Origin: Terriglobia bacterium
GTDB taxonomy: Bacteria; Acidobacteriota; Terriglobia; Terriglobales; Acidobacteriaceae
Length of the DNA stretch: 41,128 nt
NCBI GenBank assembly: GCA_020073185.1
Contig: JAIQFT010000033.1
Location: forward strand, 1 to 41,128
Reading direction: 5' to 3'
Part shown: positions 1 through 41,128 of the stretch, piece by piece
Layout of the letters: every line of letters starts with the position of its first letter
Position numbering within the stretch: position 1 is the stretch's first letter
Position numbers and translations under genes: made by a program
Notes under the pieces: generated by a model
What the model saw: only the letters and a program-made list of their open reading frames with translations
Told to the model about the DNA's origin: nothing
The model's database searches: none

Positions 1-2
1 GC

Positions 3-59
3 GTGATCCGCTACAACGTCAGCCAGCAGGCCAGCGCCAGCGATAGCCCGCTGCAGTAG
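3..59 (+). CDS. 3' end of an unidentified gene (partial)
   Basis: One frame is open from the window edge to a TAG at 57-59 and encodes about 18 residues ending ...SDSPLQ. The only support for a real gene is the strong intrinsic terminator about 55 bases downstream on the same strand. The fragment is too short to assign a family. Confidence 0.35.
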   Translation: MIRYNVSQQASASDSPLQ

Positions 60-112
60 GCCTGACCGGAAACAAAGTTTGGCGAAGTACCTGGGGGAGG
101 GTACGAGCCAGG

Positions 113-145
113 GAGCACCGGAGCAATCCGGTGCTCTTTGCTTTT
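113..145 (+). terminator. Rho-independent terminator
   Basis: A perfect 10-bp stem (gagcaccgga / tccggtgctc) with a GCAA tetraloop is followed by a T-rich tract (tttgctttt). The orientation ends transcription of the plus-strand gene that enters the window from the left. It also separates that gene from the convergent nuoB. Confidence 0.85.
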
Positions 146-169
146 GCTGCTGGAGCTTCGTCAATGAAG

Positions 170-736
170 CTATTTCAGGTTCAGCGCGTCCTTGAACGAG
201 CCGCGTTCATTCTGGATTTTTTCCTGAAGCAGGGTGATGGCGTAGATCAACTGCTCGGGACGCGGAGGGCAGCCGGGGACGTAGACGTCAATCGGGATTA
301 CCTGGTTAACGCCCTGCACCAGCGCGTAATTGTTGAACACGCCGCCGGAGGTAGCGCAGGCGCCCATCGAGATCACCCACTTGGGCTCCGGCATCTGCTC
401 CCAAAGCTGGCGGATGACGGGCGCCATCTTCTGCGAGACGCGCCCGGCGATGATCATCAGGTCGGACTGGCGTGGTGACGGGCGAAACACTTCGGCTCCA
501 AAGCGCGCGATATCGAAGCGCGAAGCGCCCATGGACATCATCTCGATGGCGCAGCAGGCCAGGCCGAAGGTCATCGGCCAAAGCGAGCTCTTGCGCACCC
601 AGTTCACCGCGTTGTCGAGCGTGGTCATGATGATGCCCTCGGGCTGCACCTCCCCGAAGTTGACCTCGCGGATGATGCCCTTGGGCTCGTGCTGATGGCT
701 GCCCTCAAGATTCTCGAAGCGTTCGTCGCCGTTCAT
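170..736 (-). CDS. nuoB: NADH-quinone oxidoreductase subunit B (NuoB)
   Basis: NuoB/PSST subunit of respiratory complex I. It carries the terminal 4Fe-4S cluster N2 that hands electrons to quinone in the peripheral arm. Seen in the sequence: the adjacent cysteines of [10 protein letters not shown], the cysteine of GACATSGG and the cysteine of VPGCPPRPE, which together form the N2 ligand set, in a protein of normal length. I chose the ATG at 736 because GGAG lies five bases upstream. The frame is also open to a GTG at 799 that overlaps the hicA stop (GTGA), so a longer product of 209 aa coupled to hicA is possible. No nuoA, C or D lies beside it, so it is an isolated complex I gene here, directly downstream of a toxin-antitoxin pair. 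The family call is secure; the start is less so. Confidence 0.95.
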
Positions 737-795
737 GGGTGCTCCATTGTAATTCCCTACCTTATTGGATGCCATAACGAACGGGCCGATCCGAT

Positions 796-1047
796 TCACC
801 GGTCCTGATGAAAGAACCAGGGCTTGAGATCTTCTTCCGGAATGAAGCGCAGCGCTTGGCGGTAAATCGCGCGCAGGGTGCCCGGAGCGATGCTCTTATG
901 AATCGGCACGCTCAGAGTCTGGCGTTCCCCATGTTTTAAGACTCGTCGCAGTTTGGCGTGGCTTCCCCTGATTTTCATTACCGCAAAACCAAAGCTCGCC
1001 AGCGCCCGAAGAACATCGCTGGCCGACATTTTTCGCAGCCTGCTCAT
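796..1047 (-). CDS. hicA: HicA family toxin (mRNA interferase)
   Basis: An 83-residue YcfA/HicA protein. HicA toxins are small double-stranded-RNA-binding-fold ribonucleases that cleave mRNA and use one catalytic histidine. Seen here: the RGSHAKLRR segment with His30 as the expected catalytic residue, then the conserved stretch [18 protein letters not shown]. Length is typical. The start ATG overlaps the stop of the upstream antitoxin by four bases, so the pair is translationally coupled with the antitoxin first, the less common order for hicAB loci. The gene ends against nuoB. It is probably repressed by HicB acting at the operator at 1574-1612. Confidence 0.9.
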
Positions 1048-1562
1048 GCGGCGAGCGGCAGTTCCACGACTATTTGGATCCGAGGCTGGTCGACAAAACC
1101 GACAGCATTCATGTCTTCATCTTCCAGGTGGAGAGCCATTGCTTCGCGGAGGTTCTCAACCAACTCGTCGAGCGATTTGCCCTGCGTGACAACCGCGAAT
1201 TCCAGACATTCGGCAACGTAAATGCCGCCGTCTGAATTCACGACGCAATGAATGATCTCGCGAAGCGAAGGCGCGCCTGCTCCTTTGCGTGAGTTCGAGG
1301 TCCGTACCGGCGGCGCTGCCTGCTTGCGGCGATACTCGGGCTCGATTTGGTACTGGCCACGACCAGTTCGCTGAAAGTAATTCCATTTGTGAGCGTGGTT
1401 CTGTGGAGCGTTCTTGCAGCATCGGCTTACAACGTGGGTTCGGACAGAACTCTGGTTGAGGTGCGGAAGAGCACGCACGATCTCATCGGGCGTGAAGCTC
1501 CAGTCATGGCGCACGGAAGCGATTTCATTCGCAGTCCGCAACACCTCTTCGTGTACAGGCAT
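1044..1562 (-). CDS. hicB: HicB-type antitoxin fused to an N-terminal winged-helix-like domain
   Basis: A 172-residue protein in two parts. The C-terminal part (about residues 98-160) is a HicB partial-RNase-H-like fold with the signature YVAECLEFAVVTQGKS followed by a LDELVENLREA helix; it should bind and block HicA. The N-terminal part (about 1-76) resembles small winged-helix domains of the DUF7669 type (TPDEIVRALPHLNQSSVRTH). It replaces the short C-terminal ribbon- or helix-turn-helix seen in classical HicB. A basic linker joins the two. The ATG at 1562 is chosen because AAGGAGG sits six bases upstream; the TTG at 1580 would overlap that ribosome site. Likely role: antitoxin and autorepressor. 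The HicB assignment is firm, the N-terminal domain name is tentative. Confidence 0.85.
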   Translation of the reverse strand: MPVHEEVLRTANEIASVRHDWSFTPDEIVRALPHLNQSSVRTHVVSRCCKNAPQNHAHKWNYFQRTGRGQYQIEPEYRRKQAAPPVRTSNSRKGAGAPSLREIIHCVVNSDGGIYVAECLEFAVVTQGKSLDELVENLREAMALHLEDEDMNAVGFVDQPRIQIVVELPLAA

Positions 1563-1573
1563 AGCGGGCCTCC

Positions 1574-1612
1574 TTGACAATTGTATAATACTTGATAATA
1601 CAGATTGTCAGT
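1574..1612 (-). promoter_or_regulatory. hicBA promoter with inverted-repeat operator
   Basis: Just upstream of hicB the minus strand shows a -35-like TGACAA, 17 bases, then TATACA. The whole AT-rich patch is bracketed by tgacaat (1575-1581) and attgtca (1604-1610), a 7-bp inverted repeat. Inside it ATAATAC occurs twice. An antitoxin that binds this dyad would occlude the promoter, as expected for toxin-antitoxin autoregulation. Binding is inferred. Confidence 0.6.
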
Positions 1613-1618
1613 TCGTTG

Positions 1619-2641
1619 TCATGGCTTCAGCACGATTTTCCCAAACATCTGGCTCTTCTCCATGCGCTCGTGGGCGGCGCGGGCTTCCGCCAGCGGGAAA
1701 GCGGAGTCCACCACGCCCTTTACCCTGCCGCTGAAGACGTGCTTCAGAACCTCGTGCAGTTCGCCCATGGTGCCCATGTAAGATCCGAGGAACGCCAGTT
1801 GCTTGGCGAACAGGACGCGGAGGTCGAATTCAGCTTTGGGGCCGCTGGTCGCACCACAAGTCACGATGGCGCCGCCCGGTTTCAGCGACTTCATACTCTC
1901 GCCCCAGGTGGCCTGGCCGACGTGTTCGATGACGATGTCGCACATTTGCTTGCTGGTGATGCGTTTGACCTCGTCGGAGATTTTCTGCGTGTAGTGGTTG
2001 ATGACCTCGTCGGCGCCGAGCTCGCGCGCTCGCTGTATTTTGTGTTCGTCGCCGGCGGTCGCGATCACGTAGGCGTTAAACAGCTTGCCAATCTGGATGG
2101 CGGCCATGCCGACGCCGGAGTTCGCGCCCAACACGAGTACGTTCTGCCCAGGACGGATTTGGGCGCGGGTAACCATCATGTGCCAGGCGGTCAGTCCGAC
2201 CAGCGGCACGGCCGAGGCTTCTTCGAAGCTAAGCGAGTCGGGGATGGGAATGACGAAATCGCGGCGCACGGCGATCAGCTCGCAATTCCCGCCGTCCACA
2301 CCGTTGCCGAGCACGGTGAAGTCGCGGCACATGTTCTGCACGCCGGAGGCGCAGAAGTGGCAGTGCCCGCAGAAAACCATGGGCGCAACGATCACGCGCT
2401 GGCCCTTTTGCAACCCCGTAACGTACTCGCCGACCTCCACCACCTCCCCGGCCACGTCGCTGCCCAAGAGGTGCGGCAACTTCACACCAGGCAGGCCCTT
2501 GCGGACCCAGAGGTCAAGATGGTTCATGGCGCAGGCGCGCACCCGCACCAGCACCTGGTCTTTACGCAGTTGAGGATCGGGGACATCTTCGTACTGCAGG
2601 ACTTCCGGGCCGCCAAACTCATGGAATCGGACTGCTTTCAT
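1619..2641 (-). CDS. Zinc-binding MDR family oxidoreductase (alcohol dehydrogenase/quinone reductase-like)
   Basis: A 340-residue medium-chain dehydrogenase/reductase. The N-terminal GroES-like domain holds a structural zinc site (Cys91, Cys94, Cys97, Cys105 in the CGHCHFC...C loop). The Rossmann domain has VLVLGANSGVGMAAIQ for NAD(P)H binding. GSDVAGEVVEVG is typical of the zinc-containing MDR branch close to quinone oxidoreductases. The ATG at 2641 has GAGGAG six bases upstream and gives the canonical MKAVRFHEFGGPEV start; an in-frame extension to 2698 has no such support. The enzyme should interconvert alcohols and carbonyls, or reduce enones, in the cytoplasm. The substrate cannot be read from sequence. 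The stop lies about 57 bases before hicB. Confidence 0.9.
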   Translation of the reverse strand: MKAVRFHEFGGPEVLQYEDVPDPQLRKDQVLVRVRACAMNHLDLWVRKGLPGVKLPHLLGSDVAGEVVEVGEYVTGLQKGQRVIVAPMVFCGHCHFCASGVQNMCRDFTVLGNGVDGGNCELIAVRRDFVIPIPDSLSFEEASAVPLVGLTAWHMMVTRAQIRPGQNVLVLGANSGVGMAAIQIGKLFNAYVIATAGDEHKIQRARELGADEVINHYTQKISDEVKRITSKQMCDIVIEHVGQATWGESMKSLKPGGAIVTCGATSGPKAEFDLRVLFAKQLAFLGSYMGTMGELHEVLKHVFSGRVKGVVDSAFPLAEARAAHERMEKSQMFGKIVLKP

Positions 2642-2810
2642 GGCGCGCTCCTCGGCCATCCCTCGGCGGGCAATTGGAAACGGATCAAAGTACCACAACA
2701 GCTATGGCAGGGGTACACCAGAGGATCAGGCAGGCGAGGCAGGCCAGCGACTCGGATGGTGGGGTGTGTAGGGCCTCCCTGCATTTCTGCGGCGGCCAGG
2801 ATGCAGTCCC

Positions 2811-4469
2811 TCAGTTCATGTCCATCATCATTCGATTCCCTTTTTTCGTGCTGGTCATGATGGTGGTGAAACCGGCTGGAATATCGAGCCATGCCTCGGC
2901 CAGCGTGATCTGGAGGACGACCTTCATCTCGGGATCGGAGATTTCATTGGCCAGTTTGGTGGCCCACGCGGGTGAGATGCGCGCCGCGGGGCGGAGGAAG
3001 CTGCGGTAGGCCGCCGTCGAAGGCCAGTACGCCTTGAGCGCCTTGTTGGGATCATCGGCGTTGCTGTCCCGCTCATAGGCCTTGTCCGCGGCCTTCAAAC
3101 CCTTCTCTACGGTCTTCTTGGCTGCTTCGCTGTCATCCATGGAGACATACGTGTCTGCCGCCGAAGCAAGCGTGCGAAGTTGCTGGTCGAGGTCGAGCTG
3201 CGGGACGAGGTCAAGGAGTTTTTCCAGCGCCTGATGCGCCACGCTCGCGTTCTTCTTCCAAATGTTGCGCGCGATGATTTGATAGGCCTGGGCGCGCAGT
3301 TCCGGACGGGCAATCAATGGCACACTGGCGAGTGCGTCCTGGGGATGCGCGGCGGCATCGGAAACGATCTTCGACATTTGCTGCATCTCGATGGCAGATG
3401 GGATGCGCGGCCCGCGATTACCGCCTCCCTGGGGAGCGCGGCCATCGGTCACGCTCATAGTGCCGAATTGCGACTCATTCGGACCGTCCGTCGGGTTCAG
3501 CGAGCTCGTGCCTTGTGGGTACTTGGCGAGCAGCGTCCGAACCTGTTGGTAATCCTCCACCATCTTCTTGGCGCCCGATTCATCCAATTCCCTCAGCACG
3601 GGCAGGAGCTGAAAAAGGCGGAACTCGTAATAGGAGTTAAACGCCACCGCGCCTTTGCTCGAGGCCATCGAGATGCGCAAACCGCTGCTGCGCTCCACTT
3701 GCGCCTTGGCCTGCTTGAGCACCTCGGCGATGGCTTCCAGTACGGTTCCCTTGGGAACCTTGCGCCAGAAACCAGTAATCAGGTCGGCGAAGTCTCCTCC
3801 GCCCATCATGGCGCCGGTGTGTTGGTTGTTGCGGTAGCTCACGAGCGCCACATTGAAGGTGTTCACCAGATCGGCGGAGCGTTCCGGCGGAAGCGCCGAC
3901 ATGATGCTGGCGGCAGCATCGTAAGGCATCTCCTTCTCTGCCCCGGCCCGATAGAGGACCTGCAAGGCGTGATCCAGATCTTTGTTCTTCTGGTAGTACT
4001 GCAGCAGGCTGCGCAACACCGCCCCGCGGGATTCTGGGGCGACCTGGTCCAGGAGTTCATCAACGCGTTGCGGCGCCAGTGGCACCAGTGCCTGAAGGAT
4101 TTGCTCCTCCAGCTTGCTCTTGGTATGCAAGCTGTCGTCGTCCATGGCGCGTGTCGCTGCCAGCGCGTCCTCCATCAATTGCAGGGCCTTCTTCTTGTTG
4201 GTCGGCTGGTAGGCGCGCGCCACTTCCCGCAGCGCATAGGCGCGCATGCCGCCCTCCAGGCCGGAAGCCTGCGCCTCGGCAAATTCCAGCATCTGGCGGC
4301 CGCGTTTGAGTTGTTCCGGCGCGACGCTCGGGTTCGAAGCGTCGGGCCTGGGGCCGCGCCGCTCGGCCGTGATCGCCGTCTCTTGCTGCACTGTAACGGG
4401 GTCTTGCGAGTTTTGCGAGTAGGCGGCGGCAGAGAAGGCGAGCAGGACAGCAAGCGTTCGGAAGCGCAT
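2811..4469 (-). CDS. Secreted helical-repeat protein of unknown function
   Basis: A 552-residue protein with a Sec signal peptide (MRFRTLAVLLAFSAAAYSQ, cleavage probably after AYS). The mature part is almost wholly alpha-helical with TPR- or HEAT-like helical pairs: ALREVARAYQ, then DELLDQVAPESRGAVLRS, and near the C-terminus LASVPLIARPELRAQAYQ and SVAHQALEKLLDLVP. A Gly/Pro-rich stretch at about residues 325-360 divides two helical halves. It is transcribed divergently from the MobA-like gene. I recognise no enzyme motif. Similar large periplasmic helical-repeat proteins are common in Acidobacteriota, but no function is known to me. Confidence 0.75.
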   Translation of the reverse strand: MRFRTLAVLLAFSAAAYSQNSQDPVTVQQETAITAERRGPRPDASNPSVAPEQLKRGRQMLEFAEAQASGLEGGMRAYALREVARAYQPTNKKKALQLMEDALAATRAMDDDSLHTKSKLEEQILQALVPLAPQRVDELLDQVAPESRGAVLRSLLQYYQKNKDLDHALQVLYRAGAEKEMPYDAAASIMSALPPERSADLVNTFNVALVSYRNNQHTGAMMGGGDFADLITGFWRKVPKGTVLEAIAEVLKQAKAQVERSSGLRISMASSKGAVAFNSYYEFRLFQLLPVLRELDESGAKKMVEDYQQVRTLLAKYPQGTSSLNPTDGPNESQFGTMSVTDGRAPQGGGNRGPRIPSAIEMQQMSKIVSDAAAHPQDALASVPLIARPELRAQAYQIIARNIWKKNASVAHQALEKLLDLVPQLDLDQQLRTLASAADTYVSMDDSEAAKKTVEKGLKAADKAYERDSNADDPNKALKAYWPSTAAYRSFLRPAARISPAWATKLANEISDPEMKVVLQITLAEAWLDIPAGFTTIMTSTKKGNRMMMDMN

Positions 4470-4585
4470 GCGGACATTCTCCAGCCTCGGAGTCTAGACG
4501 TACTCCCAGCAGCTTAGACGTCCGCCCCGAGAAAAGGTTAGGAACATCACAGCCAGAGGAAGCGCGATTTGTTACCCTTTTGCAT

Positions 4586-5191
4586 ATGGCACGTTCGCCC
4601 AGCTTTTGCGGAGTCATTCTCGCCGCCGGCGAATCGTCGCGCATGGGGCGCGACAAGGCGCTCCTGCCGTGGCGAGATTCAACGTTTCTGGGCGGGGCGA
4701 TTGATTTGCTGGCTCCGCTCACCGATATGGTAATCGTGGTCGGTGGCGACAACACGCCCAACCTGGAGCCGCTGGTGTATGCGGCGAGCGCGTTTCTGGT
4801 CGTCAACCGCGAGCCACAGCGCGGGCAGTTCAGCTCGCTGCGTCTGGGGTTGCAGGAGGTGATGAACCGCGGTCGCGATGCGGCGATCATCGCACTCGTG
4901 GACCGCCCGCCCGCCACTCCTGCCACGGTGGCGCTTTTGAAGGATCGTTTTCTGGAGCGCTCCCCGGAGGGCATCTGGGCGGTGGTTCCACGACACGGTG
5001 AGCGCAATGGACACCCCCTGGTGGTGGGGCGCGAAATGATCAATGCGTTCCTGTCGGCTCCGCCCACCGTCACCGCGCGCGATGTCGAGCACGCGCACCT
5101 GCAGCGCATCCAGTATGTGAGCGTGGACGATCCTCTGGTAGCCTGGAACGTCGATACGCCCGAAGATTACCAACGGATCGCCAGCGGATGA
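4586..5191 (+). CDS. MobA/MocA-like nucleotidyltransferase
   Basis: A 201-residue GT-A fold nucleotidyltransferase of the NTP_transf_3 family. The diagnostic N-terminal loop is CGVILAAGESSRMGRDKA, where the Gly-rich loop, Arg and Lys bind the NTP. The later VDRPPATPATV segment corresponds to the metal-binding region. MocA-type proteins transfer CMP or GMP to molybdopterin cofactors; related members activate sugars, so the exact product is open. The ATG at 4586 is used because an in-frame TTG two codons earlier is less likely. No clear Shine-Dalgarno is seen. The stop overlaps the next start by four bases (ATGA), so it is co-translated with the HAD phosphatase. Confidence 0.8.
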   Translation: MARSPSFCGVILAAGESSRMGRDKALLPWRDSTFLGGAIDLLAPLTDMVIVVGGDNTPNLEPLVYAASAFLVVNREPQRGQFSSLRLGLQEVMNRGRDAAIIALVDRPPATPATVALLKDRFLERSPEGIWAVVPRHGERNGHPLVVGREMINAFLSAPPTVTARDVEHAHLQRIQYVSVDDPLVAWNVDTPEDYQRIASG

Positions 5192-5937
5192 GCACTCCTC
5201 AAAGCTCCCACACTTCCCTCTCGCCGCGCGCCGAGGAGTTTATTGCGTCGGTGCTGAATCTCGGCCCACGCCTCGCCGTTTTCGATTGTGACGGCACGCT
5301 GTGGAGTGGCGACGCCGGTGAACGGTTTTTTTATTGGGAGATGGAGCGCGGCCTGCTGCCGGAGGACGTTGCCCGTTGGGCGAAGGCACGGTATGACGAC
5401 TATCGCGCCGGTCGCGTCAGCGAAGAACAGATGTGCGGCGAGATGGTCACGATTCACGCCGGGCTGGCTTGCGCCATGCTGGAGCGCGCCGCCGCCGAAT
5501 TTTTCGCCGCGCGCATCGTGCCGCGCATTTTCCCGGAGATGGCGGAATTGACGCGGCGCCTGGCCGATGCGGGCTGCGAGTTGTGGGCCATCTCGTCCAC
5601 CAACGACTGGGTGGTTCGCGCCGGCGCTGCGCGCTTTTGCATTCCCGCGGCGCGCGTGATCGCCGCCTGCGTAGAGAATGAGAACGGCCGCTGCACCGAC
5701 CGCTTGATTCGCGTTCCCACCGACGAACTGAAAGCCGCCGCCATCCACGAATTGCTGCCGCGCTTGCCGGACGCCGTCCTTGGAAACTCTGTGCACGATC
5801 TCGCGATGATGGAGCTGACGAAACACGCTTTCGCCATCAATCCCAATCCTGATCTGGAAAAAATTGCGCGGCAGCGCCGGTGGACGGTGTATCGGCCGGA
5901 AGACATTAAAACATTAAGAAGTCAAAATGAAGAATGA
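5188..5937 (+). CDS. HAD superfamily phosphatase (phosphoserine-phosphatase-like, HAD-IB)
   Basis: A 249-residue HAD hydrolase. Motif I is AVFDCDGTLW with nucleophile Asp33 and acid/base Asp35. Motif II is WAISSTNDW. A Lys in the ELKAAAIHEL helix region fits motif III. Motif IV is LGNSVHDLAMM, with Asn in place of the usual first Asp. The helical cap between motifs I and II matches the PSPase-like C1 group. Translational coupling to the nucleotidyltransferase suggests a shared pathway, for example metabolism of a nucleotidyl- or phospho-intermediate. The last nine codons (...TLRSQNEE) lie inside the inverted repeat at 5913-5984, so the C-terminus seems to have been captured from that element. 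Confidence 0.8.
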   Translation: MSTPQSSHTSLSPRAEEFIASVLNLGPRLAVFDCDGTLWSGDAGERFFYWEMERGLLPEDVARWAKARYDDYRAGRVSEEQMCGEMVTIHAGLACAMLERAAAEFFAARIVPRIFPEMAELTRRLADAGCELWAISSTNDWVVRAGAARFCIPAARVIAACVENENGRCTDRLIRVPTDELKAAAIHELLPRLPDAVLGNSVHDLAMMELTKHAFAINPNPDLEKIARQRRWTVYRPEDIKTLRSQNEE

Positions 5938-5984
5938 AAAGCCGAGCGCGTTGACATTCTCATTCTGACTTCTTCATTCTTAAT
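5913..5984. repeat. Inverted repeat of reiterated words between convergent genes
   Basis: The left arm starts at 5913 (attaagaagtc...) and the right arm is 5953-5984 (...cttcattcttaat). Each arm reiterates variants of the word GAATGA/GAAGTC. Read on opposite strands the arms are close copies with small indels. The stops of both convergent genes lie within it, so it may act as a bidirectional terminator. It belongs to the word-repeat set discussed in the findings. Confidence 0.65.
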
Positions 5985-6331
5985 TGGTTTAGCGCCGCCG
6001 CCAGCGCGTCCATCGCCAAGTGGCTGGCGTGCAGGGATGCGATGGGCAGGCCGCCGAGCTTCATCACCAGCTCGATCCGGCGCATAGCGCGCGCCTCGCT
6101 GATGGTTCTACCGGCGATCATTTCGGTTAAGGCGGATCCGCAGGCAATCGCGGGCACGCATCCTTTTGTGCGATAGCGCACCTCGACGATTCGCTCTCCT
6201 TCAACACGCAACGACAGCTCCATCACGTCACCGCAAGCGGGATTCTCCATTCGCGCCATGGCCGTCGGGTCGTTCAACTCGCCAACATTGCGCGGATGTT
6301 CGAAGTGGTCCAGAACCTGGGCGGAGTACAT
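5960..6331 (-). CDS. IscU/NifU-like iron-sulfur cluster scaffold, atypical
   Basis: A 123-residue protein of the NifU N-terminal family, which assembles Fe-S clusters and passes them on. Seen: FEHPRNVGEL, then NPACGDVM with Cys33 and Asp35, and KGCVPAIACGS with Cys58 (and an extra Cys64). The third cluster ligand of IscU, normally in an HCS.LA motif, is replaced: the segment here reads LHASHLAMDAL, so Cys becomes Ala102 while the neighbouring His101 is kept. The scaffold may hold a cluster through His and Cys64, or act as a carrier. The start ATG at 6331 has only a weak ribosome site. The last residues (LRMKKSE) are encoded by the repeat at 5913-5984. No cysteine desulfurase is adjacent. Confidence 0.8.
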   Translation of the reverse strand: MYSAQVLDHFEHPRNVGELNDPTAMARMENPACGDVMELSLRVEGERIVEVRYRTKGCVPAIACGSALTEMIAGRTISEARAMRRIELVMKLGGLPIASLHASHLAMDALAAALNQLRMKKSE

Positions 6332-6361
6332 GTAGGAATTGTAGCTGGTAGGTTAGTCGGT

Positions 6362-6450
6362 AGCCCGTAGTCGGTAGTCTGGAAACATGGGATCGAGAGG
6401 GTCGTCACCTCCGGAACACGGGCCACGGACTACCGACTACGAACTGCGGG
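6362..6450. repeat. Inverted repeat of gtagtcggtag words between divergent genes
   Basis: The left arm, about 6362-6382, contains cccgtagtcggtagtc. The right arm, about 6423-6450, contains gactaccgactacgaactgc, its approximate complement. A further degenerate copy (gctggtaggttagtcgg) lies at 6343-6360. Because it sits between divergent genes it is not simply a terminator. The same word recurs in the hairpin at 23001-23046. Confidence 0.6.
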
Positions 6451-6458
6451 CCACCGCA

Positions 6459-6464
6459 TATAAT
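6459..6464 (+). promoter_or_regulatory. Perfect -10 hexamer just before the radical SAM start
   Basis: TATAAT at 6459-6464 is followed six bases later by the GTG at 6471. No good -35 is visible. If it is used, the transcript would begin at or very near the GTG, giving a leaderless mRNA. Confidence 0.4.
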
Positions 6465-6470
6465 CACCTG

Positions 6471-7640
6471 GTGGGGTTCGACTACTTCCATTACGCCAAG
6501 ACGGCATTTCGTCCTGCCGGGCTGGAGTCGGTGTTTCTGTTCGTCACCTCGACCTGCAATTCGCTCTGCCGTACCTGTTTTTACTGGGACGAACTTAACC
6601 AGGGCCGCGATCTCACGTTGCAGCAGATCGAAAACCTCAGCCGCACCGCGCCCAAGTTTCACAAGCTCTGGATCTCCGGCGGCGAGCCCTTCATGCGCAA
6701 GGAGCTGGCCGAGATCATCGAGCTCTTCTATGTCAACAACGGCGTGCGGCACATCAACCTGCCGACCAACGGCCTGCTCCCGGCCAAAATCGAATCGGTC
6801 ATCTCAGCGCTGTTGCAGCGTTGCCCGGAGCTGGTCATCGACCTGAACTTTTCACTCGACGGGCTGGCCAACACCCACGACGCCATCCGCGGCGTGCCCA
6901 ACAATTTTCAGAAGACGCTGGCGACCATGGACATGGCGGCTCGCAAGTGGCATGGTGTGCGGCGGCTGCGGCGCAACGTGGTCACCTGCGTCACGGCGGA
7001 AAACTATCGCGAACTGGTCGAACTCGGCCAAAAGATGATGCGCGAGACCGACTCCGACGGTCACTACTTCGAGATCATCCGCGGCGATCCGATGGACGCT
7101 TCGCTGAAGCGCCTGCCGCGCCAGGAACTGGTCGCGCTGCACCGGCGGCTGATGTTCTTTCACCAGCGCTACGCCGAGCAACTGTTTTCTCACCTGCCGG
7201 CGTTGCCGCGTGCGCTGGCTCGGGCCTACTATCTGGGAAACATAAAGTTTCACTTCGATATTCATGAGCAAAACCATTACAGCGACAAGGCTTGGCCGAT
7301 GGCCTGCACTGCCGGTCAGAGCACCATCGTGATCGATCACGACGGCCACTTCCGCGCCTGCGAACAGCGCCCCAAGCTCGGCCGGGTGCAGGATTTCGAT
7401 TGCAACCTCTCCGCCGCGCTGGCTTCGTCGCTGATGCGCGCAGAGGTGAAGGCGATCCCGGAAGCGAAGTGCTGGTGCACTCATTCCTGCTGGATTCACA
7501 GCTCGTCCAAATTCAGTCCCAAGGTGCTGCTCTTCCACATTCCGTGGGCATACCTGAAATCGCGCTGGCAGAAATTGCCGGAGACCGACATCGCGGACCT
7601 GGAGCGGTTCGTGGTGAACGATGCACCCACTCCTGGGTAG
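6471..7640 (+). CDS. Radical SAM protein with C-terminal SPASM-like cysteine region
   Basis: Radical S-adenosylmethionine enzyme, about 389 residues. The cluster motif is CNSLCRTC (CxxxCxxC), preceded by the strand FLFVTST. WISGGEPFMRKEL is the GGEP SAM-binding strand, and NLPTNG and DLNFSLDG are further barrel strands. The C-terminal part has ACTAGQSTIVIDHDGHFRAC and then CWCTHSC, resembling the auxiliary-cluster (SPASM/twitch) domains of peptide- and cofactor-modifying enzymes. The reaction cannot be assigned. An ATG at 6387 is in frame, but the 28 residues it adds are translated from the inverted repeat. The GTG at 6471 begins right where the conserved fold starts (VGFDYFHYAK). Neither start has a Shine-Dalgarno. 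Confidence 0.85.
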   Translation: MGFDYFHYAKTAFRPAGLESVFLFVTSTCNSLCRTCFYWDELNQGRDLTLQQIENLSRTAPKFHKLWISGGEPFMRKELAEIIELFYVNNGVRHINLPTNGLLPAKIESVISALLQRCPELVIDLNFSLDGLANTHDAIRGVPNNFQKTLATMDMAARKWHGVRRLRRNVVTCVTAENYRELVELGQKMMRETDSDGHYFEIIRGDPMDASLKRLPRQELVALHRRLMFFHQRYAEQLFSHLPALPRALARAYYLGNIKFHFDIHEQNHYSDKAWPMACTAGQSTIVIDHDGHFRACEQRPKLGRVQDFDCNLSAALASSLMRAEVKAIPEAKCWCTHSCWIHSSSKFSPKVLLFHIPWAYLKSRWQKLPETDIADLERFVVNDAPTPG

Positions 7641-7691
7641 TTCGTAGCTGGCAGCTCGTAGCTGAGCCACCATCTGCCAGCTACGAGCTAC
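7637..7691. repeat. Hairpin of reiterated gtagctgg words
   Basis: The 18-base arms 7637-7654 (gtagttcgtagctggcag) and 7674-7691 match with one mismatch across a 19-base loop that itself repeats ctcgtagctg. The radical SAM stop codon lies in the left arm. The next gene starts at 7709, so the element fills the junction. Confidence 0.7.
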
Positions 7692-7708
7692 CAAGATTCT
7701 ATTCAGCG

Positions 7709-8521
7709 ATGACCTCATATACGCCTCGCCGCATCGTCTCTCTCCAGCCCAGCGCGACAGTCATCCTTGACCGCCTGGGACGGCTCGATTCCGTCGTCGC
7801 CTGCACGCGCTACTGCGCCGATGTCTGTCCCGAGGCCGCCGCCGGACGCATCATCGTCTCCGATTCCTGGACGGCGCAGGCGGAGGAGATTCTTGCCGCC
7901 CAACCCGACCTGGTCATTGCCGCCGTCCCCTACCAGGAAAAAGCGGTGGCGGAAATTCTGCGGGCTGGCGTGCGATTCCTCGGGCTGGCCCCGCGCACAC
8001 TCGCCGACATTTATGGGGATATCGCCGCCATCGCCGGAATTCTCGGCGTGGCCGAGTGTGGCGCTTCCGTGATCGGCGAGATGAGGAATGTCATTGCCGG
8101 CGTCACCGCGCGCACTTCAGCCAAGCTGCGCCCGCGCGTCTATTGTGAGGAATGGGGCAAACCGCTGATCCATTCGCAGCCGTGGGTGGCGGAGATGGTG
8201 GAAGCCGCCGGGGGCGAGTTTGTCGGCCAACCCGGTCAGCGGACGACCGCGGAACAGGTCCGCGAAAACAACCCGGAGATCGTCATCGCCGCCTGGTGCG
8301 GCGCCGGCGACCGTGTCCCGCTGGAGAAAATCATTCGCGACCGCCAATGGAACGACCTGCCGGCTGCGCGCACTGGGAGCGTCTTCTGCGTGCGCGACGA
8401 ACTGCTCAACACACCCGCTCCCACCCTGCTCGGCGGCCTGCGTGCCTTGAGCCATGCCATTCATCCCGACCTGTTTCCCATGGCCGAAGGCATCCGAAGC
8501 ATCGCCGCTTCTGTGCTTTAA
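7709..8521 (+). CDS. BtuF-like (TroA-fold) substrate-binding protein lacking a signal peptide
   Basis: A 270-residue protein of the PBP2/BtuF class, which usually captures cobalamin or iron-chelates for an ABC importer. Family features: the opening strand RRIVSLQPSATVILDRLG, the VVACTRYCADVCP segment, LVIAAVPYQEKAVAEIL, and the C-terminal GSVFCVRDELLNTPAPTLLGGLRAL. No Sec signal or lipobox precedes the fold, so it is predicted to be cytoplasmic, unlike true transport BtuF. Cys residues near the N-terminus and in EEWGKPL and AAWCGAG could bind a ligand. The ATG at 7709 is chosen because upstream in-frame sequence belongs to the radical SAM gene in another frame. No permease or ATPase is nearby. 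Confidence 0.75.
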   Translation: MTSYTPRRIVSLQPSATVILDRLGRLDSVVACTRYCADVCPEAAAGRIIVSDSWTAQAEEILAAQPDLVIAAVPYQEKAVAEILRAGVRFLGLAPRTLADIYGDIAAIAGILGVAECGASVIGEMRNVIAGVTARTSAKLRPRVYCEEWGKPLIHSQPWVAEMVEAAGGEFVGQPGQRTTAEQVRENNPEIVIAAWCGAGDRVPLEKIIRDRQWNDLPAARTGSVFCVRDELLNTPAPTLLGGLRALSHAIHPDLFPMAEGIRSIAASVL

Positions 8522-8529
8522 TATCACCC

Positions 8530-9015
8530 ATGACCCCAGCGATCAAGCCCGCGGACCTGTTGCGCGAACTCGACGAACTGGCACTTTCGGCGCGCTCCGC
8601 CGACCAACTCATGAAGTTCATCTGTGCGCGACTGCACGAGCGCATGCTCAAGTACAACTGGGTCGGGTTCTACATGATCCGGGATGAAGCCGGTGGCGAG
8701 CGCGTCTTGCACCTGGGCGAGTTCGTCGGCAGCATGACCCCGCATACCCGCATCCAGCTCAACCAGGGCATCTGCGGCGCCGCCGCCTCCACGGGAAAAA
8801 CCGTGGTCGTGGACGACGTCAACAAGGATTCCCGCTATCTCGCCTGCTCCCTCGAAACCAAGTCGGAAATCGTCGTGCCCATCTTCGTGCACCGCGAGGT
8901 GGTGGGCGAGATTGACATTGACAGTCACTTCCCCGCCGCTTTCACCGCCGACGACCGCAAGCTGGTGGAGCACTGCGCCGAACTTGTCGGGCGCATGATC
9001 GAGAAGCAGGGCTGA
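8530..9015 (+). CDS. GAF-domain protein, free methionine-R-sulfoxide reductase-like
   Basis: A 161-residue single GAF domain. The pattern NWVGFYMI, then NQGICGAAASTGKTVVVDDV, ACSLETKSEIVVPIFVH and GEIDIDSH is that of fRMsr enzymes, which reduce free Met-R-sulfoxide with a cysteine relay. Cys82 and Cys106 have the exact 24-residue spacing of the resolving and catalytic pair. The third family cysteine, ten residues before Cys82, is His72 here. A two-cysteine enzyme is therefore likely; a small-molecule sensor is an alternative. It starts eight bases after the upstream stop, and two bases separate its stop from the Nudix gene, so it is probably part of one transcript. Confidence 0.75.
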   Translation: MTPAIKPADLLRELDELALSARSADQLMKFICARLHERMLKYNWVGFYMIRDEAGGERVLHLGEFVGSMTPHTRIQLNQGICGAAASTGKTVVVDDVNKDSRYLACSLETKSEIVVPIFVHREVVGEIDIDSHFPAAFTADDRKLVEHCAELVGRMIEKQG

Positions 9016-9017
9016 AG

Positions 9018-9497
9018 ATGAAGCCCGGCGCGAAGAAAACCACGCGTGGCCGGTCCATCACGCGCGTTGCCGCCGCCTTGATCCTGCGGCGCCGCAATGC
9101 GGGCGAGGACGATCGCTCCGCTTCTCCTGCTACCGGCGATCCGCAAATCCTGATCTGCCAACGCACCCGCCACCAGCCGTTTCCGCTGAAGTGGGAGTTC
9201 CCGGGCGGCAAGATCGAGCCCGGCGAGCAGCCGCGCGATGCTCTCCGCCGCGAACTGGACGAAGAACTCGGCATTGACGCCACCATCGGGGACGAGATCA
9301 CACGCATCCGGTACACCTACACGCACGGCGGCACGGTCGAGCTGCGCTTTTTCGTGGTCAACGATTTCGCCGGCCAGATTGAGAACCGCATCTTCAAGGA
9401 TGTGCGCTGGGTTTCGCGCAAAGAACTGCCGGAGTTCGATTTTCTGGAAGCCGACGCCGGGCTGGTGGACGACCTCGCCCGCGGCGAGTTTGTGTGA
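9018..9497 (+). CDS. Nudix hydrolase, MutT-like
   Basis: A 159-residue Nudix protein. The complete Nudix box GX5EX7REUXEEXGU runs from Gly64 to Ile86 (GKIEPGE...RELDEELGI), preceded by KWEFPGG. It resembles the (d)CTP/8-oxo-dGTP pyrophosphatase group that sanitises damaged nucleotides. A low-complexity insertion (about residues 28-42) lies in the loop after the first strand. It is coupled to the fRMsr-like gene, which suggests a small oxidative-damage repair unit; that link is inference. Confidence 0.88.
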   Translation: MKPGAKKTTRGRSITRVAAALILRRRNAGEDDRSASPATGDPQILICQRTRHQPFPLKWEFPGGKIEPGEQPRDALRRELDEELGIDATIGDEITRIRYTYTHGGTVELRFFVVNDFAGQIENRIFKDVRWVSRKELPEFDFLEADAGLVDDLARGEFV

Positions 9498-9551
9498 TTT
9501 CACTTAAGAATGGTCGGATCTGAGGAGTTAGGAATTCCGCCAATCCCGAGG

Positions 9552-9586
9552 CAAAAAGTAGGGGCACCCGGAAAACCGGATGCCCC
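9552..9586 (-). terminator. Rho-independent terminator of the TonB receptor gene
   Basis: The 11-bp arms ggggcacccgg and ccggatgcccc (one mismatch) with an AAAA loop occupy 9561-9586. Read on the minus strand the hairpin is followed by CTACTTTTTG (U-rich). It lies about 20 bases beyond the receptor stop. Confidence 0.8.
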
Positions 9587-9608
9587 AAAGTGTTGCAGGA
9601 GGTTCGTC

Positions 9609-12600
9609 TTAGAAGATGAACTTTGCGCCCAACTGCACCAACCGTGAATTCGTGTTGGTACGAATCGAGGTGACCCGGCCGAAGTTGGCCGAAGAACTGT
9701 TGCCGGTCGGGTTGGCGAAGTTGGTGTGGTTGAACAGGTTGAACGCCTCGAGGCGCAACTGGATGGTTGTGCCTTCGGTGACCTTCGTGTCCTTCTGAAG
9801 GGCGAAGTCGATGTTGGCGTAGCTGGGACCGTGCAGGAAGCCACGGCGCGTCGTGCCCAGCGTACCGAGTGCATTTGGCTCGAACGCGCCCGGGTCGAAG
9901 AAGTAATGGTTCAAAGTCCCGAATACGGCCGTGTGCGGATCCAGAGCCTTCGGCTTAAAGACCACGTCCGGACGATCCGGGCAGGCATAGAACGTGTAGT
10001 TGCCGGCGCAGGTCAGCGAGTTGTCGCTGTTGTCCTGGAAGATGATCGGTTGGCCGGTCTGCCAGGCGTAGATGCCCGTTAACCGCCATCCGCCCATCAC
10101 TCGGCTGGGCATCCATGAGAACATGCTCAGCTTGTTCAGGTTCGGGACGTCGTAGCTGGAGCTGACGGTGAAGCGATGACGGGTATCGAAGGCTGAATCG
10201 CCGTAATCGCGTTTGAGGTTGCCGTACGGATCGCTTCCGCCGTTCGCCAGGAACGCAATATCCTCGAAGCTGGACCCTTGATCCATGGCATGCGCCCAGG
10301 TGTAGGTACCCAGCACCTGCAGGCCGTGGCTGAGGTGCTTATCCACGGTGACCTGCAGCGAATTGTAAATCGAATTCGCGTTCGTGTGCTGCATACCCGA
10401 CTGGGCAAAGATATTGGGGTCGAACGGGTAGTGACTCGGGAAGTTGCCCGGTGCGTTTTCGGGGTCATTGAAGCATGCCGGATTGGTCAGACAGTCCGCA
10501 ACGCCGGCCGGAGTTGCCGAGTTGAAGGAGTAGGAGGCGACCAGGTGACGTGCCATCGAGCCTACATAGGCCACGCGCATAATGGTCTGGCCGGGAAGCT
10601 CGCGCTCCACGGTCAGGTTGTAGTTAGCCGCGCGCGGTATGGTGGACTTGGGATCGAACACGTTGATGAAGAACGGCTCAAAGGCTGTGAAGTCGATCAC
10701 ACTTCCCGGCGCCGGAGGAACAAACGGGAACTTGTTCGTTATCGACACCCCGGTGGCGATGTTTTTCCAAGGATCCGGGAACGACGGCGCCAGATGAAGG
10801 TCTCCGACGCCAGTGCTGGTCAGGCCGAGCGGCGGGTTGCCCAAGTCTTGCAGGTTCAGCTCTTCTTCGCCGCGGTTGTAATAGAGACCGATGCCGCCGC
10901 GGATGGACATCTTCCCCGGTCCGCCGGAAATCCTGCCCCAGTTCGGACTGTAGGCGAAGCCGACGCGAGGTCCAAAGTGGTTGTACTTGGTGGTGGCGCC
11001 GCCGCCCTTGTTGCAACCGGGATCGCCGTTGAAGTTGTAGGCCACCGGAGCGGTGGGGAAAACCTTGGATTGCTGTCCGGCAATTATGCAGACGCGGTTA
11101 ATCCCGTTGTTCTGCAGTTCCTGAATCGGCTGATCGATCTGGTAGCCGGTGCCGAAGGTCAGCGTCAGGTTGTCGCGCATCCGCCACTGATCTTGCACGT
11201 AGGCGTAATGTTCATACGCCTGCGCGATGATCAGCGAACCCGACCCCTGGTTGTAGCCGGTTGGAATGCCGAGCAGGAAGTTCAGGCCAGGATCGCCAGT
11301 GCCGAACGTCGCGCTGTTGTTGAACGTAAACGAGCCGCTGTTCCGGGCACTAAACGGGTTCCACACCTGGAACTTGCGACCTTCATACCCGACCTTGATG
11401 CTGTGCCGTCCACGCACCCAGCTAAAGTTGTCGGTGAGCTGGTAGGTCTGGTCCTTGCGGGGCTGCGGACCGTTGGTGGAGAAACCCAGCCCAAAGTAGC
11501 CGGTGATGGTCATTGCCGGATATCCGGCGCCGCTGGGCAGTTGCGGGAAGATGTTGGTGAACCCAACATCCTTCGGCTGAACTGGCGCGATCGGAAACAC
11601 GGCCTGGAAGTACAGGCGCGTATAGCCAAGACGGAGCTCGTTCAGCATGGAGCTGCTTAAGGTGCGGCTCCAGGAGGCCGTGAACTGCTTCGTAAACGCC
11701 GAGCTCTTCTGGCCGAAGCCCGGCAAAGTGGAGGCGGTGAAGGGCAGATCGTCGACCGACGCGTTGTTATTCGCGTAAGCATAGAACCAAAATGCGTCTT
11801 TCGACCCGACGTTCTGGTCCAACCGCCCGATGTACTGGTTGGTCCTGCCGGCCAGCGATGGATTGAAGGTGAACTGGTTCGTTCCCAGGTTCGGCAAAGG
11901 CACAAATTGCTTTACCAGCGAAGCCGCCTGCGCATTGAAGGAAGCTGCTCCGCCGGGAACCTGTACTGGCGCGCCGCTGGCGGTACTGCCCCCAGCGAGC
12001 ACGTTGATCCACGGCGTGCCTGCCGGGAATCCACCGATGGCAAAGGGCGTGGTTTTAGCGGGATCGAGGCAGAAGGCTCCTGTCCCGCGCACCCCGGACT
12101 TCGTGCAACTGATTGCACTGAAGTTACCGGTTAACTGCGCCGGCGTATACACCGTGGTGATGCCCGTCTGTTGGGTGGAGGGAACCACGTTGCGAGTGTT
12201 CTGGAGACTAAAGAAGAAGAAAGTCTTGTTCTTGATGATCGGGCCGCCAACCGTCCCACCGTACTGGTGCTGGTGGAACTTGGCCGGGTGGAGCTGGAAG
12301 TAGTTCTTGGTGTTCAGCGAGGTGTCGCGGAAGAACTCGAAAGCCGTGCCATGGAACGAGTTCGTTCCCGACTTCGTGATCGCGTTCATGATCGCGCCCG
12401 AGTTGCGCCCGTATTCCGGATTGATCGTGTTGGTGATCATGCGGACTTCCGAGATCGCGTCCGGGTTGGGCGGCGCCAGCGGGCTGTTCAGCGGCAGGTC
12501 GTTGGAATCCGAGCCGTTGATCAGGTAACTGTTCTGTTGCGCCTGGCTGCCGTTGGTCGAGTAATTGGTTCCGAAACGGGTGTCCGGCAGAACTACGCCG

Positions 12601-13100
12601 GGCAGGGTCTGCTGCAAGGTGACCCAGTTACGGCCGTTCAGCGGCAGATCGGTGATGGTCTTCTCGCTGATGGTGGCCGTCAACTGTATGCTGGTCTGCT
12701 CGACCTGGGCAGGGTTGGCGATGACGGTCACTTCCTCGGTGACAGCTCCCACCTTCAGGCTCACGGTGCTGACAAAGGTCTGGTTTGCCAACAGTTTGAT
12801 GTCGCCAACCGTGGTGGTGGCATACCCGGCCTTGGTGGCGCTGATGGCGTAAGTGCCGGGAATCAGGTTGATGAACTCAAAGGTTCCATCGCCGCTCGAC
12901 GTGGTCGTTCTCGAGAAGCCAGTAGCAGGGTTGGTGATCTTCATTGCTACGCCTGGTACCACCGCGCCGCTGGAGTCGGTGACTGTGCCGCGCACGCGGG
13001 CATACAGTTCGTCGGCCAGCGCCGCCGTGGATAACAAGCTGAGAATTACGACGGTGATCGCAAGCACTGTAATCAACCGGCGAGTAAACGCAGCGTCCAT
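9609..13100 (-). CDS. TonB-dependent receptor, Oar-like, with N-terminal CarboxypepD_reg domain
   Basis: A 1,163-residue outer-membrane protein. Domains in order: Sec signal peptide (about 1-29); CarboxypepD_reg/beta-sandwich domain (VRGTVTDSSGAVVPGV to about 115); plug domain (LPLNGRNWVTLQQTLPGV to NPEYGRNSGAIMNAITKSG, about 150-245); and a large beta-barrel ending in LVQLGAKFIF, with a terminal Phe as BAM substrates have. This architecture is typical of Acidobacteriota, where dozens of paralogues import or export unknown polymers or peptides. The ATG at 13100 has GGAGG four to five bases upstream. No TonB box is obvious. It is monocistronic, with its own terminator. The substrate is unknown. 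Confidence 0.9.
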   Translation of the reverse strand: MDAAFTRRLITVLAITVVILSLLSTAALADELYARVRGTVTDSSGAVVPGVAMKITNPATGFSRTTTSSGDGTFEFINLIPGTYAISATKAGYATTTVGDIKLLANQTFVSTVSLKVGAVTEEVTVIANPAQVEQTSIQLTATISEKTITDLPLNGRNWVTLQQTLPGVVLPDTRFGTNYSTNGSQAQQNSYLINGSDSNDLPLNSPLAPPNPDAISEVRMITNTINPEYGRNSGAIMNAITKSGTNSFHGTAFEFFRDTSLNTKNYFQLHPAKFHQHQYGGTVGGPIIKNKTFFFFSLQNTRNVVPSTQQTGITTVYTPAQLTGNFSAISCTKSGVRGTGAFCLDPAKTTPFAIGGFPAGTPWINVLAGGSTASGAPVQVPGGAASFNAQAASLVKQFVPLPNLGTNQFTFNPSLAGRTNQYIGRLDQNVGSKDAFWFYAYANNNASVDDLPFTASTLPGFGQKSSAFTKQFTASWSRTLSSSMLNELRLGYTRLYFQAVFPIAPVQPKDVGFTNIFPQLPSGAGYPAMTITGYFGLGFSTNGPQPRKDQTYQLTDNFSWVRGRHSIKVGYEGRKFQVWNPFSARNSGSFTFNNSATFGTGDPGLNFLLGIPTGYNQGSGSLIIAQAYEHYAYVQDQWRMRDNLTLTFGTGYQIDQPIQELQNNGINRVCIIAGQQSKVFPTAPVAYNFNGDPGCNKGGGATTKYNHFGPRVGFAYSPNWGRISGGPGKMSIRGGIGLYYNRGEEELNLQDLGNPPLGLTSTGVGDLHLAPSFPDPWKNIATGVSITNKFPFVPPAPGSVIDFTAFEPFFINVFDPKSTIPRAANYNLTVERELPGQTIMRVAYVGSMARHLVASYSFNSATPAGVADCLTNPACFNDPENAPGNFPSHYPFDPNIFAQSGMQHTNANSIYNSLQVTVDKHLSHGLQVLGTYTWAHAMDQGSSFEDIAFLANGGSDPYGNLKRDYGDSAFDTRHRFTVSSSYDVPNLNKLSMFSWMPSRVMGGWRLTGIYAWQTGQPIIFQDNSDNSLTCAGNYTFYACPDRPDVVFKPKALDPHTAVFGTLNHYFFDPGAFEPNALGTLGTTRRGFLHGPSYANIDFALQKDTKVTEGTTIQLRLEAFNLFNHTNFANPTGNSSSANFGRVTSIRTNTNSRLVQLGAKFIF

Positions 13101-13144
13101 ACTGCCTCCGTTTTGTGAATCTGTGTCCGTCTGGGGAATACTAG

Positions 13145-13178
13145 CCTAAGCTTTGCACGTCGGCGACCAAAGCTTGGC
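13145..13178. promoter_or_regulatory. Inverted repeat upstream of the TonB receptor
   Basis: AAGCTTTG (13148-13155) and CAAAGCTT (13168-13175) are perfect complements, extended by GCC/GGC on the outside, with a 12-base spacer. It lies about 45-75 bases before the receptor start on the minus strand, where an operator or leader hairpin would be. Function is inferred from position only. Confidence 0.45.
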
Positions 13179-13333
13179 AATTTAGAATCAGCTACTTACA
13201 AGCAGTTTGTGGCCGGATCGGAGGTACTGGTTCCTGAATCCATAGTCGGGCTATGGAAAATGAAATATAGGGGCTAGCCGCCCTAGGCGATTCGCTCCCC
13301 TTTGTAGCATTTGGACTTTCCCGAAATGGAATG

Positions 13334-14590
13334 CTAGCCCTTGCCAAGGGTGACGAACCAGGCGACCGTCAGCGCGATTAATACGGCGGTGGTGGCCCAC
13401 GCGACCACGTTGTAAAAGCGCGAATTGACGTGCTCGCCCATGAGTTCGCGCTTGTTGATGAGCATGACCATGAACACCAGCACAAACGGCAGCGCGATGC
13501 CGTTCAGCACCTGCGAAAACAGGATCACCTTGATGTAGGGGAAATTCGGGACCAGGATCACGCCCGCCCCGGCCGCGATCAGCGCCGTGTACAGCCAGTA
13601 GAAGACCGGCGCTTCGCGGAACTTCTTCCCCACCCCCGACTCGAAGCCCAGACCCTCGCACACCGAGTACGCGGTTGAAATCGGCAGGATGGAAGCCGCG
13701 AACAGCGAGGCATTGAACAGCCCGGCGGCAAACAACAGGTATGCATACCGGCCGGCCAGGGGGCGGAGCGCAATGGCGGCCTGGGCGGCGGTCTCGATGT
13801 TACGCACGCCGTGCACATGCAAGCTCGCGGCGCATGCCAGCACGATGAACCAGGCCACCACCACCGCGAATACGCACCCCAGGATCACGTCCAGTCGCGA
13901 GGTGCGGTACTGCCGCACGGTAATCCCCTTTTCCACGATTGATGCTTGCAGGTAGAACTGCATCCAAGGCGCAATGGTAGTGCCAATTACGCCGATGGTC
14001 ATGTATAAGTACGTCGGATCCGACCACACGTTGTGGCGCGGCGGCGGGGTTACCGTCCTCACCATGGCTTCCGCCCAGTGGGGCTTCGACAGCACGCCCG
14101 CGAAAATGTAAGCGATGTAGAAGAAGGACGCCATCAGGAATACCTTCTCAACGCTCTTGTAACTGCCCTTCACCACGATCAGCCACACGAAGGCCGCGCA
14201 CACCGGTACGGTGATGTACTTGCTGGCGTGAAACAGCTCCAGGCTGCTGGCGATACCGGCAAATTCGCTGAGGATGTTGCCGAAGTTGATGACGATCAGC
14301 GCCACCATCATGAAGAAGGTGATGCGGAAGCCGAACTCCTCGCGGATCAGGTCGCTGAGTCCCTTGCCGGTGACCGCGCCCATGCGTGATGCCATTTCCT
14401 GCACCACGATCAGCGCGATGGTGGTGGGAATCATCGTCCACAGCAGTGAGTAGCCGAACTGCGCCCCGGCTTGCGAGTAGGTCAGGATGCCGCCGGCGTC
14501 GTTGTCCACGTTCGCCGTGATGAATCCCGGCCCCACTACCGCCAGAATGAGCAGGATGCGAATTCGCCACCGTTTCAGCCACCGTTTCAT
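13334..14590 (-). CDS. NRAMP family divalent metal transporter, atypical ion site
   Basis: A 418-residue inner-membrane protein with about 11 hydrophobic helices and the NRAMP fold (GPGFITANVDNDAGGILTYS in helix 1, QEMASRMGAVTGKGLSDLIR in helix 2-3). Classical MntH/NRAMP carries DPGN in helix 1 and MPH in helix 6. Here these are NVDNDAGG and IGTTIAPWMQFY, so the metal-coordinating Met is replaced by Ala and the His by Trp. Such changes occur in NRAMP-related clades outside the Mn/Fe group, including Mg2+ transporters, so the ion is uncertain. The start at 14590 lacks a clear Shine-Dalgarno. It is divergent from the outer-membrane protein gene. Confidence 0.85.
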   Translation of the reverse strand: MKRWLKRWRIRILLILAVVGPGFITANVDNDAGGILTYSQAGAQFGYSLLWTMIPTTIALIVVQEMASRMGAVTGKGLSDLIREEFGFRITFFMMVALIVINFGNILSEFAGIASSLELFHASKYITVPVCAAFVWLIVVKGSYKSVEKVFLMASFFYIAYIFAGVLSKPHWAEAMVRTVTPPPRHNVWSDPTYLYMTIGVIGTTIAPWMQFYLQASIVEKGITVRQYRTSRLDVILGCVFAVVVAWFIVLACAASLHVHGVRNIETAAQAAIALRPLAGRYAYLLFAAGLFNASLFAASILPISTAYSVCEGLGFESGVGKKFREAPVFYWLYTALIAAGAGVILVPNFPYIKVILFSQVLNGIALPFVLVFMVMLINKRELMGEHVNSRFYNVVAWATTAVLIALTVAWFVTLGKG

Positions 14591-14615
14591 CGGTCACGCC
14601 GCTTCGACTGTTGGG

Positions 14616-14634
14616 CTCGGGTATCTGACCCGAG
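14616..14634. promoter_or_regulatory. Palindrome upstream of the NRAMP gene
   Basis: CTCGGGT and ACCCGAG are separated by five bases, a perfect 7-bp dyad 26-44 bases before the NRAMP start. It lies in the spacer between divergent genes and could be a metal-regulator operator or a leader hairpin. It matches no operator I know. Confidence 0.4.
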
Positions 14635-14740
14635 GAACAGTTGCTGGGATCAAACGCGCACCAGCATAAATGCCGCTCTCGAATCTGGCCACCCACAATC
14701 CTGCGAACGTGCATCCAACGTTTATCCGGAGGAGAATTCT

Positions 14741-15328
14741 GTGCGCAAAACCAGCAAGACAGCCATCCTGATTTCGATTGTCAGCATGCTCCTGGCCGTG
14801 CCCGCTGTGGCGCAAAAGATTGAATTGGCCGTTGGCGCCGGCGGATACTTCCCCGTCAACCTCACCGGCGTCGGCAATGCTGCGGCGATCGAGGGCAGCG
14901 TGGCCTATCGCATCGCTTCCGTCCCGCTGCTGTCCGCCTATGTCGAGGTGCCGGTGGTGGGAACACTAAACTCTCACGTCACGACGTTCGGTCTGACATC
15001 GTCGGCGAGTTACTCGGCGCTGTTTGTCGCGCCCGGGCTGCGGGTGAAGTTCGCGCCCGGATTTTTCGTCTCGCCGTGGGTTGCCGTGGGCGGCGGCTTG
15101 GCTCACTTCAGCGCCAACTCCGGGCTGCGGCAGCTAGGCGCTTCCGACACCACCAACACGAACGTCTTTGACTACGGAGGTGGCCTTGACGTAAAAATCG
15201 CGCCCTACCTCAGCGTCCGCGGCGAAGTGCGCGACTTCTACTCCGGCGGCCTCGGCTTCAACCTCGGCAATTTTGACCAGCGCCAGCACAACATCGTGAC
15301 CACCGGCGGGCTGGTGTTTCGGTTTTAG
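14741..15328 (+). CDS. Outer-membrane beta-barrel protein (OmpW/porin-like fold)
   Basis: A 195-residue protein starting at GTG 14741, with GGAGGAG seven bases upstream. A Sec signal peptide (cleavage probably after VPAVAQ) is followed by alternating amphipathic strands (KIELAVGAGGYFPVNL, LRVKFAPGFFVSPWVAVGGGL, LSVRGEVRDFYSGG) and a C-terminal GLVFRF ending in Phe. This is the pattern of small eight-stranded outer-membrane beta-barrels. Function is unknown. The frame stays open far upstream, but that part overlaps the NRAMP gene and is not coding. Confidence 0.8.
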   Translation: MRKTSKTAILISIVSMLLAVPAVAQKIELAVGAGGYFPVNLTGVGNAAAIEGSVAYRIASVPLLSAYVEVPVVGTLNSHVTTFGLTSSASYSALFVAPGLRVKFAPGFFVSPWVAVGGGLAHFSANSGLRQLGASDTTNTNVFDYGGGLDVKIAPYLSVRGEVRDFYSGGLGFNLGNFDQRQHNIVTTGGLVFRF

Positions 15329-15380
15329 TGCCGCCCGCCGGCAACGATTTAGTCGGAGATACGCGCAATACTCACGGTGC

Positions 15381-15824
15381 CTAGTGCCAACGTGCCCCCG
15401 GCTCCTTCAGGTAATGCCGGAAAACGTACGCCCACGGGATAATCGCGAGGAAGATCACGGGGGCCAACGCGATCGCTTTGAAATCCTCTGTGAATTGCGC
15501 CGTGCGCACGCCCGCCATCCATTGCGGTAGCCCGTAATCGATGAGCCAGATTGTCTTCCACACGAGCTCGAAGAGAAGGATCGGAAGCATCTGCAGCGGG
15601 TAGCGAAGCCCGAAACATGCAAGCACCCACAGTGCGCCGAGCATGCTCGGGATTACCCCGCGCGCCGTCGGCTCATGGCCTATCAACTGCGGCAGAAACA
15701 CGATGGCGCCGCCGATGACCAGCAGCAGGTACATCGCGCGCAGTAGGTAGAGCCGAGCGAGAGAGACTTCGCTCTCGAAGGGGGCCGCAACGGCCGGTGA
15801 AACGGTGGCAGCAGTGGAAGTCAT
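15381..15824 (-). CDS. Four-helix membrane protein of unknown function
   Basis: A 147-residue integral membrane protein with about four transmembrane segments (MYLLLVIGGAIVFLPQLIG, LGALWVLACFGLRYPLQMLPI, a third near VWKTIWLIDYGL, and ALAPVIFLAIIPWAYVF). The start ATG overlaps the stop of the XRE regulator gene by four bases, so it is the third gene of a DUF2975-XRE-membrane operon. No family is recognised. Its tight coupling suggests it shares the unknown role of the DUF2975 partner. Confidence 0.7.
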   Translation of the reverse strand: MTSTAATVSPAVAAPFESEVSLARLYLLRAMYLLLVIGGAIVFLPQLIGHEPTARGVIPSMLGALWVLACFGLRYPLQMLPILLFELVWKTIWLIDYGLPQWMAGVRTAQFTEDFKAIALAPVIFLAIIPWAYVFRHYLKEPGARWH

Positions 15825-16084
15825 TTCAAATCTCCAATCTCATCACGCGACACGGACGGGCGCCTCTCCGGCGCGCCCGAATCGGGTCGAAATTCGAGGA
15901 GGTCGCCCGGTTGGCAGGCGAGCACGTCGCAGATTGCCTCGAGCGTCGAGAAGCGGATCGCCCGCGCCTTGCCAGTCTTCAGGATCGACAGGTTGGCGAG
16001 CGTGATGTCGATGCGCTCGGCGAGCTCGGTCAGCGTCATGCGCCGCTCGTGCAGCAGGTCGTCGAGCTTGACCAGAATGGCCAT
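15821..16084 (-). CDS. XRE-family transcriptional regulator (YozG-like)
   Basis: An 87-residue Cro/C1-type helix-turn-helix protein: MAILVKLDDLLHERRMTLTE, then LAERIDITLANLSILKTGKA (the HTH) and FSTLEAICDVLACQPGDLLEF. This short form is the usual companion of DUF2975 membrane proteins. It begins inside the stop of the DUF2975 gene (TGATG). The perfect dyad at the operon promoter (16625-16657) is its probable binding site, so autoregulation is likely. The frame extends upstream, but that would run antisense-free through DUF2975 coding sequence and is not used. Confidence 0.88.
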   Translation of the reverse strand: MAILVKLDDLLHERRMTLTELAERIDITLANLSILKTGKARAIRFSTLEAICDVLACQPGDLLEFRPDSGAPERRPSVSRDEIGDLK

Positions 16085-16623
16085 CAGACGGTGCCCTCGA
16101 GATCCTCGCGCATGCGCGTCCCTTCGAGGAACACCTGCGCGAGCACGAACAGCAGGAGGATGGCTAGCCAACCGGTGAGTTGGAAATTGCCGTTGATCCG
16201 CAGCGGCACTTCTTTGGTCGAGACCGCGGACGCAATCGCGACGACGCCGATGTGGAGCAGCTCGAGGCCGAGCAGCGCCCAGGCGATGGTCCGCAGCCGC
16301 CCAGCGTTGTCCTTGGTGAACGGCTCGCCCGTGCGCACCGATTCGACGATCCTGAGCAGCCGGCTTAACACGACATAGGCGAGGGGGATGCCCGCGATGC
16401 CGATCACCATGATTGAGCGCATCCCGGCGACGATGCCCTCGTGACCGGCGACCGCACCGGCGCCGAGCGCTCGCCAGGTCCATTCCTCAGCCTGGAAGCT
16501 GATCGCCAGCAGCGCGAAGATCAGGGTTCCGAAAATCCAGTTGAGGACGATCAGGATACGCAAGGTGACGCAGGTCGTGCGTAGCGCCATCGAATGTGTC
16601 ATCGTGGTTTTCGACGTAATCAT
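16084..16623 (-). CDS. DUF2975 domain membrane protein
   Basis: A 179-residue integral membrane protein with four hydrophobic segments (LRILIVLNWIFGTLIFALLA; MVIGIAGIPLAYVVLSRLL; TIAWALLGLELLHIGVVAIA; LAILLLFVLAQVFLEG) and the family's central motif GEPFTKDNAGRLRTIAWALL. DUF2975 proteins are almost always followed by a small XRE regulator, as here; their function is unknown. The ATG at 16623 abuts the operator directly and leaves no room for a ribosome site, so the real start may be the ATG at 16602 or 16590. Confidence 0.85.
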   Translation of the reverse strand: MITSKTTMTHSMALRTTCVTLRILIVLNWIFGTLIFALLAISFQAEEWTWRALGAGAVAGHEGIVAGMRSIMVIGIAGIPLAYVVLSRLLRIVESVRTGEPFTKDNAGRLRTIAWALLGLELLHIGVVAIASAVSTKEVPLRINGNFQLTGWLAILLLFVLAQVFLEGTRMREDLEGTV

Positions 16624-16624
16624 T

Positions 16625-16657
16625 ATCGATAAACAATAAACTATTTATCGTTTATCG
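16625..16657 (-). promoter_or_regulatory. Operator dyad for the DUF2975/XRE operon
   Basis: CGATAAAC (16627-16634) and GTTTATCG (16650-16657) are perfect inverted repeats, and inside them the related words AATAAACTA and TTTATCG recur. The patch is very AT-rich against its GC-rich surroundings and is immediately upstream of the operon. This is the expected target of the co-encoded XRE regulator; binding is inferred. Confidence 0.65.
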
Positions 16658-16720
16658 GCAAGTAGAATCGGCAACAGCGGTGTAGGCGCGCTGCACGCCT
16701 GCGCGAACAACTTGTTCACA

Positions 16721-16817
16721 TACTTAGGTACCCTACGTGCCTCTGTGAGCATTCGCGGCAGCAACCGGTGCTCAGCATGCAAGGTACTCAGGTACTGAAG
16801 TACTTAGGTGCTCGTAC
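16721..16817. repeat. Degenerate ggtact/acttaggt word repeats
   Basis: ACTTAGGT occurs near 16722 and again near 16802. Between them is a run of ggtact and gtactt words (about 16783-16813), partly self-complementary (GGTACT against AGTACT). It occupies the spacer before the Cof-type HAD gene and is another member of the word-repeat class, less regular than the others. Confidence 0.5.
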
Positions 16818-16855
16818 AAGACATCCGCCGCTGACCCCGGTAGAATTAGGACCCA

Positions 16856-17719
16856 GTGAAGCCGCCCATCCGACTGCTGGCCATCGATATCGACGGTACC
16901 CTGCTCGATCCTCAGTTCCAGATTTCCGAGGCAAACCTGAGGTCTCTTCGCCGCGCCCACGCTGCCGGCGTCGAAGTCGTGCTGGTCACCGGCCGCCGCC
17001 ACATGTTTGCCCTGCCCATCGCGCAGGCGCTGGGATTCGACCTCTGGCTGATCAGCTCCAATGGCGCGGTCACCAAGTCCACGCAGGGCGAGCACTTCTT
17101 CACCGACAAGCTGCCCGCCGCCAGTGCGCGCAAGCTGATCCGCCACATGAACGAGTTTCGCAGCAACGCCGTCCTCACCTTCGATCGCGAAGACCGGGGC
17201 TCGCTGGTGGTGGAACGCACCGCCGAACTACACGGCTCCATCAGCCGCTGGATGGAAAAGAACGAAGCCTATATCGAGCGCGTCGTACCGCTGGAGGACG
17301 CGCTGGTTGCCGATCCCATCCAGATCATGTACTGCGGTACCATCGCCCGCATGGTGGAGGCGCAGGCGCGCCTCGCCGCCGCTGGGATGTCCCAAGAAAT
17401 CACGGTCTTAAAAACGGAATATGTCGCCCGCGATCTCACCATCCTGGACGTCCTCAATCAGGGCTGCTCCAAAGGCCATGCCCTGGAGCGCTGGACGCGC
17501 CATCGCGGTATCGTTCGTAACCAGGTCATGGCCATCGGTGACAACTACAACGACGTGGAAATGCTTGAGTTCTCGGGAGTACCCGTTATTATGGGAAACG
17601 CCTGTCCAGAATTAAAGCGGTTCGGCTGGAGGGTGACCGCATCCAACGAGCAGAACGGTGTCGCCGTCGCGGTGGAGCAGGTGTTGGGTGTGGGCGCGGG
17701 AGCAATCGGTAAGCAATGA
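16856..17719 (+). CDS. Cof-type HAD-IIB phosphatase
   Basis: A 287-residue haloacid-dehalogenase-type hydrolase. Motif I is LLAIDIDGTLLDP (Asp11 nucleophile, Asp13). Motif II is VLVTGRR. The C-terminal motif IV is AIGDNYNDVEML, followed by GVPVIMGNA. The large alpha/beta cap between them marks subclass IIB (Cof/YidA), which dephosphorylates sugar phosphates, FMN or other small molecules. GTG at 16856 is preceded by AGGA at close spacing. It is followed ten bases later by the transglycosylase gene, so they may be co-transcribed. Confidence 0.9.
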   Translation: MKPPIRLLAIDIDGTLLDPQFQISEANLRSLRRAHAAGVEVVLVTGRRHMFALPIAQALGFDLWLISSNGAVTKSTQGEHFFTDKLPAASARKLIRHMNEFRSNAVLTFDREDRGSLVVERTAELHGSISRWMEKNEAYIERVVPLEDALVADPIQIMYCGTIARMVEAQARLAAAGMSQEITVLKTEYVARDLTILDVLNQGCSKGHALERWTRHRGIVRNQVMAIGDNYNDVEMLEFSGVPVIMGNACPELKRFGWRVTASNEQNGVAVAVEQVLGVGAGAIGKQ

Positions 17720-17729
17720 TCGTTAAGCA

Positions 17730-18536
17730 ATGAAAAGTCTGGCGCAAATTGTAGGTTGCGTGATCGTGCTGGTGTCCGCGGCCATGGCGGAATCGCTTTC
17801 ACCCGTGTCGCTGCCGGCGGCCACCGCGTCCACGCCCGGCATCGTATACGTGGCCACCCTGCGCAACGGCTTCAGCATGCGCTTCGATCACCGCCAGATC
17901 ATGCAGGAAACCTCGCGGCTGTTTACTGACGCAGGGGACGACAGTTTCATTGACGTTGCCACCGCGGACATTGTTTCTCTCTCGCAAGAGCAACTGCCAC
18001 TGCCGCCGCCACCCGCCGCGGCGCCCACGCCGCCCGCCGTCAGGGACCTGAAGTCGGTCGTCGCCGCCGCCAGCGACAAGCACCTGTTGGACGCCGACCT
18101 GATTGACAGCGTCATCCGCGCCGAGAGCGGCTTCAATCCCAAGGCCGTTTCTCCCAAGGGAGCGCGCGGCCTGATGCAGCTTATGCCGGACACCGCCGCC
18201 AAACTGGGCGTGAAAGACTCTTTTGATTCCCAGGCCAACGTGGACGGGGGCACGCGTTATCTGCGCGAGTTGCTGGCACGCTACGACAACGATCTCGCCA
18301 AGGCGCTAGCCGCCTATAACGCCGGGCCACAACGCGTCGAGCAGTACCATGGGGTCCCGCCCTATCACGAAACGCGCGCCTACGTGGCCAGCGTCATCCG
18401 CGATTTCAATCGCAAGAAGCTGGCGGCGCGCAAGGCCCAACCGAATGCTCATAAGACCAAAGCCAAGAAGACGACTCCCGCCCAGCCGGCTCAGACCGCC
18501 GTTAAGCCCGCCGTCGCGCCTGCTCCGGGCTCCTGA
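17730..18536 (+). CDS. Lytic transglycosylase (SLT domain)
   Basis: A 268-residue exported murein-cleaving enzyme. An N-terminal signal peptide (about 1-20) and a Pro/Ala-rich linker (about 90-103) precede the SLT/goose-lysozyme-like domain (about 115-225). The catalytic Glu132 is in VIRAESGFNPKAVSPKGARG, followed by LMQLMPDTAAKLGV and ALAAYNAGP, the diagnostic Slt motifs. The tail is basic, rich in Lys/Ala/Pro, and may bind the wall. It cuts glycan strands to form 1,6-anhydromuropeptides. Confidence 0.92.
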   Translation: MKSLAQIVGCVIVLVSAAMAESLSPVSLPAATASTPGIVYVATLRNGFSMRFDHRQIMQETSRLFTDAGDDSFIDVATADIVSLSQEQLPLPPPPAAAPTPPAVRDLKSVVAAASDKHLLDADLIDSVIRAESGFNPKAVSPKGARGLMQLMPDTAAKLGVKDSFDSQANVDGGTRYLRELLARYDNDLAKALAAYNAGPQRVEQYHGVPPYHETRAYVASVIRDFNRKKLAARKAQPNAHKTKAKKTTPAQPAQTAVKPAVAPAPGS

Positions 18537-18618
18537 CCTTGCTTCAAAACATAGGGCGCTGCATTGACCCTCCGTGACGGGGTCGTTTAAGTTGAGGTAT
18601 GTGCCCCCCGCCTTGCCG

Positions 18619-19953
18619 ATGAATACGAAGCGAGTCCTCACTAGCGCCGTCGTCATTGTCGTGCTTGCAGTACTGGTGTATTTCCAAATCCAGCACTGGC
18701 GAACTTTCGACTGGGCTCGCTTCCGCGCCGAGACGAGCGGCATCGGCAAGCTCCACATCTTTTTCGCCATCGCACTGATCTACTCCACCTACTACCTGCG
18801 GGCGGTGCGCTGGAGAGTTTTTCTCAAGCCGATCTGTAACGCGCCTGTTTCCCGGCTCATTGCGCCCACTTTCATCGGCTTTACCGGGCTGGCATTACTG
18901 GGCCGGCCGGGTGAGTTCGTCCGGCCTTACCTGATCTCCAAGAAGGAGAACGTGTCGCTGTCCTCGCAGATCGGCGTCTGGACGGTGGAGCGCATTTTCG
19001 ACGTCGGCGCCTTTGCCGTCCTGATGGCGATCAATGTTTTTGTGCCCAGCAGCATTCAGTCCAACCCGTATATTCCAAGATTCCGCGAAGCCGCATTGCT
19101 GCTGCTTTCGCTGGTGGCCGCGGTGTCGGGATTGTGCTACCTGATCCGCACCCAAGGGCCGCGCGTCGCCGCCTTCCTCCACCGCACCGTGAGCCCCTTT
19201 TCGCGGAAGCTGGCCGAGCATCTGGAGGAGAAAACGCGCGCCTTCGGCATCGGCCTGAACACCATCCAGGATCGCCTCTCGTTTCTCCAGCTCACCGCGC
19301 TGTCGTTGGCGATCTGGTTCATCATCGCGCTCGCCTACCGCGAGGTGGCGCACGCCTACCCGCCGGAACCCGGTTGGCGCCAGGCCAAGATTACCGGTCA
19401 AAAACCGGAGCCGCGTTCGGTGGACGCGGAGACCGCGAAGATGGCGGACAATCCCCTCTTCGCCGGCCAGCCGCTGGACGACACGACGCTCGCGGATCTA
19501 CGCAGCGCGCTTGAACCCAAGGGCTTTCGCATCGAACGCCACGACCGTCCCCACGACCACGGCCTGTGGCTGTACAAGGGCAATCACTTGGTCAAGCGCA
19601 TTGGCGACCGGCCTCATCTGGCCGACCTCGATGTCGGTCACACCTTGCTGCTGATGGGCTTCAGCATGGTCGGCTCGGTCGTGCAGTTACCCGCCGTGGG
19701 CGGCGGCAGTCAGCTTGCCGTGATCAGCGCCCTGCAGGTCATTTACGGCATCCCGCCCGAACTCGCCGTCAGTTGCGGCATCCTGCTCTGGCTGGTGACC
19801 TTCATGGCCGTCATTCCCGTCGGACTTGTCTTGGCCCATCGCGAGCACCTTTCGCTGCGCAAGATTTCCCATGAAGCGCACGATCAGAAAGCGCTCGAAC
19901 ATCGGGCTCCAGGCTTCGGGCTTCAGGCTCCCGGCGAGACCCGCAAACTCTAG
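18619..19953 (+). CDS. LPG-synthase-type (UPF0104) multi-pass membrane protein with a central insertion
   Basis: A 444-residue inner-membrane protein of the lysylphosphatidylglycerol synthase TM family, flippase-like proteins that lack the aminoacyl-transferase domain. Family signature: GRPGEFVRPYLISKKENVS, then QIGVWTVERIFDVGAF and near the end AVGGGSQLAVISALQVIYGI. A soluble, charged segment of about 90 residues (about 245-335, rich in Pro, Asp and His) interrupts the membrane domain. The ATG at 18619 is used; in-frame GTG codons at 18574 and 18601 are alternatives, none with a good ribosome site. The last residues (GFGLQAPGE) are encoded by the outer arm of the repeat at 19904-20159. Confidence 0.8.
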   Translation: MNTKRVLTSAVVIVVLAVLVYFQIQHWRTFDWARFRAETSGIGKLHIFFAIALIYSTYYLRAVRWRVFLKPICNAPVSRLIAPTFIGFTGLALLGRPGEFVRPYLISKKENVSLSSQIGVWTVERIFDVGAFAVLMAINVFVPSSIQSNPYIPRFREAALLLLSLVAAVSGLCYLIRTQGPRVAAFLHRTVSPFSRKLAEHLEEKTRAFGIGLNTIQDRLSFLQLTALSLAIWFIIALAYREVAHAYPPEPGWRQAKITGQKPEPRSVDAETAKMADNPLFAGQPLDDTTLADLRSALEPKGFRIERHDRPHDHGLWLYKGNHLVKRIGDRPHLADLDVGHTLLLMGFSMVGSVVQLPAVGGGSQLAVISALQVIYGIPPELAVSCGILLWLVTFMAVIPVGLVLAHREHLSLRKISHEAHDQKALEHRAPGFGLQAPGETRKL

Positions 19954-20159
19954 GTGCGGTCCATTTCTGTTTCACCACCGAGACACAGAGAACACCGAAC
20001 ACACCGAACACATCTCTTGAACTCTTTTCTCGGTGAGTCTCGGTGAACTCGGTGACTCGGTGGTGGCACTCATTTTCAGCGCATCCCACCTGAAGCCTGC
20101 AGCCTCAAGCCTAGGCTTTGCTCTCCGGCCTGAAGCCTGCAGCCCGAAGCCTGAAGCCT
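19904..20159. repeat. Nested inverted repeats built from two different words
   Basis: Outer arms: 19904-19932 (caggcttcgggcttcagg) and 20128-20159 (cctgaagcctgcagcccg), each a run of the word GCCTGAAG or its complement. Inner arms: 19973-20010 (caccaccgagacacagag...) and 20028-20066 (...ctcggtgactcggtggtg), runs of CACCGAGA. The outer left arm is still inside the upstream coding sequence; the rest fills the spacer before nrdR. Confidence 0.7.
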
Positions 20160-20203
20160 ACTTGTGTACAATCTATTGTTACCCGAAACATGGAAGCCCC
20201 AAG

Positions 20204-20707
20204 ATGAAGTGTCCGTTCTGCGGTTTTGAAAACGACCGGGTGGTCGACTCGCGGGAGAGCAAGGAGGGCGAATCCATCCGCCGCCGCCGCGAGTGCCTGA
20301 AGTGCGAGAAGCGCTTCACCACCTACGAGCGCATCGACGAAATTCCCTACATGGTGGTCAAGAAGGACGGCCGGCGCGAAAAATTCGATCGCCAGAAAGT
20401 TCTCAACGGGCTGCTGCGCGCTTGCGAAAAGCGGCCCATTCCCATCGGCAAGCTGGAACAGATCGTCAACGAAGCCGAAGACTTCGTTATCAACTCCCCG
20501 GAACGCGAGCGCAAGACCAGCGAGATCGGCGAACTGATCATGAATCGCCTGCGCCGCCACGACAAAGTCGCCTACGTGCGCTTCGCCTCGGTTTACCTGG
20601 ATTTCAAGGACGTGCAGGAGTTCATGCTGGAGTTGAAGGAGCTGCTGAAAGCAAAAGATATGGTGGAACCGGTGAAGGCGAAAACTACAGGAGCGAAAAC
20701 GCAGTAG
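20204..20707 (+). CDS. nrdR: Transcriptional repressor NrdR
   Basis: A 167-residue zinc-ribbon/ATP-cone regulator that represses ribonucleotide reductase genes according to the ATP/dATP balance. The zinc ribbon is CPFCGFEND plus CLKCEKRF (Cys3, Cys6, Cys31, Cys34), followed by the diagnostic DSRESKEGESIRRRRECLKC and FTTYER. The ATP cone spans about residues 49-139 (VVKKDGRREKFDRQKVLNGL ... VAYVRFASVYLDF). The tail is Lys-rich. The ATG at 20204 gives the invariant MKCPFCG start; GGAAG is about eight bases upstream, and an extended -10-like TGTACAAT lies at 20165-20172. Confidence 0.96.
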   Translation: MKCPFCGFENDRVVDSRESKEGESIRRRRECLKCEKRFTTYERIDEIPYMVVKKDGRREKFDRQKVLNGLLRACEKRPIPIGKLEQIVNEAEDFVINSPERERKTSEIGELIMNRLRRHDKVAYVRFASVYLDFKDVQEFMLELKELLKAKDMVEPVKAKTTGAKTQ

Positions 20708-20813
20708 AAAGACTCGTGCCGGCAGTCCCAATTTCTGGCGTAACTTACGCTAAGGGCTGTTCACAACAATAATTCCGGATCGGCTCGGGACCTGGCGCTG
20801 CTTAGCGCCGCAG

Positions 20814-20849
20814 GAAGCTGAGGGGGAAGGCGGATCACTTCAGCTTCCC
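20814..20849. repeat. Hairpin downstream of nrdR
   Basis: The 9-bp perfect arms ggaagctga (20814-20822) and tcagcttcc (20841-20849) enclose an 18-base loop. A second small hairpin (ggcgct-gctt-agcgcc) lies just before, at 20795-20810. There is no T-tract, so it is not a classical terminator. The rest of 20708-20985 holds nothing else I recognise. Confidence 0.5.
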
Positions 20850-20985
20850 AACCCGGGAACGAGCGCAAAATATTTCATGCAACTCCTCATCTATCTCCGT
20901 TAGTAAGCCGATAATTCACCTAGTTGACCAGAGCGGACGCGAGCCGAGCCGAAATCTTGGTTCTCCTTTGCGTCAGGAGGTGGCC

Positions 20986-21328
20986 ATGAGGAAACTTTGG
21001 CCCATTCTAATCGTCATGGCTTTTGTCGCGCTCAGCGCCATTGCTGCCGAGCAGCTGCAGTGCATGGAAGCGAACGACAAAAGGCGAGATCGTCCTTGAC
21101 CGCCAGGCCACGGTGGGAGATGTCACGCTGCGTCCCGGCGTGTATTTAGTCCACTCGGAAGTCGTCGATGGCAAACATTACGTTCACTTCGTCGAGGAAT
21201 CCAAAAAGTATGAGGTGCACGCTGCGGAGTGGTTCGAACAGGCTCCGCTGACCGGTATTGGGGAAGCAAAATGTGGTACGGAGCAACTGACGAAGAAGGC
21301 TTTCTGGGACCGCAATCTATTTCGTTGA
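20986..21328 (+). pseudogene. Small secreted protein gene with a frameshift
   Basis: The first frame starts at ATG 20986 behind a strong AGGAGG and encodes a perfect signal peptide (MRKLWPILIVMAFVALSAIA). It runs into a stop at 21097-21099. The plus-one frame from about 21080 to the TGA at 21326-21328 continues a sensible protein (KGEIVLDRQATVGDVTLRPG...VYLVHSEVVDGKHYVHFVEE). The change falls at the run GACAAAAGGC. Two missing bases, or a plus-one slip, would restore a protein of about 113 residues. It is a broken gene, a sequencing error or programmed frameshifting. The family is a small secreted beta-rich protein of unknown role. Confidence 0.65.
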
Positions 21329-21458
21329 AGAACCCACGGGAGTGCGTATCAAGAGAATAGAAATTAGGGGCGAAGACCAGGCCCATATTTTTTGAACGAG
21401 GAGCGTCGGTTTGTCTAGCCTCAAATCGGGAAATCCCCCGCCTTCAAAGCCTCATTTT

Positions 21459-21474
21459 TGTGTTGCATGTCACA
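21459..21474. promoter_or_regulatory. CRP/FNR-type half-palindrome pair
   Basis: TGTGT-TGCATG-TCACA matches the CRP consensus TGTGA-N6-TCACA at nine of ten positions. No gene starts close downstream, so the regulated target is unclear. Chance occurrence cannot be excluded. Confidence 0.35.
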
Positions 21475-21590
21475 GACATTTCTCCTCCGACCCGCTATGC
21501 TGAGAATGCGATTTGTCGGCGGAGAGGTGTTGTGTTTTCATAGGGCCTGTTTATGTTTGCGATAATAAACGCGCTTCGCCGGGACGCCAA

Positions 21591-21620
21591 CGGTTACCGT
21601 GCGACTTTCAAGGTATACCG
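21591..21620. promoter_or_regulatory. Paired palindromes ACGGTTACCGT / GGTATACC, copy 1
   Basis: CGGTTACCG is centred at 21595 and GGTATACC at 21615.5, 20.5 bases apart. Reverse-complemented, the roughly 41-base block around them matches the block at 39041-39080 at about three quarters of positions. A related GTTACC/GGTAAC hairpin lies 60 bases further on. The isocitrate dehydrogenase gene starts about 300 bases downstream. Confidence 0.5.
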
Positions 21621-21914
21621 TGGGTAAGTTGTTGATTCTCCGATATGGGATGGGGGGAGTGGGGTCTGCTGCCGTTACCAAACGGTAACAGCGGACACCG
21701 TCAACCAGAGGTGCTGGAAGATTCCAAAATCGGCTTAGCCGCATATCCTACGGTGGAAGCTCTGGCCTTTAGGGTGAGCGGGCTTCTGCCGGATACGGGC
21801 TTCAGCCCTGGTTTACAGCAACCATGGGCTTGCTCTAACGTAGGCTGGCATGGCATGCGCGCGCGGTAAGAAACCTCCGTGACGAGGCTGCTCTACGACG
21901 CGAAAGACTGATCA

Positions 21915-22973
21915 ATGGCCACGTCCATGACCCACACTGTCACCCTCATTCCCGGCGACGGCATCGGCCCCGAAATCACCGACGCCGTGGTGCGCATCCT
22001 CGAGGCCACCGGGGTGAGGTTCCAATGGGAGCGCCAGGCAGCCGGCGCCGATGCCTACGAGAAATACCAGGAATATCTGCCCCAGGCGCTGATCGACTCC
22101 TTCGAGCGCACTAAGGTCGCGCTCAAAGGCCCCATCACCACGCCCATCGGCGGTGGGTTCTCCAGCATCAACGTCGCCTTGCGCAAGCGCTTTGAGCTGT
22201 ACGCGAACTTCCGCCCCATCCGCAATCTTCCGCACATCCCCACGCGCTATCCCGACGTAGACCTGATCATCATCCGCGAGAACACCGAGGGCCTGTATTC
22301 CGGCATCGAGCACGAAGTCGTGCCCGGCGTGGTCGAGAGCCTGAAGATCATCACCGAGAAGGCGTGCACGCGTATCTCCCGCTTCGCCTTCGAGTACGCC
22401 CGCAAGAACCAGCGCAAGCGCATCCACTGCATCCACAAGGCCAACATCATGAAGCTCTCCGACGGCCTGTTCCTGCGCTGCGCGCGCAACATTTCTCACG
22501 AATATCCGGAGATCACCTACGGCGAGCACATCGTCGACAACACCTGCATGCAACTGGTCACCAATCCGTATCAGTACGACATCTTGTTGCTGGAAAACCT
22601 GTACGGCGACATCATCAGCGACCTCTGCGCCGCCTTCGTCGGCGGCCTGGGCGTCGTTCCCGGCGCCAATTTCGGCGAGGGCTGCGCCATTTTTGAAGCG
22701 GTGCATGGCTCCGCTCCCGACATTGCCGGCCGCGGCATCGCCAATCCCACCGCCCTGCTGCGCTCCGGGATTCTCATGCTTCGCCACCTCGGCGAATCCG
22801 AGGCGGCGTGGCGAATCCGCAATGCGATCGAGAAAGTCTATCGCGACAAGACCAAGCGCACCCGCGACGTGGGCGGCAGCGCCACCACTTCCCAGTTCGC
22901 CGATGCCATCATCGAGGCCATGGAAGCCCAGCCGAAATCGGCGGAGGCGGAACCGGTGATTCGCCAAGCGTGA
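21915..22973 (+). CDS. NAD-type isocitrate dehydrogenase (isocitrate/isopropylmalate dehydrogenase family)
   Basis: A 352-residue beta-decarboxylating dehydrogenase. Motifs in order: [15 protein letters not shown]; the substrate loop with FANFRP-like [24 protein letters not shown], characteristic of NAD-dependent isocitrate dehydrogenase rather than LeuB; the catalytic [14 protein letters not shown]; the metal site [17 protein letters not shown]; and [25 protein letters not shown]. It oxidises isocitrate to 2-oxoglutarate in the TCA cycle. A homoisocitrate or 3-isopropylmalate activity is less likely. Starts at 21915 or 21927 are both possible, neither with a clear ribosome site. Confidence 0.88.
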
Positions 22974-23000
22974 CCATTCTCCTCTTGTGTCGTGTAACTA

Positions 23001-23046
23001 GCGGGTAGTCGGTAGTCCGGGCCGGACTACGGGCTACGGACTACCG
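23001..23046. repeat. Hairpin of gtagtcggtag words
   Basis: The left arm 23001-23018 (cgggtagtcggtagtccg) is followed almost at once by the right arm 23022-23046 (cggactacgggctacggact...), its complement with one extra word copy. The word is the same as in 6362-6450, 16.6 kb away. It lies between the dehydrogenase and hemH. Confidence 0.7.
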
Positions 23047-23198
23047 GGTGCGAATTGCCAACCACCATCCTGCAAAAAACATGCTCTTCCAAAACCCGCA
23101 CCCAGCGCGGCTTTCAGGACACCTGTTTTCCACTCACCGTTTGACGAGCAGCGGACGTTTTGAATATCATCGCTCTGCACTGTGGGGTGTTCTTCCGG

Positions 23199-24227
23199 AT
23201 GGCGCGAACCAGTCGTCGCGTGGGTGTGGTTCTGTTCCAGCTTGGCGGCCCGGATTCCATCGAGGCCATTGAGCCGTTTCTCTACAACCTATTTTGCGAC
23301 CCCGACATCATCGACTTTCCCTTCGCCAGCCTTGGCCGCAAGGCGCTCGCCAAGCTAATCTCGACCACGCGCGCCCGCAAAGTCGCGCACCACTACAAGG
23401 CGATCGGCGGCGCGTCGCCCATTCGTCGCCACACCGAGCGCCAGGCGGGAGCGCTGGAAAGGCGGCTCCGCGCCGAAGGTCTTGACGCCCGCTGTTTTGT
23501 CGCCATGCGATATTGGCATCCCTTCACCGAGGAAGCCGTCGCCGCCCTCGACGCCTCGGCTTGCGACCATGTCGTGCTGCTCCCGCTTTACCCGCAGTAC
23601 TCCAAAACCACCACCGGCAGCAGCCTCAACGAATGGAACCGCAAATTCTCTGCAGCCGGACGCCAGGTCTCCTGCATCCATGACTTCTATCGCAACGGGC
23701 TTTACCTCGATGCCCTTGCCGATCGCGTAGACGAAGCTCTCTCTCGCTTCCCTGACCCCAACGATGTCGTGCTCGTGTTCAGCGCGCACAGCGTTCCGGT
23801 GGCGGTGGTCGAGCAAGGCGATCCCTACCAGCGGCAGATCGAGGAAACGGCCACGCTGCTCATGCGGCGCGGCGGGTGGCTCAATTGCCATCGGCTCTGT
23901 TATCAGAGCAAAGTCGGCGCCAGCAAGTGGCTGCAGCCATCCTTGCGCTCGACCATCCGCGAACTGGGCGCCGCCGGCATCAAGGACGTCTGCGTGGTGC
24001 CCATTTCTTTTGTCTCGGACCACGTCGAGACCCTGGGCGAGATTGATCATGAAGGCCGCGCGTTGGCCACGCAGGCCGGCATCACGCGCTTCGAGATGAC
24101 CGAGGGCCTCAACGTTTCCCTGGAATTCATCGGCGCGCTGGCCCAATTGGTCATCGCCTGCGTCGAGCCGGCAAGAAAGGAGCCCGCGTTCGCCTCCCAG
24201 GCCATGCGGGTGGTGGCCAAGGGGTGA
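23199..24227 (+). CDS. hemH: Ferrochelatase (HemH)
   Basis: A 342-residue enzyme inserting Fe2+ into protoporphyrin IX (or coproporphyrin III) to make haem. Seen: VGVVLFQLGGPDSIEAIEPF at the N-terminus, LPLYPQYSKTTTGSSLNE, the active-site histidine in VFSAHSVPVAVVEQGDPY, the YQSKVGASKWLQPS segment and PISFVSDHVETLGEIDHE, holding the second catalytic acid. The ATG at 23199 gives the natural start; a TTG at 23160 would add 13 residues without homology. It opens the respiratory cluster, six bases before the Rieske gene, linking haem supply to the cytochromes downstream. Confidence 0.93.
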   Translation: MARTSRRVGVVLFQLGGPDSIEAIEPFLYNLFCDPDIIDFPFASLGRKALAKLISTTRARKVAHHYKAIGGASPIRRHTERQAGALERRLRAEGLDARCFVAMRYWHPFTEEAVAALDASACDHVVLLPLYPQYSKTTTGSSLNEWNRKFSAAGRQVSCIHDFYRNGLYLDALADRVDEALSRFPDPNDVVLVFSAHSVPVAVVEQGDPYQRQIEETATLLMRRGGWLNCHRLCYQSKVGASKWLQPSLRSTIRELGAAGIKDVCVVPISFVSDHVETLGEIDHEGRALATQAGITRFEMTEGLNVSLEFIGALAQLVIACVEPARKEPAFASQAMRVVAKG

Positions 24228-24233
24228 AGAAGA

Positions 24234-25349
24234 ATGGTTGATGAGGGATCCAAGGCTGTGGCCGGCGGCGAGTTGGGCCGGCTTCCGGCCTGGCCGCGCA
24301 AACCGCTCAATAACTCCGTGATCGCGGCCGAACAGGCGTACCGCAAGCGTGCCGGCCTGCAGTTGATCAGCGACGAGGACATTGAAGCTCTTAAGGCGGG
24401 TCAGCCCATGTCGTGGGAAGGCGGTGAAGTCGCCGCACCAGCCGCCCCGACACCGTCCGTCCCAGCCGCCGCCGCACCCGCTCCACCGCCGGCTCCCGCT
24501 GCAGCTTCCGCCACTCCCAGCCCCGCCGCCGCTGAAATGATGAAGAGCGGCTTCAAGTGGAGCAAGTCCTCCCTCGCCGCCGAGCAGGCGCGCCGCAAAC
24601 GCAACAATCTTCCGCCGCTCACCGATGCCGACCTTGCCCTGCTGCTGGGCGAAGTTCCGCCCCCGGCTGCGCTCCCTGCCGCTGCTGCTGCGGCGCCCGC
24701 GTCCGCCAGGCCCGCGGCTGCCCCTGCCGCAAGGCCCGCTGCGGCCATGTCCGCCGTATCTCAGGTGGCGCGCACCGGTTCCGCGGTGAAGTACGTCGGC
24801 ACGCCTGCGGTTGGCACGTCGAAAGCCGCCGCCGCCGGTGGCGTCAGCAGCGCCGGAAGAATCGGCACCGAGATTGACGCCAAGCGCCGACGTCTGGTCT
24901 GGACCGGAGTGGTCGCATTTCTCGCAACATGGTTGTTGGCGTTCTTCCGCTTTTTCCTGCCACGCACGCTGTTTGAGCCGAGCACGGTTTTCAAAATCGG
25001 ATATCCATCCGACTTCGGTCTCGGCGTGGACACCAAGCTCCAGCAGCGATACCGCATCTGGGTGGACCGCATTCCCGGACGCCTGTTTGTGATTTACGCC
25101 AAGTGCACGCACCTGGGCTGCACACCCGACTGGAAGCCCAGCGAAAACAAATTCAAGTGCCCCTGCCACGGCAGCGGCTACGACAGCGAGGGAATCAACT
25201 TCGAAGGTCCGGCGCCGCGCCCTATGGACCGCGCCCACGTCGAGGTCGCTCCCGACGGCCAGGTCCTGGTGGACGTCGGGCGCCTGTATCAATGGCCCAA
25301 GGGCCAAGCTAGTCATTTTGACGATCCGGGAGCGTTCCTCTCGGTGTAG
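24234..25349 (+). CDS. Rieske iron-sulfur protein with long duplicated N-terminal extension
   Basis: A 371-residue membrane-anchored Rieske subunit of a quinol oxidising bc-type complex. The 2Fe-2S domain is C-terminal: AKCTHLGCTPDW (Cys291, His293, Cys296) and FKCPCHGSGYD (Cys309, Cys311, His312), so four ligands plus the disulfide pair are intact. One transmembrane helix (about 221-241, preceded by KRRR) anchors it. The 210-residue N-terminal region is unusual: two copies of a motif AAEQAxRKRxxLxxLxDxD (about 28-56 and 112-140) separated by Ala/Pro-rich linkers. By the positive-inside rule it should be cytoplasmic. It is six bases after hemH, in one operon. Confidence 0.93.
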   Translation: MVDEGSKAVAGGELGRLPAWPRKPLNNSVIAAEQAYRKRAGLQLISDEDIEALKAGQPMSWEGGEVAAPAAPTPSVPAAAAPAPPPAPAAASATPSPAAAEMMKSGFKWSKSSLAAEQARRKRNNLPPLTDADLALLLGEVPPPAALPAAAAAAPASARPAAAPAARPAAAMSAVSQVARTGSAVKYVGTPAVGTSKAAAAGGVSSAGRIGTEIDAKRRRLVWTGVVAFLATWLLAFFRFFLPRTLFEPSTVFKIGYPSDFGLGVDTKLQQRYRIWVDRIPGRLFVIYAKCTHLGCTPDWKPSENKFKCPCHGSGYDSEGINFEGPAPRPMDRAHVEVAPDGQVLVDVGRLYQWPKGQASHFDDPGAFLSV

Positions 25350-25436
25350 GAACTAGGTTTACGGTTTTCGGTTGCGTCTTTCGCGGCTACGCGCGGCATG
25401 ACCGACGACCGATCACCGATAACTCCAGAGGGTCTT

Positions 25437-26417
25437 ATGGCCGATGATCACGTAAAAGGTAACGGGGCTTCCGGCAATGGCGCTTCCGGTGACGGAGCCT
25501 CCGGCGCGCCCAAGAACGGGAAGAAAGGCATTGGCATCATCGTGAAGGAAGAGGTCGAAGCCTTCCGCACCGAGATGCCCGGCAAGGTCAAGGAGCAGAT
25601 CGAAAGCGTCAAGGACCCCACCAAGACGCAGGTCTACACCTCGATTTTTCGCCACAAGCACGACGAGACCCCGCGCAACCGCGCTCTCGGCGTGCTCTCT
25701 AACGTCTTCCTGCACCTGCACCCGGCCAAGATCAATCGCGACTCCGTGCGCTACCCCTACACCTGGGGCATGGGCGGAATCACCTTTTACCTGTTCATCG
25801 TCCTCACCTTCACCGGCGTGCTGCTGATGTTCTATTACCACCCGACCAAGGTGCAGGCCTTCCGCGACGTGCTGTACCTGGAGCACGACGTTCCCTTCGG
25901 CAAGATCCTGCGCAACATGCATCGCTGGGCGGCTCACCTAATGGTCATCGCCGTCGAGCTCCACATGTTCCGCGTCTTTCTCACCGGCTCCTACAAAAAG
26001 CCGCGCGAGTTCAACTGGAACGTCGGCGTGATCCTGCTCGTGCTCACGCTGCTGCTCTCCTTCACCGGCTACCTGCTGCCCGACGATCAGCTCGGATTCT
26101 GGGCCGTCACCGTGGGCACCAACATGGCGCGCGCCACGCCGCTGCTCGGAAACGAAGGACCTTTCGGCTCGCAACTCGGTATGACGCCCTACAACGACGT
26201 GCGTTTCGGCTTGTTAGGCGGCTCCATTGTGGACGCCAATGCCCTGCTGCGCGCCTACATCTGGCATTGCATCGCGATTCCGATCATCGCTTCGGTTTTC
26301 ATGATCGTGCACTTCTGGCGCGTGCGGAAGGATGGTGGCATCTCCGGTCCCGCTCCGGTCATGCTCGCCTCCGAAGCCGACAAGCCGCGCCGGGCGCAGT
26401 TGGCGGCAGGAGCTTAG
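25437..26417 (+). CDS. Cytochrome b, N-terminal half (b6 type)
   Basis: A 326-residue membrane subunit binding two b haems at the heart of the quinol:acceptor oxidoreductase. Haem ligands: His162 and His176 (NMHRWAAHLMVIAVELHMFR), His277 and His292 (WHCIAIPIIASVFMIVHFW). Spacings of 14 and 15 match cytochrome b6 rather than mitochondrial b (14 and 14). About four membrane helices are present. The N-terminus carries a tandem GNGASG-type repeat and a charged amphipathic helix. The ATG at 25437 has GAGGG four bases upstream; an earlier ATG at 25398 lies in the intergenic repeat-like sequence. Confidence 0.92.
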   Translation: MADDHVKGNGASGNGASGDGASGAPKNGKKGIGIIVKEEVEAFRTEMPGKVKEQIESVKDPTKTQVYTSIFRHKHDETPRNRALGVLSNVFLHLHPAKINRDSVRYPYTWGMGGITFYLFIVLTFTGVLLMFYYHPTKVQAFRDVLYLEHDVPFGKILRNMHRWAAHLMVIAVELHMFRVFLTGSYKKPREFNWNVGVILLVLTLLLSFTGYLLPDDQLGFWAVTVGTNMARATPLLGNEGPFGSQLGMTPYNDVRFGLLGGSIVDANALLRAYIWHCIAIPIIASVFMIVHFWRVRKDGGISGPAPVMLASEADKPRRAQLAAGA

Positions 26418-26424
26418 ACAAATT

Positions 26425-26496
26425 GTTTCAGTTTCAGTTTCTGTCTCAGCAAAGTGGAAAAGTCAGAAGCTGACAAACTGAAGCCGAAACTGAAAC
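26425..26496. repeat. Hairpin of tttcag words between the two cytochrome b genes
   Basis: The left arm 26425-26450 (gtttcagtttcagtttctg...) and the right arm 26469-26496 (...ccgaaactgaaac) are near-complementary, each reiterating GTTTCA. It starts right after the cytochrome b stop and ends 12 bases before the next start, inside the operon. Confidence 0.7.
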
Positions 26497-26508
26497 TTTG
26501 GAATTCTT

Positions 26509-27438
26509 ATGAACTGGCATCAGCTCTGGACCATCGCGACCACGCCTGACAACATCCCCATCACGGCCCTGCTGCCCCTGGTGCTGTTCTATTGTTGGCT
26601 GGCCTTCCGTCAGGCCAAAGGCAACGACCAACTCATCGCGCAACTGGAAGCCGATCCCGAGCTCGCGAAGACGCACCATCGCAAGACCTGGCCCTTCCGC
26701 CCCGGATGGCAGAAGGAAGTCCACGTCTGGCCTTTCCTGCTGCGTATGGAATTTCTGGCGGCGATCATCGTCACCGCCATCCTCATGGTCTGGTCCATCA
26801 CCATGAGCGCGCCGCTGGAGGAGCCGGCGAATCCCAACCTGACCATGAATCCTGCCAAAGCTCCGTGGTACTTCCTCGGCCTGCAGGAGATGCTGGTGTA
26901 CTTCGACCCGTGGATTGCCGGCGTGGTCATGCCCACGCTCATCATCGTCGGCCTGATGGTGATTCCCTACATTGATACGAATCCGCTGGGCAGCGGCTAC
27001 TACACCCTGAAGCAACGGAAGTTCTCCATTGCCACTTTCTGCTTCGGTTTTCTAGTCCTTTGGGTCTCAATGATCCTCATCGGCACCTTCATTCGCGGTC
27101 CCGGCTGGCAGTGGTTTTGGCCCGGCCAGACCTGGGACCACAACCGATTAATTTACGAGGTGAACCGCGACTTGCCTGACCTGTTCGGCATCACCTCGAA
27201 TCTGGGCAAGGGAATTTTTGGCGCCATCGTCGTGGGCGGTTATTTCGCGGTCGGCGGCTTTGTCATGACCGCCCTGTTCCGCCGAAAAATGCCCAAGGAC
27301 TGGCGCCGCATGAGCCTGCTGCAGTACCAGATCATGATGTTTCTCATGCTCACCATGGTCGCGCTGCCCATCAAGATGCTGCTGCGCCTGAGCTTGCACA
27401 TCAAGTACGTGTGGATAACGCCCTGGTTCAACGTGTGA
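26509..27438 (+). CDS. Cytochrome b C-terminal half (subunit IV-like)
   Basis: A 309-residue membrane protein equivalent to subunit IV of b6f complexes, here enlarged. The Qo-site segment normally read as PEWY is APWYFLGLQEMLVYFDPW (Ala118-Pro119-Trp120-Tyr121), so the Glu is missing. Further helices: WIAGVVMPTLIIVGLMVIPY, FSIATFCFGFLVLWVSMILI, a segment with FGAIVVGGYFAVGGFVM, and a C-terminal helix. It is a separate gene rather than a frameshifted half, because the junction contains a repeat and a new start. It forms the quinone-binding part with cytochrome b. Confidence 0.88.
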   Translation: MNWHQLWTIATTPDNIPITALLPLVLFYCWLAFRQAKGNDQLIAQLEADPELAKTHHRKTWPFRPGWQKEVHVWPFLLRMEFLAAIIVTAILMVWSITMSAPLEEPANPNLTMNPAKAPWYFLGLQEMLVYFDPWIAGVVMPTLIIVGLMVIPYIDTNPLGSGYYTLKQRKFSIATFCFGFLVLWVSMILIGTFIRGPGWQWFWPGQTWDHNRLIYEVNRDLPDLFGITSNLGKGIFGAIVVGGYFAVGGFVMTALFRRKMPKDWRRMSLLQYQIMMFLMLTMVALPIKMLLRLSLHIKYVWITPWFNV

Positions 27439-27440
27439 CG

Positions 27441-27513
27441 GTCGGTTGGTCGCTGGTCGCTGGTCGTTGGCGCTAACGCTGACGACACTCGCTAACGACC
27501 AACGGCCACGACG
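27441..27513. repeat. Hairpin of gtcgctg/gttggtcg words
   Basis: The left arm, about 27441-27475, repeats GGTCGCTGGTCGCTGGTCG. The right arm 27491-27513 (gctaacgaccaacggccac...) complements its end. It sits between subunit IV and the cytochrome c gene. The downstream ribosome site GGAGG (27519-27523) is just outside, so folding could influence translation. Confidence 0.65.
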
Positions 27514-27529
27514 CTTTTGGAGGAACGCG

Positions 27530-30500
27530 GTGTCCGAGCAATCCATTCCCGAGTCAGACCCGATCACCACCAAATCGTATGCCCTGCACTACACCGTCGC
27601 CATCGTGGTGCTGATCGGAACCCTGTTGTGGGCCATGTGGGACGAGGACTACGGCCAGCGCCCATGGAAGCGCTACCAGCGCGTCTTCCAGGAGCGCTAC
27701 ATCTCGTTCCTCAAGCAGGCGCGCTCGCAGTCCGCCGACGCCGAGAAAGACCTGCAGAACAACCCCGACTTCCGTGCCCTCAACGACGCCTACCAGTCTG
27801 CCTACAAATCCGCCGAGCCGAAAATCCAGGACATCAACAAGCAGCTCGCCGAGAAATCCGCCGATATCCTCGCCGTCCAAAGCGTCTTCACCGACAAGCG
27901 CGCTTACGTCAATGCCCTCACCTACGAGATCGAAACCGACGACAGCCCTAGCTCTAAGGCGTCCAAGCAAAAGGACCTCGACAAGTACAAGGCACAGCAA
28001 TTCGAGGTTCGCTATCCCGACGGCAGCAGCAAGAAATATAACTTTCAGCAACTTGAAGAAACGTATAACCAGCTCAAGGACGAAAAAGGCCGGCTCGGCG
28101 GTCAACTCGGCGACCTGCTCAAGCCCATCAACGAAGCCAAGCTCGCCCGCGACACCTGGATCAAGGAGCACTTGGTGTCGCTCCCGCCCGAAGCGCTCCG
28201 CGGGCTGCAGAACAAGATCGCCAATTGGGACCCGGAAATTGTTCAGATCAACGTCGCGGAAGCCAACATCGTGGACCGCTGCGAGTCCTGCCACATGGGC
28301 ACGCGTGAACCCGTTCGCCTCACCGCCGCGCTGATGACTCCCAAGGGCCGCAAGTCTCCTGACGATTACGCCCTCGCCTTTACCAGCCATCCCGAAACTG
28401 ACTTGCTCACTATCCACGATCCCGACAAGTTCGGCTGCTCGCCCTGTCATCAGGGCAACGGTCGCGCCACCACCAGCGTGGAAAAGGCGCACGGCCGCTA
28501 CGAGCACTGGTTGTGGCCGCTGTTCCGCAAGGCCAACATGGAAGCTGGTTGCCAAACCTGCCATCAGGGGGACATGTTCATCCAGGCCGGTTCGGTCGGC
28601 CAGGTGATCAGCGAGGGCAAGTTCCTCTTCCGCCAGCGCGGGTGCAACGGATGCCATCGCTACGAGGGCTACGATCGCGAGCCCGAAGAACTCACCAACA
28701 TCGGCCAGCAGATCAAGCAAATGGAGCAGCAGCAGCGAGACAACCTGCACCAGGCCTCCATCGCCATGCAGCAGGCTGATCAGGCTGAAACAAACCAGGA
28801 AGCCATTCAACTCAACCAGCGCGCCGAGGCGCTGCGCGTCGAGAACAGCAAAATCGCAGGCCGCATCGAGCAACTCGATCTCCGCTCCAATTCCCTGCTG
28901 CGCGACGAGAAGAAGATCGGCCCCGACCTCAAGGAAGTCCGCGAAAAACTAAATCGCAACTGGATCCCCGTTTGGCTGCACAAGCCCACCGACTTCCGCC
29001 TCAACACCAAGATGCCGAACTTCCGCCTCAACGACAATCAGATCAGGGCGATCGCGGCATACCTCTGGCAGACCGCGCTTACCGATCCTCTGCCCAGGGC
29101 CCAGCCCGGCAACGCTGCCCGCGGCAAGGAGCTTTTTGAAACCCGCGGCTGCCTAGCCTGCCACTCCATCGGCGAGGGCAGCGACCAGATCGGCGGCGAC
29201 TTCGCTGCCAACCTCTCGCGCCTGGGCGAAAAAGCGAATTACGATTACATCGTCCGCTGGATCAAGAACCCGCGCGTCCGCACGCGACCCTACTGCGCCT
29301 ACGAAAAAAAGGACATCGGCCCCGAGGACTACGGCAAGCACGGCCTGCCCTACGTCTTCGATTTCGACCATAGCAAGTGTCCCAACGACGGCCACGAGCT
29401 CCAAGTCGAGCAGATGACCGTCATGCCCAGCCTGCGCCTTGCCGATGACGAGGTCGCCGACATCGCCACCTACCTGCTCGCGCAGAAAAAGCAGGAGCCC
29501 TCTTCCTATCCCGAGGCGCCCTACATGGATGATCCCAGGCTCAAGGCCGAGGGCAAGAAGTGGATCCAGCAATTCGGTTGTGCTGGTTGCCACGAAATCG
29601 CCGGACTTGAAGAGGAAGGTCGCATCGGCACCGAGCTCACCACGGAAGGCAGCAAGCCCATCGAGCGCCTCGATTTCGCGCTGCTCACCAAGGTCGCCGA
29701 GGACAGTGGCAAGGAGCCGATCCAGGATCCCGCCCTCCGCGCGCGCCTACCCGAAGGTCCGGCCCACGCCCCCTGGTACAACCACAAGGGCTTCTTCGAG
29801 CACAAGCTCGCCATGCCCAACGTCTACGACCAGGGCATGATCAAGAGCGACACTGAAAAACTTCGTATGCCGGATCCGCACCTCACCAAGGAACAGATCC
29901 GCGCTCTCGCCACGTTCCTTCTTGGCAGCCAGGAGACTTCCCTTCCCGCGAGCTATCAGTACCGTCCCGAGGATGCCCGTCGCGACATCCAGGAAGGCTG
30001 GTGGATCGTGCGCAAGTACAACTGCGTCGGCTGCCACCAGTTCACCCCCGGCCAGAAGACCGCCATCGAAACCGTGCCTCGCTATCAGGACGCCAAGGAG
30101 CAATTGCCGCCCAAGCTGCTCACCGAAGGCGCGCGCGTGGATCCCGAATGGCTGCTCCGCTTTCTGGCCAATCCCTCAATGGCCCCGAACCCGAACGATC
30201 AGCACCGCAACGGCGTACGTCCTTATCTCGCCGTGCGCATGCCGACGTTTTTCTTTTCCGAAAACGAGCTGCGCAAGCTGGTACGCTTCTTCCAGGCGCT
30301 CTCCCAGCAGCCGATGCCTTACATCCCGCAGAAGCAGCAGCTCCTGACCGCCGCCGAAACCGACATGGCGCGCGCCCTGTTTACCAGCCAAGCCGCGCCC
30401 TGCCTCAAGTGCCACGCCACCGGCGATCCCGCCCATGACAAAACCGCCACCGCGCCCAACTTCCTGCTCGCCAAGGAGCGCCTCAAGCCCGGGTGGACCG

Positions 30501-30820
30501 AGCGCTGGCTCATGGACCCAGCTAACATCAGCCCCGGTACCGCCATGCCTTCCGGCCTGTTCAAGAAGGAAAACGGGCGCATTGTTTTCGCGGGGCCGAC
30601 TCCGCCCTCGTTGCAAAACTATCCCGCCGATCAAACCAAGCTGCTGGTTCGCTACATCTTTCAATTGACGCCGGAGGAGCAGCGCCGCCTCTCGGCCCAG
30701 TTGCCGCGCGGCGCTGTGCCGGGCAACAAGTCATCCAGCAGCTCCAGATCCGGTTCCAACTCGGGCTTGGCCCAGAACAGGCGATCCCCGGGCACAGCCG
30801 GGGCAGGTGGCTCGCGCTAA
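27530..30820 (+). CDS. Membrane-anchored octahaem cytochrome c of the bc-type complex
   Basis: A 1,096-residue protein beginning at GTG 27530 with GGAGG six bases upstream. An N-terminal anchor (about residues 21-38, YTVAIVVLIGTLLWAMW) is followed by a long charged, coiled-coil-prone region (about 50-240) and then eight CXXCH haem sites at 251, 303, 341, 372, 541, 684, 832 and 958. A second coiled-coil block (about 385-460) lies between haems 4 and 5. From haem 5 on, the protein is a string of mono-haem cytochrome c domains with downstream Met candidates. Its position suggests it takes electrons from the Rieske protein in place of cytochrome c1. The tail is Ser/Gly-rich. Confidence 0.9.
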   Translation: MSEQSIPESDPITTKSYALHYTVAIVVLIGTLLWAMWDEDYGQRPWKRYQRVFQERYISFLKQARSQSADAEKDLQNNPDFRALNDAYQSAYKSAEPKIQDINKQLAEKSADILAVQSVFTDKRAYVNALTYEIETDDSPSSKASKQKDLDKYKAQQFEVRYPDGSSKKYNFQQLEETYNQLKDEKGRLGGQLGDLLKPINEAKLARDTWIKEHLVSLPPEALRGLQNKIANWDPEIVQINVAEANIVDRCESCHMGTREPVRLTAALMTPKGRKSPDDYALAFTSHPETDLLTIHDPDKFGCSPCHQGNGRATTSVEKAHGRYEHWLWPLFRKANMEAGCQTCHQGDMFIQAGSVGQVISEGKFLFRQRGCNGCHRYEGYDREPEELTNIGQQIKQMEQQQRDNLHQASIAMQQADQAETNQEAIQLNQRAEALRVENSKIAGRIEQLDLRSNSLLRDEKKIGPDLKEVREKLNRNWIPVWLHKPTDFRLNTKMPNFRLNDNQIRAIAAYLWQTALTDPLPRAQPGNAARGKELFETRGCLACHSIGEGSDQIGGDFAANLSRLGEKANYDYIVRWIKNPRVRTRPYCAYEKKDIGPEDYGKHGLPYVFDFDHSKCPNDGHELQVEQMTVMPSLRLADDEVADIATYLLAQKKQEPSSYPEAPYMDDPRLKAEGKKWIQQFGCAGCHEIAGLEEEGRIGTELTTEGSKPIERLDFALLTKVAEDSGKEPIQDPALRARLPEGPAHAPWYNHKGFFEHKLAMPNVYDQGMIKSDTEKLRMPDPHLTKEQIRALATFLLGSQETSLPASYQYRPEDARRDIQEGWWIVRKYNCVGCHQFTPGQKTAIETVPRYQDAKEQLPPKLLTEGARVDPEWLLRFLANPSMAPNPNDQHRNGVRPYLAVRMPTFFFSENELRKLVRFFQALSQQPMPYIPQKQQLLTAAETDMARALFTSQAAPCLKCHATGDPAHDKTATAPNFLLAKERLKPGWTERWLMDPANISPGTAMPSGLFKKENGRIVFAGPTPPSLQNYPADQTKLLVRYIFQLTPEEQRRLSAQLPRGAVPGNKSSSSSRSGSNSGLAQNRRSPGTAGAGGSR

Positions 30821-30872
30821 AATAGCTGGATTTGTCAGGCCCTCAATAACTGAACGGAGAGGCAGTCACATT

Positions 30873-31652
30873 ATGAAAATTAGATCGACAGTCGTACTGC
30901 TCGCGCTGACCATCCTCGGCGTGCTGCTGTTGTCCGCCTGCAGCAAGAAGGAGGAGCCGGCCGCCGCCAAGCCGGAGGCAAAGGCGGCCGCTGCTGCCCC
31001 CGCCACACCCATCGACCAGGCCACTGCGGGCAGCATCAGCGGCACGGTCAAATACGCAGGCGCCGCGCCTAAGCCTGCCAAAATCGACATGAGCCAAGAT
31101 CCCGCCTGCAAAGGCGCGAATACGGTCGAGACCCTGGTCGTGAACAACGGCAATCTCGAGAACGCTTTCGTCTACGTCAAGGACGGGCTTGGCAGCCGCA
31201 CCTTCGACGTTCCCAAGCAGGCCGTCACGCTGGATCAGATGGGCTGCCGCTATCACCCGCACGTCCTCGGCATCATGACCGGGCAAACCTTGAGCGTAAT
31301 CAACAGCGACCCCACCACCCACAACATCCACCCCACGCCGAAAGACAACCGCGAGTGGAACGAGTCGCAGCCGCCTAAGGCCGCTCCCATCGAGAAAACC
31401 TTCGCCCGCGAAGAAATTATGCTCCCGGTCAAGTGCAATCAGCATCCATGGATGAAGATGTACATTAACGTCGTCAAGAGCCCGTTCTTCGCGGTCACCG
31501 ACAAGGATGGCAAGTACTCGCTCAAGGGGCTCCCGCCGGGCAAGTACACCATCGCCGTCGTGCAGGAGAAACTCGGCGAACAGACTCAGGAGGTGACGGT
31601 CGGCCCCAAGGAAGCTAAGACCGCCGACTTCACCATGAAGGCTTCACAGTAG
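30873..31652 (+). CDS. Cupredoxin-like lipoprotein with C-terminal carboxypeptidase-regulatory-like strand region
   Basis: A 259-residue exported lipoprotein: signal peptide with lipobox LLSAC (Cys23), then an Ala/Lys/Pro-rich tether. The core has TTHNIHPTP (His150 or His153) and PVKCNQHPWMKMY (Cys188, His191, Met194), the ligand set of a type 1 copper site. The C-terminal part, DKDGKYSLKGLPPGKYTIAVV, is like a CarboxypepD_reg sandwich. It may shuttle electrons between the octahaem cytochrome and an oxidase. The ATG at 30873 is preceded by GGAGAGG at about ten bases; an in-frame upstream extension overlaps the cytochrome gene and is not used. Confidence 0.82.
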   Translation: MKIRSTVVLLALTILGVLLLSACSKKEEPAAAKPEAKAAAAAPATPIDQATAGSISGTVKYAGAAPKPAKIDMSQDPACKGANTVETLVVNNGNLENAFVYVKDGLGSRTFDVPKQAVTLDQMGCRYHPHVLGIMTGQTLSVINSDPTTHNIHPTPKDNREWNESQPPKAAPIEKTFAREEIMLPVKCNQHPWMKMYINVVKSPFFAVTDKDGKYSLKGLPPGKYTIAVVQEKLGEQTQEVTVGPKEAKTADFTMKASQ

Positions 31653-31745
31653 CCCTGAAGCTGTTGTCTTGCACACGCGCCCTCGCATACGCAGCAGCAG
31701 CGTGAAGCCGGCAGATCGAGTCAGAGCGCGCTGTACGCGACAGAA

Positions 31746-31775
31746 CCTAACCCACGGCGTAAGCCGTGGGTTAGG
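31746..31775. repeat. Perfect hairpin cctaacccacggc / gccgtgggttagg
   Basis: Thirteen-base arms (31746-31758 and 31763-31775) pair perfectly around a GTAA loop. No T-tract follows. Hairpins around 'cccacggc...gccgtggg' recur as dispersed elements in many bacterial genomes, so this is probably a REP-like unit in the spacer before ctaA. Confidence 0.75.
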
Positions 31776-31852
31776 AGGATCGACGAAACGCGTGCTGTAC
31801 GTGGAAGGATTTTGAACGTGCCACTGGCCACTAACCACGGGCCTCTGCTGTT

Positions 31853-32800
31853 ATGCATTCGCTGACCACACCATTCAATCGAGCTCACCATCGCTTCGCG
31901 ACCTTGGTCGCCTTCTGCACTTTTCTGCTCATCATCGCCGGCGCCCTGGTCACCAGCAACGACGCCGGCCTCGCCGTCCCTGATTGGCCCACCTCGTTTC
32001 ATCACTGGCCCATCACTTACGGCTACTTCACCGTGCCGCTGGTCGGCGGAATCCGTTGGGAACACGGCCACCGCATCATCGCCCAATTCATCGGCCTGCT
32101 GACTATCATTCTGGCGGTTTGGACTTCGAAAGTTGACCGCCGTCCCTGGATGCGCAAGCTGGGCTGGGCGGCGCTCGCCACGGTGATCGCGCAGGGCATT
32201 CTCGGCGGCATCACCGTGCTGAATTTCCTGCCGCCCAGCATCTCCTCCGCCCACGCCACGCTCGCTCAGACGTTCTTCTGCCTCGTGGTTGCCATCTGGC
32301 TCTTTACCGGGCGCACCTGGGTACAGGAGCCGCGCATGCAGCTTCCCAGTAAGCGTCCGGGCCTTCCCTTCCTTGCCACCGCCGCCGTGGCCTGCGTGTA
32401 CGTGCAGTTGATGCTGGGCGCCGCCTTCCGCCATCATGGCATCAAGTTGCTGCCGCACATCATCAGTGCTGCTGTGGTCACGTTCATCCTGCTGTGGACC
32501 ATCGTACGCGTGCTCAGCGAATACTCGCAGGTGCCGCAACTTCGCCGGCCCGCGCTCATCCTGCTGACCCTGCTCATGGTCCAGCTCACGCTTGGATTCG
32601 GCGCTTGGCTCACCCGCGTCGAGTGGGGGCGGGACGCGCCCCAGCCCGGAATGCCGCTGGTTTATGCCACCGTAGCGCACGTCGCCATCGGCGCGCTGCT
32701 GCTGGCCACAACCGTAATCATCGCCATCCAGGCATGGCGCCACGTCGCCATCCCGATCGCAGAACGCGTCCCCGCCCACGCCAAGCCGGTGGCCATATGA
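31853..32800 (+). CDS. ctaA: Haem A synthase (CtaA/COX15)
   Basis: A 315-residue, eight-helix membrane enzyme that oxidises the C8 methyl of haem O to the formyl of haem A. Two homologous four-helix halves are visible. The conserved histidines are in WEHGHRIIAQFIGL and SSAHATLAQ (first half), and RHHGIKLLPHIISA and VAHVAIGALLL (second half). TSNDAGLAVPDWP is the usual N-terminal loop. Its stop overlaps the ctaB start by four bases (ATGA), so both are translated together. Confidence 0.93.
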   Translation: MHSLTTPFNRAHHRFATLVAFCTFLLIIAGALVTSNDAGLAVPDWPTSFHHWPITYGYFTVPLVGGIRWEHGHRIIAQFIGLLTIILAVWTSKVDRRPWMRKLGWAALATVIAQGILGGITVLNFLPPSISSAHATLAQTFFCLVVAIWLFTGRTWVQEPRMQLPSKRPGLPFLATAAVACVYVQLMLGAAFRHHGIKLLPHIISAAVVTFILLWTIVRVLSEYSQVPQLRRPALILLTLLMVQLTLGFGAWLTRVEWGRDAPQPGMPLVYATVAHVAIGALLLATTVIIAIQAWRHVAIPIAERVPAHAKPVAI

Positions 32801-33771
32801 GCACCGCCACACCTCCCATCCGCGAAGCGGTGACGCACGATCGGTTGCCCCACCCTGATCGTTCCCGGTTTTGGAGCGATAGGGTGGGGGCGTTCCTTAG
32901 GGACTATTCCGAGCTCATCAAGCTCCGCGTCACCAGCCTGATCGTACTCAGCGCCTGGGCCGGCGCCTATTTTGCCGCCCCGCGCGCCGGTGTCGCACGG
33001 CTCTCCTGGCCGGTGCTGCACGCGCTCATCGGCATCTCTCTGATCGCCGCCGGAAGTGCCGCGCTGAACGAGGTCTTCGAGCACGACGTTGACGCCCTCA
33101 TGCTTCGCACCGCCCATCGCCCTCTGCCCGCAAAACGAATGGGGCTGGTCCACGCTTCCATGGTGTCGGGGATTCTCGTCTTCGGCGGCGCGCTCTACCT
33201 GGCGCTCTACTGCAACCTGCTGACCGGATGCCTGGCGCTCGCCACTGCCATCGTCTATCTTGCCGCCTACACCCCGCTGAAACGCATTTCGCCCGTCTGC
33301 ACCTTTGTCGGTGCCTTTCCCGGCGCCATGCCGCCACTGTTGGGCTGGACGGCGGTTCGCGGTCGCATCGAACTCGAAGGCCTCATCCTTTTCGCCATCG
33401 TCTTCTTCTGGCAGTTCCCGCACTTCTATTCCATCGCCTGGCTCTACCGCGAGGACTACCAGCGCGCCAACATCCGCATGCTGCCCGTGGTTGAAGCTAC
33501 CGGCAAAGCGACCTCGCGCGAGATCGTGCTCTACTCCATCGCGCTGCTGCCCGCCAGCTTCGCGCCCACGCTGCTGCACATGTCCGGCAACATCTATCTG
33601 TTTGGCGCGGCTGTCATGGGCATGATCTTCTTCTATGTCGGCGTCCGCCTCGCTGCGTTCAAGCAGCCGCTGACCTCGGGCCACTCCAAGCGCCGCGCCC
33701 GCCAGCTTCTGCTCGCCACCGTCTTCTACCTGCCGCTGCTCTTCGCGTTGATGATGCTGAACGCGCAATAA
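32797..33771 (+). CDS. ctaB: Protohaem IX farnesyltransferase (haem O synthase, CtaB)
   Basis: A 324-residue UbiA-type prenyltransferase with about eight or nine helices that adds farnesyl to haem B. Motifs: LIKLRVTSLIVLSAWAGA; the first Asp-rich loop NEVFEHDVDALMLRTAHRPL; the second conserved region YTPLKRISPVCTFVGAFPGA; and FFWQFPHFYSIAWLYREDY. ATG at 32797 overlaps the ctaA stop. The first 35 or so residues are not conserved, and codons about 18-31 (PHPDRSRFWSDRVG) are encoded by a hairpin element (32848-32889), so the N-terminus appears to have absorbed a repeat. Confidence 0.94.
   Translation: MSTATPPIREAVTHDRLPHPDRSRFWSDRVGAFLRDYSELIKLRVTSLIVLSAWAGAYFAAPRAGVARLSWPVLHALIGISLIAAGSAALNEVFEHDVDALMLRTAHRPLPAKRMGLVHASMVSGILVFGGALYLALYCNLLTGCLALATAIVYLAAYTPLKRISPVCTFVGAFPGAMPPLLGWTAVRGRIELEGLILFAIVFFWQFPHFYSIAWLYREDYQRANIRMLPVVEATGKATSREIVLYSIALLPASFAPTLLHMSGNIYLFGAAVMGMIFFYVGVRLAAFKQPLTSGHSKRRARQLLLATVFYLPLLFALMMLNAQ
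32848..32889. repeat. Hairpin ccccaccctgatcg / cgatagggtgggg inside ctaB
   Basis: The arms 32848-32861 and 32877-32889 pair with one base bulged around a 15-base loop. The same outer words (CCCACCCT and AGGGTGGG) form the intergenic hairpin at 39233-39294. Being inside an open frame it is translated, near the start of ctaB. Confidence 0.6.
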
Positions 33772-33976
33772 CTCTCACTGGCAAGCCTGGCTGGCGAACG
33801 TTTCCTGCCGCCGCGGACATCAACCGGGTCAGTTACGACGTCGACTCCTGCGGCGGTGGCATGACGCCGGCCGATCCGTTACGGAACTCAGGACAATCCT
33901 GAATCAGGAACGCAGCCGTGCCGCCAAGCCACCAATTGAGCTTCGGTTTGAGCCGCTGAGATACGGAAGACGGCGT

Positions 33977-34894
33977 CTACCGGTTAAGAAGGCTGGCCAC
34001 CCTGGTCTTGAGCCGTTCCCACAAATCCATCGTTTGACTCGAGGATGCTGGCACTCTGGGGTTTCGCTCGATCTGTTGCACATGCTTGAATCCCGAGGGA
34101 ATCTCGAAGAGACCCGGATCGAGCGACCCTTGCTCAAGCTGTGTCACTAGCGTTTCACTCTTTGCATCTGTCTGCTTCTTGGTTCCGTCCGGCAGTGTGT
34201 ACGTGTCTTTCGAAGCCGTTACCAACTGCACGGCGAATCCTGTTTCTGGGTCCCCGATATCGACGAACTCAAGTTTTTCGGCCGGCTGGCTCCCTGCTAT
34301 CAGATAGCTGTGAGCTCGTTTCCCCACACTCAACCTCCGCTCGCACGAAATTTGAGGGTCGAGATCGATATACCATCCGTCCGTCACCGTTTCTTGTGCT
34401 TCGGAGTGGGAGCCTTCAAGCGGTGTCTGCTTTCTTGTGGTGATGACATGTCTCGCAGTGCGTCCAAAAAACTCTCTTCGTTCGCCGGTATCCACCGTAG
34501 TTGTTTCGATTCGTAGCGTCGGCTTTTTAGACTGGGACATCTCCAGCTTGCTTAAGCCACGCGCCTCGACCTCTTCTCTGGTCAGCGGTTTCGGAGGATA
34601 GGGTGCCGACACGTATTCGCCGGCATCAAGATTCAACTCAAACGTCTGTCCCAAGTCGCACCGTGTAATGGCAGCCAGCCGCGGCCCGGATAACCATTGC
34701 TGCGAGCCATCTGCTTTTGTCCCTCCCAGGGAATTCCGGAATTCCATCCGCTTCCGGTCTCCCTGCAGGTAGATGATCTGCTCGCTCGAATTTCCGCCGA
34801 AACCGTGACGGATCGTCATCTTGGTTCCGGTGTTTTCCGGGACCTGCCGCAGAGGGACGGCGGCAAGAAGCAACCAGAGGAGAGAGAAATGCAC
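33977..34894 (-). CDS. Secreted protein of unknown function
   Basis: About 305 residues. I chose GTG at 34894 because GGAGG lies seven bases upstream and it gives a clean signal peptide (MHFSLLWLLLAAVPLR); the ATG codons at 34921 and 34918 have no ribosome site. The mature part looks beta-rich: KMTIRHGFGGNSSEQIIYLQ, then RKRMEFRN, FGRTARHVITTRKQTPLEG, and LETLVTQLEQGSLDPGLFEI near the end, resembling LolA- or DUF4412-like periplasmic proteins that end in 'LF.IP.G'. No catalytic motif is seen. It interrupts the haem A/ABC-exporter neighbourhood on the opposite strand. Confidence 0.7.
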   Translation of the reverse strand: MHFSLLWLLLAAVPLRQVPENTGTKMTIRHGFGGNSSEQIIYLQGDRKRMEFRNSLGGTKADGSQQWLSGPRLAAITRCDLGQTFELNLDAGEYVSAPYPPKPLTREEVEARGLSKLEMSQSKKPTLRIETTTVDTGERREFFGRTARHVITTRKQTPLEGSHSEAQETVTDGWYIDLDPQISCERRLSVGKRAHSYLIAGSQPAEKLEFVDIGDPETGFAVQLVTASKDTYTLPDGTKKQTDAKSETLVTQLEQGSLDPGLFEIPSGFKHVQQIERNPRVPASSSQTMDLWERLKTRVASLLNR

Positions 34895-35056
34895 GGCGTG
34901 GCCTCCAGCATCGCGCATCACGAACGCAACCCTACGCTAGCTAGCACGTCATTCGGAGTCAAGCCTTGCGGCGCCGAATGTGAATGGGATATTTCCATCA
35001 GCAAGCTGCCAATTGTGACTCCCTTTAGCCGCTGAGCCGCAGCCAGTTTTTTCCCG

Positions 35057-35106
35057 TTGACGAGCGACTAACATCGTGCTACGATGTAAACGTATCGTAT
35101 CACGAT
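35057..35106 (+). promoter_or_regulatory. Promoter overlapped by two ATCGT-N3-ACGAT operators
   Basis: TTGACG (35057-35062), 17 bases, then TACGAT (35080-35085) form a good sigma70-type promoter. ATCGT-GCT-ACGAT (35073-35085) overlaps the -10 exactly. A second ATCGT-ATC-ACGAT (35094-35106) lies over the start region. The dyad centres are 21 bases apart, two helical turns. This strongly suggests a cooperative repressor site. Confidence 0.7.
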
Positions 35107-35130
35107 ATATAGTTCGACAAGGAGGGTGGC

Positions 35131-35421
35131 ATGACTGCTTTGTTTTTTTGGGCGGTGCTCGGAGGACTGGTGGCTGGGTGTGCGCTCTCGACCATATGGT
35201 TTGACCGCGATCGGGCTTGGTTGCCGGCAGTGCTTATTGGCGTCTGCGGCGGAATTGTCGGCGGCTTCCTGCGCAAGCTTGCGGGTGCCAGCGACGGCTT
35301 CGACCTGAGTTCGATGGGCCTGGTCATCCTGGGCGCAGCCGCGCTGCTCTGCGTGTACAACCTGTTCGCGCAGCGCGGCCGCTCGACCGAGATGGCGGGC
35401 CACACTCGCAAGGCGGCCTGA
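35131..35421 (+). CDS. Small membrane protein, GlsB/YeaQ/YmgE-like
   Basis: A 96-residue membrane protein with three hydrophobic segments (ALFFWAVLGGLVAGCALSTI; LPAVLIGVCGGIVGGFL; MGLVILGAAALLCVYNLF). The Gly-rich GVCGGIVGGFLRKLAG resembles the transglycosylase-associated (YeaQ/YmgE) family, linked to envelope stress responses. AGGAGG lies five bases before the ATG. A strong promoter with tandem operators sits directly upstream, so the gene is probably tightly regulated. Its role is unknown. Confidence 0.75.
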   Translation: MTALFFWAVLGGLVAGCALSTIWFDRDRAWLPAVLIGVCGGIVGGFLRKLAGASDGFDLSSMGLVILGAAALLCVYNLFAQRGRSTEMAGHTRKAA

Positions 35422-35555
35422 AACCGCCTGTCGAGGCAGGGGACCAAGAACCAAAGCAAGACGGGTCCGTGGACAAGTGTCTCTCATCTCGGGTGACATC
35501 GCACGGGCGCCCGGTAACGCCTGACACCTGATGCCCGAAGCTTGTAGAATGTCTT

Positions 35556-36557
35556 GTGGCCTTGTCCGCCGAACTCACGCCACAAGTTGCCGCCGCCGCG
35601 CCGGTCATCCAGGTGCAGGAACTTCGCCATCTTTACGAGGGGCGGCCCGCGCTCGACGGCGTCACCTTCGAAGTGCGTCCGGCGGAGATCTTCGGCCTGC
35701 TTGGCCCCAACGGCAGCGGCAAAACCACGCTCTTCCGCATCCTCTCCACGCTCATGCTTCCCTCCAGCGGGCGCGCCGTCATCATGGGTCACGATGCCGC
35801 GAAGGACCCAACCGGCTTGCGCCGTCACATCGGCGTCGTCTTCCAGGCGCAGAGCATTGACATCAAGCTGACCGCGGAGGAAAACCTGCGCCACGTCGGA
35901 CACCTATACGGACTGAGCGGAGCGCCGCTGAAATCGCGCATTGAGGAAATGCTAGGAAGGGTGGGGCTCGCCGATCGCGCCAACGACCGCGCCGAAACCT
36001 TCTCTGGCGGCATGCAGCGGCGCCTGGAACTGGCCAAGGGCCTGCTACATCATCCGTCGGTGCTGCTGCTCGACGAGCCCACGACCGGCCTCGATCCGGG
36101 AGCGCGCCGCGACCTCTGGCAATATCTGCACATCCTGCGCGAGCAGGAACGCGTCACCGTCATCGTGACCACGCACCTGATGGAAGAAGCGGAACGCTGC
36201 GACCGGTTGGCGATCTTGAGCGAAGGCAAATTGGTTGCGCTGGGCACTCCCGCAGAGCTGAAGCACGAGATCGGCGGCGATGTCATTCTGCTGGAAACTG
36301 CCGATCCGGAATCGCTGGCGCGGCGCATCCACGGGCGCTACCACCTGGACGCGACCGTGATTGCCGGAAAGGTGCGCTTGGAGCGCGAAAGCGGCCATCG
36401 CTTCGTCACCGATGTTGTCGAAGCTTTTCCCGGCGAGATTCAATCTATATCGGTAAGCAAGCCGACGCTGGAGGACGTATTCATCCATCGCACCGGACAC
36501 AGATTCTGGACCGAGGACAAGAACTCTGAGGGACAACGTGCCGCTGACCGCCAGTGA
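35556..36557 (+). CDS. ABC transporter ATP-binding protein (DrrA/CcmA type)
   Basis: A 333-residue ATPase of an ABC-2 exporter. Walker A is GLLGPNGSGKTT (about 47-58), the Q-loop is VVFQAQS, the signature is FSGGMQRRLELAKGLL (149-154), Walker B is VLLLDEPTTGLDPGA (169-175), and the switch His is in TTHLMEEAERCDRLAI. The C-terminal extension with LEDVFIHRTGHRF is typical of DrrA-like exporters. It starts at GTG 35556. The permease gene begins 20 bases before its stop. Such pairs often stand beside ctaB and DUF420, so a role in oxidase maturation is plausible but unproven. Confidence 0.92.
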   Translation: MALSAELTPQVAAAAPVIQVQELRHLYEGRPALDGVTFEVRPAEIFGLLGPNGSGKTTLFRILSTLMLPSSGRAVIMGHDAAKDPTGLRRHIGVVFQAQSIDIKLTAEENLRHVGHLYGLSGAPLKSRIEEMLGRVGLADRANDRAETFSGGMQRRLELAKGLLHHPSVLLLDEPTTGLDPGARRDLWQYLHILREQERVTVIVTTHLMEEAERCDRLAILSEGKLVALGTPAELKHEIGGDVILLETADPESLARRIHGRYHLDATVIAGKVRLERESGHRFVTDVVEAFPGEIQSISVSKPTLEDVFIHRTGHRFWTEDKNSEGQRAADRQ

Positions 36558-37416
36558 TTTGCCAACGACGAACGAGCAACGGCCAACGACCATGGCTTCG
36601 CAAACCCAAACCATGGCAGCAACCGTCGCACCGACATCGGTCGGGTCGGTGATTCCAGCGCTCAGCCTCTGGTGGCGCGAGATCGTGCGCTTCTACCGCC
36701 AGCGCTCGCGCGTGGTGGGAGTAATCGCCTCGCCGGTGGTGTTCTGGATCGTCATTGGCTCAGGCTTCGGAACTTCCTTCCGCGGCGGCAGCGGCGCGGG
36801 CAACGAGCACTATCTCGACTACTTCTTTCCCGGCGCGCTGATCATGATCGTGCTCTTCACCTCGATCTTTACCATGATGTCGGTGATCGAGGACCGCAAG
36901 GAGGGCTTCCTGCTTTCGGTGCTGGTCGCTCCGGTGCATCGTTCAGTGATCGTGCTGGGCAAAGTTCTGGGCGGAACCACGCTGGCGACCATTCAGGGAC
37001 TGGTGTTTCTCTGCTTCGCGCCCGCGCTGCGCATTCACATCGGCCTGGCGCAGCTTGGTCTCATCGCGCTGACCGTCTTTCTGGTTTCGTTCTGCTTGAC
37101 CGCGTTGGGCTTCGTCATTGCCTGGCCGATGGACTCGACGCAGGGCTTTCACGCCGTCATCAACCTGTTCCTGATTCCGCTATGGCTGCTCTCGGGCTCG
37201 CTGTTTCCGCTGACCGGAGCGTCGGGCTGGATTCGCCTGCTGATGCGCATCAATCCGCTGACCTACGGCACCGAAGCGCTGCGGACGCTGCTGTTCCCTG
37301 CCAGCGCAACCTTTGCCGTCAGCACTTCGCTGATTGTCCTGGTCGGCTTTTCCCTGGCGATGTTCTTGGCGGCGTTCGTAGTTGCCAATCGCCGCACCAC
37401 CAAACCTGCCGCATAG
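36538..37416 (+). CDS. ABC-2 type transporter permease
   Basis: A 292-residue permease with about six transmembrane helices and the ABC-2 motif region (NEHYLDYFFPGALIMIVLFT, then EDRKEGFLLSVLVAPVHRS, the coupling helix, and later NLFLIPLWLLSGSLFPL). GTG at 36538 has GAGGG five bases upstream and overlaps the ATPase gene. An ATG at 36592 would drop 18 residues encoded by a run of 'caacgac' words. The stop codon abuts the stop of the convergent HEAT protein gene with no base between. Substrate unknown. Confidence 0.9.
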   Translation: MPLTASDLPTTNEQRPTTMASQTQTMAATVAPTSVGSVIPALSLWWREIVRFYRQRSRVVGVIASPVVFWIVIGSGFGTSFRGGSGAGNEHYLDYFFPGALIMIVLFTSIFTMMSVIEDRKEGFLLSVLVAPVHRSVIVLGKVLGGTTLATIQGLVFLCFAPALRIHIGLAQLGLIALTVFLVSFCLTALGFVIAWPMDSTQGFHAVINLFLIPLWLLSGSLFPLTGASGWIRLLMRINPLTYGTEALRTLLFPASATFAVSTSLIVLVGFSLAMFLAAFVVANRRTTKPAA

Positions 37417-38280
37417 CTACTGCTTCCTCTCGCGCTCCAGGATCGCTTTCTCGGTCAGGATGGCCTGCTCGCGCACGCGCTCGGGCATGTTAGGCAGGCT
37501 CTTCTGGTAAGCGGCGATTACCGGAAGGTCTTCCTTCCCTCCGACGAGATAGAGAGCGCGCAGCGCCTCCCAGACCTGCTCGGGAGCAGGATCCATGGTC
37601 GCCAGCTCGGTTCCAGCCTGCACCTGCGCGCCGCGCGCGACGCTGAAGGAGCGCACGCGTCCGGCGATCGGCGAGCGCACTTCCACGGCGTTTCCATGGG
37701 CTTCGATCTTGGCGATGGTGCCGTTCTGGCGGATCGCTTCACCAACCTTGGCGAGGTCGGTCACGCGGCCTGCTTGCGGAGCAGTGACTTTAGCGGGCTG
37801 GAGCATCAGGACGAGTTGCGGACGACCGCTGGCGTCGCCGAAGCGGACGAGCGAGAGCGCGGCGTTGGCGCGCACCATCGGCGCAGGGTCGTGCAGCATG
37901 GGCAGCAGCGCCTGGTGGAATTCGGGACGCGTGTTGTCCTGACCCATGATCCATGCATCGGTGTTGCGGATCTCCTCGACCGGGCTGGAGGCTAGGCGCA
38001 CGACGTCGGGATACCAGCGCTCGGCGCTGGAATCGCGCTGGGCCATGCGCTCGCCGAGTTGCACCAGCGCGTGCTGCGTGTGGCGCGGCTTCTGCTGGTC
38101 GTGAATGTACTGGTCGAGCTCGCGGTCGGTAAGCGCGCGCCCGAACCAGGTGCTGCGCCAGAACAGAAAGGGCAGCAGCACGATTGCCCAGGCGACGACG
38201 AAGAAGAGGATGCGGTTGCGCACCGACATGCCCTTGCGCTCGAAGTTAGGGTCTTTCACGATCGGAGTCGGTAAAGGCAA
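37417..38280 (-). CDS. Membrane-anchored HEAT-repeat protein with an inserted barrel-sandwich (biotinyl/lipoyl-like) domain
   Basis: A 287-residue protein. One transmembrane helix (about 22-41, NRILFFVVAWAIVLLPFLFW) is followed by HEAT-like helices (about 64-160: RNTDAWIMG, DPAPMVRANAALSLVRFG). A barrel-sandwich hybrid domain (about 163-230: VTAPQAGRVTDLA, VRSPIAGRVRSFSVARG, VQAGTELATMDP) and more helices to the end follow. At the hairpin turn where biotin or lipoate carriers have Met-Lys-Met the sequence reads EAHGNAVEV, so no modifiable Lys is present. TTG at 38280 is the likely start (GAGGA close upstream). It is the third gene after DUF420 and an 89-aa unknown. Confidence 0.75.
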   Translation of the reverse strand: MPLPTPIVKDPNFERKGMSVRNRILFFVVAWAIVLLPFLFWRSTWFGRALTDRELDQYIHDQQKPRHTQHALVQLGERMAQRDSSAERWYPDVVRLASSPVEEIRNTDAWIMGQDNTRPEFHQALLPMLHDPAPMVRANAALSLVRFGDASGRPQLVLMLQPAKVTAPQAGRVTDLAKVGEAIRQNGTIAKIEAHGNAVEVRSPIAGRVRSFSVARGAQVQAGTELATMDPAPEQVWEALRALYLVGGKEDLPVIAAYQKSLPNMPERVREQAILTEKAILERERKQ

Positions 38281-38286
38281 GAGTCC

Positions 38287-38556
38287 TCACTCCTCGATAT
38301 CGACGTCGAGCACGCGCTCCTGCTCCAGATAATGCGACATGGCGTACTGCGCGAGCAGGCTGGTGGCGACCAACACTTCCGCTCCGATCCATTCGCCTTT
38401 GGGATGCGGAATGTTGGCAGGATGCTGACAAGCTCCGCTGGAGCCGAACTCGGGGCCGAAGAACGCGCCTTGGCTTTCGGGAAACTGCTGCAGCGCGAAC
38501 CAGGCCTCGTGGCCAATGGTTCCACCGACATCGATCTTGAGCTTCACGAGGGGCAT
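38287..38556 (-). CDS. 89-residue protein of unknown function in the DUF420 operon
   Basis: A small soluble acidic protein, four bases after DUF420 and six before the HEAT protein gene, so surely co-translated. It contains FPESQGAFFGPEFGSSG and ACQHPANIPHPKGEW, with Cys43, His45 and His51 as possible metal ligands, and a C-terminal helix with AQYAMSHYLEQE. No signal peptide or membrane segment. I do not recognise the family. Its place among oxidase-assembly genes hints at a metal or haem role, which is inference. Confidence 0.65.
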   Translation of the reverse strand: MPLVKLKIDVGGTIGHEAWFALQQFPESQGAFFGPEFGSSGACQHPANIPHPKGEWIGAEVLVATSLLAQYAMSHYLEQERVLDVDIEE

Positions 38557-38560
38557 GGAT

Positions 38561-38977
38561 TCAGGCGCGGAAAAGCTGATACAGCATCAAGTAAATCACA
38601 ACTCCGGTGACGGAAACATACAACCAAATCGGATACGTCCAACGCGCGATGGCGCGATGGCGTTGGTCGCGACGGCGCAAGCCGAGAGTCAGGGTGATGA
38701 TGACGAGCGGCGGAACGGTCGCGGCGAGCAGGGTGTGCGTGATCAGGATGGCGAAATAGATCGGTCTCGCCAAGCCTTGGCCGCGGAAATGAACGCTGCC
38801 AACGTGCGCGTGATAGTAAACGTACGAGGCGAAGAACAGCGACGAAGTCACGGTCGCGGAAATCATCAGGGCGCGATGCGGGGCGATGTTTCGGCGGCGA
38901 ATGGAATTGCGCGCAGCGACGATCAGAAGCGCGCTTGCGCCATTCAAGAAAGCGTTCACAGTTGGTAACGATGACAA
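38561..38977 (-). CDS. DUF420 membrane protein (cytochrome oxidase assembly-linked)
   Basis: A 138-residue protein with four membrane segments. Family landmarks: LPTVNAFLNGASALLIVAA, the His-containing IAPHRALMISATVTSSLFF, YYHAHVGSVHFRGQG, YFAILITHTLLAATVPPL, and ARWTYPIWLYVSVTGVVIYL. DUF420 genes usually sit beside cytochrome oxidase and Sco genes; CtaM of Gram-positives, needed for haem-copper oxidase, is a member. The likely start is TTG at 38977; no ribosome site is clear. It leads a three-gene minus-strand operon. The paired palindromes at 39047-39079 are about 70-100 bases upstream. Confidence 0.85.
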   Translation of the reverse strand: MSSLPTVNAFLNGASALLIVAARNSIRRRNIAPHRALMISATVTSSLFFASYVYYHAHVGSVHFRGQGLARPIYFAILITHTLLAATVPPLVIITLTLGLRRRDQRHRAIARWTYPIWLYVSVTGVVIYLMLYQLFRA

Positions 38978-39046
38978 ACTTGATATCGTATCCGTGGTTA
39001 CCCTACCCCTCTCCCCTGCCCTACATGATAATTCAATAACTTACGT

Positions 39047-39079
39047 ACGGTATACCGTCGAATTGGCACGGTTACCGTG
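39047..39079. promoter_or_regulatory. Paired palindromes ACGGTATACCGT / CACGGTTACCGTG, copy 2
   Basis: ACGGTATACCGT (39047-39058) is a perfect 12-base palindrome. CACGGTTACCGTG (39067-39079) is a perfect 13-base palindrome around a central T. Their centres are 20.5 bases apart, the same as at 21591-21620, where the pair is in the reverse orientation. The position upstream of the DUF420 operon suits an operator. Confidence 0.6.
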
Positions 39080-39232
39080 AGCTGCCGCGATTAGCGCGGA
39101 CCAGGCAAATTATAGGCCAATACGCGATGATGAAAAGTTACCAGATAGTTAGTGGGTGGCGCGCGGTTACGGGAGTTGGATGATGGTGTGGGGAATTGGA
39201 TTCGCAGGGACGGTAGCCGGTAGCGAAAATCT

Positions 39233-39294
39233 CCCACCCTGTCTCGCCCATCGGTCCGCTCAGGGCAAGTTCCCTCCGGCGAGACAAGGGTGGG
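39233..39294. repeat. Hairpin cccaccctgtctcgcc / ggcgagacaagggtggg
   Basis: The arms 39233-39248 and 39278-39294 pair over 16 bases with one bulge, around a loop of about 29 bases. It shares its outer words with the hairpin inside ctaB (32848-32889). No gene is disrupted and no T-tract follows. Confidence 0.7.
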
Positions 39295-39486
39295 GCAACC
39301 TCGTGAGTGTGGACGGAAAGGGCGGGCCAGCCCCCAATTGTTCTTCCCGAGTGAAACCGGTGGAGACTCTGGATTTCATTTCGGAGGCCGCCAGTTGCCC
39401 AGAAAGGGAATAAAGGCGCGCAGGAAAGCGCGAGAGATCGTCATGAGAGTTGTTCTGGTGCTAGAGTGCGGGCTCAGTGATGGAAC

Positions 39487-39696
39487 ATGGAAGATTTCAA
39501 GCAGCTTTGTGTTCTGCTCGGCTGCGCCCTTGTTGGCATTGGCGTGCTGTACGTGGTGACCGGCGTGGTGAAGTGGTGGGAGGAAAATACCTCGTCCCAC
39601 ACTCGGGAAGTGGTCGGGGCATTCTTTGGCTTCTGCACGCTCTGTTTCGTCGCTTACCTAGTCGGCAGATTCATGGGGTGGTGGGGACAGGGCTAG
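39487..39696 (+). CDS. Small two-helix membrane protein
   Basis: A possible 69-residue membrane protein with segments FKQLCVLLGCALVGIGVLYVV and VVGAFFGFCTLCFVAYLVG and a short charged loop (WWEENTSSHTR). The amino-acid pattern is coherent (start, two helices, Trp/Gly end), but there is only a weak ribosome site (GGAA) before the ATG and no family is recognised. The 39697-39916 spacer that follows holds nothing I can identify. Confidence 0.5.
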   Translation: MEDFKQLCVLLGCALVGIGVLYVVTGVVKWWEENTSSHTREVVGAFFGFCTLCFVAYLVGRFMGWWGQG

Positions 39697-39916
39697 ATCG
39701 CCATAGGCATTGTTGTCGCGAGCTTGGACGCTGCGAAGGTCCACTAGTTGACGTGCTATCAGAATGTCAACTGGGCGATTCTGAATTCGGACTACCTGTC
39801 GAATCGTGCGGGAATATCCCAAACGAAAAGCTCCCATTACGAATGGTCGCATTTTTCCCCTGAACAAGGCAGCCGCCTGCATCGCACTCATCGCGCGTGG
39901 TGATCTGAGCGGGCGG

Positions 39917-40651
39917 TCAATTTTTTTGACAATTGGTATACGCCGTAGCTCCGACGTACTGGGTTGTACAGTTTAGGGAGTTAGACCGTGGCGCTACGGG
40001 CTGCGGCAAAGGCTGCAACGCGTAAGGCTGCGGTGAAGGAAATAGCTGTCGGAGCAGTAAGTATTTCATCAAGCGATCATTGCTGGGTTGCTGGGCTGGT
40101 GCCGGCGCGGGCGGTGTCTGAACGACAATTGTCTGCGGCGGTGAAGACTTGGCTACAACGGCCCACAGTTTTTCGTTTTCCTGCTTCAGGCGGTTCACTT
40201 CGATTTGCAGTTCGCCAATCAATGCGATCACTTCGCCGTAGGAAATTGGTCGCCCAAGCAGTTTGTTCTCGTTTGACGCCTGTACAACGTGCGAAACGCG
40301 GAAAAAGGCTATTTTGTTTTCAGTCGTTAGAAAAGGGAGAACAACCTCAGCACCAGGGCGGTCCGGCATTAGAGCGATGCTGTAAGGCGCATAGTTTTGA
40401 ATCTCGTTCGGTACCTGCGACGGTTTAATCTCGCCCGGTGTCTGTGGGGAGTTGCCTGCCGCGTGCGTGAGGCGGTCGACAGGCGACATCGGCTTACCAT
40501 CTCGCCAAGGCGTGTCTGGGAAGTTGGCCTCACAGGAGGAGCCATACGCGGTCGAAACGCGCGACGTCCCTGCGGGGCATGAGGATTCTTGGGCAATCGC
40601 AACTGCTGACGCGGCAATAACTACAAGACACAAGGACAGCGAACTCTTCAT
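39917..40651 (-). CDS. Secreted protein with coiled coil and Pro/Gln-rich tail, function unknown
   Basis: A 244-residue protein with a Sec signal peptide (MKSSLSLCLVVIAASAVAIA, cleavage before QE). The mature region has two Cys near the N-terminus (SSCPAGTS, GSSCEANF), a short coiled coil at about 140-165 (VIALIGELQIEVNRLKQENE), a Pro/Gln-rich linker and a C-terminal NCTTQYVGATAYTNC motif, a paired-Cys ending seen in many small secreted proteins. No enzymatic motif. Codon use and GC content are lower than in neighbouring genes, near the IS element, which may mean recent acquisition. Confidence 0.65.
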   Translation of the reverse strand: MKSSLSLCLVVIAASAVAIAQESSCPAGTSRVSTAYGSSCEANFPDTPWRDGKPMSPVDRLTHAAGNSPQTPGEIKPSQVPNEIQNYAPYSIALMPDRPGAEVVLPFLTTENKIAFFRVSHVVQASNENKLLGRPISYGEVIALIGELQIEVNRLKQENEKLWAVVAKSSPPQTIVVQTPPAPAPAQQPSNDRLMKYLLLRQLFPSPQPYALQPLPQPVAPRSNSLNCTTQYVGATAYTNCQKN

Positions 40652-40990
40652 GCGACAAACTGTACTGCTCTACAAGCGACCTTAACAATCCCAAAACGTA
40701 ATAGCCTCGCAGCCAGCGTCCCGAAATGGACAAGGCACCCCAGGACACGGCACCCAATAGAGGATAATGGCGGGTGGCCGACCCTTTGCGGCTTTTCTTT
40801 GCACTACACCTCACTGCTTGAAGCCGTAAAATCATTCGCCGCAGCAGTGACGCCTCGGGTAGCGCGTCCGATTAATTTGGCGGGGCGGGCAATTAAGATT
40901 TTGGGACAAGCGACGAACTGCCTTCATGCGAAGTGCCCCATGAGTTGGTACATCTTCTTGCAGTACGGAATGAACAGCTGAAGCAGCACG
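40652..40990. other. Spacer between the secreted-protein gene and the IS element
   Basis: Lower GC than the rest, with stops in all frames and no recognised promoter or RNA. The right end holds the possible gene remnant at 40924-40990. Confidence 0.4.
40924..40990 (-). pseudogene. Possible 3' remnant of a gene cut by the insertion sequence
   Basis: On the minus strand a protein-like segment of about 22 residues (HVLLQLFIPYCKKMYQLMGHF plus Ala) runs to a TGA at 40924-40926. Its upstream continuation would lie exactly where the IS left end begins (40991). The family is not recognised, and so short an open frame could be chance. Confidence 0.25.
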
Positions 40991-41128
40991 TGACCTGCTC
41001 CCCTAAATCCGCACACAACTGAGTATGATTTCACAGTTTCGCGGAAGCGAAAGATCGGGGAGGAGCATGTCTCGGAGCCGGCACACGGAAGCGGAGATGA
41101 TCGCCGCGTTGAAGCAGATGGACGCAGG
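40991..41128 (+). mobile_element. Left end of an IS3-family insertion sequence (truncated by the window)
   Basis: The putative terminal repeat begins TGACCTGCTCCCCTAAAT at 40991, with the 5'-TG end usual for IS3-family members. A transposase reading frame begins 76 bases inside. The right end and orfB are beyond the window. Confidence 0.7.
41067..41128 (+). CDS. IS3-family transposase OrfA, N-terminal fragment
   Basis: ATG 41067 follows GGGGAGGAG. The 20 visible residues, MSRSRHTEAEMIAALKQMDA, match the start of IS3/IS407-group OrfA proteins, whose HTH_Tnp_1 domain binds the terminal repeats. In complete elements OrfA is followed by OrfB carrying the DDE catalytic core, reached by frameshifting or as a separate frame. 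Confidence 0.8.
   Translation, partial: MSRSRHTEAEMIAALKQMDA

Follow-up and report, generated by a model that had tools for sequence, protein, structure and literature searches.

Hairpins whose arms are built from a reiterated seven-nucleotide word lie between the genes of this bacterium and of related Acidobacteriota, and they are handed: a word nearly always keeps the 5′ arm. By computation, they combine a 7-nt period, a mostly intergenic location, inverted pairing, a limited shared list of words, exchange of words at orthologous junctions, handedness and one hot junction. Intergenic 7-bp hairpins themselves are already known; what is new here is handedness across many words as a constraint. 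We tentatively regard these structures as heptanucleotide-repeat hairpins, the Acidobacteriota form of the cyanobacterial short tandemly repeated repetitive sequences (STRRs) and the Xanthomonas 7-bp repeats, with an origin in slippage and fold-back, a reading that we hold with slightly less than even confidence.

The window, meaning the whole stretch of 41,128 nucleotides analysed, is C33:1-41128 of the source genome G000 (4.66 Mb over 121 contigs). A sequence-only reading had proposed ten inverted repeats in it, each made of a short word reiterated in both arms. When the fold energy of each interval was compared with 200 dinucleotide shuffles, seven of the ten proved strong (z −3.5 to −7.2; Table 1). 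Two of the others, 16721-16817 (z −1.1) and 25350-25436, were non-significant as inverted repeats, and 36552-36590 (z +1.4) turned out to be a direct CCAACGA array. Those words that had been given as 8-mers are mostly 7-mers: lag 7 exceeded all other lags from 5 to 10 in six of the seven strong cases. The interval 26425-26496 has a period of 6, and 5913-5984 is a near tie (0.46 at lag 7, 0.44 at lag 6). The proposed constancy of architecture with a changing word holds. The left arm of the outer hairpin upstream of nrdR (19905-19927) lies within the gene that stops at 19953, at its 3′ end. An Rfam search of the window at gathering score returned 0 matches. No terminator-like site (a G+C-rich stem followed by a T run) was found at the hairpins within the scanned 19800-27600, in agreement with the suggestion that termination alone does not explain them.

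Table 1. Coordinates of word hairpins, arrays and neighbouring elements (window positions unless a locus is named; z, fold energy against dinucleotide shuffles).
Feature	Span	Arms	Context	Interval first claimed and z	Remarks
Word hairpin, GAAGTCA/AATGAAG-type	5916..5974	5916-5930 and 5960-5974	Reaches into two convergent predicted genes at their 3′ ends	5913-5984, z −4.1	
Word hairpin GTAGTCG	6366..6441	6366-6379 and 6428-6441	Divergent junction	6362-6450, z −3.5	Arms 14/14 complementary
Word hairpin GTAGCTG/GTAGCTC	7637..7691	7637-7654 and 7674-7691	At the stop codon of a radical SAM gene ending at 7640	z −6.7	
Outer word hairpin GGCTTCA / GCCTGAA	19905..20159	19905-19927 and 20089-20111	Upstream of nrdR	19904-20159 as a whole, z −7.2	Extra right array 20128-20159
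Inner hairpin CACCACCGAGACACAGAG ... CTCGGTGGTG	19973..20065				Member of a dispersed inverted-repeat family
Word hairpin GTAGTCG	23004..23045		After the isocitrate/isopropylmalate dehydrogenase gene	23001-23046, z −4.2	
Weak GGTTTTC-type words	25350..25436			z −1.8	Non-significant here; hairpins at this junction in G001 (GGTCTTTCG) and G002 (GGTTTTC)
Word hairpin GTTTCA	26425..26496		Between two cytochrome b genes	z −3.9	Period 6
Word hairpin GGTCGCT/GGTCGTT	27447..27508		Follows the cytochrome b C-terminal gene, ahead of the next gene	27441-27513, z −4.8	Hot-spot junction
Direct period-7 array CCAACGA	36562..36592				No inverted partner; G001 has similar words in an array at this junction
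REP-like CCCACATCTGCC copies	L023:5283-5313; L027:14251-14281; L028:13435-13464; L035:18995-19025; L050:18250-18280; L185:1131-1161				

The genome sample comprised the window and 60 other stretches (61 in all; 1,234,254 bases, about 1.234 Mb), divided into coding and intergenic sequence by a simple custom gene caller, with about 19% of the sampled bases intergenic. This sample contained 99 period-7 arrays (86 of them intergenic), where a first-order Markov control had 0, along with 23 period-6 and 19 period-8 arrays, against 2 of each in the control. Six of the 61 stretches had been placed on known matches of one word; without them, 68 intergenic period-7 arrays were left in 1.121 Mb. Hairpins numbered 107 (82 intergenic) against 22 in a single Markov-1 sequence. 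The proposed class is thus genome-wide, its counts of both arrays and hairpins exceeding the Markov background rather than matching it. Identity within the arms of the 82 intergenic hairpins was 0.53 at lag 7, 0.55 at lag 14 and 0.59 at lag 21, against 0.17-0.33 at other lags from 3 to 15; the value at lag 7 in the 25 coding hairpins was 0.36. An inverted partner lay within 150 nt of 24 of the 86 intergenic arrays and 3 of the 13 coding arrays, and of 0/86 when the flanks of the intergenic arrays were shuffled once. These elements are therefore tandem 7-bp units, mainly intergenic and capable of forming hairpins, as are the STRR-like heptameric intergenic repeats.

Comparison material consisted of a panel of 41 genomes (G-numbers, including the window's own genome) and 80 retained Acidobacteriota loci retrieved with the window's NrdR protein at up to 92% identity. 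Most of these loci are labelled as MAGs of Terriglobales, Terriglobia, Acidobacteriaceae or similar groups, and the window's bacterium is accordingly most likely a member of Terriglobales. Period-7 arrays reached 374 per intergenic Mb in the window's genome, 864 in G002, 687 in G009 and 152 in the relatives' loci. G020, of the same family, had none in the 0.2 Mb sampled and one pattern match in all. Two degenerate patterns run over the 41 genomes agreed in outline: G002, G009, G025 and G021 were rich, and G020, G023, G033 and G037 poor (0 or 1 match). A backward control equalled or outnumbered the patterns themselves in some genomes (for the second pattern, 74 matches against 122 for the control in G000 and 115 against 284 in G001); because this control also matches heptamer arrays, the counts gauge period-7 arrays generally and not the RGY form. 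Four of the five sets yielded 74 period-7 hairpins, the G020 sample yielding none. By the custom gene caller, they lie between co-directional (57), convergent (9) and divergent (7) genes, with one at an edge, so that the reported occurrence in all three kinds of junction stands. Long or dense arrays were also seen at single sites: a one-sided run of about 24 AGTCGGT/AGTCAGT words at G010:C3:40575-40742, and 19 period-7 arrays of many words on L188, an IMG/VR contig of 11.4 kb (GC 48%), whose hairpin words AGCAATT and AGTTGTC are also present in the window's genome.

The words form a shared list. Across 91 array loci (coding included, one per 300 bp) we counted 45 words up to rotation and strand, whereas letter shuffling within words gave a mean of 84 and a minimum of 77 in 500 trials; the notion that each locus has its own vocabulary does not survive this reuse within the genome. 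A single word list for all loci is not what simple local slippage would predict. The 74 hairpins carry 46 distinct left words, most without GGG. Among the pattern matches listed, and within the words that the pattern allows, G006 favoured AGCTCCT-type words, G004 AGCCACT, G018 AGTCGTT and G021 AGCACTC/AGCAGTC.

REP elements share a body, and REP sequences associated with RAYT transposases are, like the hairpins described here, dispersed intergenic palindromes. Unlike REP, the 74 hairpins have no shared body or loops: loops and flanks resembled one another only in a local duplication in G002, at orthologous junctions and in a single weak match that joins the flank of a named-relative locus to a flank in the window's genome (E 3e-5). 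The words do recur as families, as ordinary dispersed repeats would, but because the hairpins share neither loops nor flanks, the word families are not ordinary repeat copies. The description of the class as unlike REP or ERIC holds to this extent, loops of same-word hairpins being unrelated except in the one local duplication.

The inner CACCGAGA element at 19973-20065 is the exception, being one of a family of dispersed inverted repeats whose conserved ends are longer. This CACCACCGAGACACVGAG inverted-repeat family gave 43 exact pattern matches in 6 of the 41 genomes, 41 of them within the window's genus; it is expanded in G002 (31 matches), with 7 in G001, 2 in the window's genome, one each in G003, G006 and G007 and none in the remaining 35. 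A REP-like hairpin of the ordinary kind, CCCACATCTGCC-N7-GGCAGATGTGGG (7-nt loop), recurs across the window's genome, one copy lying within 1.5 kb of a Y1_Tnp gene (a single own-genome Y1_Tnp locus, of 12, was scanned). Another palindrome, of TGTCATCCCGAGC type or near it, occurs in G009 at the junction before the counterpart of window gene 18601-19953 and in L121 at the junction after cytochrome b.

Members of the family share most of their gene order near nrdR and cytochrome b, and congeners often differ in the word at the same junction. After the isocitrate/isopropylmalate dehydrogenase gene, where the window has GTAGTCG, G001 has AGTACTC/AGGAGTC-type words and G002 AGTTTCAG-type words, and none was detected in G003. 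The junction after cytochrome b carries GGTCGCT in the window, AGCTATT in G001, AGCTGTC in G002, GTTTCA-type words in G003, AGTCGTC in G012 and GTCGTTG in G009. Between the two cytochrome b genes, GTTTCA is present in both G000 and G001 and, at wider spacing, in G003, with ATCACCCG words in G002 (the spacing and the G002 word were read by eye). At 41 orthologous junctions compared between the window's genome and G002 with a strict period-7 detector, 30 had an array in neither, 6 only in G002, 4 only here and 1 in both with different words. Two of the 30 (22973-23219 and 26417-26508) do hold word hairpins, seen in the junction comparison or by eye; since the strict detector misses these, the turnover applies to strict period-7 arrays only.

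A hairpin reads identically on both strands, and hence each word has an intrinsic hand, in the 5′ or the 3′ arm. Among 121 deduplicated hairpins, pairs sharing at least three words, with more in one orientation, agreed in hand in 60 of 60 cases; a spanning forest over 59 hairpins reduced these to 44 independent comparisons, with 44 agreements and 0 disagreements. The agreeing pairs include all eight that link Acidobacteriota hairpins to viral-collection contigs. Only one of 28 repeated consensus words was found in both hands (ACTCAGC, 2 and 1). In the 74 hairpins AGT or GGT fell in the left arm 49 times and in the right arm 3 times, AGTC 22 to 0 and TCAG 21 to 1, and left words were keto-rich in 59 and not in the other 15. 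Paired arrays therefore keep the same relative hand, as the convergent Xanthomonas pairs do.

Aligned left words carried 4.36 bits of information, compared with a mean of 3.43 and a maximum of 3.66 for 60 sets of randomly flipped strands, every fit using 15 starts; an earlier alignment with unequal starts had the same outcome. In the RGY-register profile G reaches 0.95, and one position stands at 0.55. Two candidate regularities were tried and rejected: a single hypervariable position per word (column test 0.36 vs 0.36 in this genome, with small excesses elsewhere), and fixed hairpin ends, as arms do start near RGY, possibly from conservation of that core.

The hand was also predicted, in terms set down before scanning, for two further genomes. 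The position weight matrix (PWM) was right in 11 of 13 hairpins (3/3 in G025, 8/10 in G021), the two misses in G021 being the A-rich words AAAATGC and AAAAATG; under the AGT/GGT criterion the 3 hairpins of G025 split 2 left to 0 right, and the 10 of G021 only 6 left to 3 right. In the viral set, retrieved with known and local words, the matrix was right in 25 of 32 hairpins and, after deduplication, in 23 of 29, the remaining 6 scoring opposite by the acidobacterial matrix; AGT/GGT fell left in 16 and right in 2 of the 29. Handedness constrains any mechanism, and it points to a directional process making the hairpins; plain slippage leaves it unexplained.

The mechanism that we tentatively prefer would work as follows. 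Polymerase slippage in 7-nt steps would grow and rewrite the arrays, and fold-back synthesis of the nascent strand would make the opposite arm. Should the two complementary arrays differ in how readily they fold back on themselves, the word of the readier one (usually G+T-rich, each word often containing AGT or GGT) would come to lie 5′; words might then spread among loci, perhaps by recombination between short arrays. Five copies of the left word folded better than five of its complement in 44 vs 25 of the 74 cases under RNA parameters. DNA parameters gave only 23 vs 20 of 74, and fold-back stability is therefore a weak candidate for the cause of the hand. In favour of this mechanism, the two arms differ off-register (identity 0.79) to the same degree as adjacent words of a single arm (0.79); the lack of a mirrored word order, described below, speaks against it.

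A functional explanation would have RNA hairpins under selection between cistrons, as stabilisers, processing sites or means of coupling, with the pairing selected and the word irrelevant. A word hairpin or array followed cytochrome b at 14 of 31 loci, with differing words, whereas the twelve other junctions together had one at 21 of 450 (window excluded); without three contigs present twice (L126/G012, L142/G007, L145/G006) the figures were 13/28 vs 21/425. In loci read by eye the hairpin stands after the stop codon and before the next ribosome-binding site. Because a hairpin or array follows cytochrome b in many species whatever its word, a transcript role independent of the word is plausible at some junctions, above all this one. 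The distribution of arrays over intergenic regions of at least 40 nt also leans in this direction: 59 of the 495 co-directional regions have one, as do 7 of the 88 convergent and 8 of the 133 divergent ones. An insertion hot spot, however, would give the same picture; arm mismatches read in transcript direction comprised 37 G-U and 31 A-C, no clear excess, and a G-U signature of RNA-level selection was accordingly rejected; no partner was detected within 150 nt for 62 of the 86 intergenic arrays. Selection for pairing alone would yield neither handedness nor a common word list, and we consider it unlikely as the explanation of the class.

Mobility offers another source of hand. Miniature REP- or MITE-like elements moved as single-stranded DNA by a Y1 transposase (RAYT or IS200-type) would impose the hand of the element, and would account for words that are reused across loci and exchanged at junctions. 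Y1_Tnp copies, of which G000 has 12 matches, correlate with word-pattern counts over the 41 genomes (Spearman 0.54, p 0.0003, uncorrected for genome size or phylogeny). Yet G025, 98% complete, has 0 Y1_Tnp matches and 294 pattern matches, and G031, G034 and G036 likewise have at least 10 pattern matches without Y1_Tnp, so that this gene family is correlated but not required. Period-7 arrays lay within 1.5 kb at one of ten Y1 loci scanned (L177-L186). As for the defined ends and target-site duplication expected of MITEs, arm ends cluster near RGY, and the congeners are too diverged to define an empty site. The unrelated loops and flanks, taken with an array-rich genome that has no Y1_Tnp, indicate that the hairpins are not REP copies, and Y1 mobility appears rather improbable.

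Three other gene families were tried as the engine and rejected. Reverse transcriptase (RVT_1; Spearman 0.45, p 0.003, uncorrected) is missing from the array-rich G010, G011, G021 and G025; Ku (Spearman 0.09, p 0.57, uncorrected) is missing from the array-rich G010 and G011 and present in the array-poor G020; the Y-family polymerase IMS (Spearman 0.36, p 0.02, uncorrected) is also present in G020. None of the four families, Y1_Tnp included, separates array-rich from array-poor genomes.

A dedicated, widespread activity on single-stranded or nascent DNA, which would recognise an RGY-type core every 7 nt and write handed words, is a bolder proposal that we judge very unlikely. Also very improbable is the idea of the sequence-only reading that template switching at forks created each hairpin separately in its own junction, with a word private to that locus: loops and flanks mostly unrelated between loci and presence that varies between congeners would suit it, but words are common to loci far beyond chance within the genome, they keep one hand even in the viral-collection contigs, and the arms are not mirrored word by word. 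If a whole arm were copied, its drifted words should reappear in mirrored order, but the signal did not exceed what selection of the best register produces by itself (over 39 hairpins the mean rank was 0.263 and the null 0.259), which leaves template switching without support.

The reading as heptanucleotide-repeat hairpins is set here beside known systems. Cyanobacterial STRRs are usually 7-bp intergenic repeats capable of forming hairpins, found at the hupS-hupL junction in several species (PMC2670836). The acidobacterial repeats resemble them in period, intergenic position and hairpin formation, and differ in having many words per genome and exchange at orthologous junctions; handedness was measured here for the acidobacterial hairpins. 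Heptanucleotides are cited in later papers as the most abundant of the longer repeat units in many genomes. The Nostoc trnL P6b stem-loop is likewise built on 7-nt motifs (Class I TDNGATT, Class II NNTGAGT), one of which repeatedly replaced the other (PMC4476775); it concerns one locus in a group I intron and two motifs, whereas the present repeats are genome-wide, intergenic and of dozens of words.

In Xanthomonas, GGGAATC heptamers are mostly intergenic, form 70 and 75 close convergent pairs in two species and vary extensively in length and sequence between them (Rehm et al. 2015; PMC4692102). Such convergent pairs are inverted with a fixed hand, as in the Acidobacteriota hairpins; that report studied one G-rich word as a G-quadruplex, whereas here there are many words, most without GGG. 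Geobacter metallireducens has tandem heptamers, GGACCGG and a fivefold MTYCTGA, described as putative regulatory elements or regulator-binding sites (PMC2700814). They resemble the acidobacterial ones in being tandem and present in many places, and by our own comparison CTTCTGA, which MTYCTGA allows, is complementary to the word AAGTCAG found here. The marine Beggiatoaceae heptamer TAACTGA forms intergenic direct repeats, often just upstream of start codons, with one inverted case (PMC4679880). It is the complement of the AGTTATC word in the viral-collection contigs, which were found by searching with it; the Beggiatoaceae repeats use a single word. Among the matches listed in a search of the open literature, with subscription journals outside its scope, there was no report of heptamer hairpins in Acidobacteriota.

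The heptamer reports consulted concerned single groups and mostly one or two words, with no agreed explanation. The shared period, list and hand, together with word swaps and a hot junction, separate a possible mutational generator from local function, and both become testable. Were a dedicated activity to prove the source, distant bacteria and mobile DNA would share one evolving, directional vocabulary of self-renewing hairpins, and these would constitute a new class of non-coding replicator rather than the product of passive slippage.
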